Below, piece by piece: positions 1 through 64,000 of a stretch of 64,000 bases of DNA. The DNA is from Microbacterium limosum (lineage in GTDB: Bacteria; Actinomycetota; Actinomycetes; Actinomycetales; Microbacteriaceae): assembly GCF_036324365.1 (NCBI RefSeq), contig NZ_CP137080.1, forward strand, positions 806,001 through 870,000. Reading direction: 5' to 3'. The notes under the pieces were generated by a model, which saw nothing but the letters and a program-made list of their open reading frames with translations, had not been told where the DNA came from and ran no database searches. Every line of letters starts with the position of its first letter. The first letter of the stretch is position 1. A program made the position numbers and the translations under genes.

Positions 1-954
1 GACGGGCGCTCCTCGATCCTCTTCGCCACCCTCGCGGGCATCTCGATCGGTCTGCTCACCGGCGGTCGCGCGCCGGTGCGCGGCGAGCGCCTCGCGCGCG
101 CGGCGACCGGCCTGGCGGTGCGCGCCCTGATCATCTGGGTGCTGGGCATCCTGCTGATCGCCACCGGCGTGCCGGTGTACGTCATCCTGCCCGCCTACGC
201 GATCCTGTTCCTCCTCGTCCTCCCGCTGCTCACGCTGCGCCCCGTCGTGCTGTTCGGGATCGCGGTGGGTCTGGGGCTGGTGACCCCCTGGGTCTACGCG
301 GCGATCATGACGCTTCCCGTGTGGCGGACGCCGGGAGTGGAGGATGCGAGCCTGCTGATCGGGTGGCAGTACCCGTTCGTGGTGTGGAGCACGTTCATCG
401 TGGCGGGGCTCGGCGTCGGGCGGCTCGATCTGCGCTCCGGGAGCGTGCAGACGGCGCTCGTGCTCTTCGGCGCGGGGATCGCCGCGATCGCCTACGGGCT
501 CGCCCCGCCGGAGGGGCGGCGGGATGCCGCGGCATCGGCGTCGCTCGTGGATGCCGTGTGGACGGCCGAGCCGCACTCGAGCGGCGTGCTCGAGGTGTTC
601 GGTTCGGGCGGCTTCGCGCTCGCCGTCGTCGGCCTGTGCCTCCTGGTGTGCCGGCCCTGGTGGCGAGGGGGCGTCGTCGGTCCGCTCGGATGGGCGGCGC
701 TCCCGCTTCGGGCGCTCGGCTCCATGCCGCTCACCGCCTACGCGGGGCAGATCCTCGCGTGGGCGATCGCGGCCACCATCCTGCTCGGCAGCCCCTCCGA
801 CCTGTCCGGGTTCCGCGCGCTGCACCCGTTCGGGAGCTTCGTGTTCTGGAGCATCGTGGGCTGCACGGCGTGGGCGCTCCTGATGGGGCGGGGACCGCTC
901 GAGGCGGTGGTGGCCGCAGCGGTGCGCCGCACGGCATCCCGCATCGTGCGCTGA
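1..954 (+). CDS. Heparan-alpha-glucosaminide N-acetyltransferase-like / DUF1624-DUF418 membrane protein, 5' truncated
   Basis: The reading frame is open from the first base of the window, so the N-terminus is missing. The visible part begins with the residues DGRSSILFATLAGISIG, which resembles the short loop-plus-helix at the start of DUF1624/DUF418 acyltransferase-like membrane proteins. About eight further hydrophobic helices follow. A conserved-looking segment near the C-terminus (around ALGSMPLTAY) precedes the last two helices. Such proteins are thought to move acyl groups across the membrane, but the substrate cannot be read from this sequence. The next gene, argH, has its own promoter, so this is probably the last gene of its transcript. 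The family assignment is moderate; a polytopic membrane protein is certain. Confidence 0.75.
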   Translation, partial: DGRSSILFATLAGISIGLLTGGRAPVRGERLARAATGLAVRALIIWVLGILLIATGVPVYVILPAYAILFLLVLPLLTLRPVVLFGIAVGLGLVTPWVYAAIMTLPVWRTPGVEDASLLIGWQYPFVVWSTFIVAGLGVGRLDLRSGSVQTALVLFGAGIAAIAYGLAPPEGRRDAAASASLVDAVWTAEPHSSGVLEVFGSGGFALAVVGLCLLVCRPWWRGGVVGPLGWAALPLRALGSMPLTAYAGQILAWAIAATILLGSPSDLSGFRALHPFGSFVFWSIVGCTAWALLMGRGPLEAVVAAAVRRTASRIVR

Positions 955-985
955 CGGCCCGACGGGCGCGGCACCCGAGGCTGGA

Positions 986-2428
<1,443 letters not shown>

Positions 2429-2431
2429 GTC

Positions 2432-2466
2432 TTATATTCTGCATAAATAAGCTTTATGCTTATTTC
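2432..2466 (+). promoter_or_regulatory. A/T-rich promoter with inverted repeat in front of satD
   Basis: The short gap after argH is very A/T-rich compared with its surroundings. It holds a perfect 8-bp inverted repeat, AAATAAGC (2445-2452) and GCTTATTT (2458-2465), with a 5-bp loop. The second arm ends one base before the satD ATG. A possible -10, TATGCT (2455-2460), lies inside the repeat 6 nt before the ATG; TATATT (2433-2438) is an alternative. No Shine-Dalgarno is present. The repeat is placed like an operator, and the downstream protein ends in a possible helix-turn-helix, so autoregulation is a reasonable inference. Confidence 0.5.
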
Positions 2467-3114
2467 ATGGCGATATCGGTGCTCGCAGACATCGTGGGCT
2501 CGCGACGACTCGACGACCGGTCGAGCGCCCAGCGCACGATCGAGGCGGCGATCGACCGTGTGCACGGCGACCTGCCGGTGGCCGTGCAGCCCCTCGCGCC
2601 CACGGTCGGAGACGAGTTCCAGGGCGTCTTCGCAGAGCTCGAGCACGCCCTCGCCTCGGTGCTGCTCCTGCGCCTCGCGCTCCCCGACGGGCTGGAGTGC
2701 CGGTTCGGCGTGGGCGTCGGCGACATCCGCACGGTCCCCTCGGCGGCGGGGGCGATTCCCGAAGGGCCGGGGTGGTGGGCCGCGCGGGAGGCGATCGAGG
2801 TCGTACACGCGCGGCAGCAGCGCGCCGTCCCCGCGCTGCGCACGTGGGTTGTCGGGGGCGAGGAGGAGGATGCCCTCATGCACCGGCAGATCTCCCTCGC
2901 CAACGCCTACCTCCTCAGCCGCGACCAGGTGGTGGGCGCCATGGCGGAGCGAACGCGACGCCTCGTGTACGGCCGATGCCTCGGTCGCACGCAGAAGCAG
3001 CTCGCCGAGGGCGAGGGGATCACGCAGTCCGCGGTGTCGCAGGCGCTGACCTCGTCGGGTGCGGCGGGGGTCGTCGAGGGCTACCGCCTCCTGATCCGGG
3101 CGGGTGCCGCGTGA
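2467..3114 (+). CDS. satD: SatD family protein
   Basis: The 215-aa protein starts with ISVLADIVGSRRL and contains a central PTVGDEFQGVF segment, both typical of the SatD family. Residues about 172-196 (RTQKQLAEGEGITQSAVSQA) read as a helix-turn-helix, suggesting DNA binding. The biochemical role of SatD is not established; the name comes from an acid-stress locus in streptococci. The ATG at 2467 directly follows an inverted repeat and has no ribosome site, fitting a leaderless transcript. The next gene overlaps the stop by 4 bp, so the two form a pair. Family identity is good; function is open. Confidence 0.8.
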   Translation: MAISVLADIVGSRRLDDRSSAQRTIEAAIDRVHGDLPVAVQPLAPTVGDEFQGVFAELEHALASVLLLRLALPDGLECRFGVGVGDIRTVPSAAGAIPEGPGWWAAREAIEVVHARQQRAVPALRTWVVGGEEEDALMHRQISLANAYLLSRDQVVGAMAERTRRLVYGRCLGRTQKQLAEGEGITQSAVSQALTSSGAAGVVEGYRLLIRAGAA

Positions 3115-3968
3115 TCGCCGCGGGCCTCGTGCTCCTCGCCCTCGGCCTCGCCGATCTCGCGCGCCAGGCGGTGCACCGTCACCGGTGGGTCGCGCTCGCC
3201 GCCGTCCTGATCGTCGTGCTGGCCCTGGGCGTGGTCGTGGATGCCGTGCCCGCCGCCGCGATGGCGCTCGCCGTCACGACGGGGTGGGTGTGGCTGATGC
3301 CCGTGGGGGCGCCCGCGCGGGCGGGCGTCTGGCCCGCCGTGGCCGTCTTCGGCCTCGCGACCGCGAGCGTGGCGTGGATCGCGCCGCGCAGCGAGCCGGG
3401 ACTGATCGGCCCCGTCTGGCGGATGCCGGTCCCCGGCGGAGAGCTGACCCCCGACCACGCCGTGCTCGTGATCGGGGCCGCCGTCTTCCTCCTCGAGAGC
3501 GCGAACGTCGTGGTGCGTGCGGCGCTCGGCACGCACGCCCTCCCCGCGCGCACGGGCGGGGCGCGGGCGCCCCGGAGCGCCGAGCCCCGGCATCCCCCTC
3601 CCGTCAGCGACGGCTTCGTCATCCCGCCGCGCCCGCCGCTGCCCGGCGCCCCGGCGCGCGACGAACCGCCCGAGCCGGAGGGCGGGTCGGCCGACGACGC
3701 CGTGCCGCTGCCCGAGCGGCCCTCGCTCAAGGGCGGTCGCCTCATCGGTCCCCTGGAGCGGATCCTCGTCTTCGCGCTGACGCTCGCGGGCGCCTACGCG
3801 CTGCTGGCGGCGGCGCTCGCGGCCAAGGGCATCGTGCGCTTCCCGGAGATCTCCCGCGACGACGCCGGCGACCGCGCCGAGTACTTCCTCGTCGGCAGCC
3901 TCGTCAGCTGGGTGCTCGCGCTCGCCTCGGCCTTCCTCGTCTGGTGGGGGTTCGGCCTCGCGCGTTGA
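3111..3968 (+). CDS. Membrane protein paired with SatD
   Basis: This 285-aa protein begins at GTG 3111, overlapping the satD stop codon (GTGA), which fixes the start. The N-terminal 145 residues hold about four membrane helices. A Pro/Ala/Glu-rich linker of about 70 residues follows, then two more helices near the C-terminus (LVFALTLAGAYALLAAALAA and VGSLVSWVLALASAFLVWW). The tight coupling suggests it works with SatD, perhaps as its membrane partner, but no catalytic motif is visible. I do not recognise a named family. Confidence 0.75.
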   Translation: MIAAGLVLLALGLADLARQAVHRHRWVALAAVLIVVLALGVVVDAVPAAAMALAVTTGWVWLMPVGAPARAGVWPAVAVFGLATASVAWIAPRSEPGLIGPVWRMPVPGGELTPDHAVLVIGAAVFLLESANVVVRAALGTHALPARTGGARAPRSAEPRHPPPVSDGFVIPPRPPLPGAPARDEPPEPEGGSADDAVPLPERPSLKGGRLIGPLERILVFALTLAGAYALLAAALAAKGIVRFPEISRDDAGDRAEYFLVGSLVSWVLALASAFLVWWGFGLAR

Positions 3969-4003
3969 GCCCTCCGGGGACCGAGGCGCGGGGATGCCGC
4001 TGG

Positions 4004-4016
4004 TAGCCTCGAAGAC
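4004..4016 (+). promoter_or_regulatory. -10 box of tyrS, probably leaderless
   Basis: TAGCCT (4004-4009) is followed 7 nt later by the GTG of tyrS, with no Shine-Dalgarno between them. The spacing places transcription start on the start codon. No T-box or other leader could fit in the 48-nt gap after the upstream gene. Confidence 0.5.
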
Positions 4017-5333
4017 GTGCCCACCGACCCCTCCGATGCCGTGCTGCGCGCCGTGACCCCCGCCAACGATCCGTCGTTCGACAACGTCTGGGACGAACTG
4101 GTCTGGCGCGGCCTGGTCCACGTCTCCACCGACGAGGAGGCCCTTCGCACGCTGCTCGGCGGCGCCCCGATCGTGTTCTACTGCGGGTTCGACCCCACCG
4201 CGCCGAGCCTTCATCTGGGCAACCTCGTGCAGCTGCTGGTCATGCGGCGGCTGCAGCTGGCGGGTCACCTGCCGCTCGGTCTCGTGGGGGGCTCGACCGG
4301 CCTCATCGGAGATCCGCGGCCCACCGCCGAGCGCACCCTCAACACGCCCGAGACGGTGCAGGAGTGGGTCGCGAAGCTGCGGGCGCAGATCGAGCGCTTC
4401 CTGAGCTTCGAGGGCACCGGGGCCGCGCGCGTGGTCAACAATCTCGACTGGACCGCCCCGCTGTCGGCGATCGACTTCCTTCGCGACATCGGAAAGCACT
4501 ATCGCGTCGGCACGATGCTGAAGAAGGACGCGGTCGCCGCCCGGCTGAACTCCGAGGCGGGGATCAGCTACACCGAGTTCAGCTACCAGATCCTGCAGGG
4601 CATGGACTACCTGGAGCTGTACCGCACCTACGGCTGCGTGCTGCAGACCGGCGGCAGCGACCAGTGGGGCAACCTCACCAGCGGAACCGACCTGATCCAC
4701 CGCGTCGAGGGCGTGTCGGCCCACGCGATCGGCACTCCGCTGATCACCAACAGCGACGGCACCAAGTTCGGCAAGAGCGAGGGCAACGCCATCTGGCTGG
4801 ATGCCGCGATGTGCAGCCCCTACCGGATGTACCAGTTCTGGCTCAACACCGACGACGCCGACGTCATCGAGCGCCTGAAGATCTTCACGTTCCTCACGCG
4901 CGAGGAGATCGAGCACTACGCGCGGCTGGTGGAGAGCGAACCGTTCCGCAGGGCTGCGCAGAAGCGCCTGGCGCACGAGGTGACGGCGCTCGTGCACGGG
5001 GCGGATGCCGCGGCATCCGTCATCGCCGCCTCCGAGGCGCTGTTCGGACAGGGCGACCTGCGCGCGCTCGACGCCCAGACGCTCGCGACCGCGCTGCGGG
5101 AGCTGCCCCACGCGGAGGTCGAGGCCGGCACGGGCGTCGTGCACGCGCTCGTGGAGACCGGGCTCGTGCAGAGCCTCTCTGAGGCCCGGCGCGCGATCGC
5201 GCAGGGCGGGGTGTCGCTCGACGGCGAGAAGGTCGCCGATGACACCGCCGTCGTCGCCGGCTCCCTGCCCGGGGGCGTATCGGTGCTGCGGCGGGGGAAG
5301 AAGACGCTCGCCGGGCTGTTCCTGCGGAACTGA
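4017..5333 (+). CDS. tyrS: Tyrosyl-tRNA synthetase
   Basis: The 438-aa class I synthetase attaches tyrosine to tRNA-Tyr. The HIGH-type ATP site appears as LHLGN near residue 65, and the KMSKS loop is KFGKS at 250-254, the form used by bacterial TyrRS. The tyrosine-binding region contains YQILQGMDYLEL and GGSDQWGN. A C-terminal S4 RNA-binding domain occupies about residues 370-435 (VETGLVQSLSEARRAIAQGG). Length and domain order are standard. The GTG start is supported by the close -10 box. Function is certain. Confidence 0.97.
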   Translation: MPTDPSDAVLRAVTPANDPSFDNVWDELVWRGLVHVSTDEEALRTLLGGAPIVFYCGFDPTAPSLHLGNLVQLLVMRRLQLAGHLPLGLVGGSTGLIGDPRPTAERTLNTPETVQEWVAKLRAQIERFLSFEGTGAARVVNNLDWTAPLSAIDFLRDIGKHYRVGTMLKKDAVAARLNSEAGISYTEFSYQILQGMDYLELYRTYGCVLQTGGSDQWGNLTSGTDLIHRVEGVSAHAIGTPLITNSDGTKFGKSEGNAIWLDAAMCSPYRMYQFWLNTDDADVIERLKIFTFLTREEIEHYARLVESEPFRRAAQKRLAHEVTALVHGADAAASVIAASEALFGQGDLRALDAQTLATALRELPHAEVEAGTGVVHALVETGLVQSLSEARRAIAQGGVSLDGEKVADDTAVVAGSLPGGVSVLRRGKKTLAGLFLRN

Positions 5334-5336
5334 TCC

Positions 5337-6110
5337 GTGCCATTCACGCCGAGCCATGCGGTCGTCGCGCTGCCGTTCGTGCGCACGCCGCTGGTACCGG
5401 CCGCGATCGCCGTGGGGGCGATGACACCCGATCTGCCGATCTTCACTCGCGGGTACCTCCTGCGGTATTCCGCCACCCACGACTTCGCGTGGCTGCCGGC
5501 GACGCTCCTGCTCGCCCTCGCCCTGCTGCTCGTGTGGCGCTGCGTCCTGCGACCGGCCGCGCGGGAGCTCTCGCCGTCATGGCTCGCGGCTCGGCTGCCG
5601 AGCGAATGGGACCGCGGGGCCGGGCGTGCGCTGGCGGAGACGCTCGGCGGGGGCGTGCGGGGCATCCTGCTGCTCGTCGCCTCCCTCGCGATCGGCGTGG
5701 TCTCCCACATCGTCTGGGACCTGTTCACCCACCACGGGCGCTGGGGTGTGCGGCTCCTGCCGGCTCTCGACACCGGCTGGGCGGGGCAGCCGCTCTACGC
5801 CTGGCTGCAGGATGCGTCGTCGGCGCTCGGGCTGGGGATCCTCGCCGTCGCTGGGGTGCTGTGGCTGCGACGCCCCCCGGCGTCGCCCCCCGTCCGGCGG
5901 TTCCCGCGGCTCGTCCGGTGGACGTGGTGGGTTTCCCTGCCCGTCGCGCTCGCGGCGGCCGCGGTGTGGGGCTACGTGGTCTTCGGGCCCTTCCGCCCCG
6001 GATTCGGCATCGAGCATCTCGCGTATCTCGTGCTGCCCCCGGCCGCCGCGCTCTGGGGCGTCGCGACGCTCGTGCTGGCCGTCGTCGTCGCGCCGTCGCG
6101 TCGACGCTGA
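5337..6110 (+). CDS. DUF4184 family membrane protein
   Basis: The 257-aa protein opens with MPFTPSHAVVALP and GAMTPDLPIF, the hallmark start of DUF4184 proteins. It has about six hydrophobic helices and histidine-containing loops (SHIVWDLFTHHGRWG) that recall metal-dependent membrane hydrolases of the YdjM type, although no enzyme activity is established. It starts at GTG 5337, four bases after the tyrS stop, so it is probably translated from the tyrS mRNA. It is convergent with the next gene, with 18 bp between them. Confidence 0.8.
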   Translation: MPFTPSHAVVALPFVRTPLVPAAIAVGAMTPDLPIFTRGYLLRYSATHDFAWLPATLLLALALLLVWRCVLRPAARELSPSWLAARLPSEWDRGAGRALAETLGGGVRGILLLVASLAIGVVSHIVWDLFTHHGRWGVRLLPALDTGWAGQPLYAWLQDASSALGLGILAVAGVLWLRRPPASPPVRRFPRLVRWTWWVSLPVALAAAAVWGYVVFGPFRPGFGIEHLAYLVLPPAAALWGVATLVLAVVVAPSRRR

Positions 6111-6128
6111 GCGCGGCCGGGGAGGGGG

Positions 6129-7433
6129 TCACGCCCATCTCGGCTCGTCCTGTCCCCAGGGCCGCGGAGGGTCGAAGCGTGTGGGACCGCCCGGGTAGCG
6201 GGGCGCCGGGGCGGCGGTGGTCACGGCAGTCCCGGCGACGACGAAGTCCTGCAGGTGCGGGGTGGGGTCCGGCTCGGCGATCCGCGGCCGGTGCGGAAGC
6301 CGTGGCATCCCGAGCAGCTCGGCGGCCATGCGGCGCAGCGACGTCTGCACGAGCCAGGAGCCGCCCTCGTCGCGACGGCGGGCGAGGGCGCGCATGACGC
6401 CGGCCGCGAGCAGATAGCCCGCCGAGTGGTCGAGAGCCTGCACGGGGAGCGCGCCGGGGCGGACGCCGTCGCCGGATTCGACCCGCGCGATGCCGGAGGC
6501 AGCCTGCACGATGCTGTCGAACCCGCGGCGGGAGCGCGCCGATCGCTCGAAGCCCCACGCGGAGAGCCGCGCGACGACGATGCCGGGATGGCGGGCGGCG
6601 AGGGTGCGGGGATCGAGACCCCAGCGAGCCGCGGAGTCGGGGCGGTAGCCGTAGACCACGACATCCGCGCGGCCGAGCAGCTCATGCAGGCGGGAGGCGG
6701 CCGCGGCCTCCCGCAGGTCGAGGAGGGCGGAGCGCTTGCCGTGCCCCGTGTCGAGGTGCTGCCACGGCGCCTCGGGGTGGGTCACGGGGTCGATGCGCAG
6801 TACGTCGGCGCCGGAGAGGGCGAGGGTGCGCGTCGCGATCGGGCCGGCGATGACGCGGGTCAGATCGAGCACGCGTATCCCTCGCAGCGGCGCCGACGGG
6901 GTGGGGCCGGGCAGTGGATGCCGCGGGTGCGCGCCCAGGCGCCGGGTCGCGACGAGCGGGGATTCGCGAAGCGCGGCGTCCCGGACGGGGACCTCTTCCC
7001 GCACCCGTGCGGCGACCCCGCCCGCCCGGACGATCAGCCGCTCCGCCGCGAGGGCGCTCATACGGGAGAGGGCGGCCGCCAGCTGCGCCTGGTCCGCGTC
7101 GGAGGGAAGGAGCAGGGCACGGGTGAGCGCGAGCGCGTGGTGCGCGTAGTTGCCGTGGGTGCGCAGCCAGCCGCTCCGGGTGGGGAAGAACCCGGAGAGG
7201 GCGCTCCAGATATCCGGCCGCTCGCCGTGGACGCGGAGATGGCGTTCGCTCGCATAGGCCACCGCCACGCGGTCCGGATCCGGGTGGGGGAGCGCGGCGT
7301 CGGCATCCGTCAGGCGCGCCATCGCGAGCGACGCGTGCCGCACCGCGCGGAGAGCCAGCTCCGGCACCGCTGTCCGAGCGGGGAGCGGGGGCAGCGACTC
7401 GGGCGACGATGCCGTCTGGTCGTGCGGGGGCAT
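6129..7433 (-). CDS. Class III CoA transferase (CaiB/BaiF family)
   Basis: This 434-aa protein has the CaiB/BaiF core motif VLDLTRVIAGPIATRTLALSG followed by GADVLRID. The active-site aspartate of the family most likely corresponds to the Asp in the LDHSAGYLLAAG segment. About 180 N-terminal residues precede the core, longer than a minimal family member, as in actinobacterial two-part versions. The family moves CoA between organic acids; the substrate is not predictable here. The gene stands alone, upstream of and divergent from the rrn operon, so its promoter lies in or near the rrn leader region. There is no sign of damage. Confidence 0.85.
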   Translation of the reverse strand: MPPHDQTASSPESLPPLPARTAVPELALRAVRHASLAMARLTDADAALPHPDPDRVAVAYASERHLRVHGERPDIWSALSGFFPTRSGWLRTHGNYAHHALALTRALLLPSDADQAQLAAALSRMSALAAERLIVRAGGVAARVREEVPVRDAALRESPLVATRRLGAHPRHPLPGPTPSAPLRGIRVLDLTRVIAGPIATRTLALSGADVLRIDPVTHPEAPWQHLDTGHGKRSALLDLREAAAASRLHELLGRADVVVYGYRPDSAARWGLDPRTLAARHPGIVVARLSAWGFERSARSRRGFDSIVQAASGIARVESGDGVRPGALPVQALDHSAGYLLAAGVMRALARRRDEGGSWLVQTSLRRMAAELLGMPRLPHRPRIAEPDPTPHLQDFVVAGTAVTTAAPAPRYPGGPTRFDPPRPWGQDEPRWA

Positions 7434-7440
7434 GCAGGGA

Positions 7441-8013
7441 GGCTAGACGCTGCGCACCCCGGGGCGCGAGGTCCGATCCGCAGGCGGTGGCACGACCGCT
7501 CCGTACCGCGGAAACACGGGCGACACGCCCGGGATGTCAGCATGATTTGCCCAACCGGAAACCTCCGCGTAACTTATTACTTGTTCGCCCCACAGGGAAG
7601 CGGAAAGGCCCGAGAGCCTCACCCCCCTCAAGCGGAGAACCACCCCCCTTCGAACGGACCTTCACTTGAGGGTCCAGACCCCTGGGTCTAGAATGGGGTT
7701 CCTGCTCACTCGAGCACCGTCTCTTCAGGCTGGCCGGATCGAATCCGCCGAAAACGCCGATTTGACAAGCCGAGCGAAACGGATAAGATAGAGAAGTTGC
7801 CCTGCGGAGCAGCCGAGAGGCCAGAACGCAGGAGCATCCGATCCTTGAGAACTCAACAGCGTGCACTTGTCAAATGCCAAAAAACCTCGCGGTCAGCTTA
7901 GCTGATCGATGAGATTCTTTTGAGATTAAACGGATATGTCAGTAATGACATCCGATCGTCAGATCAAACTCGCTACAGCCGAACCCATTCCGGTCCGGCC
8001 GTAGCAAAAATTC
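7441..8013 (+). promoter_or_regulatory. rRNA operon promoters and leader
   Basis: The stretch carries no protein gene. Two sigma-70-like promoters point towards the 16S gene. One has TTGAGG (7666-7671) and TAGAAT (7689-7694) with a 17-bp spacer. The other has consensus TTGACA (7762-7767) and TAAGAT (7784-7789) with a 16-bp spacer. The leader then has a segment (7863-7876) that can pair with 9617-9631 behind the 16S gene. Two hairpins follow, at about 7931-7954 and at 7972-7981/7996-8005 (9 of 10 pairs), just before the mature 16S end. These are probably RNase III processing structures. Confidence 0.75.
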
Positions 8014-13086
<5,073 letters not shown>

Positions 13087-13187
13087 ATCACCTTCCTAGG
13101 TGCTTGCGTCCACTGAGTGGTTCTCGATGTACGGTCGGGAACCGCATGACAATGACTTTTGTTGTGCAGACTGAAACATCAATAGTG
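13087..13187 (+). other. 23S-5S spacer with 3' half of the 23S processing stem
   Basis: Bases 13101-13134 are nearly the reverse complement of 9796-9829 in the upstream spacer: 29 of 34 positions are Watson-Crick pairs and three more can form G-U pairs. This is the long helix that encloses pre-23S rRNA and is cut by RNase III. Confidence 0.75.
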
Positions 13188-13304
13188 TTTCGGCGGCCAT
13201 AGCGAGAGGGAAACGCCCGGTCCCATTCCGAACCCGGAAGCTAAGCCTCTCAGCGCCGATGGTACTGCGGGGGGGACCCCGTGGGAGAGTAGGACACCGC
13301 CGGA
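13188..13304 (+). rRNA. rrf: 5S ribosomal RNA
   Basis: The sequence starts at about TTTCGGCGGCCATAGCG and ends at ACACCGCCGGAC, with the central block CCCGGTCCCATTCCGAACCC. The 5' and 3' ends pair as the terminal helix. Length is about 117 nt, normal for Actinobacteria. Confidence 0.95.
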
Positions 13305-13314
13305 CTTCTTTCGA

Positions 13315-13346
13315 GAAATGGCCACCCAGAGCTGGGTGGCCATTTC
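13315..13346 (+). terminator. Terminator of the rRNA operon
   Basis: A perfect 14-bp stem (GAAATGGCCACCCA / TGGGTGGCCATTTC) with a GAGC loop lies 10 nt after 5S. Only a short, mixed T-run follows, as is common in high-G+C genomes. Confidence 0.85.
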
Positions 13347-13380
13347 GCGTTAACGCGCAGATCTGCCGAGAGGACGACCC

Positions 13381-14646
13381 ATGACCGACGAGGAACGCGA
13401 CCGCTCCGAGCACGAGCGCCGTCCGGGGTCGGGATCTTCCCGTGACGCCGGACGGGGCGATCGTGCTCCTCGCCGCAGCGGTGACGGTACGGACCGACGT
13501 CCGTATGCCAAGCGTGAGGGGGCGGGGCCCGCTGCTCAGCGCGGCGGCGCTGCCCGTAAGCCCTCGGTGAGGCGCGACGATGCGGACCGTAAGCCATACG
13601 CAAGGCGCGACGGCGAGACGCGCAAGCCGTACGCGAAGCGCGACGATTCCGAGCGCAAGCCGTTCGTGCGTCGCGATGACGCCGAGCGCAAGTCGTTCGT
13701 GCGTCGCGATGACGCCGGCCGTAAGCCGTACGTGAAGCGCGACGACGCCGGCCGTAAGCCGTATGCGCGTCGTGATGACGTGGACCGTAGGCCGTATGCG
13801 CGTCGTGATGACGGCAACCGCAAGCCGTACGGCCCGCGGGACGCGGGTGCCGGCAGGCCGTACCGCGCCCGCGACGATTCGGGACGCTCCGGCTTTCCGC
13901 GTCGCGACGGCGATCGTCCCTCGCGGCCGCGACAGATCGATCGCGCCGACAGGCCCATGGATCCGGAGATCCCCGAAGAGGTCACCGCCCGGGATCTCGG
14001 CGGCGCGCGGAACGAGCTGAAGACGCTCAGCAAGGAGAACGCGGACACCGTCGCGCGTCATCTCGCGATGGCGGCTCGTCTCATCGACGACGACCCGTCG
14101 GCGGCGCACGAGCACGCGCTGGCGGCATCCCGTCGAGCGGGCCGCGTTGCTCTCGTGCGCGAGACCGTGGCCATCACCGCGTACGCGGTGGGCGACTTCG
14201 CGCTCGCGCTGCGGGAGCTGCGGACCTACCGCCGGCTCACCGGGCGCGACGATCAGATCGCGCTGATCGTCGACAGCGAGCGGGGGGTCGGTCGCCCGGA
14301 CCGCGCCCTCGAGGAGGGCCGCGGTGTCGACCGTGCGAGCCTCCCGACGGAGACGCGCGTGCACCTGGCCATCGCGATGTCGGGTGCCCGGCTCGACCTC
14401 GGCGACGCGGTGCGGGCGCTCAGCGAACTGGACATCCCCGAACTCGATCCCGACCGCGCCTTCGCGTGGAGCCCGGCCCTGTTCGATGCGCGCGCGGAGG
14501 TGCTCGACGAACTGGGTCGCTCCGACGAGGCCGCCCGGTGGCGGACCCGCGCCCGCATCGCCGAGGAGGCGCTCGGCGGGGGAGCGGGCGACGTCGTCGA
14601 GGTCGTGGACATCGACGAAGAGGGCGGCGACGAGGAGCGGTCGTGA
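13381..14646 (+). CDS. TPR-like protein with basic N-terminal 11-residue repeats
   Basis: This 421-aa protein has two parts. Residues 59-179 are eleven tandem 11-residue units of the form RKPYxRRDDxx, preceded by a short acidic/basic region. The part is very rich in Arg, Asp and Lys and is surely disordered. Residues about 200-400 are Ala/Leu-rich helical hairpins resembling tetratricopeptide repeats (for example SAAHEHALAASRRAGRVALV). The C-terminus is acidic. Proteins with a C-terminal half like this occur next to the HAD phosphatase and tlyA genes across Actinobacteria, but their role is unknown. The basic tail suggests RNA, ribosome or polyphosphate contact (inference). It sits right behind the rrn terminator, and its stop overlaps the next start by one base. 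Confidence 0.8.
   Translation: MTDEERDRSEHERRPGSGSSRDAGRGDRAPRRSGDGTDRRPYAKREGAGPAAQRGGAARKPSVRRDDADRKPYARRDGETRKPYAKRDDSERKPFVRRDDAERKSFVRRDDAGRKPYVKRDDAGRKPYARRDDVDRRPYARRDDGNRKPYGPRDAGAGRPYRARDDSGRSGFPRRDGDRPSRPRQIDRADRPMDPEIPEEVTARDLGGARNELKTLSKENADTVARHLAMAARLIDDDPSAAHEHALAASRRAGRVALVRETVAITAYAVGDFALALRELRTYRRLTGRDDQIALIVDSERGVGRPDRALEEGRGVDRASLPTETRVHLAIAMSGARLDLGDAVRALSELDIPELDPDRAFAWSPALFDARAEVLDELGRSDEAARWRTRARIAEEALGGGAGDVVEVVDIDEEGGDEERS
13555..13917 (+). repeat. Eleven in-frame 33-bp coding repeats
   Basis: Eleven consecutive units of 33 bp encode 11-residue repeats with consensus R-K-P-Y-x-(R/K)-R-D-D-x-x. The central units are the most alike in DNA (around 13690-13800), which suggests recent unit duplication. 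Such arrays change in copy number by slippage or recombination without breaking the frame. Confidence 0.85.
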
Positions 14647-15686
14647 TGCGATTGTTCGCCGGCGCCCGAGAGACGACTCCCCTCGACGGCACCGACGCGG
14701 TGCTGGCCGACCTCGACGGGGTTGTCTATGCGGGCCACCGCGCCCTGCCGCACGCCGTGGAGTCGCTCGTGCGCGCCGCCGACGGGCGCCGCCTCGGCTA
14801 CATCACCAACAACGCCTCCCGCACCGACGAGACGGTCGCCGCACAGCTGCGCGAGCTCGGGCTCCCGGCGCAGAAGGACGACGTGATCACGAGCCCGCAG
14901 GCGGCGATGCGCCTTCTGCGCGATCGGGTGCCCGCGGGGTCCCGCATCCTCGTCGTCGGAGGCGAGGGGCTCGTGGTCGAGGTGGAGAAGGCCGGGTTCA
15001 TCGTCACGCGCAGCGCCGACGACGACCCCGCCGCCGTCGTCCAGGGGTTCTCGCCCGAAGTGGGCTGGTCGCAGCTCGCCGAGGCGGCGTACGCGCTGGC
15101 GCTTCCGGAGGAGGAGGGCGGCATCCCCTGGATCGCCACGAACACCGACTGGACGATTCCGCAGGCACGCGGCGTGGCCCCCGGCAACGGCACGCTCGTC
15201 TCGGCAGTCCACACGGCGGTCGGCCGGTTGGCGACCGTCGCGGGCAAGCCCGAGACCCCGATCTTCGAAGAGGCCGTCGCGCGCTTCGGCGCGCAGAGGG
15301 CGCTCTTCATCGGCGACCGCCTCGACACCGACATCCTCGGGGCCGCGCGCGCCGGGATCGCCTCCGTGCTCGTGCTCACCGGCATCGACCGGCCCAAGCA
15401 TGTGCTCGCGGCTCCTCCGGGGTCGCGCCCCGACTTCATCCTCGCCGACCTGCGAGAGCTGCACGAGCCGTATCCCGCGGCCAAGGTGCGCGGAAAGGAC
15501 GGGGCGGTGACGGTCGGAACCGCCACGGTGCGTGTCGCGGGGGCCGACGTACAGATCCTGTCGGCGGGTGATCGGCCGATCGACCTGCTTCGCGCCGGCG
15601 CACGCGCCATCTGGGACTCCGGCAGCGCGATCTTCGGTCTCCGCGTCCCCGAAGCGCTCTACGCCGACCCGTTCCGCGTCCGCTGA
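14646..15686 (+). CDS. HAD superfamily IIA hydrolase (NagD/phosphoglycolate-phosphatase type)
   Basis: The 346-aa protein shows the HAD motifs in order: DLDGVVY (nucleophile and acid aspartates), ITNNASRT (motif II), KPETPIFEEA with the motif III lysine, and GDRLDTDI (motif IV). The large cap between motifs II and III places it in the IIA (NagD) group, which removes phosphate from small sugars or glycolate phosphate; the true substrate is unknown. The ATG at 14646 overlaps the preceding TGA by one base, so the two genes are co-translated. It has an extended C-terminal tail of about 70 residues beyond the core. Confidence 0.88.
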   Translation: MRLFAGARETTPLDGTDAVLADLDGVVYAGHRALPHAVESLVRAADGRRLGYITNNASRTDETVAAQLRELGLPAQKDDVITSPQAAMRLLRDRVPAGSRILVVGGEGLVVEVEKAGFIVTRSADDDPAAVVQGFSPEVGWSQLAEAAYALALPEEEGGIPWIATNTDWTIPQARGVAPGNGTLVSAVHTAVGRLATVAGKPETPIFEEAVARFGAQRALFIGDRLDTDILGAARAGIASVLVLTGIDRPKHVLAAPPGSRPDFILADLRELHEPYPAAKVRGKDGAVTVGTATVRVAGADVQILSAGDRPIDLLRAGARAIWDSGSAIFGLRVPEALYADPFRVR

Positions 15687-15721
15687 CGGCGCGCGCCCTC
15701 CGAAGGGTCGGAGCGCGCGCG

Positions 15722-15733
15722 TATCCTGGAGCA
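15722..15733 (+). promoter_or_regulatory. -10 box before the 54-aa gene and tlyA operon
   Basis: TATCCT (15722-15727) ends 6 nt before the ATG at 15734, with no Shine-Dalgarno, again the leaderless layout. It would drive the small gene, tlyA, nadK and recN as one transcript. Confidence 0.5.
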
Positions 15734-15898
15734 ATGTCCGAGCAGAGCCCGCGTCCCGACCTCCTGTCGGCCATCGAGGTGATCGAGGATCAGCCGCTCG
15801 CTTCGCGAGCCGACGCGTACGCGGGTCTGCACGAGGAACTCACGCGCCTGCTCGACGGTGCCGGGGGCATCGGCGAGACGCGTCGCGACCGTCCATGA
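15734..15898 (+). CDS. Small conserved-context protein, 54 aa
   Basis: The ORF encodes an acidic, helical 54-aa protein (MSEQSPRPDLLSAIEVIEDQ at the start, AYAGLHEELTRLLDG in the middle). It has a close -10 box, and its stop overlaps the tlyA start (ATGA), which supports real translation. I do not recognise a domain. A short protein in this position is a common feature upstream of tlyA in Microbacteriaceae, as far as I recall. It may simply couple translation to tlyA or act as a small partner protein. Confidence 0.7.
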   Translation: MSEQSPRPDLLSAIEVIEDQPLASRADAYAGLHEELTRLLDGAGGIGETRRDRP

Positions 15899-16695
15899 CG
15901 CCCCGCCTGGACGCGGCCCTCGCGGCCCGGGGGCTCGCCCGGTCGCGCACCCACGCGGCGACGCTGATCGCGCAGGGGCTCGTGAACGTCGACGGGCGCA
16001 CCGTCGTCAAGTCGTCGACCCAGGTCTCCGACGACGCCGGTCTCGAGGTGGCGGCCGCCGATCACTACGTCAGCCGCGCCGCGCACAAGCTGATCGCGGC
16101 CCTCGACACCTTCGGCGTCGACGTCGCGGGGCGGATCGCTCTGGATGTCGGGGCGTCCACGGGCGGGTTCACGCAGGTGCTGCGCGAGCGCGGTGCAGCC
16201 CCCGTCGTCGCCCTCGACGTCGGCCACGACCAGCTCGCGGACACCGTCCGCGCCGACCCGCAGGTGATCTGCGTCGAGGGCTTCAACGTGCGGGAGCTGA
16301 GCGCCGGCGCGTTCGCCGACGTCAGCGGGCTCACGGCACCGCCGAGCGTCGTGACCGGAGACCTCTCCTTCATCTCGCTCGCGCTCGTCCTTCCCGCCCT
16401 GGCGGCCACGGCGGCCTACGACGCCGACTTCCTGCTGCTGGTCAAACCGCAGTTCGAGGTGGGGCGCACGGCCGTCAAGGGCGGACTGGTCACCTCCGCC
16501 GCGCTGCGCGCGGACGCCGTCAACGGCGTGCTCTGGCGGGCGTGGGACGCGGGTCTCGGCACGCGCGGCGTGATCGCCTCGCCGCTCGTGGGCACGCACG
16601 GCAACGCCGAGTACGTCGCCTGGTTCCGGCGGGGCGAGGGCGGGACTCCGGCAGAATGGTCGGGCACGGTCGACCGACTGACGGGAGTGGCATGA
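15895..16695 (+). CDS. tlyA: TlyA family 16S/23S rRNA 2'-O-methyltransferase
   Basis: The 266-aa protein has an N-terminal S4 RNA-binding domain (about 1-60) and a FtsJ-like SAM methyltransferase domain. The SAM motif LDVGASTGGFT starts at residue 83, followed by ALDVGHDQL, TGDLSFISL and KPQFEVGR. In mycobacteria TlyA methylates 16S C1409 and 23S C1920 and makes ribosomes sensitive to capreomycin. Overlaps with both neighbours (ATGA on each side) show tight coupling with the small gene and nadK. Domain order and length are typical; a hemolysin role is an old name only. Confidence 0.93.
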   Translation: MTPRLDAALAARGLARSRTHAATLIAQGLVNVDGRTVVKSSTQVSDDAGLEVAAADHYVSRAAHKLIAALDTFGVDVAGRIALDVGASTGGFTQVLRERGAAPVVALDVGHDQLADTVRADPQVICVEGFNVRELSAGAFADVSGLTAPPSVVTGDLSFISLALVLPALAATAAYDADFLLLVKPQFEVGRTAVKGGLVTSAALRADAVNGVLWRAWDAGLGTRGVIASPLVGTHGNAEYVAWFRRGEGGTPAEWSGTVDRLTGVA

Positions 16696-17621
16696 GCGCT
16701 GCGCGCAACATCCTGGTCGTCGCGCACGCCCTGCGCGAGGAGACGGTCAACGCGGCCCGCCGAGTCGCTGAGGCGCTCGAGGCATCCGGCGCCCGCCCCG
16801 TCTTCGCCGCCGGCGACCGCGCCGAGCTCGACAGCGCCCTCGACCACGTGCCCGGCATCGCGACCCTCGGCGAGGACGTCGACGTGTCGGAGCTGGAGCT
16901 CGCGATCGTCCTCGGCGGCGACGGCACGATCCTGCGCGCCGCGGAACTCGTCCGTGGCGGCACCGCTCCCGTGCTCGGCATAAACATGGGCCATGTCGGA
17001 TTCCTCGCCGAGATCGAGCGGGACGACATGGACGAGGCCGTCCGCCGAGCGATCACGGGCGAGTACGCCGTGGAGGAGCGCCTGGCGCTGGCCGTGACGG
17101 TCGTGGATGCCGCGGGTCGCGCGATCTACCAGACCTGGGCGCTCAACGAGGCGACCATCGAGAAGGCCAGCCGCGAGCGGATGCTCGAGGTGGTCGTCGA
17201 GATCGACGGGCGTCCGCTGTCGACCTTCGGGTGCGACGGCATGGTCATCGCGACGCCGACGGGCTCGACCGCGTACAACTTCTCGGCGGGCGGACCCGTC
17301 GTCTGGCCGACCGTCGCGGCCATGGTCGTCGTGCCGCTGTCGGCGCACGCGCTCTTCGCCAAGCCGCTCGTCGTGGGGCCCGAGGCCTCGGTCGCGATCG
17401 AGGTGCTCGAGCGCACGAACGGCACCGGCATCCTGTGGTGCGACGGTCGCCGGTCCCACGAGCTTCCTCCCGGCGCCCGCGTCGTCGTGCACGCCTCGCC
17501 GGAGCCCGTGCGCCTGGCCCGGCTGCACCCCGCCGCGTTCACCGACCGACTCGTGCGCAAGTTCCGGCTTCCCGTCCAGGGATGGCGGGGGCCCGCGGCG
17601 GCGCCGGAGGCGTCGGCGTGA
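16692..17621 (+). CDS. nadK: NAD kinase
   Basis: The 309-aa enzyme phosphorylates NAD to NADP. It has the GGDGT motif at residue 75, the NE dinucleotide in WALNEATIEKAS, and the TPTGSTAYNFSAGGP segment that binds the nucleotide. These are all the family landmarks and the length is usual. The start overlaps the tlyA stop, and its own stop overlaps the recN GTG, in the conserved order tlyA-nadK-recN. Confidence 0.96.
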   Translation: MSAARNILVVAHALREETVNAARRVAEALEASGARPVFAAGDRAELDSALDHVPGIATLGEDVDVSELELAIVLGGDGTILRAAELVRGGTAPVLGINMGHVGFLAEIERDDMDEAVRRAITGEYAVEERLALAVTVVDAAGRAIYQTWALNEATIEKASRERMLEVVVEIDGRPLSTFGCDGMVIATPTGSTAYNFSAGGPVVWPTVAAMVVVPLSAHALFAKPLVVGPEASVAIEVLERTNGTGILWCDGRRSHELPPGARVVVHASPEPVRLARLHPAAFTDRLVRKFRLPVQGWRGPAAAPEASA

Positions 17622-19318
17622 TCGAGGAGATGCGTCTGCGGTCGCTCGGCGTCATCGCGGAGGCGACGCTGCCGCTCGGGCCGGGCTTCACCGCCGTCAC
17701 CGGGGAGACCGGCGCGGGGAAGACGATGGTCGTGACGGGCCTGGGCCTGCTGCTCGGCCAGCGCGCCGACTCCGGGGTGGTGCGCGCCGGCGCCGCTGCC
17801 GCGGAGGTCACCGGCATCTGGGTCGTGCCCGACGAGGGCGGTGTCGTCGAGCGCGTGCGCGAGGCGGGCGGAGACGTGGAGCCTGCCGGGGCCGGCGCCG
17901 CGGAGCTGTACATCGGGCGCACCGTGACGGCTGAGGGCCGCAGCCGCGCGTCGGTGGGCGGCCGGGCCGCCCCGGCCGGCGTGCTCGCCGACCTCGCCGA
18001 TCAGCTCGTCGTCGTGCACGGGCAGTCCGAGCAGCTGCGGCTGCGCTCGCAGTCGGCGCAGCGGGGGGCGCTGGACCGCTTCGGCGGCGAGAGCGTCCGC
18101 GCGGCGCTCGAGTCGTACCGCTCGGCCTGGTCGGTCTGGCGCTCGCTCGACCGCGAGCTGGAGGAGCTCGTCACGAGCCACGACGCGCGGATGGCCGAGG
18201 CGCAGGCCCTGCGGGAGGACCTGGCCGAGATCGAGGCCGTCGCGCCCGTCGCGGGCGAGGACGCCGAGCTGGCCGCGCGGACGGAACGGCTGACGCACGT
18301 GGAGGAGCTGCGCATCGCGGCTGCGACGGCGCGCGAGGCGCTCTCGTCGGAGGCGGGCGGTGTCGACGTGTCGAGCCTCGCGGGGGAGGCGCGGCGCGCG
18401 CTCGAGCGCGCGGGCGAGGCGGACGCCGTGCTCGGGGAGTACGCCGAGCAGGCCGCGGAGGTGTCGTTCCGCGCGAGCGAGCTCGCGATGGCCCTCTCGA
18501 GCTACCTCGCCGATCTCGACGAGACCGGACCGCAGGAGCTCGACGCCCTGCAGGAGCGCCGCGCCGCGCTCGCCGCCCTCGTGCGGCGCCACGGCGGGAC
18601 GCTCGACGACGTGCTCGCGCTCGCCGCGACGGGCGGGGCCCGGCTCGCGGAGATCGAGGACGACGACGACCGCATCGACCAGCTGCGCGCAGAGCGGGAT
18701 GCCGCGGCATCCGCCCTCGACGACGCCGCCGCGACCCTCACGGAGCGTCGCACGTCGGCGGCCGAGCGCCTGGGCGCCGCGGTGACCGAGGAGCTGCACG
18801 CGCTCGCGATGCCCGACGCGCGCCTGAGCGTGCGGGTCGCCCCCGGCACCCCGTCGGCGGAGGGCCGCGACGAGGTGGCGCTGCTGCTCGCCCCGCACCC
18901 CGGAGCCGATCCCCGGCCGGTGGCACGGAGCGCGTCGGGCGGCGAGCTCTCGCGCGTCATGCTCGCGATCGAGGTAGTCATCGCGGGCACCGACCCGGTG
19001 CCGACGTTCGTGTTCGACGAGGTCGATGCGGGCATCGGCGGCGCGGCCGCGATCGAGGTCGGCCGGCGGCTCGCGCGCCTCGCCGAGACCTCGCAGGTCA
19101 TCGCCGTGACCCACCTCGCCCAGGTGGCGGCCTTCGCCGGCAACCACCTCACCGTCGTCAAGGAGAACGACGGCTCCGTGACAGCCTCCAGCGTGCGCCG
19201 GCTCGAGGGCGCCGCTCGCGAGGCGGAGATGGCGCGCCTGCTCTCGGGGCTCGCCGACTCCTCCGCCGCCCTCGAACACGCGCGCGAGCTGCTCGAGCTC
19301 TCGCCCGCACGCGACTGA
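17618..19318 (+). CDS. recN: DNA repair protein RecN
   Basis: The 566-aa SMC-like ATPase acts at double-strand breaks. Walker A is GETGAGKT at about residues 29-36. The long middle holds two coiled-coil stretches rich in Ala, Glu and Arg. The ABC signature is SGGELSR near 442, and Walker B is TFVFDEVDAGIGG near 465. The start is GTG 17618, four bases into the nadK stop; an earlier in-frame start would run deep into nadK. The length matches the family. Confidence 0.95.
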   Translation: MIEEMRLRSLGVIAEATLPLGPGFTAVTGETGAGKTMVVTGLGLLLGQRADSGVVRAGAAAAEVTGIWVVPDEGGVVERVREAGGDVEPAGAGAAELYIGRTVTAEGRSRASVGGRAAPAGVLADLADQLVVVHGQSEQLRLRSQSAQRGALDRFGGESVRAALESYRSAWSVWRSLDRELEELVTSHDARMAEAQALREDLAEIEAVAPVAGEDAELAARTERLTHVEELRIAAATAREALSSEAGGVDVSSLAGEARRALERAGEADAVLGEYAEQAAEVSFRASELAMALSSYLADLDETGPQELDALQERRAALAALVRRHGGTLDDVLALAATGGARLAEIEDDDDRIDQLRAERDAAASALDDAAATLTERRTSAAERLGAAVTEELHALAMPDARLSVRVAPGTPSAEGRDEVALLLAPHPGADPRPVARSASGGELSRVMLAIEVVIAGTDPVPTFVFDEVDAGIGGAAAIEVGRRLARLAETSQVIAVTHLAQVAAFAGNHLTVVKENDGSVTASSVRRLEGAAREAEMARLLSGLADSSAALEHARELLELSPARD

Positions 19319-19332
19319 TAGGATAGAAGCCC
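19319..19332 (+). promoter_or_regulatory. -10 box of pyrG, probably leaderless
   Basis: TAGGAT (19319-19324) begins right after the recN stop and ends 8 nt before the pyrG GTG. No ribosome-binding site is present. Confidence 0.5.
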
Positions 19333-21030
19333 GTGGCGGAATCTGCATCGGGACCATCGAACGACATCACCAGACACATCTTCGTGACGGGTGGTGTCGT
19401 CTCTTCGTTGGGCAAGGGCCTCACCGCCGCGAGTCTGGGAAATCTCCTCACGGCGCGCGGTCTGCGCGTCGTGATGCAGAAGCTGGATCCGTACCTGAAC
19501 GTCGATCCGGGGACGATGAACCCGTTCCAGCACGGCGAGGTCTTCGTGACCGACGACGGCGCCGAGACCGACCTCGACATCGGGCATTACGAGCGCTTCC
19601 TCGACATCGACCTGGCGCAGTCGGCGAACGTGACGACGGGTCAGGTGTACTCGCAGGTCATCGCGCGCGAACGCCGCGGCGAGTACCTCGGCGACACCGT
19701 GCAGGTCATCCCGCACATCACCGACGAGATCAAGCGGCGCATGCGCCTGCAGGCCGACGAGGACCCCAAGCCCGACGTCATCATCACCGAGATCGGCGGC
19801 ACGGTGGGCGACATCGAGTCGCAGCCGTTCATCGAGTCGGCGCGCCAGATCCGCCACGAGCTCGGTCGCGGCAACGTCTTCTTCGTCCACGTCTCGCTGG
19901 TGCCCTTCATGGGCGCGTCGGGGGAGCAGAAGACCAAGCCGACGCAGCACTCCGTCGCGGCGCTGCGCTCGATCGGCATCCAGCCCGACGCCCTCGTGTT
20001 GCGCAGCGACCGCCCCGTCACCGAGTCGAACAAGCGCAAGATCGCGCTCATGTGCGACGTCGACGAGGATGCCGTGGTCAACGCCGTCGACGTGCCGAGC
20101 ATCTACGACATCCCCACGATGCTCCACGAGCAGGGCCTGGACGAGTACCTCGTGCGGGCGCTCGGACTGGGCCACGCGAACGACGTGGACTGGAGCCGGT
20201 GGGACCGCGTCCTCAAGGCCGTGCACAACCCGAAGCACGAGGTGACGATCGGCCTCGTCGGCAAGTACATCGATCTGCCGGATGCGTACCTGTCGGTGAC
20301 CGAGGCGATCAAGGCCGGCGGCTTCGCCCACGAGACACACGTGAGCATCCGCTGGATCCCCTCCGACCTGTGCGAGACGCCCGAGGGCGCCGCGAAGGCG
20401 CTCGCGGACGTGGACGGGATCTGCGTGCCGGGCGGCTTCGGCATCCGGGGCATCGAGGGCAAGCTCGGCGCCCTGAAGTTTGCGCGCGAGCAGGGCATCC
20501 CCACGCTGGGGCTGTGCCTGGGCCTGCAGTGCATGGTGATCGAGTACGCCCGCAACAAGGCCGACCTCGCGGGTGCGTCCTCGAGCGAGTTCGACCCCGA
20601 CACCCGGTTCCCCGTCATCGCGACGATGGCCGAGCAGGTCGAGATCATCGCCGGCGGCGACCTCGGCGGCACGATGCGGCTGGGGCTGTACCCGGCCGAC
20701 CTGCGCGAGGGGTCGGTGGCCGCCGAGGCGTACGGCGCGACGCGCGTGTCCGAGCGCCACCGCCACCGCTACGAGGTCAACAACGCCTACCGCGACCGCC
20801 TGGCCGAGGCCGGTCTGGTCTTCTCGGGGCTCTCGCCCGACCGCAACCTCGTCGAGTACGTCGAGCTGCCGCGCGAGGTGCACCCGTACTACATCGCCAC
20901 CCAGGCGCACCCCGAGCTGCGGTCGCGCCCGACCGAGCCGCACCCGCTGTTCCGCGGGCTCGTCGGGGCGGCGCTCGATCGCCACCGCGCGAGCGAGCTG
21001 TTCGACGTCGAGCAGGATGCCGATGCCTGA
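19333..21030 (+). CDS. pyrG: CTP synthase
   Basis: The 565-aa enzyme makes CTP from UTP, ATP and glutamine. The N-terminal synthetase domain has [10 protein letters not shown] (about 20-29) and [20 protein letters not shown]. The C-terminal glutaminase domain has the GLCLGLQ nucleophile elbow with Cys395 and a late HPE triad motif (AHPELRSRP). Length and layout are standard. It is probably transcribed from its own promoter and followed closely by the Nudix gene, which overlaps its end. Confidence 0.97.
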
Positions 21031-21637
21031 TCCCGGCGAGACCGGCGGCTCCGACGGGTCCGACCTGCGCGACGAGCCGCTCGACGTCGAGATCGTCGAG
21101 AGCGACGTCGTCTTCGACGGCCGCGTGTGGGACGTGCGGCACGACACCTTCCTCTACAACGGCGAGCGGGTCAGCCGCGACTACGTCGACCACACCGGCG
21201 CCGTCGCGATCGTCGCGCTCGACGACGAGGACCGCGTGCTGCTGCTGCAGCAGTACCGGCATCCGATCCGCTCCCGCGACTGGGAGATCCCGGCGGGGCT
21301 GCTCGACATCGCGGGGGAGGAGCCCCGCGAGACCGCGCGGCGCGAGCTCGCGGAGGAGACCGACCTCGTCGCGCGCGACTGGTCGCCGCTGCTGAGCATC
21401 CACACGACGCCCGGCGGCAGCGACGAGGTCGTGCACATCTTCCTCGCCCGAGGTCTCGCCGACGCCCCCGAGGTGCACGCGCGCGAGGAGGAGGAGGCCG
21501 ACATCCGCCTGGCATGGGTGCCGCTGGATGACGCGGTCGACGCCGTGCTCGCCGGGCGGATGCGCAACGGCATCCTCGCCTCCGGCGTGCTCGCCACGGC
21601 GGCTCTGCTGCGGCGGGACGAGCGCGCGAGCCGCTGA
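21023..21637 (+). CDS. Nudix hydrolase, ADP-ribose pyrophosphatase type
   Basis: The 204-aa protein has an N-terminal beta-strand region ([20 protein letters not shown]) typical of ADP-ribose pyrophosphatases, then the Nudix box at about 91-114 ending in [10 protein letters not shown]. The family cleaves ADP-ribose or related nucleotides. The start could be ATG 21017 or 21023; both overlap the end of pyrG. It lies between pyrG and xerD as in other Microbacteriaceae. Confidence 0.88.
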
Positions 21638-21638
21638 C

Positions 21639-22544
21639 ATGCGGGCGGACCGGGCCCTCTCCGCGTACCTGCGGCACGTCACGATCGAGCGCGGGCTCTC
21701 GGCCCACACGGTCGCGGCGTACCGTCGCGACCTCGAGGACTACGTCGCCTGGCTGGCGGCGCGCGGCATCGACGACACCGCGCAGATCGATGCGTCGGTC
21801 GTCGCCGCCTTCGTAGCCGAACGCGCATCGGCGCAGCCGCGGCCCGCGTCATCCTCGCTGGCACGCCTGCAGTCCTCCGTGCGCGGGTGGCACCGCTTCC
21901 TCGCGCGGGAGGGCATCGAGAGCGTGGATGCCGCGGCTCGGCTGCGCCCGCCCAAGGCGCCGCTGCGGCTTCCCAAGGCGCTGACGATCGACCAGGTCGA
22001 GGCCCTGCTGCAGGCCCCCTCGCCCGAGGACCCCGTCGGGATACGCGATCGCGCGCTGCTGGAGCTGCTGTACGCGACGGGCGCCCGGGTCTCGGAGGCC
22101 GTCGGCCTCGACGTCGACGACGTCACGCGCGACGAGGGTCTCGTGCTGCTGCGCGGCAAGGGCGGCAAGGAGCGCATCGTGCCCGTCGGATCGTTCGCGC
22201 GCGACGCCGTGTCGGCCTACCTCACTCGCGTGCGGCCGGGCTTCGCTGCGCGCGGCCGGGCGAACGCCCGGCTCTTCCTCGGCGTGCGGGGCGCGCCGCT
22301 GTCGCGTCAGAGCGCGTGGCTCGTGCTGCAGCGCGCCGCCGAGGGCGCGGGGCTCTCGGCGCACGTGTCTCCGCACACGCTCCGGCACTCGTTCGCGACG
22401 CACCTGCTGCAGGGCGGCGCCGACGTCCGCGTCGTGCAGGAGCTGCTGGGGCATGCGTCGGTCGCGACCACGCAGATCTACACGCACGTCACGGTCGACG
22501 CCCTGCGCGACGTGTACGCCGGGGCTCACCCGCGCGCACGCTGA
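21639..22544 (+). CDS. xerD: Tyrosine recombinase XerD
   Basis: The 301-aa recombinase resolves chromosome dimers at dif with XerC. The N-terminal SAM-like domain covers about 1-95. The catalytic part has the Arg in [11 protein letters not shown], the lysine in [12 protein letters not shown], the [12 protein letters not shown] box and the tyrosine in [15 protein letters not shown]. Length is typical of Xer proteins rather than of integrases of mobile elements. The context with parA, scpA and scpB (chromosome segregation) also supports XerD. Confidence 0.94.
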
Positions 22545-22621
22545 AGGGCGCCCGGCGCCGGTGCGCCCCCGGCATCCGCCGTGCACGGCATGCCGACCCG
22601 GCTCGGGCGGCGCGGGGTGGC

Positions 22622-22659
22622 TAGAATCGACCGACGGTACGGCAAGGTCAGGAGAATCG
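22622..22659 (+). promoter_or_regulatory. Promoter of the parA-scpAB-rluB-tyrA-cmk-der operon
   Basis: A good -10 box, TAGAAT (22622-22627), lies 32 nt upstream of the parA GTG. AGGTCAGGAGA (22646-22656) gives a ribosome site, so this transcript has a leader, unlike argH or tyrS. All downstream genes through der overlap or nearly touch. Confidence 0.6.
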
Positions 22660-23547
22660 GTGGCGGGCAGCGCGCGGGGCACGAAGAAGCCCTCCGAGAC
22701 AGGCGACGCGCCCGTCGGCCCCACCGGCCGCCCGTACCACGGCTTCCCCACCCCCGCCCCGCTCGACGGCCACGGTCCCGCACGCATCATCGCGCTCTGC
22801 AACCAGAAGGGCGGCGTGGGCAAGACCACGACGACCATCAACCTCGCGGCCTCACTTGCCCGCTACGGGCGGCGCGTGCTCGCGGTCGACTTCGACCCGC
22901 AGGGCGCGCTCTCGGCCGGCCTCGGCATCGCGACCCACGACGTGCCGACGGTCTACGACCTGCTGCTGGACACCAAGCGCGAGCCGCGCGATGTCATCGT
23001 CTCCTCGAACGTCGAAGGACTCGACGTGCTGCCGGCCAACATCGACCTGTCGGCGGCCGAGGTGCACCTCGTCAACGAGGTCGCCCGCGAGACGATCCTC
23101 TCCAGGGTGCTGCGCAAGGTCGCCGGCGACTACGACGTCATCCTCATCGACTGCCAGCCCTCGCTCGGCCTGCTGACGGTCAACGCCCTCACGGCGAGCC
23201 ACGGCGTCATCATCCCGCTCGAGTGCGAGTTCTTCGCGCTGCGCGGCGTCGCGCTCCTCATCGAGACGATCGACAAGGTGCGCGATCGCCTCAACCCCGC
23301 GATCGAGCTCGACGGGGTGCTCGCGACGATGTACGATCCGCGCACGCTGCACTCCCGCGAGGTGCTCGAGCGGGTCGTCGAGGCCTTCGGCGACGATGTG
23401 TTCGAGACGGTCATCGGGCGCACCGTGAAGTTCCCGGACGCCTCGGTGTCGGGCGTCCCGATCATCGACTTCGCGCCCGAGCACTCCGCAGCGCAGGCCT
23501 ATCTGAGGTTCGCGCGGGAGCTGGTCGCCCGTGGCGACGTCGCCTGA
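22660..23547 (+). CDS. ParA family ATPase (chromosome partitioning/Soj-like)
   Basis: The 295-aa protein has a 40-residue polar N-terminal extension, then the deviant Walker A KGGVGKTT beginning at Lys50, the switch DFDPQGALS, and Walker B VILIDCQPSLGLL. This is the ParA/Soj fold, which moves DNA or protein cargo with a ParB-like partner. The copy next to scpAB is a second ParA of Actinobacteria, separate from the parAB pair near the origin. No parB is adjacent. GTG 22660 was chosen for its good ribosome site. Confidence 0.88.
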   Translation: MAGSARGTKKPSETGDAPVGPTGRPYHGFPTPAPLDGHGPARIIALCNQKGGVGKTTTTINLAASLARYGRRVLAVDFDPQGALSAGLGIATHDVPTVYDLLLDTKREPRDVIVSSNVEGLDVLPANIDLSAAEVHLVNEVARETILSRVLRKVAGDYDVILIDCQPSLGLLTVNALTASHGVIIPLECEFFALRGVALLIETIDKVRDRLNPAIELDGVLATMYDPRTLHSREVLERVVEAFGDDVFETVIGRTVKFPDASVSGVPIIDFAPEHSAAQAYLRFARELVARGDVA

Positions 23548-24364
23548 GGGCTCGGCCGGGCAGGCTCCCTCCGACGAGGGCGAGGGCGGATTCCGCGTCT
23601 CGCTGGCGAACTTCGACGGCCCGTTCGACCTGCTGCTGAGCCTCATCTCCAAGCACGAGCTCGACATCACCGAGGTATCGCTCAGCCGCGTCACCGACGA
23701 GTTCATCGCGTACCTGCGTCAGCTCGGCCCCGACGAGGAGCTCGACCAGGCCAGCGAGTTCCTCGTGGTGGCGGCGACCCTGCTCGACATGAAGGTCGCC
23801 GGGCTGCTGCCGCAGGGCGAGCTCGTCGACTCGGAGTCCGTCGCGCTCCTCGAGGCCCGCGACCTGCTCTTCGCGCGCCTGCTGCAGTACCGCGCGTTCA
23901 AGGAGGTCTCGGGCTGGTTCGGGGCGCGGCTGCGGGCGGAGGACACGCGGCACGCCCGCACCGTGCGGCTGGACGAGAAGCATCGAGCGCGTGTTCCGGA
24001 GCCCGTGTGGACGCTCACGCTCGACGACTTCGTCGCGCTCGCGCTGCTGGCGTTCGCGCCGAAGGAGATCCCGCACGTGCGCCTGGATCACCTGCACGCG
24101 CCCCTCGTGAGCATCCGCGAGCAGGCCGCGATCGTCGTGACGCTGCTGCGCGGCCGCGAGCAGCTGACCTTCCGCGAGCTGATCGCCGGCGTGGATGCCC
24201 CGGGCATCGTCGTGGCGCGCTTCCTGTCCATCCTGGAGCTGTACCGCCACGCGGCACTCACCTTCGAGCAGCTCGAGCCGCTCGGCGAGCTGACGCTGCG
24301 CTGGAGCGCGGAGACCTGGTCCGACGAGAAACTGGCGACGCTGGGAGCCGATTATGACCGATGA
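23531..24364 (+). CDS. scpA: Segregation and condensation protein A
   Basis: The 277-aa kleisin bridges the SMC heads. The N-terminus has the family motif NFDGPFDLLLSLISKHELDI, followed by VSLSRVTDEFIAYL and SEFLVVAATLLDMK. The C-terminal winged-helix region is around 215-270 (LTFEQLEPLGELTLRW). The GTG start overlaps parA by 17 bp, and its end overlaps scpB. The three genes act together in chromosome organisation. Confidence 0.94.
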   Translation: MATSPEGSAGQAPSDEGEGGFRVSLANFDGPFDLLLSLISKHELDITEVSLSRVTDEFIAYLRQLGPDEELDQASEFLVVAATLLDMKVAGLLPQGELVDSESVALLEARDLLFARLLQYRAFKEVSGWFGARLRAEDTRHARTVRLDEKHRARVPEPVWTLTLDDFVALALLAFAPKEIPHVRLDHLHAPLVSIREQAAIVVTLLRGREQLTFRELIAGVDAPGIVVARFLSILELYRHAALTFEQLEPLGELTLRWSAETWSDEKLATLGADYDR

Positions 24365-24932
24365 GAGGGAGGCCGCGGCATCCGTCGCACGACGCCTCGA
24401 GGCGATCCTCATGATCGTCGAGGAGCCGCAGAGCCTCGTGAGCCTCGCGACCGCGGTGGGCGCGCCCGTCGCGGCCGTGCGTCAGGCGATCGAAGGCCTC
24501 GCCGCCGACTACGACGGCGAGGCAGGCGGGCCCGTCCGCGGCTTCGAGCTGCGCGAGGTGGGTGGCGGCTGGCGGCTCTACGTGCGCGCCGAGTTCGACG
24601 ACCTCGTCAGCGACTTCGTGACGACGCAGGCCCCCTCCCGCCTCTCGCAGGCGGCGCTCGAGACCCTCGCCGTGATCGCGTACAAGCAGCCCGTGACCCG
24701 CGGTCAGGTCGCCGCGATCCGCGCCGTGAACGTCGACTCGGTCGTGCGCACGCTGCTGGCGCGGGGTCTCATCACCGAGGTGTTCACCGACGGCGACACC
24801 GGCGCCATCCACTACGGCACGACCGACGCGCTGCTGGTGAACCTGGGCATCAACTCGCTCGACGAGCTGCCGCCCATCTCGCCGCTGCTCGACGACGGCG
24901 CCGACGGATTCGACGACACGGTCCCCCGATGA
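24354..24932 (+). CDS. scpB: Segregation and condensation protein B
   Basis: The 192-aa protein is a pair of winged-helix domains that binds ScpA. Family motifs are ARRLEAILMIVEEP near the start and LSQAALETLAVIAYKQPVTR in the middle, followed by VDSVVRTLLARGLI. The ATG overlaps scpA by 11 bp. The C-terminus is acidic. Confidence 0.94.
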   Translation: MTDEREAAASVARRLEAILMIVEEPQSLVSLATAVGAPVAAVRQAIEGLAADYDGEAGGPVRGFELREVGGGWRLYVRAEFDDLVSDFVTTQAPSRLSQAALETLAVIAYKQPVTRGQVAAIRAVNVDSVVRTLLARGLITEVFTDGDTGAIHYGTTDALLVNLGINSLDELPPISPLLDDGADGFDDTVPR

Positions 24933-24958
24933 GGGCGGACGATGCAGGAGGAGAGCCG

Positions 24959-25798
24959 ATGAGCGAGCGTGAGACGACGGGGCAGGATGCCGCGGCCGAC
25001 GGCGTGCGGCTGCAGAAGGTGCTCGCGCAGGCGGGCGTCGCCTCGCGGCGCGTGAGCGAGCAGCTGATCGTGGAGGGGCGGGTGCGCGTCAACGGCGAGG
25101 TGGTCACGGAACTGGGGTCGCGCATCCGCCCCGAGACCGATCTCGTCGACGTCGACGGCGTCGCGGTGCAGCTGGACGCGAGCAAGCGCTACGTCATGCT
25201 CAACAAGCCCACCGGCGTCGTCAGCTCGATGCGCGACGACCGCGGGCGCGACGACCTGCGCCGGTTCACGCAGGACTATCCCGAGCGGCTCTTCAACGTC
25301 GGCCGGCTCGACGCCGACACGAGCGGCCTGCTCATCCTCACCAACGACGGCGACCTCGCGCACGTGCTCGCGCACCCGAGCTTCGGGGTGACGAAGGTCT
25401 ACATCGCCAAGGTCGACGGCATCGTCACGGCGCAGACGATCGCGCGGCTCAAGCGCGGCGTCGAGCTCGAGGACGGCCCGATCGCCGCCGACAAGGCGCG
25501 TCTGCTGGATGCCTCGGGCCCCCGCACGGGAGGGACGAGCCTCGTCGAGCTGACCCTGCACTCGGGGCGCAACCGCATCGTCCGTCGGATGATGGCGGAG
25601 GTCGGCCACCCCGTGCTCGAGCTGGTGCGCCGCCAGTTCGGCCCCCTCCACCTGGGAACGCTTCCGGTCGGGCGCTCACGCGAGTTGACTAAGGTGGAAC
25701 GCGGCGCGCTGCTCACCCTCGCGCGCCGCGACGCCGCCGACGAGAGCGCAGCAGATGCGCCGCCGCCCGCGTCGCCCCAGTCAGGAGACCCGACGTGA
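24959..25798 (+). CDS. rluB: 23S rRNA pseudouridine synthase, RluB/RsuA type
   Basis: The 279-aa protein has an S4 domain (RLQKVLAQAGVASRRVSEQL, about 16-35), then the RsuA-type catalytic domain with GRLDADTSGLLILTNDGDLA near residue 115, where the first Asp of LDADTSGLL is catalytic. Closing motifs are LHSGRNRIVRRMMAEVGHPV and LVRRQFGPL. It modifies uridine in 23S rRNA, by analogy. I chose ATG 24959 because AGGAGGAG lies just upstream; an in-frame ATG at 24929 overlaps scpB and has no such site. Confidence 0.92.
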   Translation: MSERETTGQDAAADGVRLQKVLAQAGVASRRVSEQLIVEGRVRVNGEVVTELGSRIRPETDLVDVDGVAVQLDASKRYVMLNKPTGVVSSMRDDRGRDDLRRFTQDYPERLFNVGRLDADTSGLLILTNDGDLAHVLAHPSFGVTKVYIAKVDGIVTAQTIARLKRGVELEDGPIAADKARLLDASGPRTGGTSLVELTLHSGRNRIVRRMMAEVGHPVLELVRRQFGPLHLGTLPVGRSRELTKVERGALLTLARRDAADESAADAPPPASPQSGDPT

Positions 25799-26928
25799 CC
25801 GATTCCGCCTCGACCCGTGCGTCCGCGACCGCCGTCGCCGCGCGCACGACGGGCACCGTCCGCGTCGTCGGGGCGGGGCTGCTGGGCGCGAGCGTGGGGC
25901 ACGCGCTGCGGGCCGCCGGCGTCGACGTCGTGCTCGATGACACCTCGCCGGCGCAGCTGCGCCTCGCGATCGACTACGGGGCGGGGCGCGCCGCGCGGGA
26001 CGACGACCGTCCGACGCTCGTCGTCGTCGCCGTGCCGCCGGATGTCACCGCCGACGTCGTCGCGCGGGAGCTCGCCGCACACCCCGGCGCCGTCGTCACC
26101 GACGTCGCGAGCGTCAAGCTCGAGCCCTACCTGGCCCTGCGCGGTCGCGGAGTGGACCTCACGCGGTACATCGGGTCCCACCCGCTCGCCGGGCGCGAGC
26201 GGGGCGGCGCGATAGCGGCCCGGTCCGACCTCTTCGTCGGCCGGCCGTGGGTCGTCTGCCGCGACGAGGAGACCTCCCGCGAAGACCTCGCGCTCGTCGA
26301 GGGCCTCGCGCTGGATCTCGGCGCGACCCCCGTGGAGATGACTCCCGAGGAGCACGACCGCTCCGTCGCGGTGGTCTCGCACGTTCCCCAGATCGTCGCG
26401 AGCGTCCTGGCCGCCCGCCTGCGGGAGGCGCCCGACGCCGCGCTCGGGCTCGCGGGGCAGGGCGTGCGCGACACGACCCGCATCGCGGCATCCGCCCCCG
26501 AGCTGTGGGTGCAGATCCTCGGCGCCAACGCGGGCCCCGTCGTCGACGTGCTCGACGCGCTCGCCGACGACCTGCGCGACGTGACCGAGGCGCTGCGCGC
26601 ACCGGATGCCGCGGGCTCGCGCCGCGCCGTGGCCGACACGATCCGCCGCGGCAACGAGGGCGTCGAAAGACTCCCCGGCAAGCACGGCCAGAACCGCCGC
26701 TTCGAGCAGGTGGTCGTCATGGTCGACGACCGGCCCGGTCAGCTCGGCCGCCTCTTCGGCGAGCTCGGCGAGCTCGAGGTCAACGTCGAGGACCTGCGCC
26801 TCGAGCACTCTCCCGGGGCCCAGTTCGGCCTCGCCGAGATCAGCGTCGTACCGTCGGCCGTCGGCCGCGCGGTAGAAGGACTCACGGAGCGGGGATGGCG
26901 GATTGCGAGCACCAGCAATGACGGGTGA
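25795..26928 (+). CDS. tyrA: Prephenate dehydrogenase with ACT domain
   Basis: The 377-aa enzyme makes 4-hydroxyphenylpyruvate for tyrosine. The NAD-binding motif is [12 protein letters not shown] near residue 22-33. The prephenate part has [13 protein letters not shown] with the conserved His and the SHVPQIVAS segment. A C-terminal ACT domain (about 305-375, [19 protein letters not shown]) probably binds tyrosine for feedback control. The GTG start overlaps rluB by 4 bp (GTGA). Confidence 0.92.
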
Positions 26929-27628
26929 CCAGGTGAACGCCGGCGCCGGCGCGGCCCCGGTCGTCGTCGCGATCGACGGCCCCGCCGGCAGCGGCAAGTC
27001 GAGCGTGTCGAAGGCCGCGGCATCCCGCCTCGGCTACGACTATCTCGACACGGGCGCGGCCTACCGGGCGCTCGCGTGGCACGTGCTGGCCCGCGGCGCC
27101 GACACGGGCGACGCCGCCGACGTGCTCGACGCCACCGGCGACTTCGACTTCTGGATCTCGACCGACCCGGCCGCCTACGCCGTGCGGGTAGGGCAGGCCG
27201 ACGTGACCGAGGCGATCCGCGAGCCGCGGGTCTCGGACGTCGTCAGCGGCGTCGCCCGCGTGCCCGCCGTGCGCGAGGCGGTCACGGCGATGTTCCGGCG
27301 CATCATGGCCGGCGCCTCGCGCGGGATCGTCGTCGAGGGACGCGACATCACCACGGTGGTCGCGCCCGACGCGCCCGTGCGGATCCTGCTCACGGCGGCC
27401 CCCGAGGTGCGCGCCGAGCGGCGCAGCGCCGAGCTGAGCGGCGAGGATGCCGCGGCCGTCGCGGCCGCGCTCACGCGCCGCGACGCGTCGGACTCCGCCG
27501 TCGTGGACTTCCTCAGCGCCGCGCCGGGCGTCGAGGTCGTCGATTCCACCGAGCTCGATTTCGAACAGACCGTCGACGCGGTGCTCGCCGTCGTCGCGGA
27601 GAAGGCAGGGGTGCACCATGGCCGGTGA
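26918..27628 (+). CDS. cmk: Cytidylate kinase
   Basis: The 236-aa kinase phosphorylates CMP and dCMP. Walker A is GPAGSGKSS, followed by [13 protein letters not shown], which binds CMP, and [18 protein letters not shown] 26918 was preferred over an in-frame TTG at 26903; the ATG overlaps the tyrA stop by 11 bp. The end overlaps der by 11 bp. The cmk-der pairing is conserved widely. Confidence 0.95.
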
Positions 27629-29141
27629 CGAGGAGTACGAGGGCGGTCCCGACCGCCTCGCCGAGCGGCTCGCGGAACTGGACGAGACGCTCGTCGAGCA
27701 GCGCGCCGAGACGCTGCGTGCGTCGCTGACCGATTACGACCTCGACGACGAGGACGCCGCGCTCCTCGAGGGGCTCGGGATCGGCGAGGACGGGATCCAG
27801 TACTCGCCCGCCCTGCCGGTCGTGGCGATCGTGGGTCGACCCAACGTCGGCAAGTCGGCGCTCGTGAACCGCATCCTCGGCCGCCGCGAGGCCGTCGTCG
27901 AGGACACCCCCGGTGTGACACGCGACCGCGTGACGTACAAGGCCGAGTGGCTCGACCGACGGTTCTCGCTCGTGGACACCGGAGGGTGGGAGCCCGACGC
28001 GAAGGGCATCGACGCGTCGGTCGCCGCGCAGGCCGAGGTCGCGATCGACCTGTCGGATGTCGTGCTGTTCGTCGTCGACGCCATGGTGGGGGCCACCTCC
28101 ACCGACGAGAGCGTCGTGAGGCTGCTGCGCAAGAGCGGCAAGCCCGTCTTCCTCGTGGCGAACAAGATCGACGACGCCCGGCAGGAGCCCGAGGCCGCCG
28201 CGCTGTGGAACCTGGGGCTCGGCGAGCCGCACCCCGTCTCGGCGATCCACGGACGCGGCGTCGCCGACCTGCTCGATGAGGTCGTGAAGGTCTTGCCCGA
28301 CGTCTCGGCGGTGGCCAAGGCCGAGATCGGCGGCCCGCGCCGCGTCGCGATCCTCGGCCGGCCGAATGTCGGGAAGTCCTCGCTGCTGAACAAGGCCGCG
28401 GGGGAGGAGCGGGTCGTGGTCAACGAGCTCGCCGGCACGACCCGCGACCCGGTCGACGAGATCGTCGAGCTCGGCGGCAAGCTGTGGCGCCTGGTCGACA
28501 CCGCCGGCATCCGGCGCCGCGTGCACCTGCAGCAGGGCGCCGACTTCTACGCGTCGCTGCGCACCTCTGCCGCGCTGGAGAAGGCCGAGGTCGCCGTCGT
28601 CGTGCTGGATGTGTCGGAGACGCTCAGTGAGCAGGACGTGCGCATCATCGACATGGTGCTGGAGTCGGGCCGCGCGCTCGTGCTCGCCTTCAACAAGTGG
28701 GACCGCCTGAACGACGACGACATGGAGAACCAGGATCGTCGCCGCTACCTCGAGCGGGAGATCGAGCAGGATCTCGCCCACGTGGCGTGGGCCCCGCGCG
28801 TGAACATCTCGGCACGCACCGGTCGGCACCTCGACAAGCTCGTCCCGGCGCTGGAGACCGCGCTGGAGTCGTGGGATCAGCGCATCCCGACGGGCAAGTT
28901 CAACGCCTTCCTGTCCGAGCTCGTGGCCGAGCACCCGCACCCCGTGCGGGGCGGCAAGCAGCCGCGCATCCTCTTCGGCACGCAGGCGTCGACGCGTCCG
29001 CCGACCTTCGTGCTGTTCACCACCGGATTCCTCGACCCGGGCTACCGCCGGTTCATCCAGCGGCGCCTGCGCGAGCTGTTCGGGTTCGAGGGCACGCCGA
29101 TCGTCGTCAACATGCGCGTGCGGGAGCGTCGCCAACGCTGA
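27618..29141 (+). CDS. der: Ribosome biogenesis GTPase Der (EngA)
   Basis: The 507-aa protein has two GTPase domains in tandem. G1 motifs (GRPNVGKS) start near residues 73 and 248. The matching G3 motifs are VDTGGWEPD and VDTAGIRRR, and G4 motifs are NKIDD and NKWDR. A KH-like domain follows (about 420-500). An acidic N-terminal extension of about 70 residues is usual in Actinobacteria. Der assembles the 50S subunit. Confidence 0.96.
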
Positions 29142-29213
29142 CCGCTGCGCGAGGGGCCGAGGTGGGGCGAGCGTCCGCACGCCGGGCCCCGCGGGGTGTG
29201 CGAGGCTGTGGTG

Positions 29214-30125
29214 ATGACGATCCAGCCGCCCCTCCCGGGTGAGCCGCGCCGTCCGCACGGGCCCCGAGACCCCGGCGATGCGTGGGTGATCGCCGAGACC
29301 GGCGAACGGTATTGGGGACGCTTCGGCGCGGCGGGGCTGCTGGCCGTGGACGCCGGCCGCGGGATCCTGTTGCAGCACCGCGTGGCGTGGAGCCACTTCG
29401 GCGGCACGTGGGGTCTGCCGGGCGGCGCCCGGCACGAGGGCGAGTCGGCGATCGACGGCGCGCTGCGCGAGTCGGGGGAGGAGGCCGGTGTGCCGGAGGG
29501 CGCGGTGGCGCCCCGGTTCACGCACCTGCTCGACCTCGGCATCTGGACATACACGACGCTCATCGCCGATGCGGTGACGCCCTTCGAGCCCGTCATCAGC
29601 GACCCCGAGAGCGTCGCGCTGGAGTGGGTCGCCCTCGACGAGGTGGACGACCGCCCGCTCCACCCCGGCTTCGCGGCGGCGTGGCCGTCGCTGAAGGCGG
29701 GCCTCTCGCACCGCCCGGCGATCGTCGTCGACGGCGCCAACGTGGTGGGCTCGGTGCCCGACGGCTGGTGGCGCGACCGCGCCGGGGCGGCCGGCAGGCT
29801 GCGCGACCGGCTGGATGCCCTGGCATCGGCGGGCGTGCGTGGGGCCGACCTGGGGCTGCCGCACGAGAGATGGTTCCCGGAGACGACGCTCGTGGTGGAG
29901 GGGAAGGCCCGGGGGTTGGATGACGCGGCCGGCGCGCTCGTCCGCACCGTGCGCGCGCCCGGCGAGGGCGACGACACGATCGCCGCCGAGGCCCTGCGCC
30001 TGGCGGGCGGGGGTTACGACGTGACGGTCGTGACGAGCGACCGCGCTCTCGCGGCCCGCGCGCAGGATGCCGGGGCGCACGTGCGCGGGGCCGGCTGGCT
30101 GCTCGGCATCCTCGACCGCGCCTGA
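29214..30125 (+). CDS. Nudix hydrolase fused to NYN/PIN-like nuclease domain
   Basis: The 303-aa protein has two parts. Residues about 20-160 form a Nudix domain with the box GGARHEGESAIDGALRESGE and its EEAG end. Residues about 165-300 begin with IVVDGANVVGS and end with VTVVTSDRALAARAQDAGA, the pattern of NYN/PIN-fold RNases in which conserved aspartates hold metal. The two would act on nucleotides and on RNA respectively. The ATG at 29214 follows GTG 29211; both are possible, and no ribosome site is strong. It ends convergent with the next gene across a twin hairpin. Confidence 0.8.
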   Translation: MTIQPPLPGEPRRPHGPRDPGDAWVIAETGERYWGRFGAAGLLAVDAGRGILLQHRVAWSHFGGTWGLPGGARHEGESAIDGALRESGEEAGVPEGAVAPRFTHLLDLGIWTYTTLIADAVTPFEPVISDPESVALEWVALDEVDDRPLHPGFAAAWPSLKAGLSHRPAIVVDGANVVGSVPDGWWRDRAGAAGRLRDRLDALASAGVRGADLGLPHERWFPETTLVVEGKARGLDDAAGALVRTVRAPGEGDDTIAAEALRLAGGGYDVTVVTSDRALAARAQDAGAHVRGAGWLLGILDRA

Positions 30126-30171
30126 GTTCTGCGCGGGGCGCGCTCTCGGGGCGGGGCCCCCGCCCCCGAGT

Positions 30172-30233
30172 GGGGCAGCTTCTGTGCAACGGGGCAGGCT
30201 ACAACCTGCCCCGTCGCACGCAACCTGCCCCGT
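30172..30233. terminator. Nested hairpins between convergent genes
   Basis: ACGGGGCAGG (30189-30198) pairs perfectly with CCTGCCCCGT (30205-30214). A second CCTGCCCCGT copy (30224-30233) can pair instead, and an earlier GGGGCAG (30172-30178) duplicates the left arm. This gives alternative or nested hairpins that read the same on both strands, a likely bidirectional terminator. Confidence 0.65.
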
Positions 30234-30326
30234 AGCTATCGGGCGTCGATCAGGGAATCGTCATCGATCGCCCGGACGGGTTCTCGCACCGCGACTTCCT
30301 TCACCTGTGCGCCGACGGCGCGCCGC

Positions 30327-30725
30327 TCACTCGCCACGTGCTCCGCGCAGCTTGTCGATCTCGCGGCGCTCGCGCTTGGTGGGTCGACCGGCGCCCCGGT
30401 CGCGCACGGGCACGCTCGCGACCGTCTCGCGCGGGGGCGGGGGAGGGGTGCGGTCTTCGAAGGCCGCGGCCGCGACGGCCGCTCCCACGCGCTTGGCGAT
30501 CGGCTGACGCACCACGAGGATGCGGTCGAAGCCCTGGATCCGCACTCGGAGCTCGTCGCCGGGGCGCACCGGCTGCGCGGCCTTCGCGCGCTCGCCGCCG
30601 ACCCTGACGTGTCCGGCGCGGCAGGCCGTCGTCGCCGCCGAGCGGGTCTTGTAGACGCGGATGGCCCACAGCCACGAGTCCACACGGACGGATGCCGCAG
30701 GGGTGCTCTCGCTCGACGTCGGCAT
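30327..30725 (-). CDS. S4-domain RNA-binding protein, Hsp15-like
   Basis: The 132-aa protein starts with an S4 domain (VRVDSWLWAIRVYKTRSAAT, then GHVRVGGERAKAAQPVRPGD), followed by a basic tail ending in TKRERREIDKLRG. This is the arrangement of Hsp15-like/RqcP-like proteins, which act on stalled 50S-peptidyl-tRNA complexes. The start ATG at 30725 is the first one that gives a normal N-terminus; the frame is open further upstream without a good start. The basic C-terminal tail is longer than in minimal RqcP. Confidence 0.88.
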   Translation of the reverse strand: MPTSSESTPAASVRVDSWLWAIRVYKTRSAATTACRAGHVRVGGERAKAAQPVRPGDELRVRIQGFDRILVVRQPIAKRVGAAVAAAAFEDRTPPPPPRETVASVPVRDRGAGRPTKRERREIDKLRGARGE

Positions 30726-30844
30726 GCTCTCGAGGGTAGCCCGAGGTGCACGCGCGCCGCCCCCGCCCGCCGACGCGAAACGGTTCGCAGGCGCACGCGC
30801 GAGCAGGTAGGATGGTGGAGTTGTCCGCGCGCGAGCGGGGACTT

Positions 30845-30918
<74 letters not shown>

Positions 30919-30972
30919 CCGGTAGGGCTGTTGGCAGAACTGATTGCAAAACAGCTCGGCAAGGTTGGAGAA

Positions 30973-31009
30973 CACGAAGGGCCTCTGCGAATCGCAGGGG
31001 CCCTTCGTG
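30973..31009 (+). terminator. Terminator after tRNA-Pro
   Basis: CACGAAGGGCC (from 30973) pairs with the complementary end at 30999-31009, with an inner CTGCG/CGCAG stem. It is a long, nearly perfect hairpin 55 nt after the tRNA. Confidence 0.75.
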
Positions 31010-31267
31010 TGTCTGGTTCTCGCGCGGCCTCGGTGGCTGCTCTGGATGGCTGCGGACCTGCGCTCTGCGGCGGCTTCAGCGCGCGCGGTCGGTTTTCGGG
31101 CGCGCAGAATCGTTCTGTGAGCGGGGTGTCGCCGGTCTCCGGCTGGTGGCGGGGGTGACTTGCGCGTCAGGTTCTCATCGGGCGGATGGTTGCCCCCGGA
31201 GACGCGTCGGGGGGTGAGGCTGGCTTGCTGCTCTTGCGTCCGGTCCGGGCTACGGTGAGGTCGCCGT
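31010..31267. other. No gene seen between the tRNA terminator and a decayed ORF
   Basis: The stretch has no convincing gene, repeat or hairpin in either strand. I also looked for a copy of the tRNA 3' end further into the region and saw none, so an attachment-site duplicate is not supported. Confidence 0.5.
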
Positions 31268-31450
31268 GTCAATCAGGTCACCTCGCTCCCGCACAGTGCA
31301 CACGACTTCAACGCCTACTACGAAGCACGGCGCACAGCGCTCGCCAACAGAATCCGGCGCAAGCTCCACGCTGACGTTCTCGTCCAGGTGTCGGCGGTGT
31401 CAAACGACGAGTACAACGGTACGGAACTGGACTCCGCACTCGAGGACTGA
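31268..31450 (+). pseudogene. C-terminal remnant of an unidentified protein
   Basis: An open frame after a TGA near 31255 has no start codon in a sensible place. It reads VNQVTSLPHSAHDFNAYYEA, then an Arg-rich helix (ARRTALANRIRRKL), and ends in an acidic tail (TELDSALED). It looks like the last 60 residues of a larger protein whose rest has been lost. I cannot name the family; helical tails of this sort occur in restriction-related proteins (weak inference). Confidence 0.35.
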
Positions 31451-31605
31451 GACAGCAGCCTGAATCGTGCAGACTACCGATTCCGACGAGCCGCCCGGAA
31501 GCGCGGGATGTGCGTGCGGCGCCGTGGATACGATGTGGAGACAGATCGCGTCACTTCGGCCCAGCGAGCGCCTGCATATGCTGACGCACGGACACGGAGG
31601 TTCGC

Positions 31606-34600
31606 GTGGGCACCATCAACGAAACACGCGCTGCGCTGAAGACATGGCGTGAGGGGCTCGTCGGACTTGACCGCCGAAGCCGTCTCCTACGATTCCGTGC
31701 CCCCAAGACATCATCACTACGTCTGGATGGGCCTTCCCCTGACGCGATCCTGGAACTGCTTCGATCCGGCAAGCTTCAATCGTTCGTGGGCGATGTTGTC
31801 GACCCCGAAACGGGAGTTGCCCGTCCGGCGCGCGCTGGCACGTTCCTCCACGTCCCTCGCGTGGATACGGAGATTGGGCCAGTCGTCCGCACCCTCATGC
31901 GTCGCGCGAACGAGGAATTCCTCGACCGGGGACTGTCCGTCCTCTACGTCGCGTTCGGCATGCTGAAGTGGAAGGACGTAGACGGCTCCGAGATGGCCAG
32001 CCCGATCTACCTCCTCCCGGTGGAGCTTCTCCCGGAGGGGCCGCGAGCCACCCCGAGAATCAAGGGAGGAGAGGATGACGCGGTCCTCAACCCCGCGCTT
32101 CCGCTCCGGCTCAATGAGTTCGGCGTCACCCTGCCCACCTACGAAGACGTCGACGGCCTGAGCTTGTCGGAAATCCTCGACCGGTACACGAGCGCTCTCA
32201 GTACAGCGAAAGACTTCAAGGATTGGAGCCTGGATCCCGAAGTTCACTTGTCGACGTTCTCCTTCGCGAAAGAAGCGATGTACAAGGACCTCTTGGACAA
32301 TGAAGCAGCAATCGCAGAACACCCCGTCATCCGCGCTCTCGCCAATGGTGATCCCACCAGCCAGAGTGATGAGTTCCAGTTCGACCCGGTCGATCCGGTT
32401 GACATCGACGAGATCGCACCGCCGGAGCGAACGCCTCTCGTGCTCGACGCAGACTCTTCGCAGCGCGCCGCGGTAGCGGCAGCCCTCGCCGGGCGCAGCT
32501 TCGTTATGGACGGCCCGCCGGGCACCGGCAAGTCGCAGACCATCGCGAACATGATCGGAGCGCTCCTACATGCCGGCAAGTCGGTGCTGTTCGTATCTGA
32601 GAAGATCGCCGCGCTCGATGTGGTGAAGAACCGTCTGAAGGACAGTGGACTCGAGAGCTACCTGCTGGAACTTCACTCCCACAAGACGAACCGTAAAGAC
32701 GTCGCGAACGAGCTCCTCCGCACGCTCGACAACGTTGCCCAGCCACCGCGCGCGATGTCAGCGTCGACAAGGACTGCGCTTGAAGACCGTCGCCGCCGTC
32801 TCAACTCCTACGCGCTCGCGATGAACGAGGCTCGCTCACCGCTGCAAGCTTCACTTCACGACATTCTGGGAGAGCTCGCCGGGATGGTGCACGTGCCAGT
32901 CGCGCCCACGCCCAACCGGCCACCGCTCCAGCTCTCCGACGATGGCCGTGCTGCGCTGTCCGACACGCTGAAGCGTCTGGAGCGGACGTGGCGTCCAGCG
33001 GCACAAGGTTCCACCTTCCTCTGGAGGGACGTCACGGACGAGACCTCGTTGGAGTCGCGGCTGTACTCGGCACGTACCGCACTTGAGGAACTCGAGGGCA
33101 CAGTCCAGCTCAATCGAGGCTTGGCCGAAGCGTTCGAGCTGACTGCGCCGCGACAGACGCAAACGTTGATCGACTTGCTCGCCCTCCAGCACACGAACCG
33201 ACCCCCGTACGTGAACGACGGGTGGCTCACCACATCGGACTGGAGTTCGATTCAGACCGACCGAGCCGACCTCGGCTCGTTGGTTGCCGCCTTCCATGAG
33301 GCAGCCGACAAAGTGATGACGCTGGCCGGTGTCGACTACGAAAGTTTCCCGCCAGAACTCCCGCCCGCGCCCGAGCCGATCCCCGTACGTGGCGCCGTGG
33401 ACATCGCCGCCCTCACCACCTCCGAGTTGCGGACGACAGCGGACGCGTTCGAGGCGCGCGAGTCGTCGCTCACGTCGACGGTCGAGTCGGTCAGCAATCT
33501 CGCGCGCCTCATAGGCATGCCAGAGATCGTCTCCTTTGCCGACACTGACCGTGCCGTCCGTATCGTGCAGATCCACCGTGACTACCCCGGGATCGATGCC
33601 TCATGGTTCACAGCTTCCGACCTCCGAGCAGCACGCGATGCCGCAAGCACGTTGCACCACAAGTCCCTTGCACTCGACCATGCGGAGAACCAGGCGAGCA
33701 AGCTGTTCTCCCCGACAGCTCTCGCAGCGCCGCTGCGAGAGCTCGAGGACCGATTCACCAACCTCCACACTGGAATCCGCAAACTGAGCGCCGCGTACCG
33801 GACCGACAAGAAGGCCCTCGGTGCGCTTCTCGCCGATGCGAAGCAGGTGAAATCGGGCATCGCTCGCCTGTCGGATGCCATCGCCTGGTCCGACGCAGCC
33901 AGCGAGTTCGATGCGGCGGGGGCCGCCTACGGGGCAGCATTGGGGCGATGGTGGCAGGGGAGAGCGACCAACTGGGACGAGCTCACTCGCTTCATGGCCG
34001 CAGCCGAAGAAGTCGTCGCGCTCACGGGAGACACGGTCTCACCTGCGTTGAAGGCGTACATGGCTCACACCTCGGCTGACGCCGCCCACGTTCATGTTGC
34101 GGACACCGCGCGTGAGGTGATCGCTGCATGGCGGAACGATGTGGCTCCGCAGCCAGCGCTCACTGGTCGCCCAGAATTGCTCGTCGAACCCGTCGCAGCG
34201 TCGGTCTCGTGGCTGTCCGCACACGTCGCACCGATGCGGTCGGCTGCAACCCGAGTCGAGTCGATCTCCCGCCATTCCGCGCGGGATCACACCTTGGCGG
34301 AAGCCGAATCGATCATCGCCGCCGTTGACGTCGCTCGAGAAGCCGTGCGCGCCCTCGACGCATCGGCGGAGAAGATGACGCGCCAGTTCGGCGGCCTCTT
34401 CGTGAGCCATCGGACCGATCTCGCTGCCGTGGATTCCGCGTTGGAGTGGGCGTCGCGCGTACGCGACACGGTGGACGGGGCACTCACAGTGGCCCAAGTC
34501 CACGCACTCAACGCTTCAGCCGATACCGAAAACCTCGCGAACATCCTTCATAAATGGGAGAGCGCCCGCGACGAGATCGTCCGTGCCTTTCATGCAGACA

Positions 34601-36996
34601 GGACCTCAGAGCTCCACCACGACTTCGGCGAAGTCCGCGCGGCGTTCGAGCTCATCGCAGAGTTCCAGCAGGACACCATCGGTCAACGTGAATGGTTCGA
34701 CTATCAGTCGATCCGGACTGAGCTTCGAGAACTCGATCTGGACAGCACGGTCGAATTCTGCATCGAGCAGCGCATACCTGCGTCGGACGTCCCGAAAGTC
34801 GTGGAACGCGCCCTGCTTCGAGCATGGGCCGACGAACACATTCGGACGGACACCCGCCTCCAACCCCTGCTCGCCGCTGATCGCGCGGCGCTCGTCGAAG
34901 AATTCCAGAACCTGGACCGCGAAGTCGTAGCTGCGGCCACGAGCGACATCATCCAGGCAGCGAACACGCGCCGCCCTGCCAATACCTCGTTGGGTGAGCC
35001 CGCCCTCATCCGAAGGGAGGGCATGAAGCAACGGCGTCACATGGCAGTGCGGAACCTGATCGCGCAAACCCGATCCGCGACACAGGCGATCAAACCGGTG
35101 TTCATGATGTCCCCGCTTGCCGTCTCCCAGTACCTACCTCACGACCTGAAGTTCGATGTGGTGATCTTTGACGAAGCCTCGCAGGTCACGCCCGGTGACT
35201 CCATCAACTGCATCTATCGCGGCAGGTCCTTCATTCTGGCGGGCGATGACCGACAACTGCCGCCGTCCCAGTTCTTCGAGCGAGTCATCGAGTCAGACGA
35301 TGTCGATGATCTCGAGTCTGATGTGAAGGACTTCACCTCGATCCTCGAGCTCGCCAAGTCTTCAGGAGCCTTCCGGAACCTCAGCCTGAGGTGGCACTAC
35401 CGGTCCCGCCACGAAGCCCTCATCGCGTTCTCGAACTATCGCTTCTACGAAGGCCACCTCATCACCTACCCCTCTGCGCAAGAGGAAGGCGCGGACGTGG
35501 GCGTCGAGTTCATCCATGTCGACGGCATGTACCGCCGCGGTGGAGGCGCAGACAACCCGAAGGAAGCGAAGGCCGTCGCCGAGCGGGTCATTCACCACTA
35601 CCGAACGCGCCCAGGGCTCTCGCTCGGCGTCGTCACATTCTCAGTCGCGCAGGCGGCCGCGGTCATCGCTGCCGTCGACGACGTACGCAACCAACACCGC
35701 GATCTCGACGCCCACTTCGACAAGAGTGACCGTCTCAACGGCTTCTTCGTGCGTTCGCTCGAGTCCGTCCAGGGCGACGAACGTGACGTGATCCTCTTCT
35801 CCATCGGGTACGGACCCGACGAAGCCGGGAAAATCTCGACCAACTTTGGAGTGCTCAACAAGGCCAAGGGGTGGCGGCGCCTCAACGTTGGAGTCACGCG
35901 TGCGAGGCAACGTATCGAGGTCGTCGCCTCCATGGAAGCCGGCGACATCCCGCCCTCCTCGAACGAAAACGTCGAAGCCCTCCGTGCATACCTCGACTTC
36001 GTCCGCCGAGGCATCACCACCCTTGGGACTCAAGCCTCCGCGACGGGCCTGATGCCTGATTCTCCGTTCGAGGAATCGGTGATCCGTGCCATCCAGTCCT
36101 GGGGATACGTTGTCGAGCCGCAGGTCGGAGCCGCCGGTTTCCGGATCGATATTGGAGTTCGTCACCCAGCCAAGCCCGGTTCGTTCGTGCTGGGCGTCGA
36201 ATGCGATGGCTATCAATATCACTCCGCACCCGCTGCGCGTGACCGAGACCGTCTCAGAGACCAAGTGCTCTCTGGACTCGGGTGGACACTCCACCGCATC
36301 TGGGGGACCGGGTGGTATCGAGACCGGATCCAGGAGGAGAGCCGCCTGCGCGCAGCCATCGAAGCAGCAGTCGCCGGCACCTCCTCGCGCACACGAACGT
36401 TCGCTATCGTGCGCCCCACGGTCGAAACGGCTGCGGCAGAAATTGACACTCCCTACGCATGGGCGGTCGACTACGTCGAAGCCGCCCCAGTCAAGTTGCC
36501 TCACTGGGTCGAGCCAGCCGAACCCGGCAACCACCTCCACCTGGTCGAGGCACTCGTAACGCTTGCCCAAACGGAGGGTCCCGTCCACCTCGACACGGTC
36601 AGTGAACGAATCCGCGAGTGGTGGTCGGTCGGGCGCGTCACATCCCGACTCAAGGACAACATCGACCGTGCGATCCTCAAAGCGGGCCTCGAACGGGACG
36701 GTGACTTCATCGACGTGCCCAACCGCCCCGTCTCGAAGGTTCGATCCCGGAATCAGAACCGCAAGCCCGAGCAAGTCCACCTCGACGAATTCGCGCTCGC
36801 AGCCGAGATGCTCGTTCGCGATGTCGGCGGAGCGTCGAGATCCGAAGTCATCGTCGCCATCGCACGTCAGTTCGGTTGGGGAAGGACGGGCGCAATCGTT
36901 GACGCGCGTCTCAACGCGGCTGTCGAGCAGGCTGTCGAGCGCGGCGTTCTCGTCCAGAACGGGGAGGCGCTCTCCAGCGCCCGTACGGCGCCCTGA
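31606..36996 (+). CDS. DUF4011-helicase-restriction endonuclease-DUF3320 defence protein
   Basis: This 1796-aa protein has a DUF4011 N-terminus (REGLVGLDRRSRLLRF, residues about 15-30). A superfamily 1 helicase/ATPase follows with Walker A GPPGTGKS near 303-310, the DEAS Walker B near 1189, GDDRQLPPSQ near 1212, WHYRSRHE near 1262, ESVQGDERD near 1386 and NVGVTRARQR near 1427. Next is a PD-(D/E)xK nuclease of the Vsr/DUF559/MTES_1575 type, with Asp1515 in FRIDIGV and Glu1532 in ECDGYQYH. A DUF3320 C-terminus covers about 1625-1790. Between Walker A and DEAS lie about 880 mostly helical residues. The same order, DUF4011-helicase-Vsr, was reported as the antiphage system Hhe. GGAGG stands 5 nt before the GTG start. 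The codons are less G+C rich than core genes, fitting transfer. Confidence 0.88.
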   Translation: MGTINETRAALKTWREGLVGLDRRSRLLRFRAPKTSSLRLDGPSPDAILELLRSGKLQSFVGDVVDPETGVARPARAGTFLHVPRVDTEIGPVVRTLMRRANEEFLDRGLSVLYVAFGMLKWKDVDGSEMASPIYLLPVELLPEGPRATPRIKGGEDDAVLNPALPLRLNEFGVTLPTYEDVDGLSLSEILDRYTSALSTAKDFKDWSLDPEVHLSTFSFAKEAMYKDLLDNEAAIAEHPVIRALANGDPTSQSDEFQFDPVDPVDIDEIAPPERTPLVLDADSSQRAAVAAALAGRSFVMDGPPGTGKSQTIANMIGALLHAGKSVLFVSEKIAALDVVKNRLKDSGLESYLLELHSHKTNRKDVANELLRTLDNVAQPPRAMSASTRTALEDRRRRLNSYALAMNEARSPLQASLHDILGELAGMVHVPVAPTPNRPPLQLSDDGRAALSDTLKRLERTWRPAAQGSTFLWRDVTDETSLESRLYSARTALEELEGTVQLNRGLAEAFELTAPRQTQTLIDLLALQHTNRPPYVNDGWLTTSDWSSIQTDRADLGSLVAAFHEAADKVMTLAGVDYESFPPELPPAPEPIPVRGAVDIAALTTSELRTTADAFEARESSLTSTVESVSNLARLIGMPEIVSFADTDRAVRIVQIHRDYPGIDASWFTASDLRAARDAASTLHHKSLALDHAENQASKLFSPTALAAPLRELEDRFTNLHTGIRKLSAAYRTDKKALGALLADAKQVKSGIARLSDAIAWSDAASEFDAAGAAYGAALGRWWQGRATNWDELTRFMAAAEEVVALTGDTVSPALKAYMAHTSADAAHVHVADTAREVIAAWRNDVAPQPALTGRPELLVEPVAASVSWLSAHVAPMRSAATRVESISRHSARDHTLAEAESIIAAVDVAREAVRALDASAEKMTRQFGGLFVSHRTDLAAVDSALEWASRVRDTVDGALTVAQVHALNASADTENLANILHKWESARDEIVRAFHADRTSELHHDFGEVRAAFELIAEFQQDTIGQREWFDYQSIRTELRELDLDSTVEFCIEQRIPASDVPKVVERALLRAWADEHIRTDTRLQPLLAADRAALVEEFQNLDREVVAAATSDIIQAANTRRPANTSLGEPALIRREGMKQRRHMAVRNLIAQTRSATQAIKPVFMMSPLAVSQYLPHDLKFDVVIFDEASQVTPGDSINCIYRGRSFILAGDDRQLPPSQFFERVIESDDVDDLESDVKDFTSILELAKSSGAFRNLSLRWHYRSRHEALIAFSNYRFYEGHLITYPSAQEEGADVGVEFIHVDGMYRRGGGADNPKEAKAVAERVIHHYRTRPGLSLGVVTFSVAQAAAVIAAVDDVRNQHRDLDAHFDKSDRLNGFFVRSLESVQGDERDVILFSIGYGPDEAGKISTNFGVLNKAKGWRRLNVGVTRARQRIEVVASMEAGDIPPSSNENVEALRAYLDFVRRGITTLGTQASATGLMPDSPFEESVIRAIQSWGYVVEPQVGAAGFRIDIGVRHPAKPGSFVLGVECDGYQYHSAPAARDRDRLRDQVLSGLGWTLHRIWGTGWYRDRIQEESRLRAAIEAAVAGTSSRTRTFAIVRPTVETAAAEIDTPYAWAVDYVEAAPVKLPHWVEPAEPGNHLHLVEALVTLAQTEGPVHLDTVSERIREWWSVGRVTSRLKDNIDRAILKAGLERDGDFIDVPNRPVSKVRSRNQNRKPEQVHLDEFALAAEMLVRDVGGASRSEVIVAIARQFGWGRTGAIVDARLNAAVEQAVERGVLVQNGEALSSARTAP

Positions 36997-37083
36997 ACCA
37001 GTGCCGCGCGCACACTCAAGCAGCGGCTCGCTAGAGTCGACGCGGAGGGGTCGTGGGGTGACTCCTCAGAATGGAGCGCGGGC

Positions 37084-37272
37084 TTGTCCGTACTAACTCG
37101 GGCCGACGTTCGTCTTCTCTTCATGCGCGAGGGGAAGATCGCGGGCGGTCTCTGGCCGTGGCTCGAGGATGAGCCTCCGGCTCACGTCCGAGCGCAGCTT
37201 TTGACGCTGATCGATGCTGTGACAGATGCCTATTCGACTCTCAGCGAGGACGACCGGGAGGGTGAAACTTGA
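37084..37272 (+). CDS. Possible small protein, 62 aa
   Basis: The frame starts at TTG 37084 and has a sensible composition with a hydrophobic core (ADVRLLFMREGKIAGGLWPW and VRAQLLTLIDAVTDAYSTL), ending in an acidic tail. A TAGAGT -10-like box lies at 37033-37038. The TTG start and lack of a recognised family make this uncertain. It lies 87 nt after the helicase gene and may belong with it. Bases 37273-37476 after it hold only short direct repeats (ATGCCATC twice near 37285-37304, GGGTGGCTC twice near 37348). Confidence 0.35.
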   Translation: MSVLTRADVRLLFMREGKIAGGLWPWLEDEPPAHVRAQLLTLIDAVTDAYSTLSEDDREGET

Positions 37273-37476
37273 CCACGTCATCGCAATGCCATCTCGCAAT
37301 GCCATCCTTTTGACCGATTCAGCGCCGTATCTCGGCTCAGGCGCTCGGGTGGCTCGGGTGGCTCGTCTTCGCTCCGGTTGCTTCCGAACGGTGGGGCGAC
37401 GTCGTGCGCACCTACTGGGTACGAACACACCGCGATAGCTCGCTTCTTCACTGATTCGATCATCACGCCGAAAGGG

Positions 37477-38439
37477 TCACTGCGGCGCAAGTTGTTGTGC
37501 CAGCCAGGTGAGTGCCGGGATTCCGATGACGAGGTTGAGGGGGAAGGTGATGCCGATGCTGGCGGTGAGGGACAGGGCGGTGTTCGCGTCGGGCAAGGCG
37601 AGGCGGACGGCAGCGGGTGCAGCGATGTAGGACGCGCTGGCGCAGAGAATGCCGAGGACGACCGCACCTCCGACGTCCATCCCGATGAGTGCCGCGGCGG
37701 CAACTCCGAGCGCTCCGGCGGCGAGGGGGAAGACCAGCGCGAAGGCGATCAGTCCGGCCCCGCCTTCTCTGATGGTGCCCAGGCGGTGTCCGACTTCCAG
37801 GCCGAGCGCGAGGAGGAACAGCACCAGCAGTCCGCGGAACGCGTCGGTGAACACCGGTTCGATGGGCGTGTACCCGGCGGGACCGGCGATGAGGCCGATG
37901 GCCAGGCCGCCAACCAGCAGGAGCACGGACTTCCCGGTGAGAACTTCGTGCAGGGTCGGCCACCATCCGGCGGTCTTGGCGAGGTGCCTTCGGGCCAGCA
38001 GGATGCCGATGAGGATGCCGGGCACTTCGAGAACGGCGAGCAGGGTGGCCGCGTAGCCGGGGTAGGCGATGCCGGCGCTGTCCAGGAACACCAGCGCCGC
38101 GGTGAAGGTGACAAGGGAAGTGGACCCGTAGTGCGCGGCGATCGCGCCGCGGTCGACCCGGCTCAGGCGAGTCACCACGCGCAAGGCGCCATAGGCCGCG
38201 GCAGGGATGATCACCCCGAGGGCCAGGGAAAGTGCGACTGGGCCGAGCACTGCGGCAGCGGTCTCACCGCGCAGCGCCACTCCGCCCTTCAGACCGATCG
38301 CCAACAGCAGGTAGATGGACAGCGCCCGCATCATCGCGTCCGGAACCTTCAGGTCAGACTTCATGGCGGCGGCGAGCACGCCGAGTCCGAAGGCGAGGAC
38401 GGGGGGTGAGAGCAGGTTGGTCAGGGCTGCGTCGAACAA
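37477..38439 (-). CDS. SbtA-like (DUF897) bicarbonate/anion permease
   Basis: The protein has about ten membrane helices in two similar halves, with motifs LKVPDAMMRALSIYLLLAIG, LKGG and ASASYIAAPAAVRLALPDAN. This matches the SbtA family, described as Na+-dependent bicarbonate transport permeases, although bacterial members outside cyanobacteria have unproven substrates. I placed the start at TTG 38439 because GGGGGACC lies just upstream and because an earlier TTG at 38469 would put the N-terminus inside the palindromic operator. This gives 320 aa. It is divergent from a winged-helix regulator. Confidence 0.8.
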   Translation of the reverse strand: MFDAALTNLLSPPVLAFGLGVLAAAMKSDLKVPDAMMRALSIYLLLAIGLKGGVALRGETAAAVLGPVALSLALGVIIPAAAYGALRVVTRLSRVDRGAIAAHYGSTSLVTFTAALVFLDSAGIAYPGYAATLLAVLEVPGILIGILLARRHLAKTAGWWPTLHEVLTGKSVLLLVGGLAIGLIAGPAGYTPIEPVFTDAFRGLLVLFLLALGLEVGHRLGTIREGGAGLIAFALVFPLAAGALGVAAAALIGMDVGGAVVLGILCASASYIAAPAAVRLALPDANTALSLTASIGITFPLNLVIGIPALTWLAQQLAPQ

Positions 38440-38457
38440 GAGGGTCCCCCATCGTGA

Positions 38458-38509
38458 TTGGTGAAGCAAACTTCTGCCATCGCAGAATAGCGGAAGTTCT
38501 CTTCACCAA
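38458..38509. promoter_or_regulatory. Long palindrome in the permease/regulator divergent promoter
   Basis: TTGGTGAAGCAAACTTC at 38458 and its near reverse complement ending in TTCACCAA at 38509 form a 52-bp interrupted inverted repeat. The arms are 22 bases with about 18 matching. It covers the space between the permease start and the regulator ATG (38539). It is very likely the binding site of the winged-helix protein and so controls both genes. Confidence 0.65.
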
Positions 38510-38538
38510 ATGACAGGGATGTTTGGCAGGATGGGGGA

Positions 38539-38817
38539 ATGGCGCAGTGGACCTTTCTCACACATCACGCGCATGTACTCCTGGCGGTCGCGCAGAACAA
38601 CGACGCCGCCGTCCGGGACATCGCCGCGGTGGTCGGGGTGACGCCGCGGTCAGCTCTGACGATCCTCAACGACTTGGAGTCGGCGGGGTACCTGGAGCGG
38701 GAGAAGCGAGGCCGACGCAACCACTACGTGCTACACGCAGACCGCCCGTTGCGTCATCCGTCCAACGCCGCGCACACCGTCGACGACCTGATCCGCGCCC
38801 TCCTCGATGTCACGTAG
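38539..38817 (+). CDS. Winged-helix (MarR-like) transcriptional regulator
   Basis: The 92-aa protein is a single winged-helix domain: DIAAVVGVTPRSALTILNDLESAGYL is the recognition-helix region and KRGRRNHYVLH the wing. It has no ligand-binding domain beyond a short C-terminal helix. It is divergent from the permease and faces a palindrome, the standard arrangement of a local regulator. The ligand is unknown. Cysteine is absent, which argues against a thiol sensor. Confidence 0.8.
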   Translation: MAQWTFLTHHAHVLLAVAQNNDAAVRDIAAVVGVTPRSALTILNDLESAGYLEREKRGRRNHYVLHADRPLRHPSNAAHTVDDLIRALLDVT

Positions 38818-38887
38818 CCCCTCCGCCGAACGATCATCCAGCACCGCGGCGAGAAGACATTCGCTCGCTTCCGCTAGACGGTATGTA

Positions 38888-39361
38888 GTGACCGCCTTCT
38901 GGTGAGGGGGTCGCGGGACGGGGCCTCGCTCACAAAACTCGTGGGTTACCGGGTGGAGATGGTCCGCCCGGCCTATCCGACATTTGTGGGAGGCCCCGTG
39001 TTCACTGAGCGTACGAGTGTTGGGCTCGATGTGCACGCCCGTTCTGTCGCAGCCGCGGCGATCGATGGCGTGACCGGCGAGCTGTTCCAGGCGAAGCTGC
39101 CGCCGGGTCATGACCGCATCCTGGGCGGTCCATCTGGCGCGACTGCTGCGTCTGGATGAGATCACACCAGTGACGGTGCCGACGGTCACCCAGGAGGCTG
39201 CCCGGGATCTGGTGCGTGCACGGGAGGACTGCCGAGGCGATCTGATGCGCGCCCGTCACCGGCTGAGCAAACTGCTGCTGCGGCACGGGATCGTCTACGA
39301 CGAGGGCAGAGCCTTCAACATCAGCCCGGAACTGTTTCCGGGGAAGAAGCACTTGACGTGA
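38888..39361 (+). mobile_element. IS110-family insertion sequence remnant
   Basis: The sequence carries pieces of one transposase plus a G/C-rich left flank (38888-39000) with the look of an IS110 end. The element is truncated, and the right end is lost against the TerC promoter region. It marks past transposition between the permease pair and the stress cluster. Confidence 0.65.
39001..39361 (+). pseudogene. IS110-family transposase, broken
   Basis: The first part, from GTG 39001, reads TERTSVGLDVHARSVAAAAI, the DEDD N-terminus of IS110 transposases with its first Asp. It then jumps frame at about 39115-39125 into HLARLLRLDEITPVTVPTV and AREDCRGDLMRARHRLSKLL, a segment normally about 110 residues further on. 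The C-terminal Ser-type half is missing. The frame change, internal deletion and truncation show it is dead. Confidence 0.8.
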
Positions 39362-39383
39362 AGTGTACTTCTCCTGTTACAGT
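39353..39383 (+). promoter_or_regulatory. Likely promoter of the terC riboswitch transcript
   Basis: TTGACG (39353-39358) and TACAGT (39378-39383) are spaced by 19 bp and end two bases before the riboswitch stem. They lie at the very edge of the IS remnant. The -10 match is only moderate. Confidence 0.4.
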
Positions 39384-39384
39384 G

Positions 39385-39482
39385 TTCTCGAAGGGGAGTA
39401 ATCCTCGCTCCGCATCGTCAATACGTTCCCGCCGCGGGATCCGGTGCGCAGGGCCAAGGCGCCGATGAGACCTTCACGAGAA
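39385..39482 (+). ncRNA. yybP-ykoY manganese riboswitch
   Basis: The leader has the conserved GGGGAGTA block (39393-39400) near the 5' end and GATGAGACCTTCACG near the 3' end, with a central CGTCAATACG loop as in the family. The P1 helix is TTCTCG-AAGG (39385-39394) paired with CCTT (39471-39474) and CGAGAA (39477-39482). Family members sense Mn2+ and often precede membrane transporters such as MntP and TerC. The next gene is terC, 19 nt downstream. A structural covariance search would settle it. Confidence 0.75.
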
Positions 39483-39501
39483 ACTCGTGGAGGTCTCTGT
39501 C

Positions 39502-40551
39502 ATGACTGTTCCCTTGTGGGCATGGTTCGCCGTGCTGGGCGTGATCCTGGTGATGCTCGCCGTCGACCTGGTCGCGCACCGAAAAGCCCACGTGATCGGG
39601 GTGCGGGAAGCGGCCGTCTGGTCGATCGTCTGGGTCACCCTCGGTGTCGCGTTCGGCGTGTTGGTCTGGTCGCTGTGGGGGGCGGAGTTCGGGCAGCAGT
39701 ACTTCGCGGGCTACCTGATCGAGAAGTCCCTCGCCGTGGACAACGTGTTCGTCTGGGCCATCATCTTCGCCGCGTTCGCGGTCCCGCGGGAGTACCAGCA
39801 CCGGGTGCTGTTCCTCGGGGTGCTGGGGGCGCTGATCTTCCGGGGCATCTTCATCGCCGCCGGGGCCGCGCTGATCGAGAACTTCTCGTGGATCCTGTAT
39901 GTGTTCGCCGCGTTCCTGATCTACACCGGGTGGCGGATGTTCCGCTCCCGCAACGACCACGTCCACCCCGAAAAGTCGAAGATCCTGAAGTTGTTCCGCC
40001 GGGTCGTGCCGATGACCGACGCGTACCACGGACAGAGGTTCCTGATCCGCAGGGCTGGGATCGTGGTGGCCACCCCGCTGCTGGCGGTGCTGGTGCTGGT
40101 TGAGATCACCGACATCATCTTCGCGGTGGACTCCATCCCGGCGATCTTCGCCGTCACGTCTGAGCCATTCCTGGTCTTCACCGCGAATGCCTTCGCGATC
40201 CTCGGCCTGCGGGCGATGTACTTCCTCCTGGCCGATCTCATCCACCGGTTCATCTACCTCAAGGTCGGACTCGCGTTCGTGCTGATCTGGGTCGGCATCA
40301 AGATGCTGCTCCTGGACGTGCTCTACATCCCCACCACGATCAGCCTCGCGGTCGTGGCCACCATCATCACCGTGTCGATCGTCGCCAGCCTCCGCGCCAC
40401 CCGCGGGCAAGGCCGCCGCGAGGTGCACACCGAAGCGGCCGGCGCGTTCCGGATCGCGACGCCCGAGGAGCTCGCAGCCGCCGAACCGGTGTTTCGGCGC
40501 CGCCGCCGCGTGAGCGCCACAGGCCCGCGAAGGGGTGACTCCGATGTCTGA
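39502..40551 (+). CDS. TerC family membrane protein
   Basis: The 349-aa protein has about nine membrane helices and the TerC/Alx motifs EKSLAVDNVFVWAI, IFRGIFIAAGAALIE and EITDIIFAVDSIPAIFAVT, whose acidic residues lie within helices and may hold Mn2+. TerC proteins have been implicated in Mn2+ export and tellurite resistance. ATG 39502 was chosen for the GGAGG 8 nt upstream and for the riboswitch just before it. Its C-terminus overlaps the next gene. Confidence 0.9.
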   Translation: MTVPLWAWFAVLGVILVMLAVDLVAHRKAHVIGVREAAVWSIVWVTLGVAFGVLVWSLWGAEFGQQYFAGYLIEKSLAVDNVFVWAIIFAAFAVPREYQHRVLFLGVLGALIFRGIFIAAGAALIENFSWILYVFAAFLIYTGWRMFRSRNDHVHPEKSKILKLFRRVVPMTDAYHGQRFLIRRAGIVVATPLLAVLVLVEITDIIFAVDSIPAIFAVTSEPFLVFTANAFAILGLRAMYFLLADLIHRFIYLKVGLAFVLIWVGIKMLLLDVLYIPTTISLAVVATIITVSIVASLRATRGQGRREVHTEAAGAFRIATPEELAAAEPVFRRRRRVSATGPRRGDSDV

Positions 40552-41017
40552 AACGAGCCCCTCGGCGGTCCTGGCCCCCGTACCCCACCGTGTGAGGAGG
40601 GGCCGCCGAGGCCTGACCTGGGCCACCTTCCTGCTGCCCGCCTTCGCGGTGGCCGGCGTACTCGGAGTGGCCTGGGCCGCCGGGGTTGGTGATTCCTGCG
40701 GCGGGCCGCTTCCGGGCTGTGGGAACGTCCGCAACGCCGGCAACCTCCCTGCGACTGTCCAGTCCACCAACCTGACGGCAAGTGACGGCGGGAACCTCAC
40801 CTCGGTGGTGGCGCCCGGTGAGCGGGCTGTGCTGTGGGGTGCACAGAACGAGGTGTGGGTTGAGGCCGAACAGTGCCTCATCGCCGACGGCGGACCCTTC
40901 TGGGACGCCCGCACGATCACGGACCGGTCCGCTGAGCCAGCGGGGCGGTGGTATCGCGTCGATGACTGGGGTGCGCGTCTGCACCTGTTCGACGGCGTAT
41001 GCGCGGAGAGGAGCTGA
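40544..41017 (+). CDS. Single-span exported/membrane protein with four cysteines
   Basis: The 157-aa protein has an Arg-rich N-terminus, one hydrophobic helix (TFLLPAFAVAGVLGVAWAAG), and then a probable extracytoplasmic domain of about 105 residues with four Cys (DSCGGPLPGCGN, EQC, DGVC), suitable for two disulfides. The start overlaps the TerC stop by 8 bp, and AGGGG lies upstream. I do not recognise a family. Position suggests it is co-expressed with TerC and the next gene under the riboswitch. Confidence 0.65.
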   Translation: MSETSPSAVLAPVPHRVRRGRRGLTWATFLLPAFAVAGVLGVAWAAGVGDSCGGPLPGCGNVRNAGNLPATVQSTNLTASDGGNLTSVVAPGERAVLWGAQNEVWVEAEQCLIADGGPFWDARTITDRSAEPAGRWYRVDDWGARLHLFDGVCAERS

Positions 41018-41019
41018 CC

Positions 41020-41454
41020 ATGGCGTCTGACGCGTGCCAGCTGCGACTGGCGGAGCTCACCACCCCGATGGGACGCACCGTCCTGGAAGCACCCGTCTGG
41101 CCCAATGATCTGCGCGGCTTCGCGGAGCACCGGGACCTGTGCGTGCATGTCGTCCTTCCGAAGGAGCAGGCCCGCTGGGGCGGCCTGTTCGCGGGAGTCC
41201 GCGCGCTCGGCTCACGCACCGCACACGTGCGGGTGCACGTGCAACCTGCACGTGGCGCCTTCAGCCTGGACCCCGCCGTCCTGATGCTCTCCCGCACCCG
41301 GCGCCGCGCGGAGGCCCTCGTGGCCGTCGTCGACGACGCTGCCGCGGCCGGTGTCGAGCTCACCGCGCAACAGGTGATCATCGACACCTACCCACGAACA
41401 CGCTCCACCCTCCGCCTCCCCCGGCGACCGATCATGCGCTCGCGTGGGGAGTGA
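41020..41454 (+). CDS. Hypothetical protein, 144 aa
   Basis: The ATG at 41020 has GAGAGGAG upstream and starts 3 bp after the previous stop. The protein is soluble, with an even mix of Arg and hydrophobic residues (CVHVVLPKEQARWGGLFAGV, AHVRVHVQPARG), and a basic C-terminus. No motif was recognised. It appears to close the terC mini-operon. Confidence 0.6.
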   Translation: MASDACQLRLAELTTPMGRTVLEAPVWPNDLRGFAEHRDLCVHVVLPKEQARWGGLFAGVRALGSRTAHVRVHVQPARGAFSLDPAVLMLSRTRRRAEALVAVVDDAAAAGVELTAQQVIIDTYPRTRSTLRLPRRPIMRSRGE

Positions 41455-41852
41455 TGAGCGTCGCCTGGTTTCCGCTCGCAGGTCCGCACCCGTCACCCCG
41501 ACCGGGCGCGCCAAGGCAGGCTAATCCCACCCGGGGGAGGGAGCACGCATGAGGTCGACCAGACCCTTGCCGCCGATCAAGAACTCCGACAGTTCACCCT
41601 TGCGAAATGTATATCTGGGGTCCATGATCTTGGCCAGAACGAGATTCGTCTCGCGGACTCGGCCGGTGGCCGGCCGGGCAGCGCGAGCCGATGCGCCGCA
41701 CGGCGGTTCGGCGACGGAGCTCTTCCAAGCGTTCGCGCTTCTGCACGGACATCGTCCAGAGTGGTCGACAGGATGGGGTCTTCACCTTTGACCGATGAAC
41801 AAACATCGGAAGTCGAGTCATAGCGACTCAGCGTGAATGGGGAGGTGGCGAG
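41455..41852 (+). other. Spacer upstream of the chaperone cluster
   Basis: About 400 bases carry no gene that I trust; an 80-codon frame at 41549-41791 lacks ribosome site and family. Near the end lies a 6-bp inverted repeat CCGATG/CATCGG (41792-41797, 41804-41809) and the possible HspR site described separately. It most likely contains the promoter of the cluster. Confidence 0.5.
41811..41832 (+). promoter_or_regulatory. HAIR-like HspR operator
   Basis: GAGT (41815-41818), 7 bases, then ACTC (41826-41829) keeps the spacing of the HspR-associated inverted repeat CTTGAGT-N7-ACTCAAG. Only the inner four bases of each arm match, so this is a partial hit. It lies just upstream of the hsp20 gene, where HspR control would be expected. 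Confidence 0.4.
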
Positions 41853-42213
41853 ATGGTGACCTCATATGCGGACCTGCGCATCTTTCAGCAGATGGATCCG
41901 CGCTCGATGTCGGTCGATCTGTCCCGAGAGGGCGACGAGTACGTCCCTGAGGCGAACCTGCCAGGCATCGACTCGGAGTCCATCGAGCTGGGTGGGCGGC
42001 CAGCTGCTCACCGTCCGCGCGGTGAGCGCCCCGTCCGCGACCACCGACGCGAAGTGGTTCACCGCCGCACGCCCCCACGGGCAATTCATGCGGCTGCTGG
42101 GACTGGCGCCCGGCATCGACAGCGACAGCGTCACCGCCAGCTGCGACCGGGGCGTTCTGTGGGTGGTGATGCCCATCGAGCAGCCCGCCGTCCGGAAGAT
42201 CCCCCTGGAATAG
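41853..42213 (+). pseudogene. Hsp20 small heat shock protein, frameshifted
   Basis: From ATG 41853 (GGGGAGG upstream) the frame encodes a normal Hsp20 start: SVDLSREGDEYVPEANLPGI. At about 41985-41997 it leaves the frame. The rest continues in the next frame as GGQLLTVRAVSA..., AKWFTAARPHGQFMRLLGLA and SVTASCDRGVLWVVMPI, ending at 42213. Together the pieces align with the intact Hsp20 at 51905, with roughly two bases lost before GGQLL. The IxI-type tail is short. It is broken as given; a sequencing error is possible. Confidence 0.75.
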
Positions 42214-42286
42214 CCCGCTTCCTGACTCTGGGCACTCAGTCCGCCCCCTGCGCCGATCCTGGCGCTCTTTGACGACCCATGAAACG

Positions 42287-42300
42287 TGTCACACGTGACA
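42287..42300 (+). promoter_or_regulatory. Palindrome upstream of dnaK
   Basis: TGTCAC-AC-GTGACA is a perfect 6+2+6 inverted repeat. It ends 17 nt before the dnaK ATG and just before AAAGGA. It could be an operator or an mRNA hairpin near the ribosome site. Confidence 0.4.
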
Positions 42301-42317
42301 AGAAAGGAACAACCATC

Positions 42318-44183
<1,866 letters not shown>

Positions 44184-44201
44184 CACGGAGGGAGGATCGC
44201 G

Positions 44202-44741
44202 ATGGTCGAGGAGCAGAACGAGGAAACCCGGACTGTGGACCTGGTGAACGACGACCTCACCGGGGTGTCCGCAGAGGAGATCCGCGCCGCGCAAGCGGCC
44301 GTCGCAGCCCAGTTGGAGACGGCCGAGGACCGCTGGCGCCGGGCGGCGGCGGACTACGACAACCTCCGCAAGCGGATGACGCGCGAAGTCGAGACCGCCC
44401 GCGAGCAGGAACGGCAGCGCACCGCGAGGGCGTTCCTGCCGGTCCTGGACGGACTGGACCGGGCACTGACCTTCGCAGTGAATTTCGACGAGAGCGTTCA
44501 CGGCGGCATGCAGGCCGTCCGGGCGCAAGCCGCTGACGCGCTGCGTGCCTTGGGGTACCCCGAGATCGTGGTGGACGGCGCAACGTACGATCCGCAACTG
44601 CATGAAGCGGTCTCCGTCGTCGAGGACGCCAGCGCCCCACCGCGGAGCGTTATCGCCGTCACCCGGCCCGGGTTCGGAACGCCCGAGCGGATGCTTCGAC
44701 CGGCTGCGGTCGTGGTCACCCGCAGGCCGGACGAGGAGTAG
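44202..44741 (+). CDS. grpE: Nucleotide exchange factor GrpE
   Basis: The 179-aa protein has a charged N-terminus, a coiled coil (AAQAAVAAQLETAEDRWRRA then YDNLRKRM), and the beta-rich head with YPEIVVDGATYDPQLHEAVS. The family fingerprint is present at normal length. GGAGGGAGG precedes the ATG. It exchanges ADP on the DnaK encoded just upstream. Confidence 0.93.
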   Translation: MVEEQNEETRTVDLVNDDLTGVSAEEIRAAQAAVAAQLETAEDRWRRAAADYDNLRKRMTREVETAREQERQRTARAFLPVLDGLDRALTFAVNFDESVHGGMQAVRAQAADALRALGYPEIVVDGATYDPQLHEAVSVVEDASAPPRSVIAVTRPGFGTPERMLRPAAVVVTRRPDEE

Positions 44742-44744
44742 ACG

Positions 44745-45632
44745 ATGGCGGAGGATCTCTACAGCGTGCTGGGGGTCTCCCGGTCGGCGGATCAGAAGGA
44801 GATCCGCCGCGCCTACCGGGAGAAGGCCCGCAAGTTCCACCCGGACGTCAACAAGACCCCGGGGGCGGAGGAGACCTTCAAACGGATCAGTGAAGCCCAC
44901 GATGTGCTTTCGGACCCGGAAACCCGCTCACAGTACGACCGGTTCGGTGAGAACTTCCGGCAGTACGCCGCCGCGGACGCGGCTCGCTCCTCCGAGCAGC
45001 CGCGTCGCAGCGGCGGCACCCGATACACGTGGAGCGGTGGCGGCGCCCAGAGCGTGAACTGGGAGGACCTCTTCGGGGGCGGCTTCGGCGGGTTCGGTCG
45101 CGGCGCCGACCACACCGCGGAGCTGGAAATCACCGTCGAGGAGGCCTACAAGGGCGGGCGGCGCACCGTGCAGGTCGCCTCCCCTTACGGCGGCGCGCAG
45201 GAGTACACCATCGACATCCCAGCGGGCGCTGTCGACGGGCAGCGGCTGCGGATCGCGGGCGCAGGCGGAGCGGGCGCCGACGGACAGGACGGGGACCTGC
45301 TGGTCACGCTGCGCGTGAAGGACAGCAAGCGGTACCGGCTCAGCGGCGCGGACATCGAGACGGACCTTCCCATCTCACCGTGGGAGGCGGCGCTGGGCGC
45401 GGATGTCAGCGTGCCCACCCCCGGCGGCCCGGTCACCGTGCACGTTCCGCCCGGCTCGTCCACTGGCAGGCGGCTCCGCCTGCGCGGGCAGGGGATGCCC
45501 CGCAGAGGACAGCCGGGAGACCTGTATGCGCGGGTGAAGGTCGTCGTTCCCCGCACTCTCAGCAAGAAGGAGAAGGAACTGTTCGAACAGCTCCGCGACG
45601 AATCGTCCTTTGATGCCAGGAGAGGATCATGA
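44745..45632 (+). CDS. J-protein of CbpA type (DnaJ without zinc finger)
   Basis: The 295-aa protein has a J domain (1-66) with HPD at residues 32-34, a short Gly-rich region (GGGFGGFGRGADH) and the two C-terminal beta domains (IPAGAVDGQRLRIAGAG, VHVPPGSSTGRRLRLRGQGM). There are no CxxCxGxG zinc repeats, so it is a class II J-protein like CbpA. The start is 3 bp after grpE and the stop overlaps the next gene. In this operon it serves as the DnaK co-chaperone. Confidence 0.92.
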   Translation: MAEDLYSVLGVSRSADQKEIRRAYREKARKFHPDVNKTPGAEETFKRISEAHDVLSDPETRSQYDRFGENFRQYAAADAARSSEQPRRSGGTRYTWSGGGAQSVNWEDLFGGGFGGFGRGADHTAELEITVEEAYKGGRRTVQVASPYGGAQEYTIDIPAGAVDGQRLRIAGAGGAGADGQDGDLLVTLRVKDSKRYRLSGADIETDLPISPWEAALGADVSVPTPGGPVTVHVPPGSSTGRRLRLRGQGMPRRGQPGDLYARVKVVVPRTLSKKEKELFEQLRDESSFDARRGS

Positions 45633-45940
45633 CCTCACATCACCTGCCCGTCCGTGTCGACCGGGCCGACCTGGCGGCCACCGCGGTGGCCGCAGGTATC
45701 CACCCGGATACGCTGCTGAAGTTCGTCGAGCTGGGGCTGGTCACCGCCCACGTCGACGCCAGCGGCCGGCTGTGGTTCGCCCGTACCGTCCCCGCCCGCG
45801 TGCACACCATCGTGCGTCTGCACTCTGATCTTGCCGTGAACTACGCCGGCATCGCACTCGTGCTCGACCTGCTCGCCCGCATTGAGCAGCTCGAGCAGCA
45901 CCGGACCATCCGACTTGAAGGAGACACCCCATGGACATGA
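45629..45940 (+). CDS. CbpM/MerR-like chaperone modulator
   Basis: The 103-aa protein has an N-terminal winged-helix of the MerR type ([20 protein letters not shown]) and a helical C-terminus [20 protein letters not shown], which is the CbpM core. CbpM inhibits CbpA in E. coli, and the related HspR represses heat-shock operons in Actinobacteria. It is smaller than typical HspR. The ATG overlaps the J-protein gene (ATGA), and its end overlaps clpB. It may be both regulator and J-protein partner. Confidence 0.8.
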
Positions 45941-48558
45941 ACTCGCTCACTCAGAAGTCGCAGGAAGCGCTCACCTCGGCCCAGAGCATCGCGGTCCTGG
46001 CCGGTCAGATCGAGACGGATGAGGAGCATCTCCTGCTCGCACTGCTTCAGCAGGAGGAGGGGCTGGTTCCCCGACTGCTGCAGACAGCTGGTGCTGACGT
46101 GGAAGCGGTACGCGCCGACGTCGAAGCGGAGATCGCCCGCAAGCCCAGCGTCTCCGGGTCCTCCCCGCAGACCGGTCAGGTGTACGTGAGCCGCAGCCTC
46201 ACCTCCACCCTGGAACGCGCAGAGCGGGAGGCGAAGCGGCTGAAAGACTCCTACATCTCCGTGGAGCACCTCGTTCTGGCCCTCGCCGACGACTCCTCCA
46301 ACCGTGCCGCGTCCCGCATTCTGCGCGGGCACGGAGTCACCAGGGAGAGCTTCCTCAGCGCGCTCACCAAGATCCGCGGCAACCAGCACGTCAACTCCGC
46401 CACCCCCGAACAGACGTACGAGGCGCTGGAGAAGTACGGTCGCGACTTGGTCGCCGACGCCCGGCTCGGCAAGCTCGACCCGGTCATCGGGCGTGACGCG
46501 GAGATCCGCCGGGTCATCCAGATCCTCTCCCGCAAGACCAAGAACAACCCCGTCCTCATCGGCGAGCCCGGTGTCGGAAAGACCGCCATCGTGGAAGGCC
46601 TCGCCCAGCGGATCCTGCGCGAGGATGTGCCCGAGGGCCTCCGCGACAAGACCGTGTTCTCGCTGGACCTGTCGGCCCTGGTCGCCGGCGCGAAGTACCG
46701 GGGCGAGTTCGAAGAGCGGATGAAGGCGGTCCTGGCGGAGGTGAAAGCTGCGGAGGGACGCATTCTGCTGTTCATCGACGAGCTGCACACCCTGGTGGGG
46801 GCGGGAGCGACCGAAGGGGCGATGGACGCCGGCAACATGCTCAAACCGATGCTCGCCCGCGGCGAGCTGCACCTCATCGGTGCCACCACCCTCGATGAGT
46901 ACCGTAAGCACATCGAGAAGGACGCTGCCCTGGAACGCCGGTTCCAGACGGTGATGGTCGAAGAACCCGACGTGGAGGACGCGATCTCCATCCTCCGCGG
47001 TCTCCGCGAACGGCTGGAAGTCTTCCACGGTGTCCGCATCCAGGACAGCGCCCTGGTCGCTGCCGCTGTGCTGTCGCATCGGTACATCTCCGACCGGTTC
47101 CTGCCCGACAAGGCCATCGACCTCATCGACGAAGCCTGCGCGCGACTGCGAACCGAGATCGACTCGATGCCTGCCGAGCTGGACGAGCTGACCCGGCGGG
47201 TGACCCGCCTGGAGATCGAGGAGGCGGCGCTGTCGAAGGAGACCGACACTGCCAGCAAGAACCGGCTGGAGGAGCTGCGCCGGGAACTGACCGACCTGAA
47301 GGCGGAGGCGGACTCCAAGCGCGCCCAGTGGGAGGCGGAGCGTCAAGCGATCCGCAAGGTCCAGGAGCTGCGCAGTGAGCTGGAGCGGCTGCGGCGGGAG
47401 GCGGAGGAGGCTGAGCGCTCCTACGACCTCAATCGTGCCGCTGAACTGCGGTACGGGGCTCTCGCAGACGCGGAGCGTCGCCTGCACGCCGAGGAGGAGC
47501 GTCTCACCTCCAAACAAGGCCGACAGCGGCTACTGCGGGAGGTGGTCACCGAGGACGAGATCGCCGAGATCGTCGCAGCGTGGACGGGGATCCCCGTGGC
47601 CCGGCTGCAGGAGGGTGAGCGCAACAAGATCCTCACCCTCGACGCCACCCTCAAGGAGCGAGTGGTCGGTCAGGATGAGGCCATCACCCTCGTCAGCGAT
47701 GCGATTATCCGTGCCCGCTCCGGCATCCGCGACCCGCGCCGACCCATCGGCTCGTTCATCTTCCTCGGCCCCACCGGAGTGGGAAAGACCGAACTGGCCA
47801 AAGCGCTCGCGCAGGCACTGTTCGACAGCGAGTCGGCGATGGTCCGGCTGGACATGAGCGAATACCAGGAACGTCACACCGTCAGCCGGCTCGTCGGTGC
47901 ACCTCCCGGGTATGTCGGGTACGACGAGGGCGGGCAGCTGACCGAGGCGGTGCGCCGCCACCCGTACAGCGTGGTCCTCTTCGACGAGATCGAAAAAGCG
48001 CACCCGGACGTGTTCAACACGCTGCTGCAGGTCCTCGACGACGGCCGCATCACCGACAGCCAGGGACGCACCGTCGACTTCCGCAACACCATCGTCATCA
48101 TGACCTCCAACATCGGCGCTCACCATCTGTTGGGCTCCGATGGCGGCGCGATCCCCGACGACGTGCGAAACAGTGTGCTCGGTGAGCTGCGCGCCCACTT
48201 CCGCCCCGAGTTCCTCAACCGGGTGGATGACATCGTGGTGTTCTCGCCGCTGGGTCGCGAACAGATCCAGGACATTGTGGAGCTGCAGTTCACCGACCTG
48301 CGCTCCCGGCTGGCCGAGCGTCAGATCCGCATCGAGCTGACGCCCGCAGCACGCCAGCTCATCGCCGACCGCGGCTACGACCCCGTATACGGTGCGCGTC
48401 CGCTGCGACGCTACATCAGCCACGAGATCGAGACCCGGCTGGGTCGTGCGCTGCTGAGCGGGCAGGTAATGGACGGGTCGACGGTCACGCTGGATGTGCA
48501 GGACGGCGACCTCGTCTTCAACATCGCAGCGCCCGTCGAAGAGGAGGACGCGGTGTGA
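45931..48558 (+). CDS. clpB: ClpB disaggregase
   Basis: The 875-aa protein has an N-domain (about 1-145), AAA1 with Walker A GEPGVGKT at 211, a coiled-coil middle domain (about 405-525), AAA2 with GPTGVGKT at 613 and a small C-terminal subdomain. [17 protein letters not shown] and [15 protein letters not shown] are the Walker B regions. It works with DnaK to pull apart aggregates. ClpP-binding IGF loops are not evident, so a disaggregase and not a protease partner is favoured. It starts inside the previous gene and its end overlaps the thioredoxin start. Confidence 0.94.
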
Positions 48559-49007
48559 GCGCAATTGTGACCTGCCCCAACTGCGGCAAGAAGAACCGTG
48601 TCCCCGCCGCCGCGTCCGGGTACCCGCGGTGCGGCGTCTGCAAAAGCACCGTGCCGTGGATCGTCGACGCGGGTGACGCGGACTTCGCCGAAGTCGTCGA
48701 GAAGGCACCGCAAGTGGTGCTCGTGGACTTGTGGGCGACCTGGTGCGGACCGTGCCGGATGGTCAGCCCCGCCCTCGAGAAGGTCGCCACGGAACGTGCC
48801 GGCAAGCTCAAGCTGGTGAAAGTGGACGTGGACGCCGCACCGGAGACGGCCCGCAAGTTCTCCGTCCAGGCGGTGCCGACCCTGCTCATCCTCTACCAAG
48901 GGAACGTGCTCTCCCGCCAATCCGGTGCCGCCCCGCCGGACGTGCTGCTGCGCTGGGTGGACGAGGCGCTGCAGAAGAAGGCAGATTCGGCCGGCGGTGC
49001 CCCATGA
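48555..49007 (+). CDS. Thioredoxin with N-terminal zinc ribbon (Trx2-like)
   Basis: The 150-aa protein starts with a CxxC-x15-CxxC zinc ribbon (Cys7, Cys10, Cys26, Cys29), then a thioredoxin domain with WCGPC (Cys64, Cys67), cis-proline segment AVPTLL and helix WVDEAL. This is the Trx2 (TrxC) arrangement, in which the zinc site tunes the redox potential and senses oxidation. GTG overlaps clpB by 4 bp. It is embedded in the chaperone operon, suggesting repair of oxidised proteins. Confidence 0.92.
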
Positions 49008-49254
49008 GATACGTCGACCCACACGTCCCGCTCATCCGCCCGGTCCGTCCGGGTCATGTGAGGACTGCGTGGCGGCCGGCACGCCCTGGCTGCACCTGCG
49101 GATGTGCCGCACCTGCGGGAAGGTCGGGTGCTGCGACTCCTCCCCGATGCGCCACGCCCGCGCCCACGTGCTTGCCTCCGGGCATCCCATCGTCCGTTCA
49201 CTGGAACCGGGTGAGGACTGGAGCTGGTGCTACGTAGACGAAGCGTACCTATGA
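48997..49254 (+). CDS. UBP-type zinc-finger protein, 85 aa
   Basis: A GTG at 48997, 11 bp inside the thioredoxin gene, starts an 85-aa protein with CEDC (Cys21, Cys24), MCRTCGKVGCC (Cys37, 40, 45, 46), RHARAHVLASGHPIV (His53, 57, 63) and WSWC. This is the pattern of the ubiquitin-hydrolase-type zinc finger (ZnF-UBP). In eukaryotes it binds the free C-terminus of ubiquitin; actinobacteria have no general ubiquitin system, so the target is unknown. The stop overlaps the next start by 3-4 bp. Confidence 0.85.
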   Translation: MPHEIRRPTRPAHPPGPSGSCEDCVAAGTPWLHLRMCRTCGKVGCCDSSPMRHARAHVLASGHPIVRSLEPGEDWSWCYVDEAYL

Positions 49255-50963
49255 GCGATCTGCTCGCCACCGGCCGCAGTGAAGCCTCCCAGGCTGAGAC
49301 GCCTGACACCATCGGCGCTTTCCCGCGGCTCAGTGATGAGCAAATCGCCGTGCTGCTCGAACGAGGCACGCATCGCGCGCTCACCGACGGGGAGGTTCTC
49401 ATCAGGCCCGGCGAACACCCCTCGTCCCTCTACGTTGTCCTGGAAGGGCACCTGCTCACCGCAGACACCGAACCTGCGGCAGACCCGCGTCACTCCGATA
49501 AGCCGTTGGAGGTCGGGGTGCACGGCCACGGCCGGTTCGTGGGAGACGTCGGGCTGCTGGAAGGACAGCCGTCTTTCGTGTTCGTCTCCGCCATCGGCGC
49601 CGCCGAAGTGGTGGAGGTGCCCGTCGATGAGCTGGAGGCCATCGTCACCTCGGACCCGCTGTTGGGCGAGATCATCCTGCGGGCCTACCTCATCCGCCGC
49701 TCCCTGGCCATCGGAGCGGGAGCGGGCCTGCGGATCGTCGGCTCCTGCTTCTCCCCGCAGACCCGGGATCTGCTGGACTTCATCGCACGAAACCGGCTGC
49801 CCCACCGGCTGGTGGACCTGGACGAGGACGAGAAGGCGGAGCGGCTGGTCCGTCAGCTCGGCGCCACCGTCGCCGACTTCCCGCTGGTGATCCTCGGCGG
49901 CTCACGCACCGTCCTGAGCGCCACCCCGGCACGGCTTGCCGAAGAGTTGGGGATGCGCCCGCCCGCCCCGCCGGCCACCTGCGATGTCGTCGTGGTCGGC
50001 GCTGGGCCGGCTGGTCTTGCCGCGGCAGTGTACGCGGCCTCCGACGGGTTGTCGGTGTACCTGTGCGACGCGGTTGCCACCGGCGGGCAGGCGGGAACGT
50101 CAGCGAAGATCGAGAACTACCTGGGGTTTCCTGCCGGGATCTCCGGCGCTGAGCTCGCCGACCGCAGCCTCCTGCAAGTGCGCAAGTTCGGCGCCACGTT
50201 GGACATCCCGTCCACGGTCCAGGAGGTCGTGGAGGATGAGGATCGCTTCCGGGTGATCTTCGAAGATGGCAGGGAGGTCACCTCAGATGTGGTGGTCCTT
50301 GCCACCGGGGTGCGATACCGCTCGCTTCCCGCCGCGGGGCTGGACCGGTTCCAGACCTCGAACGTGTTCTACGCGGCAACAGCGCAGGAAGCGCGGATGT
50401 GCGTGGACACACCTGTCGCCGTCGTCGGCGGCGGCAACTCCGCCGGCCAGGCCGCGCTGTTCCTTGCCCGCACGTCCTCCCGTGTGCACCTTGTGGTCCG
50501 CGCGGCGGACCTGGGAGCGGGGATGTCCAGATACCTGGTGGACCAGATCCAACATCACCCCCGTATCAAGGTGCTGCTGTCCTCTGAGGTCGTGGAAGCA
50601 CACGGCGGCAACCGTTTGGAAGCGGTCACGGTCCGTCACGGTGACGTGCTGGAGAAGCTCCGCGTGGGGCACGTGTTCGTCTTCGTCGGCGCCGCTCCGG
50701 CGACGACGGGATTGAAGGTCGATGTGGCACGCGATCCCGACGGGTACATCCTCACCGGCGCGGAGGCGGAGCTGGCCGGCGTGCGCACGGAAGGAAGTCC
50801 CCGCTTCTCGCTGGAGACCACCCTTCCCGGGGTCTTCGCTATCGGCGATGTGCGGCACGGGTCTGTGAAGCGAATGACCTCGGCCGTAGGTGAGGGCGCC
50901 AGTGCGGTCCGGCAGATCCACGAGTACCTGAACGAGGGTCGTCACAGTCGAGTGTGCGCATGA
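49251..50963 (+). CDS. cNMP-binding domain fused to thioredoxin-reductase-like flavoprotein
   Basis: The 570-aa protein has a cyclic-nucleotide-binding fold (about 20-150), a glutaredoxin-like region (160-235, GSCFSPQT with one Cys only) and a TrxR-like flavoprotein: FAD motif VGAGPAG (249-255), VATGGQAG, NADPH motif GGGNSA (393-398) and GDVRHGSVKR. The CxxC disulfide of true thioredoxin reductase is replaced by an AATA-type segment near 374-378, so it may not reduce thioredoxin directly. I placed the start at ATG 49251, overlapping the zinc-finger gene. It may be a ligand-gated oxidoreductase (inference). Confidence 0.87.
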   Translation: MSDLLATGRSEASQAETPDTIGAFPRLSDEQIAVLLERGTHRALTDGEVLIRPGEHPSSLYVVLEGHLLTADTEPAADPRHSDKPLEVGVHGHGRFVGDVGLLEGQPSFVFVSAIGAAEVVEVPVDELEAIVTSDPLLGEIILRAYLIRRSLAIGAGAGLRIVGSCFSPQTRDLLDFIARNRLPHRLVDLDEDEKAERLVRQLGATVADFPLVILGGSRTVLSATPARLAEELGMRPPAPPATCDVVVVGAGPAGLAAAVYAASDGLSVYLCDAVATGGQAGTSAKIENYLGFPAGISGAELADRSLLQVRKFGATLDIPSTVQEVVEDEDRFRVIFEDGREVTSDVVVLATGVRYRSLPAAGLDRFQTSNVFYAATAQEARMCVDTPVAVVGGGNSAGQAALFLARTSSRVHLVVRAADLGAGMSRYLVDQIQHHPRIKVLLSSEVVEAHGGNRLEAVTVRHGDVLEKLRVGHVFVFVGAAPATTGLKVDVARDPDGYILTGAEAELAGVRTEGSPRFSLETTLPGVFAIGDVRHGSVKRMTSAVGEGASAVRQIHEYLNEGRHSRVCA

Positions 50964-51862
50964 GCTCCGACATCCAGAGACACCTGACGCCGCACGCCGC
51001 CCCGAACCCGGCAGCCCTGGGAGAACCCGCGGATCCTCCGGGTGCCCAGGCGGGCGTGGCGGGCGAGATCCGCTCGACGTTGCGTCGGATGAGGTGGTTT
51101 CGCCGCATGCCGGTGTTGCACATCGCCGAGGAACGCGGCGAGGGTCCGACAGTGCTGCTGCTGCACGGTATCGCCTCCTCGTCGGTGACGTTTCACCACG
51201 TGATCCCGCTGCTCGAGCGCACCCACCGGTGCATCGCCATCGACCTGCTCGGCTTCGGCGAGTCGCCGGCGCCGGAGTGGGCCGATTACACCCTGGCCGA
51301 CCATGTCGCCGCTATCGAGCGGACGGTCGCCTCGTTGCGGCTGCGGGAGCCGTTCACTGTGGTCGGGCATTCAATGGGCGCCCTCATCGGTGCCCGGTAC
51401 GCCGCCCGGCGGCAAAAGCGAGTCGCGAAGCTCGTGATGGTCAGCCCACCTATCTATCTCGCACCCCATGAAATCGGGGACGTCATCGAGCGAGTGCGGA
51501 TGGACTTCTACCTGCGGCTCTACGAGCATCTCCGCACGAACCGGGAGTTCACCCTCCGGCATGCTGCGCTGGTACAGCGGCTGCTGCCCATCCCCAAAGC
51601 TGTCGATATCACTGAACGCAACTGGGAGCCATTCATCAAGTCGTTGCAGCACTCCATCGAGTCGCAGACCACCCTCAGCGACATCGCCCATGTCAAAGCC
51701 CCCATCGACGTCATCATGGGCGACCTAGACGAGTTCCGCTCCGAAGCCGTCCTGCGCATCGTGGAGCGGATGAAGGGGGTCACCGTCCGGCGGGTGCGGG
51801 CGACGAACCACCTCATCGGCAAGCGCCTCGCGCGAGTCGTCGCCGAGGCGGTGACAGCATGA
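50960..51862 (+). CDS. Alpha/beta hydrolase
   Basis: The 300-aa protein has about 50 residues of poorly conserved N-terminus, the oxyanion segment LLLHGIASSS, the nucleophile elbow GHSMG with Ser138, and a late Asp (MGDLDEF) and His (ATNHLIG) that complete the triad. The substrate cannot be predicted. The ATG overlaps the flavoprotein stop (ATGA), so translation is coupled. Its place at the end of the run suggests a stress function. Confidence 0.85.
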   Translation: MSSDIQRHLTPHAAPNPAALGEPADPPGAQAGVAGEIRSTLRRMRWFRRMPVLHIAEERGEGPTVLLLHGIASSSVTFHHVIPLLERTHRCIAIDLLGFGESPAPEWADYTLADHVAAIERTVASLRLREPFTVVGHSMGALIGARYAARRQKRVAKLVMVSPPIYLAPHEIGDVIERVRMDFYLRLYEHLRTNREFTLRHAALVQRLLPIPKAVDITERNWEPFIKSLQHSIESQTTLSDIAHVKAPIDVIMGDLDEFRSEAVLRIVERMKGVTVRRVRATNHLIGKRLARVVAEAVTA

Positions 51863-51904
51863 CGATGACCCGAGGACTCACATACGGAAAGGAAATGATT
51901 CATC

Positions 51905-52348
51905 ATGGCAATGTCGTTGGATCCTTTCAGCGGGCTCGACCGCCTCGCGTCTGGCCTGCTTCAGTCCCGTCCGGGACCGCGTGTGATGCCGGTCGACCTG
52001 TACCGTGACGGTGACCGCTACATCCTCAGCGCCGACATGCCCGGCGTGGACCCCGGCTCGGTGGACATCGACGTGGACGGTCAGCTGCTGACCATCCGCG
52101 CCCAGCGCACGGCCGCCCGCGCTGAAGGCGCCAAGTGGCTCGTGCAGGAGCGACCGGCGGGCACCTACCTCCGCCAGTTCAGCATCGGTGAGGGTGTGGA
52201 CTCGGCGAACATCTCCGCCTCGTATGACAACGGCGTGCTGAGCCTGGTCATCCCGGTCAGCGAGAAGGCCAAGCCGCGCAAGATCAAGGTCCTGAGCCAG
52301 AACTCGGGGCAGGAGCAAGACGCCGACCAGCCGACGCTCGCGAAGTAG
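51905..52348 (+). CDS. Hsp20 small heat shock protein
   Basis: The 147-aa protein is a full alpha-crystallin domain: VDLYRDGDRYILSADMPGVD, GQLLTIRAQRT, RQFSIGEGVD and ASYDNGVLSLVIPVSE, ending in KPRKIKVLS, an IxV-type tail. GGAAAGGAAA lies upstream of the ATG. It is a holdase that keeps unfolded proteins ready for DnaK/ClpB, and is the intact counterpart of the broken copy at the front of the cluster. Confidence 0.93.
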   Translation: MAMSLDPFSGLDRLASGLLQSRPGPRVMPVDLYRDGDRYILSADMPGVDPGSVDIDVDGQLLTIRAQRTAARAEGAKWLVQERPAGTYLRQFSIGEGVDSANISASYDNGVLSLVIPVSEKAKPRKIKVLSQNSGQEQDADQPTLAK

Positions 52349-52642
52349 CAAGCATCGCTTCCGTCCACTCATGCGTGTACGTAGCCACTCCCCAGCCGGG
52401 GAGAGCCGGTCGAAGAGCGGCTCCTCATCTGTCAGGAGCGTGCCACAGGTGCGGCCCTCTGTAGTGAAAATCGGCTGCACGCCTCCCATGGACGGGCTAC
52501 CGCGCCAGACCGCGAGGAGCGTCTCGCTCGCGCACGCGCTGGAATTCCGTCGTCTCGCAGAGGACGGACCAGAGGGGGTGTGGGCACCTGTGCTGTCCGC
52601 ACCCCCTTGCCCCATCCCGCATTCCAGTCAAAGGAGTTCACC
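52349..52642 (+). other. Spacer before the stress protein gene
   Basis: No gene is convincing here; a 91-codon frame at 52371-52646 looks random. A short G/C hairpin (CCCCAGCCGGGG region near 52391) could end the chaperone transcript. AAAGGAG at 52630-52636 is the ribosome site of the next gene. Confidence 0.45.
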
Positions 52643-53170
52643 GTGAGCACCACCGACACGCCCCGCAACCAGCCCTCGCAGCAAGCTGCCGAGGAGTTCG
52701 AGTACACCGCCGACCCGCGCTGGAAGCAGGCCATCGCTGAGTACTCCGATTACGCCACCGCGCAGGCCGCGGTCGACCGTCTCTCTGACGCCGGTTTCGC
52801 AGTCGAACGTGTCGCCATCGTCGGCTTCGACGTCCGCGTCGTCGAGCAGGTGCTCGGCCGGTTGACCAAGGGGAAAGCTGCGCTGCGCGGCGCTGGGGTC
52901 GGCGCGTGGTTCGGCCTGCTCATCGGTTTGCTTTTCGCCCTGTTCGCACCAGGATTCGGCTGGCTGGCCATCGTCGCGATCTCGGTGATCGCCGGTGCGG
53001 TGTGGGGCGCCGCGCTCGATTTCCTCGCGCACCTCGCCACCGGCGGGCGACGCGATTTCGATTCTGTGGAGACTCTCGAGGCAGACCGGTACGAGGTTCA
53101 GGTCGAAGCGCCGTTCGCGGCCGAAGCCGCCCGCCTTCTCGCAAGCAATCCTGCCCGCCCTATCGCCTGA
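52643..53170 (+). CDS. General stress protein with glycine-rich hydrophobic hairpin
   Basis: The 175-aa protein has a soluble N-terminus (YSDYATAQAAVDRLSDAGFA, then VAIVGFDVRVVEQV), a hydrophobic double segment (GVGAWFGLLIGLLFALFAPG and LAIVAISVIAGAVWGAALDF) and a C-terminal strand region (EADRYEVQVEAPFAAEAARL). Proteins of this outline in Actinobacteria are called general stress proteins of the YflT type. GTG with AAGGAG upstream sets the start. Confidence 0.75.
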   Translation: MSTTDTPRNQPSQQAAEEFEYTADPRWKQAIAEYSDYATAQAAVDRLSDAGFAVERVAIVGFDVRVVEQVLGRLTKGKAALRGAGVGAWFGLLIGLLFALFAPGFGWLAIVAISVIAGAVWGAALDFLAHLATGGRRDFDSVETLEADRYEVQVEAPFAAEAARLLASNPARPIA

Positions 53171-53180
53171 TAGTGCGCGG

Positions 53181-53529
53181 TCAGGCTTCCGGGGTGGTCA
53201 GTCGGTCGATCTCGCTGCCTAGCGGCGCCACAACGATGGTGTCGGCGGTGATGGCACTCACATCGGCGGCGCCCACCCCTGTGAGCAGGGCTCGCCACAT
53301 CCGGTACAACTCAGCCCGGGGTGTCCATCCGCCCGGATGCTTGGAGGAACCCGTCCCGCTTGCGGTACTGCACTTCGACGATCTCGATGGCGATGTCGTC
53401 TTTCGTCTTGAAGTGGCGGTACCCCATTGCCGAGCGGGGTTTGCCGATGACGGCGGCAATGCCGGCAAGCGTGGTCGCGTCGGGTCTGTTTATTGTTCGA
53501 CGCGAGGTGGACAATGACCCCATAGCCAT
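53181..53529 (-). pseudogene. TetR-family regulator, decayed
   Basis: Reading from 53529, the N-terminus gives DATTLAGIAAVIGKPRSAMG then YRHFKTKDDIAIEIV, the TetR helix-turn-helix. The frame then stops (MDTPG). In a different frame, from about 53330 to 53181, a plausible C-terminal part (LYRMWRALLTGVGAADVSAI and APLGSEIDRLTTPEA) follows. The combined length is only about 110-120 residues against about 190 for TetR proteins, so there is a frameshift plus a deletion. It is divergent from an FMN reductase, probably its former target. Confidence 0.65.
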
Positions 53530-53544
53530 AGGTAGGGAGCTGTC

Positions 53545-54108
53545 ATGTCATATCGAGTCGGCTACTTCGTCGGGAGTCTTTCCTCCACATCCATCAACCG
53601 CATCCTCGCGAAGGCTGTGATCCGTGTGGCCCCCGATGATCTGGAGTTCACCGAGATCCCGATCCGGGATCTGCCGCTGTACAGCCAGGATTACGACGCC
53701 GACTTCCCACCGGAGGCCAGGGCTCTGAAGGATGCGATCGCCGCCGCCGATGCGGTGCTGTTCGTCACGCCCGAGTACAACCGGTCGATTCCGGGAGCGC
53801 TGAAGAACGCCATCGACTGGGCGTCACGCCCCTGGGGGCAGAACTCGTTCGATCACATCCCGGCCGCGGTGATCGGCGCCTCCATCGGGCAGATCGGTAC
53901 GGCCGTGGCGCAGCAGAGCCTCCGCGGGGTTCTCAGCTTCTGCAACGCGCGGCAGATGACTGCGCCCGAGGCATACATCCATTTCTCGGCGGATGTCTTC
54001 GGTGAGGACGGATCGGTCAGCAACGCCGACACCGAGCAGTTCCTCCGCACCTTCATGAGCGAGTTCCGCGATCACGTGCAGCGGGTGCTCACCGTGCTTC
54101 CGCGGTAG
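53545..54108 (+). CDS. NADPH-dependent FMN reductase
   Basis: The 187-aa flavodoxin-fold protein has the FMN phosphate loop GSLSSTSINRILAKA, the VTPEYNRSIPGALKNAIDW flavin-binding segment and IGASIGQIGTAVAQ. Members reduce FMN, quinones or chromate. The gene lies at the edge of the accessory region. Its regulator next door is broken, so expression may now be constitutive. Confidence 0.9.
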   Translation: MSYRVGYFVGSLSSTSINRILAKAVIRVAPDDLEFTEIPIRDLPLYSQDYDADFPPEARALKDAIAAADAVLFVTPEYNRSIPGALKNAIDWASRPWGQNSFDHIPAAVIGASIGQIGTAVAQQSLRGVLSFCNARQMTAPEAYIHFSADVFGEDGSVSNADTEQFLRTFMSEFRDHVQRVLTVLPR

Positions 54109-54334
54109 GAGCTGAGGGGCGCCCTGAATCGAGGAATCGTCTTCGCGCAGAGGGGCTTCCGCTCATTCGTCCGCGCGCCGGGCGACGGAACGGGAAGGGG
54201 TGCCCAGCATGTTCCAGCCACATTCCGGAGGCGGACGAGATGCCCCGGCGAGCCGCCCGCCGCGAGTGCCAGCACCCGGCTCTTCCTCATCGGCTCCGCA
54301 GATGGTCGGCTGCGGCTCCGCATTCGCTCTCCGG

Positions 54335-54374
54335 ATACCCCCTGGGGTATCATTGAGTACACCCCCAGGGGTAC
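54335..54374 (+). promoter_or_regulatory. Two CsoR-like operator sites
   Basis: ATACCCCCTGGGGTAT (54335-54350) is a perfect palindrome, and ACCCCCAGGGGTAC (54361-54374) is a second, slightly imperfect one 10 bp later. Such TACCCC-GGGGTA boxes are typical of CsoR-family repressors that answer Cu(I) or persulfide. A possible -10, TATCAT (54347-54352), overlaps the first site. They lie 23 bp upstream of the 63-aa gene. Confidence 0.65.
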
Positions 54375-54396
54375 CCGACGTGAAGGAGAGCGAACC

Positions 54397-54588
54397 ATGT
54401 GCCAGCCCGTGACCTGTCGAGTGTGCGGAAAGACGACCTGGGCGGGGTGCGGCCAGCACATCGCGCAGGTCAAGCGCTCGGTCGCCTCCTCGCAGTGGTG
54501 CAAGGGCGAGCATTCCCGCTCCGAGATCGAGGCCGCGAGGGCGCAGCGAAGCGGAGGCGGATTCCTTGCACGCCTGTTCGGCCGCTGA
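54397..54588 (+). CDS. Small cysteine-rich protein, 63 aa
   Basis: The protein starts MCQPVTCRVCGKTTWAGCGQ and has five Cys and two His in the first 40 residues, a likely zinc or copper site. A basic, Gly-rich tail ends in FLARLFGR. GGAGAG lies upstream of the ATG. I recall similar short proteins in many actinobacteria without known role. The CsoR-like boxes just upstream suggest control by copper or sulfane sulfur. No csoR or copper ATPase is in the window. Confidence 0.8.
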   Translation: MCQPVTCRVCGKTTWAGCGQHIAQVKRSVASSQWCKGEHSRSEIEAARAQRSGGGFLARLFGR

Positions 54589-54663
54589 GGCATCCCTACA
54601 CACGCGATGGGCGCGGAGGCCGAACCCCCCGCGCCCATCGCGATCGCGCACCCGACCTGCGGC

Positions 54664-56646
54664 TCAGTCCTCGGTGCCGCGCACCCGCCGGGCCTCCCGC
54701 TGGGAGCGGCGATCCTCGCCGACCGTCAGCGACGCGTCGCCCGACGCGGTGTGGCTCGGGTCTTCCGGGCCGCGCTTCTGGATACGCCCCGGATCGAGGT
54801 TGCGGGTGACGTCCTCTGCCGACACCACGGGGAGCTGACCCGTCGCCGTCGCCGTCTCGTACCACTCCGTCAGGGCGGGGTCGTCGGTGTCGATGCCCGC
54901 ACCCGCGCCCTCGTTCGCCTCGACCTCGGTGGCACCGAAGACGAAGTCGTCGCCGTGCTCCGTGATGCCGCGGCGCACACCCTGCGCGATCGCCGCGCGC
55001 GCGTACTGACGGCGCAGCATGTAGGGGTCGGTGTGCAGTTCCTTCGCCCAGGCGACCATGATGCCGATCACGACGATTGCGAACGGCAGCGCCGAGACGA
55101 CCATGATCGACTGCAGCCCCGAGAGCGCGGTCTGACCGCCGACCAGCAGCAGCGCGAGCGCTGCGGCGCCCAGCAGCACCCCCCACGTGATCGTCACCCA
55201 GGTGGAGGGCTCGGGCTTGCCGCGCTGGCTCATCGAGCCCATGACGATGGCGGCCGAGTCGGCCGAGGTGACGAAGAAGAGGATGATCGAGATCATCGCC
55301 ATAACCGAGAGCACCGCGCCGAAGGGCAGGTTGTCGAACACGGCGAAGAGGACCGCCTCGTTCGACCCGGCGTCGCTGATGCCGAGTCCCTCCGACTCGA
55401 ACAGCATCGTCGTGCCGCCCATGATGCCGAACCACGCGACGCAGACGGCCGACGGGACGCCGATGACGACGGTCACGAACTCGCGCAGCGTGCGCCCGCG
55501 GGAGATCTTCGCGATGAACATGCCGACGAAGGGCGTCCACGAGATCCACCAGGCCCAGTAGTAGTTGGTCCAGCCGGCCATGAAGGCGGAGGCATCCTCG
55601 CCCTGGGCCGGGTTTCGGGTCAGCATCGTCCACAGCTCGCCGAAGAACGACGTCACGCTCGCGGGGATGATGTTGAGCAGGAAGAGGGTGGGGCCGGCGA
55701 TGAAGACGAACAGCCCGATGACCCCCGCGATCACCATGTTGACGTTGGACAGGGCGCGGATGCCGCGCTTGATGCCCGAGACGGCCGAGACGACGAACGC
55801 CGAGGTCAGCACCGTGATGATGGCGATGAGGGCGCCGTTGCCGAACGGCCCGAGGCCCGACACGTATTCCACGCCGCTGGCGATCTGCAGTGCGCCCATC
55901 CCGAGCGTGACGCCCGTGCCGAAGAGGGTGACGATGATCGCGAACACGTCGATCACGGCGCCGATGGGACCGTCGGTGCGCTCGCCGAAGATGGGGCGGA
56001 AGATCGCCGAGATCAGCGGGGCGCGCCCTCGGCGATACGCGGCGTAGGCGATCGCACCGCCGACGAGAGCGTAGAAGGCCCACGCCATCGGGCCCCAGTG
56101 CAGCGTCGACTGCGCGAGGGCGAGCAGCATCGCGTCGCGCGACCCCGCCTCCGCCTCGAAGCCCGGGGGCACCGAGTTGAAGTAGTTGAGGGGTTCGGCC
56201 GGTCCCCAGAAGAGCAGGCCGATGCCCATGCCCGCGGAGAACAGCATCGCGATCCACGACACCGTCGAGAACTCCGGACTCTCGTCGTCGGCGCCGAGCC
56301 GGATGCCGCCGGTGCGGCCGTATCCGACGACGAGCATGAAGCCGATCGTGGCGATCGCCAGCAGCGAGAACAGCCATCCGAAGTTCGTGGTGACCCAGGA
56401 GAGAGAGGCCGATCCCGCGGCGCCCATGCTGTCGGGGGCGGCGAAGCCCCAGATGACGACGGCCAGCACGAGGGCGCCCGCGATGCCGAATACCGCCCAG
56501 TTGGTGCCGAACGTGCGAGGGGTGTCCTCCACCCCGATGCCCGGGATCAGCGCGGGATGCGTGACCTCCTTGAGCACCTTCTTCGGCGTCGGCCGGGGGG
56601 GCGTGGGATCCCCCGCTTCTGCCGGGCGATCATCCTTGATTGTCAT
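54664..56646 (-). CDS. BCCT family osmolyte transporter (betaine/choline/carnitine)
   Basis: The 660-aa protein has 12 predicted helices and the BCCT signatures GMGIGLLFWGPAEPLNYF and WAWWISWTPFVGMFIAKISR, plus VVGYGRTGGIRLGADDESPEF near the start. It moves compatible solutes into the cell with Na+ or H+. A 130-residue hydrophilic C-terminal tail may sense osmotic strength, as in BetP. ATG 56646 was selected at the normal N-terminal region. It is followed by a convergent small gene. Confidence 0.93.
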   Translation of the reverse strand: MTIKDDRPAEAGDPTPPRPTPKKVLKEVTHPALIPGIGVEDTPRTFGTNWAVFGIAGALVLAVVIWGFAAPDSMGAAGSASLSWVTTNFGWLFSLLAIATIGFMLVVGYGRTGGIRLGADDESPEFSTVSWIAMLFSAGMGIGLLFWGPAEPLNYFNSVPPGFEAEAGSRDAMLLALAQSTLHWGPMAWAFYALVGGAIAYAAYRRGRAPLISAIFRPIFGERTDGPIGAVIDVFAIIVTLFGTGVTLGMGALQIASGVEYVSGLGPFGNGALIAIITVLTSAFVVSAVSGIKRGIRALSNVNMVIAGVIGLFVFIAGPTLFLLNIIPASVTSFFGELWTMLTRNPAQGEDASAFMAGWTNYYWAWWISWTPFVGMFIAKISRGRTLREFVTVVIGVPSAVCVAWFGIMGGTTMLFESEGLGISDAGSNEAVLFAVFDNLPFGAVLSVMAMISIILFFVTSADSAAIVMGSMSQRGKPEPSTWVTITWGVLLGAAALALLLVGGQTALSGLQSIMVVSALPFAIVVIGIMVAWAKELHTDPYMLRRQYARAAIAQGVRRGITEHGDDFVFGATEVEANEGAGAGIDTDDPALTEWYETATATGQLPVVSAEDVTRNLDPGRIQKRGPEDPSHTASGDASLTVGEDRRSQREARRVRGTED

Positions 56647-56784
56647 GGACAGCCTCCTACGCCGACGCCCCACCGCGAACAATCGGGCGCGCGTTATCGC
56701 GGTTCGCCGACCCACGTTAGCGAACTTCCCGCGGGCGAGGTCGGGTTGCACGCGCGCGCGTCGCCCCCTCGATGGCTCCGCCGC

Positions 56785-57237
56785 TCAGCCCGCGGCGGGC
56801 CTCGTCATGGGCAGATGAGGGATGCCGTCCTCCACGAACTGCTCGCCGCTCACCTCGAAACCGAACCTCCGGTACCAGCCCGCAAGCGCGCTCTGGGCGT
56901 CGATCTCGATCGGGAGGTGCGGGGCGAAGCTCTCGCAGAGCGCCACGCCGGACGCCATCGTCCGCGCCGCGGCATCCGTGCCCCGCACGCTCGGATGGGC
57001 GACGACGCGACCGATGCGCATCGCGCCCGGCTCCCGCAGCACCCGCAGTGTCGCGACCACGTCATCCCCCCGCTGCGCCCACACCAGCTCGGCCCCGGGC
57101 TCGACATCCCGCCCGTCCAGGTCGGGGTACGCGGCGTCCTGCTCGACGACGAAGACCTCGACGCGCAGCTGCAGCATCCGGTAGAGCAGCACGGGATCGA
57201 TGCCGGAGACCGGCGCGTGATGGAGGGAGACGGTCAC
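56785..57237 (-). CDS. GNAT family acetyltransferase, ElaA-like
   Basis: The 150-aa protein has LYRMLQLRVEVFVVEQDAAY, typical of ElaA, and the acetyl-CoA-binding region IGRVVAHPSVRGTDAAARTM, followed by YRRFGFEVSGEQFVEDGIPH. The start is GTG 57237, overlapping the stop of the upstream gene by 4 bp. Substrate unknown. It forms a two-gene unit with the GAP exporter. Confidence 0.88.
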   Translation of the reverse strand: MTVSLHHAPVSGIDPVLLYRMLQLRVEVFVVEQDAAYPDLDGRDVEPGAELVWAQRGDDVVATLRVLREPGAMRIGRVVAHPSVRGTDAAARTMASGVALCESFAPHLPIEIDAQSALAGWYRRFGFEVSGEQFVEDGIPHLPMTRPAAG

Positions 57238-57905
57238 GAGGCCACCAGGTTGCTCGCCCCGATCGCCACGAGCGCCGCACCGACCACGACCAGCGAGACG
57301 CGAAGGACGGTGCTCGCGTGCGAGAGCAGCCAGGAGCTGAGGCGCTCCAGCGCCGGGCGCACGCGGCGGTTGCCGAAGAGATAGCTGAGCACGAGAGCGG
57401 CGACCGTCGAGACGCCGATGAGCGTGAAGACGGTGATCGCGAGCCCGCTGTCGACGATGTCGAGGGATGCCGACCCGATGGCGAGCCCTGCGGCGACCGC
57501 CAGCGTGAGGTTCTTCGGCCGCAGGTTCATCGCGAGCCCGAAGGCGGCCGCCCGGCGCGGCCCGATGGAGGTGAGGGCGCGCGTCCACGACGGCGCGGTC
57601 GGGGGTGCCGAGCGCGCCCGCGCGATCGACCACACACCCCACACGGCGAGTGCACCGCCGAGCGCGATCTCGACGGTGTGGGCCCATCCCGGGATGCTGG
57701 TGCCGCGGCCCGCGGGGATGAGGCTCGCGGCGAGCGTGAAGACGGTGACGAGCACGAGCACGCCGATCGCCCAGCCGGCCAGATAGCCAACGCCCACCGG
57801 CAGCGGGTCGGGGCGGAGCAGGATCAGCACAGCCGCCAGCAGGGGCAGCACGCTCAGGGCCATCGCGACACCCAGGGGCAGGATGTACCAGAGGACGGAT
57901 GCCAC
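57234..57905 (-). CDS. GAP family (LysE superfamily-like) membrane protein
   Basis: The 223-aa protein has six hydrophobic helices and the family-type segments LRPDPLPVGVGYLAGWAIG and FGLAMNLRPKNLTLAVAAG. GAP proteins are linked to export of glycopeptidolipids in mycobacteria, while others resemble LysE amino-acid exporters; the cargo here is unknown. The start ATG at 57905 is the first of the frame. Confidence 0.8.
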   Translation of the reverse strand: MASVLWYILPLGVAMALSVLPLLAAVLILLRPDPLPVGVGYLAGWAIGVLVLVTVFTLAASLIPAGRGTSIPGWAHTVEIALGGALAVWGVWSIARARSAPPTAPSWTRALTSIGPRRAAAFGLAMNLRPKNLTLAVAAGLAIGSASLDIVDSGLAITVFTLIGVSTVAALVLSYLFGNRRVRPALERLSSWLLSHASTVLRVSLVVVGAALVAIGASNLVAS

Positions 57906-57933
57906 GACTCGACCTTACGGCGTCGGCGCATAC

Positions 57934-57973
57934 GAAAGAGGGCGACCCCGCCGCGCGGAATCGCCCTCTTTTC
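57934..57973 (-). terminator. Terminator after the cold-shock gene
   Basis: GAAAGAGGGCGA (57934-57945) pairs with TCGCCCTCTTTTC (57961-57973). It lies just downstream of the stop of the minus-strand cold-shock gene and gives a strong G/C-rich stem flanked by A/T runs, so it can work in both directions. Confidence 0.8.
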
Positions 57974-57984
57974 GTCTCACCCGA

Positions 57985-58188
57985 TCAGATCGTGCGGATG
58001 TTCTCGGCCTGGAGACCCTTGGGGCCCTGGGCGGTGTCGAACTCGACGCGCTGGTTCTCGTCGAGGCTACGGAAGCCGCGCGAGGCGATTGCGCTGTAGT
58101 GCGCGAAGACGTCGGCGGAGCCGTCGTCGGGCGCGATGAAGCCGAATCCCTTGTCGGCGTTGAACCATTTGACGGTTCCGGTGGCCAT
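57985..58188 (-). CDS. Cold-shock protein (CspA type)
   Basis: The 67-aa OB-fold protein has both RNA-binding motifs, KGFGFI and VFAHYSAI, within [20 protein letters not shown]. It binds single-stranded RNA and melts secondary structure. AAGGA precedes the ATG. It has an untranslated leader of about 65 nt after the TAGGAT box, as in cold-inducible csp genes. Confidence 0.94.
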
Positions 58189-58484
58189 GCTGTTATTTCC
58201 TTACTGCCCTTGAGGCATCGTCGCGCCAAAGGCAACTGCCGATCGCGTGAGCCTTCATCCTACGGGGAGGTGGTGCCTCTTACACCACTGATCTCGAAAA
58301 GTGACATCCGCGCTTTCCTCGCCGTCCCGCTAATGTGGGATTCCACACCCTGGAGGCATCGAAACACTGTGAGCTGCGCGGTACGCTTCACCAGCCCATC
58401 CGAAGATCCCGTAGATAGACCCCGGCGCGTCGGTCCGACCCCGACGCGCGCCCGGTTCGAGCCGGGGAGAGGGATGCTCGCGAC
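58189..58484. promoter_or_regulatory. Divergent promoter region of csp and the CNNM genes
   Basis: On the minus strand, TAGGAT (complement of 58257-58262) is a -10 for csp. On the plus strand, TAGATA (58412-58417) may be the -10 for the CNNM/CBS gene. No gene or repeat is seen in the rest of the 296 bases. Confidence 0.5.
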
Positions 58485-59915
58485 ATGCTGATCGCCGTCC
58501 TCACACTCCTCCTCGGGATCATCGTGATCCTCGCGATCATCGCGGCGAACGGCTTCTTCGTCGCTCAAGAGTTCGCGTACATGTCCGTCGACCGCTCACG
58601 GCTCGGCGCGCAGGCCGAGGCCGGGGATGCCGCGGCCGCACGTGCCCTCAAGGTGACCCGCCGCACCTCCTTCATGCTCTCCGGCGCCCAGCTGGGCATC
58701 ACCGTAACGGGCCTGCTCGTCGGATTCGTCGCGGAGCCCCTCGTCGGGGAGTCGCTCGGCGTGCTGCTCGGGGGCGTCGGCATCCCACCCGCCGTGAGCG
58801 TCACGGTGGGAACCGTCGCGGCCCTCGTCGTCTCGACGGTCGTGCAGATGATCTTCGGCGAGCTGTATCCCAAGAACCTCGCGATCGCGAACTCCGGTCC
58901 GCTGGCGCGCGCCCTCGCCGCGCCCACGCTCTTCTACCTGACGGTGTTCGGGTGGCTCATCACGGTCTTCGACCACGCGGCGAACGCGCTCCTGCGCCTG
59001 CTACGCATCGAACCCGTGCACGACGTCGACTCGAGCGCCACCGCCGACGACCTGGAGCACATCGTCGCCGACTCCCGTGAGAGCGGGGATCTGCCCGAGG
59101 AGCTCTCCCGCATGCTGGATCGCATCCTCGACTTCCCGCACCGCGATGTCGAGCACGCGATGATCCCGCGCTCCCGCGTGGGCGTCGTGCGTCCGGAGAC
59201 GACGATCGCGGAGGTACGGGCGCTGATGGCCGAAGCTCACACGCGATACCCGGTGATCGACGACGAGGACCAGCCGCTCGGTGTCGTGCACCTCGTCGAC
59301 GTGCTCGCGGCCGGTGCGGCGCGCAGCGCGGATGCCGTGAGCACCCTCATGCGGCGGCCCACCGTCGTTCCTGAGCTGATGAGCCTGCCCGACGCGCTCG
59401 AGCTGATGACCTACGAGCGCAACGAGCTCGCGTGCGTCATCGACGAGTACGGCGGGTTCACCGGCATCCTGACCCTGGAGGACCTCGCGGAGGAGGTCGT
59501 CGGCGAGATCACCGACGAGCACGACGACGAGCTGCCGGCGGGCGTGGAATCCGTCGGGGAGAACGCGTGGCGCATGGGCGGCGACCTGCACCTCGACGAG
59601 GCCGAGCGCGAGATCGGTCACGATCTGCCCCGCGGAGACTACGAGACCGTCGCGGGGCTCGTGATCGCCGCGGTCGGGGCCCTGCCCCGGGTCGGCGACC
59701 ATGTGCGCATCGATCTGCCGCAGGAGGCATCCGACGTGGTCTGGCACACCGTCGCCGAGCGCTGGCTCGACGTGCGCGTGCTCGAGGTGAGCCGCCATGT
59801 GCCGGCGCTCGTCGAGGTGACGCTGCACGAGGTGCAGGAGGACGAGGCGGACGCGGACAGCGGCGGCGATGCCGACCGGGACGCCGCCGGATCGGGAGAG
59901 GAGGCGCAGCGATGA
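58485..59915 (+). CDS. CNNM/CBS/CorC-HlyC membrane protein
   Basis: The 476-aa protein has a CNNM (DUF21) domain with four membrane helices (about 1-190), a CBS pair (about 215-335; MIPRSRVGVVRPETTIAEVR, VIDEYGGFTGILTLEDLAEE) and a C-terminal CorC_HlyC domain (about 350-430). Family members move Mg2+ or are linked to metal resistance. The C-terminus is acidic. Start ATG 58485 is preceded by GGGGAGAGGG. The end overlaps the next gene (ATGA). Confidence 0.92.
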   Translation: MLIAVLTLLLGIIVILAIIAANGFFVAQEFAYMSVDRSRLGAQAEAGDAAAARALKVTRRTSFMLSGAQLGITVTGLLVGFVAEPLVGESLGVLLGGVGIPPAVSVTVGTVAALVVSTVVQMIFGELYPKNLAIANSGPLARALAAPTLFYLTVFGWLITVFDHAANALLRLLRIEPVHDVDSSATADDLEHIVADSRESGDLPEELSRMLDRILDFPHRDVEHAMIPRSRVGVVRPETTIAEVRALMAEAHTRYPVIDDEDQPLGVVHLVDVLAAGAARSADAVSTLMRRPTVVPELMSLPDALELMTYERNELACVIDEYGGFTGILTLEDLAEEVVGEITDEHDDELPAGVESVGENAWRMGGDLHLDEAEREIGHDLPRGDYETVAGLVIAAVGALPRVGDHVRIDLPQEASDVVWHTVAERWLDVRVLEVSRHVPALVEVTLHEVQEDEADADSGGDADRDAAGSGEEAQR

Positions 59916-60946
59916 CCGATGCATGGATCGTGATCGTCGCGACGATCGCCCTCATCGCTCTCTCGGCGTTCTTCGTCGTGATCGAGTTCGCCCTGCTCGG
60001 CGCCCGGCGCCACCGGCTCGAGGAACTGGCGACGACGAAGCGCTCGGCGCGGGCGGCGATCCGCGGCTCGAACGAGTTGACCATCATGCTCGCGGGTGCT
60101 CAGCTGGGCATCACCGCCTGCACCTTCGCGCTCGGAGCCGTCACGAAGCCGGCGGTCGACGCGTGGCTGCTGCCGCTGTTCTCCTCGTGGATGCCCGCGT
60201 GGGGGGCGGATGCCGTGGCGTTCGCCCTCGCGCTGTTCATCGTGACCTTCCTCCACCTCGTGGTCGGGGAGATGGCGCCCAAGTCGTGGGCGATCGCGCA
60301 CCCCGAGCGGGCTGCCCTGCTGATCGCGCTGCCGGCGCGAGCCTTCATCTGGGTGTTCCGTCCCCTGCTGCTGTGGATCAACAACATGGCGAACCGTCTC
60401 GTCGCGGCCAGCGGCATCGAGCCGGTCGACCGCGCCGCCGCGGGCGGGTACGACACGGCCACCCTGCGGCACCTCGTGGAGCACTCCGCCGCGGTCGGGG
60501 CGCTGGACTCCTCGTACCAGGCCTCGCTGCGCGGGGCGATGGAACTGGAGACCCTCACGGTCGACGATCTCGTGCCCCACGACGTGGTGCCCACGTCGGT
60601 CGCACACGACGCGACGGTGGCGGACGTGCAACGGGCGGCGCAGGAGTCGGGTCACCTGCGCATCCTGCTGGGCTCGCCCGAGCAGGGGATCGAAGGCGTC
60701 GTGCACGTGCGCGACACGCTGCTGGAGAGCCCCGACCGGCCCGCGCGGGAGCTTGCACGCGCACCATTCGTCGTGGCGTCCGGCACGCTCGTGCACGAGG
60801 CGCTCGCCCGGATGCGCCGCGAGAGCCAGCAACTGGCGATCGTCATGGACGGCTCGCGGTACGTCGGGCTCGTCACGCTCGCGGACGCGCTGCGCAACGT
60901 GCTCCCGCGGCCGACCGAGCGATCGGGCGGCGCGAGCGCTCGCTGA
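59912..60946 (+). CDS. CNNM/CBS membrane protein without CorC domain
   Basis: The 344-aa protein repeats the CNNM domain (LSAFFVVIEFALLGARRHRL, then MLAGAQLGITACTFALGAV) and has a shorter CBS-like region, but ends before any CorC domain. It overlaps its neighbour and probably makes a heteromeric complex with it, as is common for these tandem pairs. Function in divalent metal handling is inferred. Confidence 0.9.
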   Translation: MTDAWIVIVATIALIALSAFFVVIEFALLGARRHRLEELATTKRSARAAIRGSNELTIMLAGAQLGITACTFALGAVTKPAVDAWLLPLFSSWMPAWGADAVAFALALFIVTFLHLVVGEMAPKSWAIAHPERAALLIALPARAFIWVFRPLLLWINNMANRLVAASGIEPVDRAAAGGYDTATLRHLVEHSAAVGALDSSYQASLRGAMELETLTVDDLVPHDVVPTSVAHDATVADVQRAAQESGHLRILLGSPEQGIEGVVHVRDTLLESPDRPARELARAPFVVASGTLVHEALARMRRESQQLAIVMDGSRYVGLVTLADALRNVLPRPTERSGGASAR

Positions 60947-60981
60947 GGCATCCGATCGGGCGTCGGCGCCGAAGAGGGGGC

Positions 60982-61720
60982 GTGACCGTTCCGCAGCCCG
61001 CGCGCACGGGCGCCTCGCCCGCCATCTCCCTCGACATCGATCCCCGGACCCTGGGGCTCGAGCGCATCGTCGCCCCCAGCATCCTGGGCGACGTCGTCGT
61101 CCATGCGGGGCGCCGCTCGGCGGCTTCGTCGCGCTCGACCTGGCGGCGCGGCATCCGGAGGCGGCGCTCTCGGTGGGGGTCGTCTCCCCGAGCGGTCCCG
61201 CCGCGCTCGACGCGGTGCGCCGCCCCTGGCGTGGGGGTGTGCGGCTGCCGTGGTTCGCGGGGATGCTCGTCGCGATGAGGACGCTCGCGTGCCTGGGCAC
61301 CGCGGGGCGGGGGACCGGGCGGATGCTGCACCGCATCGGCATCCTCGCGCCCTTCGCGTCGCCGCTGTTCGCGGCCCGCAGCGCCGTCGACCCCAGCGTG
61401 TTCGACGCGCTCTCGCGGGAGCTGCGCCCCGCGGCCTTCGCCGCCGCGGCCCGCGCCGTCTCCGCGTACGACGTCGCCGCGTGGGCCGGCATCGAGTGCC
61501 CCGTGCGGGCGGTCAGCGGCGCTGACGACGTGTTCGTCGGCGCGGGGACGCGGAAGTGCTCGGCCGGATCATCCCGGATCATCGGCACCACGTCATCGCG
61601 GGAGCGGGGCACTTCGCGGCGATCGAGCGGCCCGAGGTCGTGGTCGACGCGCTTCTCGCCTTCAGCGCGCGCCGGCCGGATCGCCGCGCGGCGGGCCGGA
61701 CCTCCGGCCTCGTGGCGTAG
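60982..61720 (+). pseudogene. Alpha/beta hydrolase, ruined
   Basis: Three frames in turn carry hydrolase pieces. The first (from GTG 60982) reads ISLDIDPRTLGLERIVAPSI and ends at VVVHA. A deletion removes about 60 residues, including the nucleophile elbow. The next frame holds LGGFVALDLAARHPEAALSV through ECPVRAVSGADDVFVG. Near 61550 the frame changes again to VIAGAGHFAAIERPEVVVDA, which contains the catalytic His. Loss of the active site serine region means it cannot work. Confidence 0.75.
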
Positions 61721-61880
61721 AGCCAATCCGGGGGCGGTGGCCCGGTCGGACCGGTTCTTTGCGCGGAACGCGGCGGATCGGCATCCTCTCGAGGCCATGA
61801 CCGGAGAAGTGGACCGTTGTCGGCGCGGTCCGCGAGTGGTGCCATCGGGACGTACCCCTTACGTCCCGGAGGTGATCGTC

Positions 61881-62021
61881 GTGATCTCGCTGCTCGCACT
61901 CGTCGTCGTTCTGATCGTGATCGCCGCCGTCGTCGCGGCGACGCTCGTCGTGACCGTGCGGGATGACCGAGGCGCCGTCGCCGAGGTGCGCGACTACGAC
62001 ACCCGTCGGCCGACGCTCTGA
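61881..62021 (+). CDS. Small single-span membrane protein, 46 aa
   Basis: GTG 61881 follows GGAGG (61868-61872) at a good distance. The protein is one long hydrophobic helix (LLALVVVLIVIAAVVAATLV) and a charged tail. An in-frame ATG at 61797 would add 28 residues. No family can be assigned to so short a protein. Confidence 0.5.
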   Translation: MISLLALVVVLIVIAAVVAATLVVTVRDDRGAVAEVRDYDTRRPTL

Positions 62022-62048
62022 CGTGCTCTCGCGCGGGGTGCGGGGCGG

Positions 62049-62966
62049 TCAGCGCGGGGGCGTCACGCCGAGGTGCTGCACCCACGAGCGGAGGAACGCG
62101 GCGCCCGCCTCGTCGTGGATGAGGTCGCCCTGCGTGAGCACGTCGTACGGACGCTCGAGCATGCCGTCGGAGGGGCGCACGTCCACGTGCGCGACGTCGA
62201 AGCCGGAGGCGTGCAGCTCGTCGGCCATCTTGTAGTCGCTGCGGGAGTCACCGATCGTTCGCCACGTGCGGGGCAGCTCGCCGTGCTCGGAGAAATGGGC
62301 GAGCGCGCGGCGGGCTCCCCGGTCCTTGTCGAGCAGCACCGACTCGATGTCGGTCGAGATGATCGTGGGGTCGAGCCGGAAGGGTACCTGGCCTGCGGCA
62401 TCCGGAGCCGTGCGGTCGCCGTAGCGCACCCCGACGCCGTGCCGCACCGCGGCGTCGAAGGCCGCCTCGTCGAACCCGTCGCGGTGGGCGTGGAACGTGT
62501 CGTTGTCGACGTCGACGCGCTGCTCCACCGAGATCATCGCGCGCTTGGTGTCGTCGAAGAAGACCAGCTCGTCGTAGTCGGTTTCGACGATCATGCGGAT
62601 GTCGTCGACGAGGGCCTGCGGCGGGGCGACCTCGTGGTCGACCTCGACGTCGCCGAGGCCGTCTGGCGTGATCGTCGACCACGCCGCCCCCTTCTCGTAC
62701 ACGCCGAACATGCGGGCGCCGGGCGTGCGGAGCACGTCGCCGAGGCCCCGCGCGAGCAGCGGCGCGACCACCTGATCGCGGATGAAGGCGTCGGAGCGAC
62801 CCGTGATGAAGGCGACGGGCACCCCCGCGCGGGTGAGCGCGAGCAGGTCGTCCAGGATGCTGTCGATGGCGATCGTGCGGGAGACGGGACTTGCCAGGGG
62901 GCCGTCGACGTCGAAGAGCAGGCCGAGGTCGGGAGTGGGGGATGTCACCCCTCTATGCTCTCGCAC
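62049..62966 (-). CDS. HAD-superfamily hydrolase
   Basis: The protein (305 aa from GTG 62966, or 299 aa from GTG 62948) has the HAD motif I LLFDVDGPLASP, motif II AFITGRSD, and late TIGDSRSDYKMADEL with the metal-binding aspartates. The large cap between 80 and 220 is that of type IIB phosphatases acting on sugar phosphates. The substrate is unknown. The start is uncertain because neither GTG has a good ribosome site. Confidence 0.8.
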   Translation of the reverse strand: MREHRGVTSPTPDLGLLFDVDGPLASPVSRTIAIDSILDDLLALTRAGVPVAFITGRSDAFIRDQVVAPLLARGLGDVLRTPGARMFGVYEKGAAWSTITPDGLGDVEVDHEVAPPQALVDDIRMIVETDYDELVFFDDTKRAMISVEQRVDVDNDTFHAHRDGFDEAAFDAAVRHGVGVRYGDRTAPDAAGQVPFRLDPTIISTDIESVLLDKDRGARRALAHFSEHGELPRTWRTIGDSRSDYKMADELHASGFDVAHVDVRPSDGMLERPYDVLTQGDLIHDEAGAAFLRSWVQHLGVTPPR

Positions 62967-63053
62967 CTTCGCGCCGGGGAGTTCGTTCGGGATCCTCGGG
63001 TGCGACCGCGTGGGCGCCGGAGGCGACGGGCGCGAGCCGGCGGGGGCCGAGTC

Positions 63054-64000
63054 TCAGCGGAAGTCGCGGGAGGCGTGCCGCATGCCCACGCGCAGGTCTT
63101 CGAAGCCGTCGGCGACGAGGTTCGTGACGCCCTCCTGCGAGCGCTCCAGCATCCCCCGCGCGATGAGGGCGGGGGAGTCGCGCACGATGCGCCGGTACCG
63201 GGTCCACACCCCGACCGAGCAGATGACGTTGACCAGCCCGTGCTCGTCTTCGAGGTTGAGGAAGGTGATGCCGGATGCCGTGGCCGGACGCTGCCGGTGC
63301 GTCACGAGGCCGGCGACCTCGACCCGCCGCCCCGTCTCGTGGGTGCGCAGCGCGGCAGAGGGCAGCACGCCGCGGGCGGCGAGATGCTCGCGGTAGTGCG
63401 TCATCGGATGGTCGTCGGGCGAGACCCCCGTCGCCCATAGGTCGGCGGCGAGGCGATCGTGGTTCGAGAGGTCGGGGAACAGCGGCGGCTGCACGGCGAA
63501 GACGGTGCCGGGCAAAAACTGCGCCCGGTCCTGTGCGGCGGAGCCCGCCTGCCAGATGGCCTCGCGCCGGGTCAGCCCCAGGCATTCGAAGGCCCCCGCC
63601 GTCGCGAGCGACTCCAGCTGCGCGGCGGTGAGGTCGGTGCGGCGCACGAGCTCGTGCATGTCGCGGAAGGGCCCCGCGGCATCCCGCTCGGCCACGATGC
63701 GCTCGGCGACCTTCGCGCCGATGCCGGTGACGCCCGCGAGCCCGAGCCGCACGGCGAACCCCCCGTCGCGGCGGTGGGATGCCGAGGCGTCGGGCGCCGC
63801 CCGGTCGAACTCTCCCCCGGGGGGTTGCGGGGTGTGCAGGCACTCGTCCGTGCCCGTGGGGGTCGCGGTCCGCTCCGCGCGCGGGACGAGCGGCTCGAGG
63901 GTCTCCGTCGCGGCCGAGAGGTGCAGGTCGGGGCGGCGCACCTCGACCCCGTGCCGCCGCGCATCGGCGGCGAGCGTGGCGGCCGAGTAGAACCCCATCG
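63054..64000 (-). CDS. dnaE2: Error-prone DNA polymerase III alpha, DnaE2 type, C-terminal part
   Basis: The last about 315 residues of a DnaE-family polymerase are visible; the gene runs out of the window at the minus-strand 5' side. A helix-hairpin-helix region (VRLGLAGVTGIGAKVAERIV) is followed by the OB-fold (EVAGLVTHRQRPATASGITF, then LNLEDEHGLVNVIC), and the end is HASRDFR, typical of DnaE2. DnaE2 works with ImuA/ImuB in SOS mutagenesis of Actinobacteria; those genes probably lie beyond the window. Confidence 0.92.
   Translation of the reverse strand, partial: MGFYSAATLAADARRHGVEVRRPDLHLSAATETLEPLVPRAERTATPTGTDECLHTPQPPGGEFDRAAPDASASHRRDGGFAVRLGLAGVTGIGAKVAERIVAERDAAGPFRDMHELVRRTDLTAAQLESLATAGAFECLGLTRREAIWQAGSAAQDRAQFLPGTVFAVQPPLFPDLSNHDRLAADLWATGVSPDDHPMTHYREHLAARGVLPSAALRTHETGRRVEVAGLVTHRQRPATASGITFLNLEDEHGLVNVICSVGVWTRYRRIVRDSPALIARGMLERSQEGVTNLVADGFEDLRVGMRHASRDFR

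What the first reader, a model, noticed from the sequence alone, without database searches (positions are those of the whole stretch)
41853..52348. Complete disaggregation and redox-repair operon on an accessory region
dnaK, grpE, a zinc-less J-protein, a cbpM-like gene, clpB, thioredoxin, a UBP zinc finger, a cNMP/TrxR-like flavoprotein, a hydrolase and two hsp20 genes lie in one block on the same strand; from the J-protein gene to the hydrolase each overlaps the next. The block lies in lower-G+C DNA beside a broken IS and broken genes. This is a self-sufficient proteostasis cassette, similar in idea to the transmissible stress-tolerance loci of Proteobacteria but with other parts, so it may be an independent, little-described mobile system.
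Basis: partly seen in the sequence, partly recalled or inferred. Interest (0 to 1): 0.8.

Follow-up and report, generated by a model that had tools for sequence, protein, structure and literature searches.

The report
Mobile protein-repair gene cassette in actinobacteria
A block of about ten genes for rescuing heat-damaged, clumped proteins has jumped recently between distantly related actinobacteria, much like the known heat-resistance islands of Gram-negative bacteria but built from a different disaggregation machine.

Summary
The block is real and accessory: a tight operon of dnaK, grpE, zinc-less J-protein, CbpM/HspR-like gene, clpB, thioredoxin, UBP zinc finger, flavoprotein and hydrolase, then hsp20 and a YflT stress gene. 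Two corrections: the first hsp20 is frameshifted, and the "thioredoxin reductase-like" flavoprotein lacks the CxxC of thioredoxin reductases (19 of 19 homologs printed). 7.5-10.2 kb of it is 93-95% identical in 12 other genomes (eight named genera, three orders). Cassette ClpB is more alike than housekeeping ClpB in 78 of 78 genome pairs (fourfold sites 88-98% against 42-68%), so transfer was recent. Thirteen copies have 12 different left flanks. No cassette gene follows the same tRNA-Pro in 18 of 18 sister genomes read (12.8-16.4 kb each), and the genome has two other dnaK operons. In Microbacterium esteraromaticum it shares a contig with conjugation genes and a large serine recombinase; relatives (DnaK and ClpB 73-79% identical) sit on Rhodococcus, Nocardia and Streptomyces plasmids. 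[quoted passage not shown] Ten searches of an open-access library found no description. Phenotype is untested.

The parts
30845..30920 (+). tRNA-Pro (GGG), conserved left anchor; what follows it varies among relatives
   Evidence: ARAGORN; Rfam; matched in 18 of 18 relatives; five downstream regions listed
38902..39361 (+). remnants of an IS110-type transposase
   Evidence: PF01548, E 2.5e-4, under cut-off; rest by eye
41712..41852 (+). leader region shared with other copies (left edge of high identity at 41712, weaker from 41598 in two loci)
   Evidence: blastn
41853..42213 (+). first hsp20, frameshifted remnant
42318..44183 (+). dnaK, 621 aa
   Evidence: TIGR02350 955.7 bits (cut-off 822.6); 97.9-99.0% identical in 12 of 12 other loci, 55-59% to the two other DnaK of the genome
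44202..44741 (+). grpE
   Evidence: PF01025 E 4e-32
44745..45632 (+). CbpA-like J-protein without zinc domain, no cysteine
   Evidence: PF00226 and PF01556 only; 0 Cys
45629..45940 (+). CbpM/HspR-like MerR_2 protein, probable J-protein modulator
   Evidence: PF13591
45931..48558 (+). clpB with N domain, 875 aa
   Evidence: TIGR03346 1345.9 bits (cut-off 1232.1); Clp_N; tree
48555..49007 (+). thioredoxin 2-type (zinc ribbon plus WCGPC)
   Evidence: TIGR01068 over cut-off; PF21352 just under its cut-off; WCGPC read
48997..49254 (+). UBP-type zinc finger protein
   Evidence: PF02148 E 7e-13
49227..50963 (+). cNMP-binding plus TrxR-fold flavoprotein without CxxC (ATG start probably 49251)
50954..51862 (+). 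alpha/beta hydrolase
   Evidence: PF00561
51905..52348 (+). second hsp20, intact
   Evidence: PF00011 E 1e-20; 84.7-89.2% in the 7 other loci with a full-length match
52580..53170 (+). YflT-domain stress protein, right end of the conserved unit
   Evidence: PF11181 E 7e-19; homolog at the same place in 8 of 12 loci

Best explanation
This is a horizontally transferred accessory cassette that carries a whole, self-matched Hsp70-Hsp100 disaggregation machine. Shown: gene content and tight overlapping order; recent spread across three orders of Actinomycetes; different genomic contexts; in one genome a shared contig with conjugation genes and a large serine recombinase; and carriage of more diverged forms on plasmids. 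Inferred: under heat or oxidant stress the small Hsp coats denatured proteins, the J-protein recruits the cassette DnaK to aggregates with GrpE as exchange factor, DnaK switches on its partner ClpB, which threads polypeptides out of aggregates, and thioredoxin reduces wrong disulfides; the MerR-like protein tunes the J-protein, as CbpM does for CbpA. Bringing DnaK and ClpB together avoids dependence on a host Hsp70 that may fit badly. In Microbacteriaceae the cassette also brings an N-domain-bearing ClpB into cells whose own ClpB lacks that domain. The cassette does not move by itself; it is cargo of integrative and conjugative elements and plasmids, later pinned and trimmed by insertion sequences.
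For: Families and operon. About 10.1 kb 93.7-95.0% identical to the window in 6 of the 12 loci from other genomes, shorter stretches (7.5-9.7 kb) at 92.9-94.4% in the other 6. ClpB, 13 genomes: cassette nt identity 94.8-98.6%, fourfold sites 87.6-97.6%; housekeeping 64-87% and 42-68%; cassette higher in 78 of 78 pairs (open frames were taken stop to stop, so some housekeeping rows carry extra upstream residues). Tree on the part from the first ATPase domain on: accessory ClpB 23 rows against housekeeping 13 rows, one split with 100/100 support. Orders Micrococcales, Actinomycetales, Propionibacteriales. Sporadic: 1 (own) of 316 scored family genomes has a near-identical copy, next best by score 74% identity (82 of the 398 drawn were not scored). 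12 distinct left flanks among 13 copies, with two pairs sharing part of a flank. No cassette gene after tRNA-Pro in 18 of 18. In G460 (M. esteraromaticum) the contig holds a TraG/VirD4-type coupling protein, Prim-Pol, M23 and (just under cut-off) ParB proteins and a 564-aa large serine recombinase. Two genomes of different families (L042, L044) share the same break of the hydrolase gene into a recombinase fragment that is 65% identical over 84 residues to that recombinase. Plasmid relatives keep dnaK-grpE-J-CbpM-clpB, and three of four go on with trx and flavoprotein, two of them with UBP. Native ClpB of the 8 Microbacteriaceae carriers matches the ClpB model only from position 140-147. In Rhodococcus opacus R7 a region with DnaK, CbpA, GrpE and thioredoxin genes was up 2.3-3.7 fold on o-xylene (PMC7434839, passages).
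Against: No phenotype was measured. I saw no transposase, integrase or transfer gene inside the conserved unit; no terminal inverted repeat beyond chance was found at the ends of L038, and no target duplication was found. No PLSDB plasmid carries the near-identical form (0 of 72,556 records cover 80% of the query). The flavoprotein lacks the thioredoxin reductase cysteines, so no recognisable reductase for the thioredoxin is in the cassette. The hydrolase is cut in 3 of 12 loci (L042, L044, and L043 at a contig end) and not covered in L047; hsp20b is missing in L045, hsp20b and YflT in L042 and L044, so those genes are not needed for spread. The HspR-box-like site at 41812 is no better than shuffled sequence.
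Confidence: 0.8

Rival explanations
1. The near-identity across genera is an assembly or contamination artefact rather than transfer.
For: Most copies are in draft genomes and several lie at or near contig ends (L037, L038, L039, L043, L047). One is a metagenome bin.
Against: The window copy is in a single-contig 2.79 Mb genome; the Actinomyces copy is in a 3.3 Mb contig, those of M. ihumii and Pseudoclavibacter in 0.58 and 1.47 Mb contigs. The copies differ from each other by 1.4-5.2% in clpB and have 12 different left flanks.
Confidence: 0.03
2. It is a vertically inherited second chaperone operon of Microbacteriaceae lost in most lineages.
For: More diverged cassettes occur in at least 6 other family genomes.
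Against: Fourfold-site identity 88-98% across orders against 42-68% for housekeeping ClpB; tree discordant with species; context differs in nearly every genome.
Confidence: 0.03
3. The cassette serves mainly solvent, metal or other chemical-stress tolerance, or simply chaperone dosage, and not survival of lethal heat.
For: Induction of a like region by o-xylene in R. opacus R7 (passages); neighbours include TerC in the window and, by eye, P-type ATPases in M. esteraromaticum; the flavoprotein part has no obvious heat role.
Against: sHsp plus DnaK-ClpB is the classical machine of heat tolerance (recalled; PMC8129007 passages on ClpB and thermotolerance); YflT is named a heat-induced stress domain in Pfam.
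Confidence: 0.25
4. [quoted passage not shown]
For: Same idea: sHsp, Hsp100, thioredoxin on mobile DNA; the Nocardia plasmid form also has M48 and trypsin-like proteases, like the HtpX-like orf15 and DegP of tLST (passages).
Against: ClpG and ClpK models score 786 and 784 bits against cut-offs of 1900, ClpB over its cut-off; no YfdX, HdeD, FtsH or KefB among the Pfam hits of the unit; dnaK, grpE, cbpA and cbpM are not in the list of tLST1 genes in the passages read.
Confidence: 0.03

Closest known systems
[quoted passage not shown]
   Same: Accessory, mobile, combines small Hsp, an Hsp100 disaggregase and thioredoxin; xenologs of core genes; proteases in some forms
   Different: Disaggregase is ClpB with its own DnaK-GrpE-J-CbpM set instead of stand-alone ClpG/ClpK; no YfdX, HdeD, FtsH, KefB found in the unit; other phylum (PMC8290217, passages)
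dnaK-grpE-J-CbpM-clpB-trx-UBP-flavoprotein block on Rhodococcus plasmids pDK2 (NZ_CP118329) and PD04 unnamed1 (NZ_CP142144)
   Same: Same gene order, DnaK 79%, ClpB 77% identical
   Different: No match to the hydrolase in the stretches read; in pDK2 hsp20 and general-stress genes are placed elsewhere; linear plasmid backbone
Nocardia farcinica HB204 plasmid block (NZ_CP133581)
   Same: hsp20 x2, general stress gene, dnaK-grpE-J-CbpM-clpB
   Different: clpB is followed by M48 and trypsin-like proteases instead of thioredoxin-UBP-flavoprotein
Plasmid-borne ClpL of Listeria (pLM58)
   Same: Hsp100 on a mobile element tied to heat resistance (PMC5663981, search listing only)
   Different: Single gene, other Hsp100 class, no Hsp70 set (recalled)
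E. coli cbpA-cbpM with DnaK and ClpB
   Same: Zinc-less J-protein followed by a small MerR-like modulator (recalled; families)
   Different: In E. coli these are scattered core genes, not one mobile operon (recalled)

Membership tests
tLST | ClpG/ClpK-type disaggregase | tested here: not met
   NF033607 786 and NF033606 784 bits, cut-offs 1900
tLST | small Hsp20 with the disaggregase | tested here: met
   one intact and one broken hsp20
tLST | YfdX, HdeD, KefB, DegP, FtsH cargo | tested here: not met
   none among the Pfam hits of the unit; some like proteins near a plasmid relative
tLST | horizontal spread on mobile DNA | tested here: met
tLST | raises heat and chlorine survival | not testable with these tools
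   no experiment
ClpB-DnaK bichaperone disaggregase | ClpB over the equivalog cut-off with N, D1, lid and D2 domains | tested here: met
   TIGR03346 1345.9 over 1232.1; Clp_N, AAA, AAA_lid_9, AAA_2, D2-small
ClpB-DnaK bichaperone disaggregase | DnaK, GrpE and J-protein partners | tested here: met
ClpB-DnaK bichaperone disaggregase | the two halves work together and resolve aggregates | not testable with these tools
   no assay
CbpM chaperone modulator | NCBIfam NF007617 cut-off 138 bits | tested here: not met
   36.0 bits; PLSDB records name four plasmid homologs CbpM; two of these tested are also under the cut-off
HspR repressor | NCBIfam NF047375 cut-off 105 bits | tested here: not met
   38.3 bits; the two HspR of the genome score 123 and 125
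Thioredoxin reductase | redox-active CxxC in the NADPH domain | tested here: not met
   A-A-T plus a non-Cys residue in the window and in 19 of 19 homologs printed; aligned to C-A-V-C of 5uwy
Integrative and conjugative element (the window copy) | integrase and conjugation genes beside the cassette | tested here: inconclusive
   none noticed among the ORFs of 36-58 kb read or those scanned; no dedicated search was run
Integrative and conjugative element (copy in M. esteraromaticum) | coupling protein plus integrase | tested here: met
   PF02534, PF12696 and PF00239/PF07508/PF13408; 10 proteins scanned, no relaxase among them, none searched for
Composite transposon or unit transposon (the cassette) | terminal inverted repeats or flanking identical IS | tested here: inconclusive
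   no inverted repeat over chance at the ends in L038; different IS in different copies, by eye

The most novel reading that the evidence does not exclude
Actinobacteria have their own undescribed family of mobile stress-tolerance islands, evolved apart from tLST, built around a complete and self-matched DnaK-ClpB bichaperone. It spreads between orders as cargo of integrative conjugative elements and plasmids, and can raise survival under heat, oxidant or solvent stress in any host, because it brings its own Hsp70 for its Hsp100.
Probability: 0.55. Interest if true: 0.75.

Novelty: new variant of a known kind. Interest (0 to 1): 0.62.

Why it matters
Mobile heat- and chlorine-tolerance islands of the tLST type are known mainly from beta- and gamma-Proteobacteria (PMC8290217, start of abstract). 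A second, separate solution in a Gram-positive phylum would show that whole protein-repair machines are traded between distant bacteria, and would let one test whether Hsp70-Hsp100 partner matching limits such transfer. Carriers include genera found in food and on people (recalled, not looked up), so it may matter for persistence after heat or sanitiser treatment.

Tried and rejected
tRNA-Pro as attachment site in the window: no copy of 14 bases or more of it elsewhere in the 64 kb, although 3 of 18 relatives have a second 31-46 base copy downstream. HspR box (recalled consensus): one site with 4 mismatches at 41812, but five shuffled windows give 6-11 such sites each, so not evidence; GAGT-N7-ACTC is kept in 10 of 12 other loci, but these are near-identical DNA. 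CIRCE (recalled consensus): none in the window. Inverted repeats at the unit's ends: none over chance. A left end motif shared by 4 of 12 loci is not in the window. Viral contigs: best ClpB identity 60% among the 80 loci kept of a capped list, so no phage carriage of this form seen. Names 'DprA-like' and 'recombinase C-terminus' that I gave to fragments left of the unit in my notes: recall only; Pfam gave only helix-turn-helix domains for the one and nothing for the two DprA-like pieces. Phylum-wide CbpM profile search: 195 of 296 genomes match at 1e-6, but only 5 (own included) at E 6.2e-21 or better and the rest at 4e-13 or weaker, the range in which the own genome's two HspR also fall (8e-9, 3e-8); of the 4 others, 3 have a J gene and clpB next to it, 1 has a J gene and thioredoxin but no clpB in the stretch. 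A first ClpB comparison was wrong because minus-strand loci were not turned; replaced. The first ClpB tree missed the four plasmid rows, put right. Structure prediction was not run.
Full report
OBSERVATION. The block 41853-53170 on the + strand holds, in order, a broken hsp20, dnaK, grpE, a zinc-less J-protein, a small MerR_2 protein, clpB, a Trx2-type thioredoxin, a UBP zinc finger, a cNMP-binding flavoprotein, an alpha/beta hydrolase, an intact hsp20 and a YflT stress gene. Gaps are 18 and 3 bases after dnaK and grpE; from the J gene to the hydrolase all six junctions overlap by 1-11 bases with the starts used (with the likely ATG at 49251 the 1-base overlap becomes 4). G+C is 0.67 against 0.72-0.73 for the DNA on either side of the low-G+C stretch.

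WHAT THE PARTS ARE. ClpB is over its equivalog cut-off and has the N domain; ClpG and ClpK models score far below theirs. DnaK is over its cut-off, 97.9-99.0% identical to the other near-identical copies and 76.5-79.2% to the four plasmid relatives, but only 55-59% to the two other DnaK proteins of its own genome. The J-protein has J and C-terminal domains, no zinc domain and no cysteine. The MerR_2 protein is below the cut-offs of both CbpM and HspR, while the two HspR proteins of the genome are over theirs; I call it CbpM-like from its place after a CbpA-like gene and the names of its plasmid homologs. The flavoprotein aligns with solved thioredoxin reductases, but their C-x-x-C is A-A-T-A here, and no homolog printed has the two cysteines at that site (19 of 19; two partial matches were not printed). 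It is therefore not a thioredoxin reductase by that criterion, and the 'redox-repair' label rests on the thioredoxin.

IS IT ACCESSORY? Two further dnaK operons exist in this genome (dnaK, J, hspR, grpE by eye). With the flavoprotein as query, 2 of 58 genomes (own included) have a copy over 90% identical; the next best is a 50% paralog in the own genome, then 48%; no cassette gene but the flavoprotein matches in the 18 kb round that paralog. With the 9.6 kb DNA as query, 398 family genomes were drawn, 316 scored and 82 left out by the tool; only the own genome has a near-identical copy and the next best by score is 74% (single pieces up to 81%). M. esteraromaticum, a known carrier, is not in that table. 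At least six other family genomes carry diverged cassettes. In the phylum 5 of 296 genomes, own included, have a strong CbpM-like match; in 3 of the 4 others a J gene and clpB lie next to it. Sister genomes: der, a NUDIX gene and tRNA-Pro are in the same order. Of 22 other same-genus genomes searched I fetched 18; in all 18 the tRNA-Pro is there, and no dnaK, clpB, flavoprotein, hydrolase or YflT match (over 40% identity and 40% of length) follows in the 12.8-16.4 kb read. One gene just outside the cassette, the FMN reductase at 53545, has a 61% match in G014. The cassette starts 10.9 kb after the tRNA in the window, so this reading covers only its start; but one search shows no close copy anywhere in those genomes. 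Three of the 18 have a second copy of 31-46 bases of the tRNA end further down, so the place looks like an integration hot spot in the genus, although the window itself has no such repeat.

IS IT TRANSFERRED? A scan of named genome contigs found 12 loci: Microbacterium (M. paulum, M. esteraromaticum, M. ihumii, sp. T2.11-28), a Microbacteriaceae isolate, Microcella, Brevibacterium casei, Actinomyces provencensis, Brachybacterium nesterenkovii, Piscicoccus intestinalis, Pseudoclavibacter helvolus, and Enemella dayhoffiae (cut at a contig end). The five looked up belong to the orders Micrococcales, Actinomycetales and Propionibacteriales. Identity to the window over the block is 92.9-95.0% and ends sharply; between the other copies the main blocks printed for five reference loci are mostly 94.5-98%. 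For 13 genomes I compared cassette ClpB with housekeeping ClpB: fourfold-degenerate sites 87.6-97.6% identical for the cassette, 42-68% for the housekeeping gene; nucleotide identity higher for the cassette in 78 of 78 pairs (frames were taken stop to stop, which may lower some housekeeping values a little). The tree puts all 23 accessory ClpB (13 near-identical, 6 diverged, 4 plasmid) on one side of a 100/100 branch and all 13 housekeeping ClpB on the other; inside the near-identical clade M. esteraromaticum pairs with Pseudoclavibacter next to Enemella. Vertical descent does not explain this.

HOW DOES IT MOVE? Left flanks differ in 12 of 13 copies: L036 and L037 share theirs; L041/L043 and L046/L047 share only part, in opposite orientation. 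Insertion sequences of several kinds, named by eye, abut it. In M. esteraromaticum the 82.7 kb contig has, downstream of the cassette, Prim-Pol, ParB-like, M23 and coupling (TraG/VirD4) proteins and then a large serine recombinase of 564 aa: an integrative and conjugative element by its parts; I did not search for a relaxase. In this copy and in the Piscicoccus copy the hydrolase gene breaks at the same base into a fragment of a large serine recombinase, 65% identical to that one. Four loci share a left end with helix-turn-helix coding sequence, and six loci a right end just after YflT, giving an ancestral unit of about 12.2 kb in L038. No inverted repeats beyond chance are at these ends. Relatives with DnaK and ClpB 73-79% identical sit on two linear Rhodococcus plasmids, a linear Streptomyces plasmid and a mobilizable Nocardia farcinica plasmid; general-stress and hsp20 genes lie around those of Nocardia and Rhodococcus DK17, and in Nocardia two protease genes follow clpB. 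My reading: a cargo cassette carried by plasmids and integrative conjugative elements, later fixed by insertion sequences.

HOW DOES IT WORK? From established knowledge of the families (recalled; PMC8129007 passages on ClpB), small Hsp, DnaK-J-GrpE and ClpB together disaggregate and refold proteins. Having DnaK and ClpB in one operon removes the need for the host Hsp70 to fit. All 8 Microbacteriaceae carriers (family of Microcella and Pseudoclavibacter recalled) have a housekeeping ClpB that matches the model only from position 140-147, while the cassette ClpB has the N domain and the 5 other carriers have full-length housekeeping ClpB; in this family the cassette thus adds something the host ClpB lacks. 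In Rhodococcus opacus R7 a region with DnaK, CbpA, GrpE and thioredoxin genes rises 2.3-3.7 fold on o-xylene (PMC7434839, passages); whether it is this cassette I could not check. Which stress matters is open.

KNOWN OR NEW? tLST of Proteobacteria is the closest known kind (PMC8290217, 12 of 21 passages; a word search of PMC8407380 for five words gave nothing). It shares the idea but fails on ClpG and most other cargo. Ten paper searches and a word search of the cheese-rind transfer paper (PMC5526665: no 'chaperone', 'heat shock', 'ClpB' or 'DnaK' in the main text) gave no description of this cassette; the library is open-access only. I file it as a new variant of a known kind, mobile stress-tolerance islands.

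Noticed in passing
L113:3805-14687 (own genome about 1121804-1132686): A second extra dnaK-grpE-dnaJ-hspR operon with an antiporter gene (PF00999) lies between two IS30-type copies (name by eye; HTH_38 and rve by Pfam) in opposite orientation that are identical over 1158 of 1158 bases; it looks like a composite transposon holding a housekeeping-type dnaK region. A near-perfect HspR box (1 mismatch to the recalled consensus) precedes its dnaK.
   Followed up: partly
L101-L109 (housekeeping clpB of eight Microbacteriaceae genomes): Housekeeping ClpB of all 8 Microbacteriaceae genomes looked at lacks the N domain, while the 5 other carriers have it.
   Followed up: partly
window 49227-50963 and L114:8451-10112: A flavoprotein family with cNMP-binding and thioredoxin-reductase-fold domains, named thioredoxin-disulfide reductase in some records, lacks the CxxC in all 19 homologs printed.
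   Followed up: partly
window 30845-30920: Downstream of this tRNA-Pro the gene content differs among the five relatives listed, and 3 of 18 have a second copy of the tRNA end: probably an integration hot spot of the genus.
   Followed up: partly
window 31606-36996: A 1796-aa helicase-like protein with a C-terminal nuclease-like region in low-G+C DNA right after the tRNA; might be a defence gene (by eye, no search done).
   Followed up: no
window 8014-13305: The G+C dip at 7-13.5 kb is an rRNA operon (16S, 23S, 5S), not an island.
   Followed up: yes
L118, L119, L132-L134 (M. esteraromaticum contig): The contig with conjugation genes also carries what look like two P-type ATPases; its serine recombinase lies next to what looks like the oligoribonuclease gene (both by eye).
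   Followed up: partly
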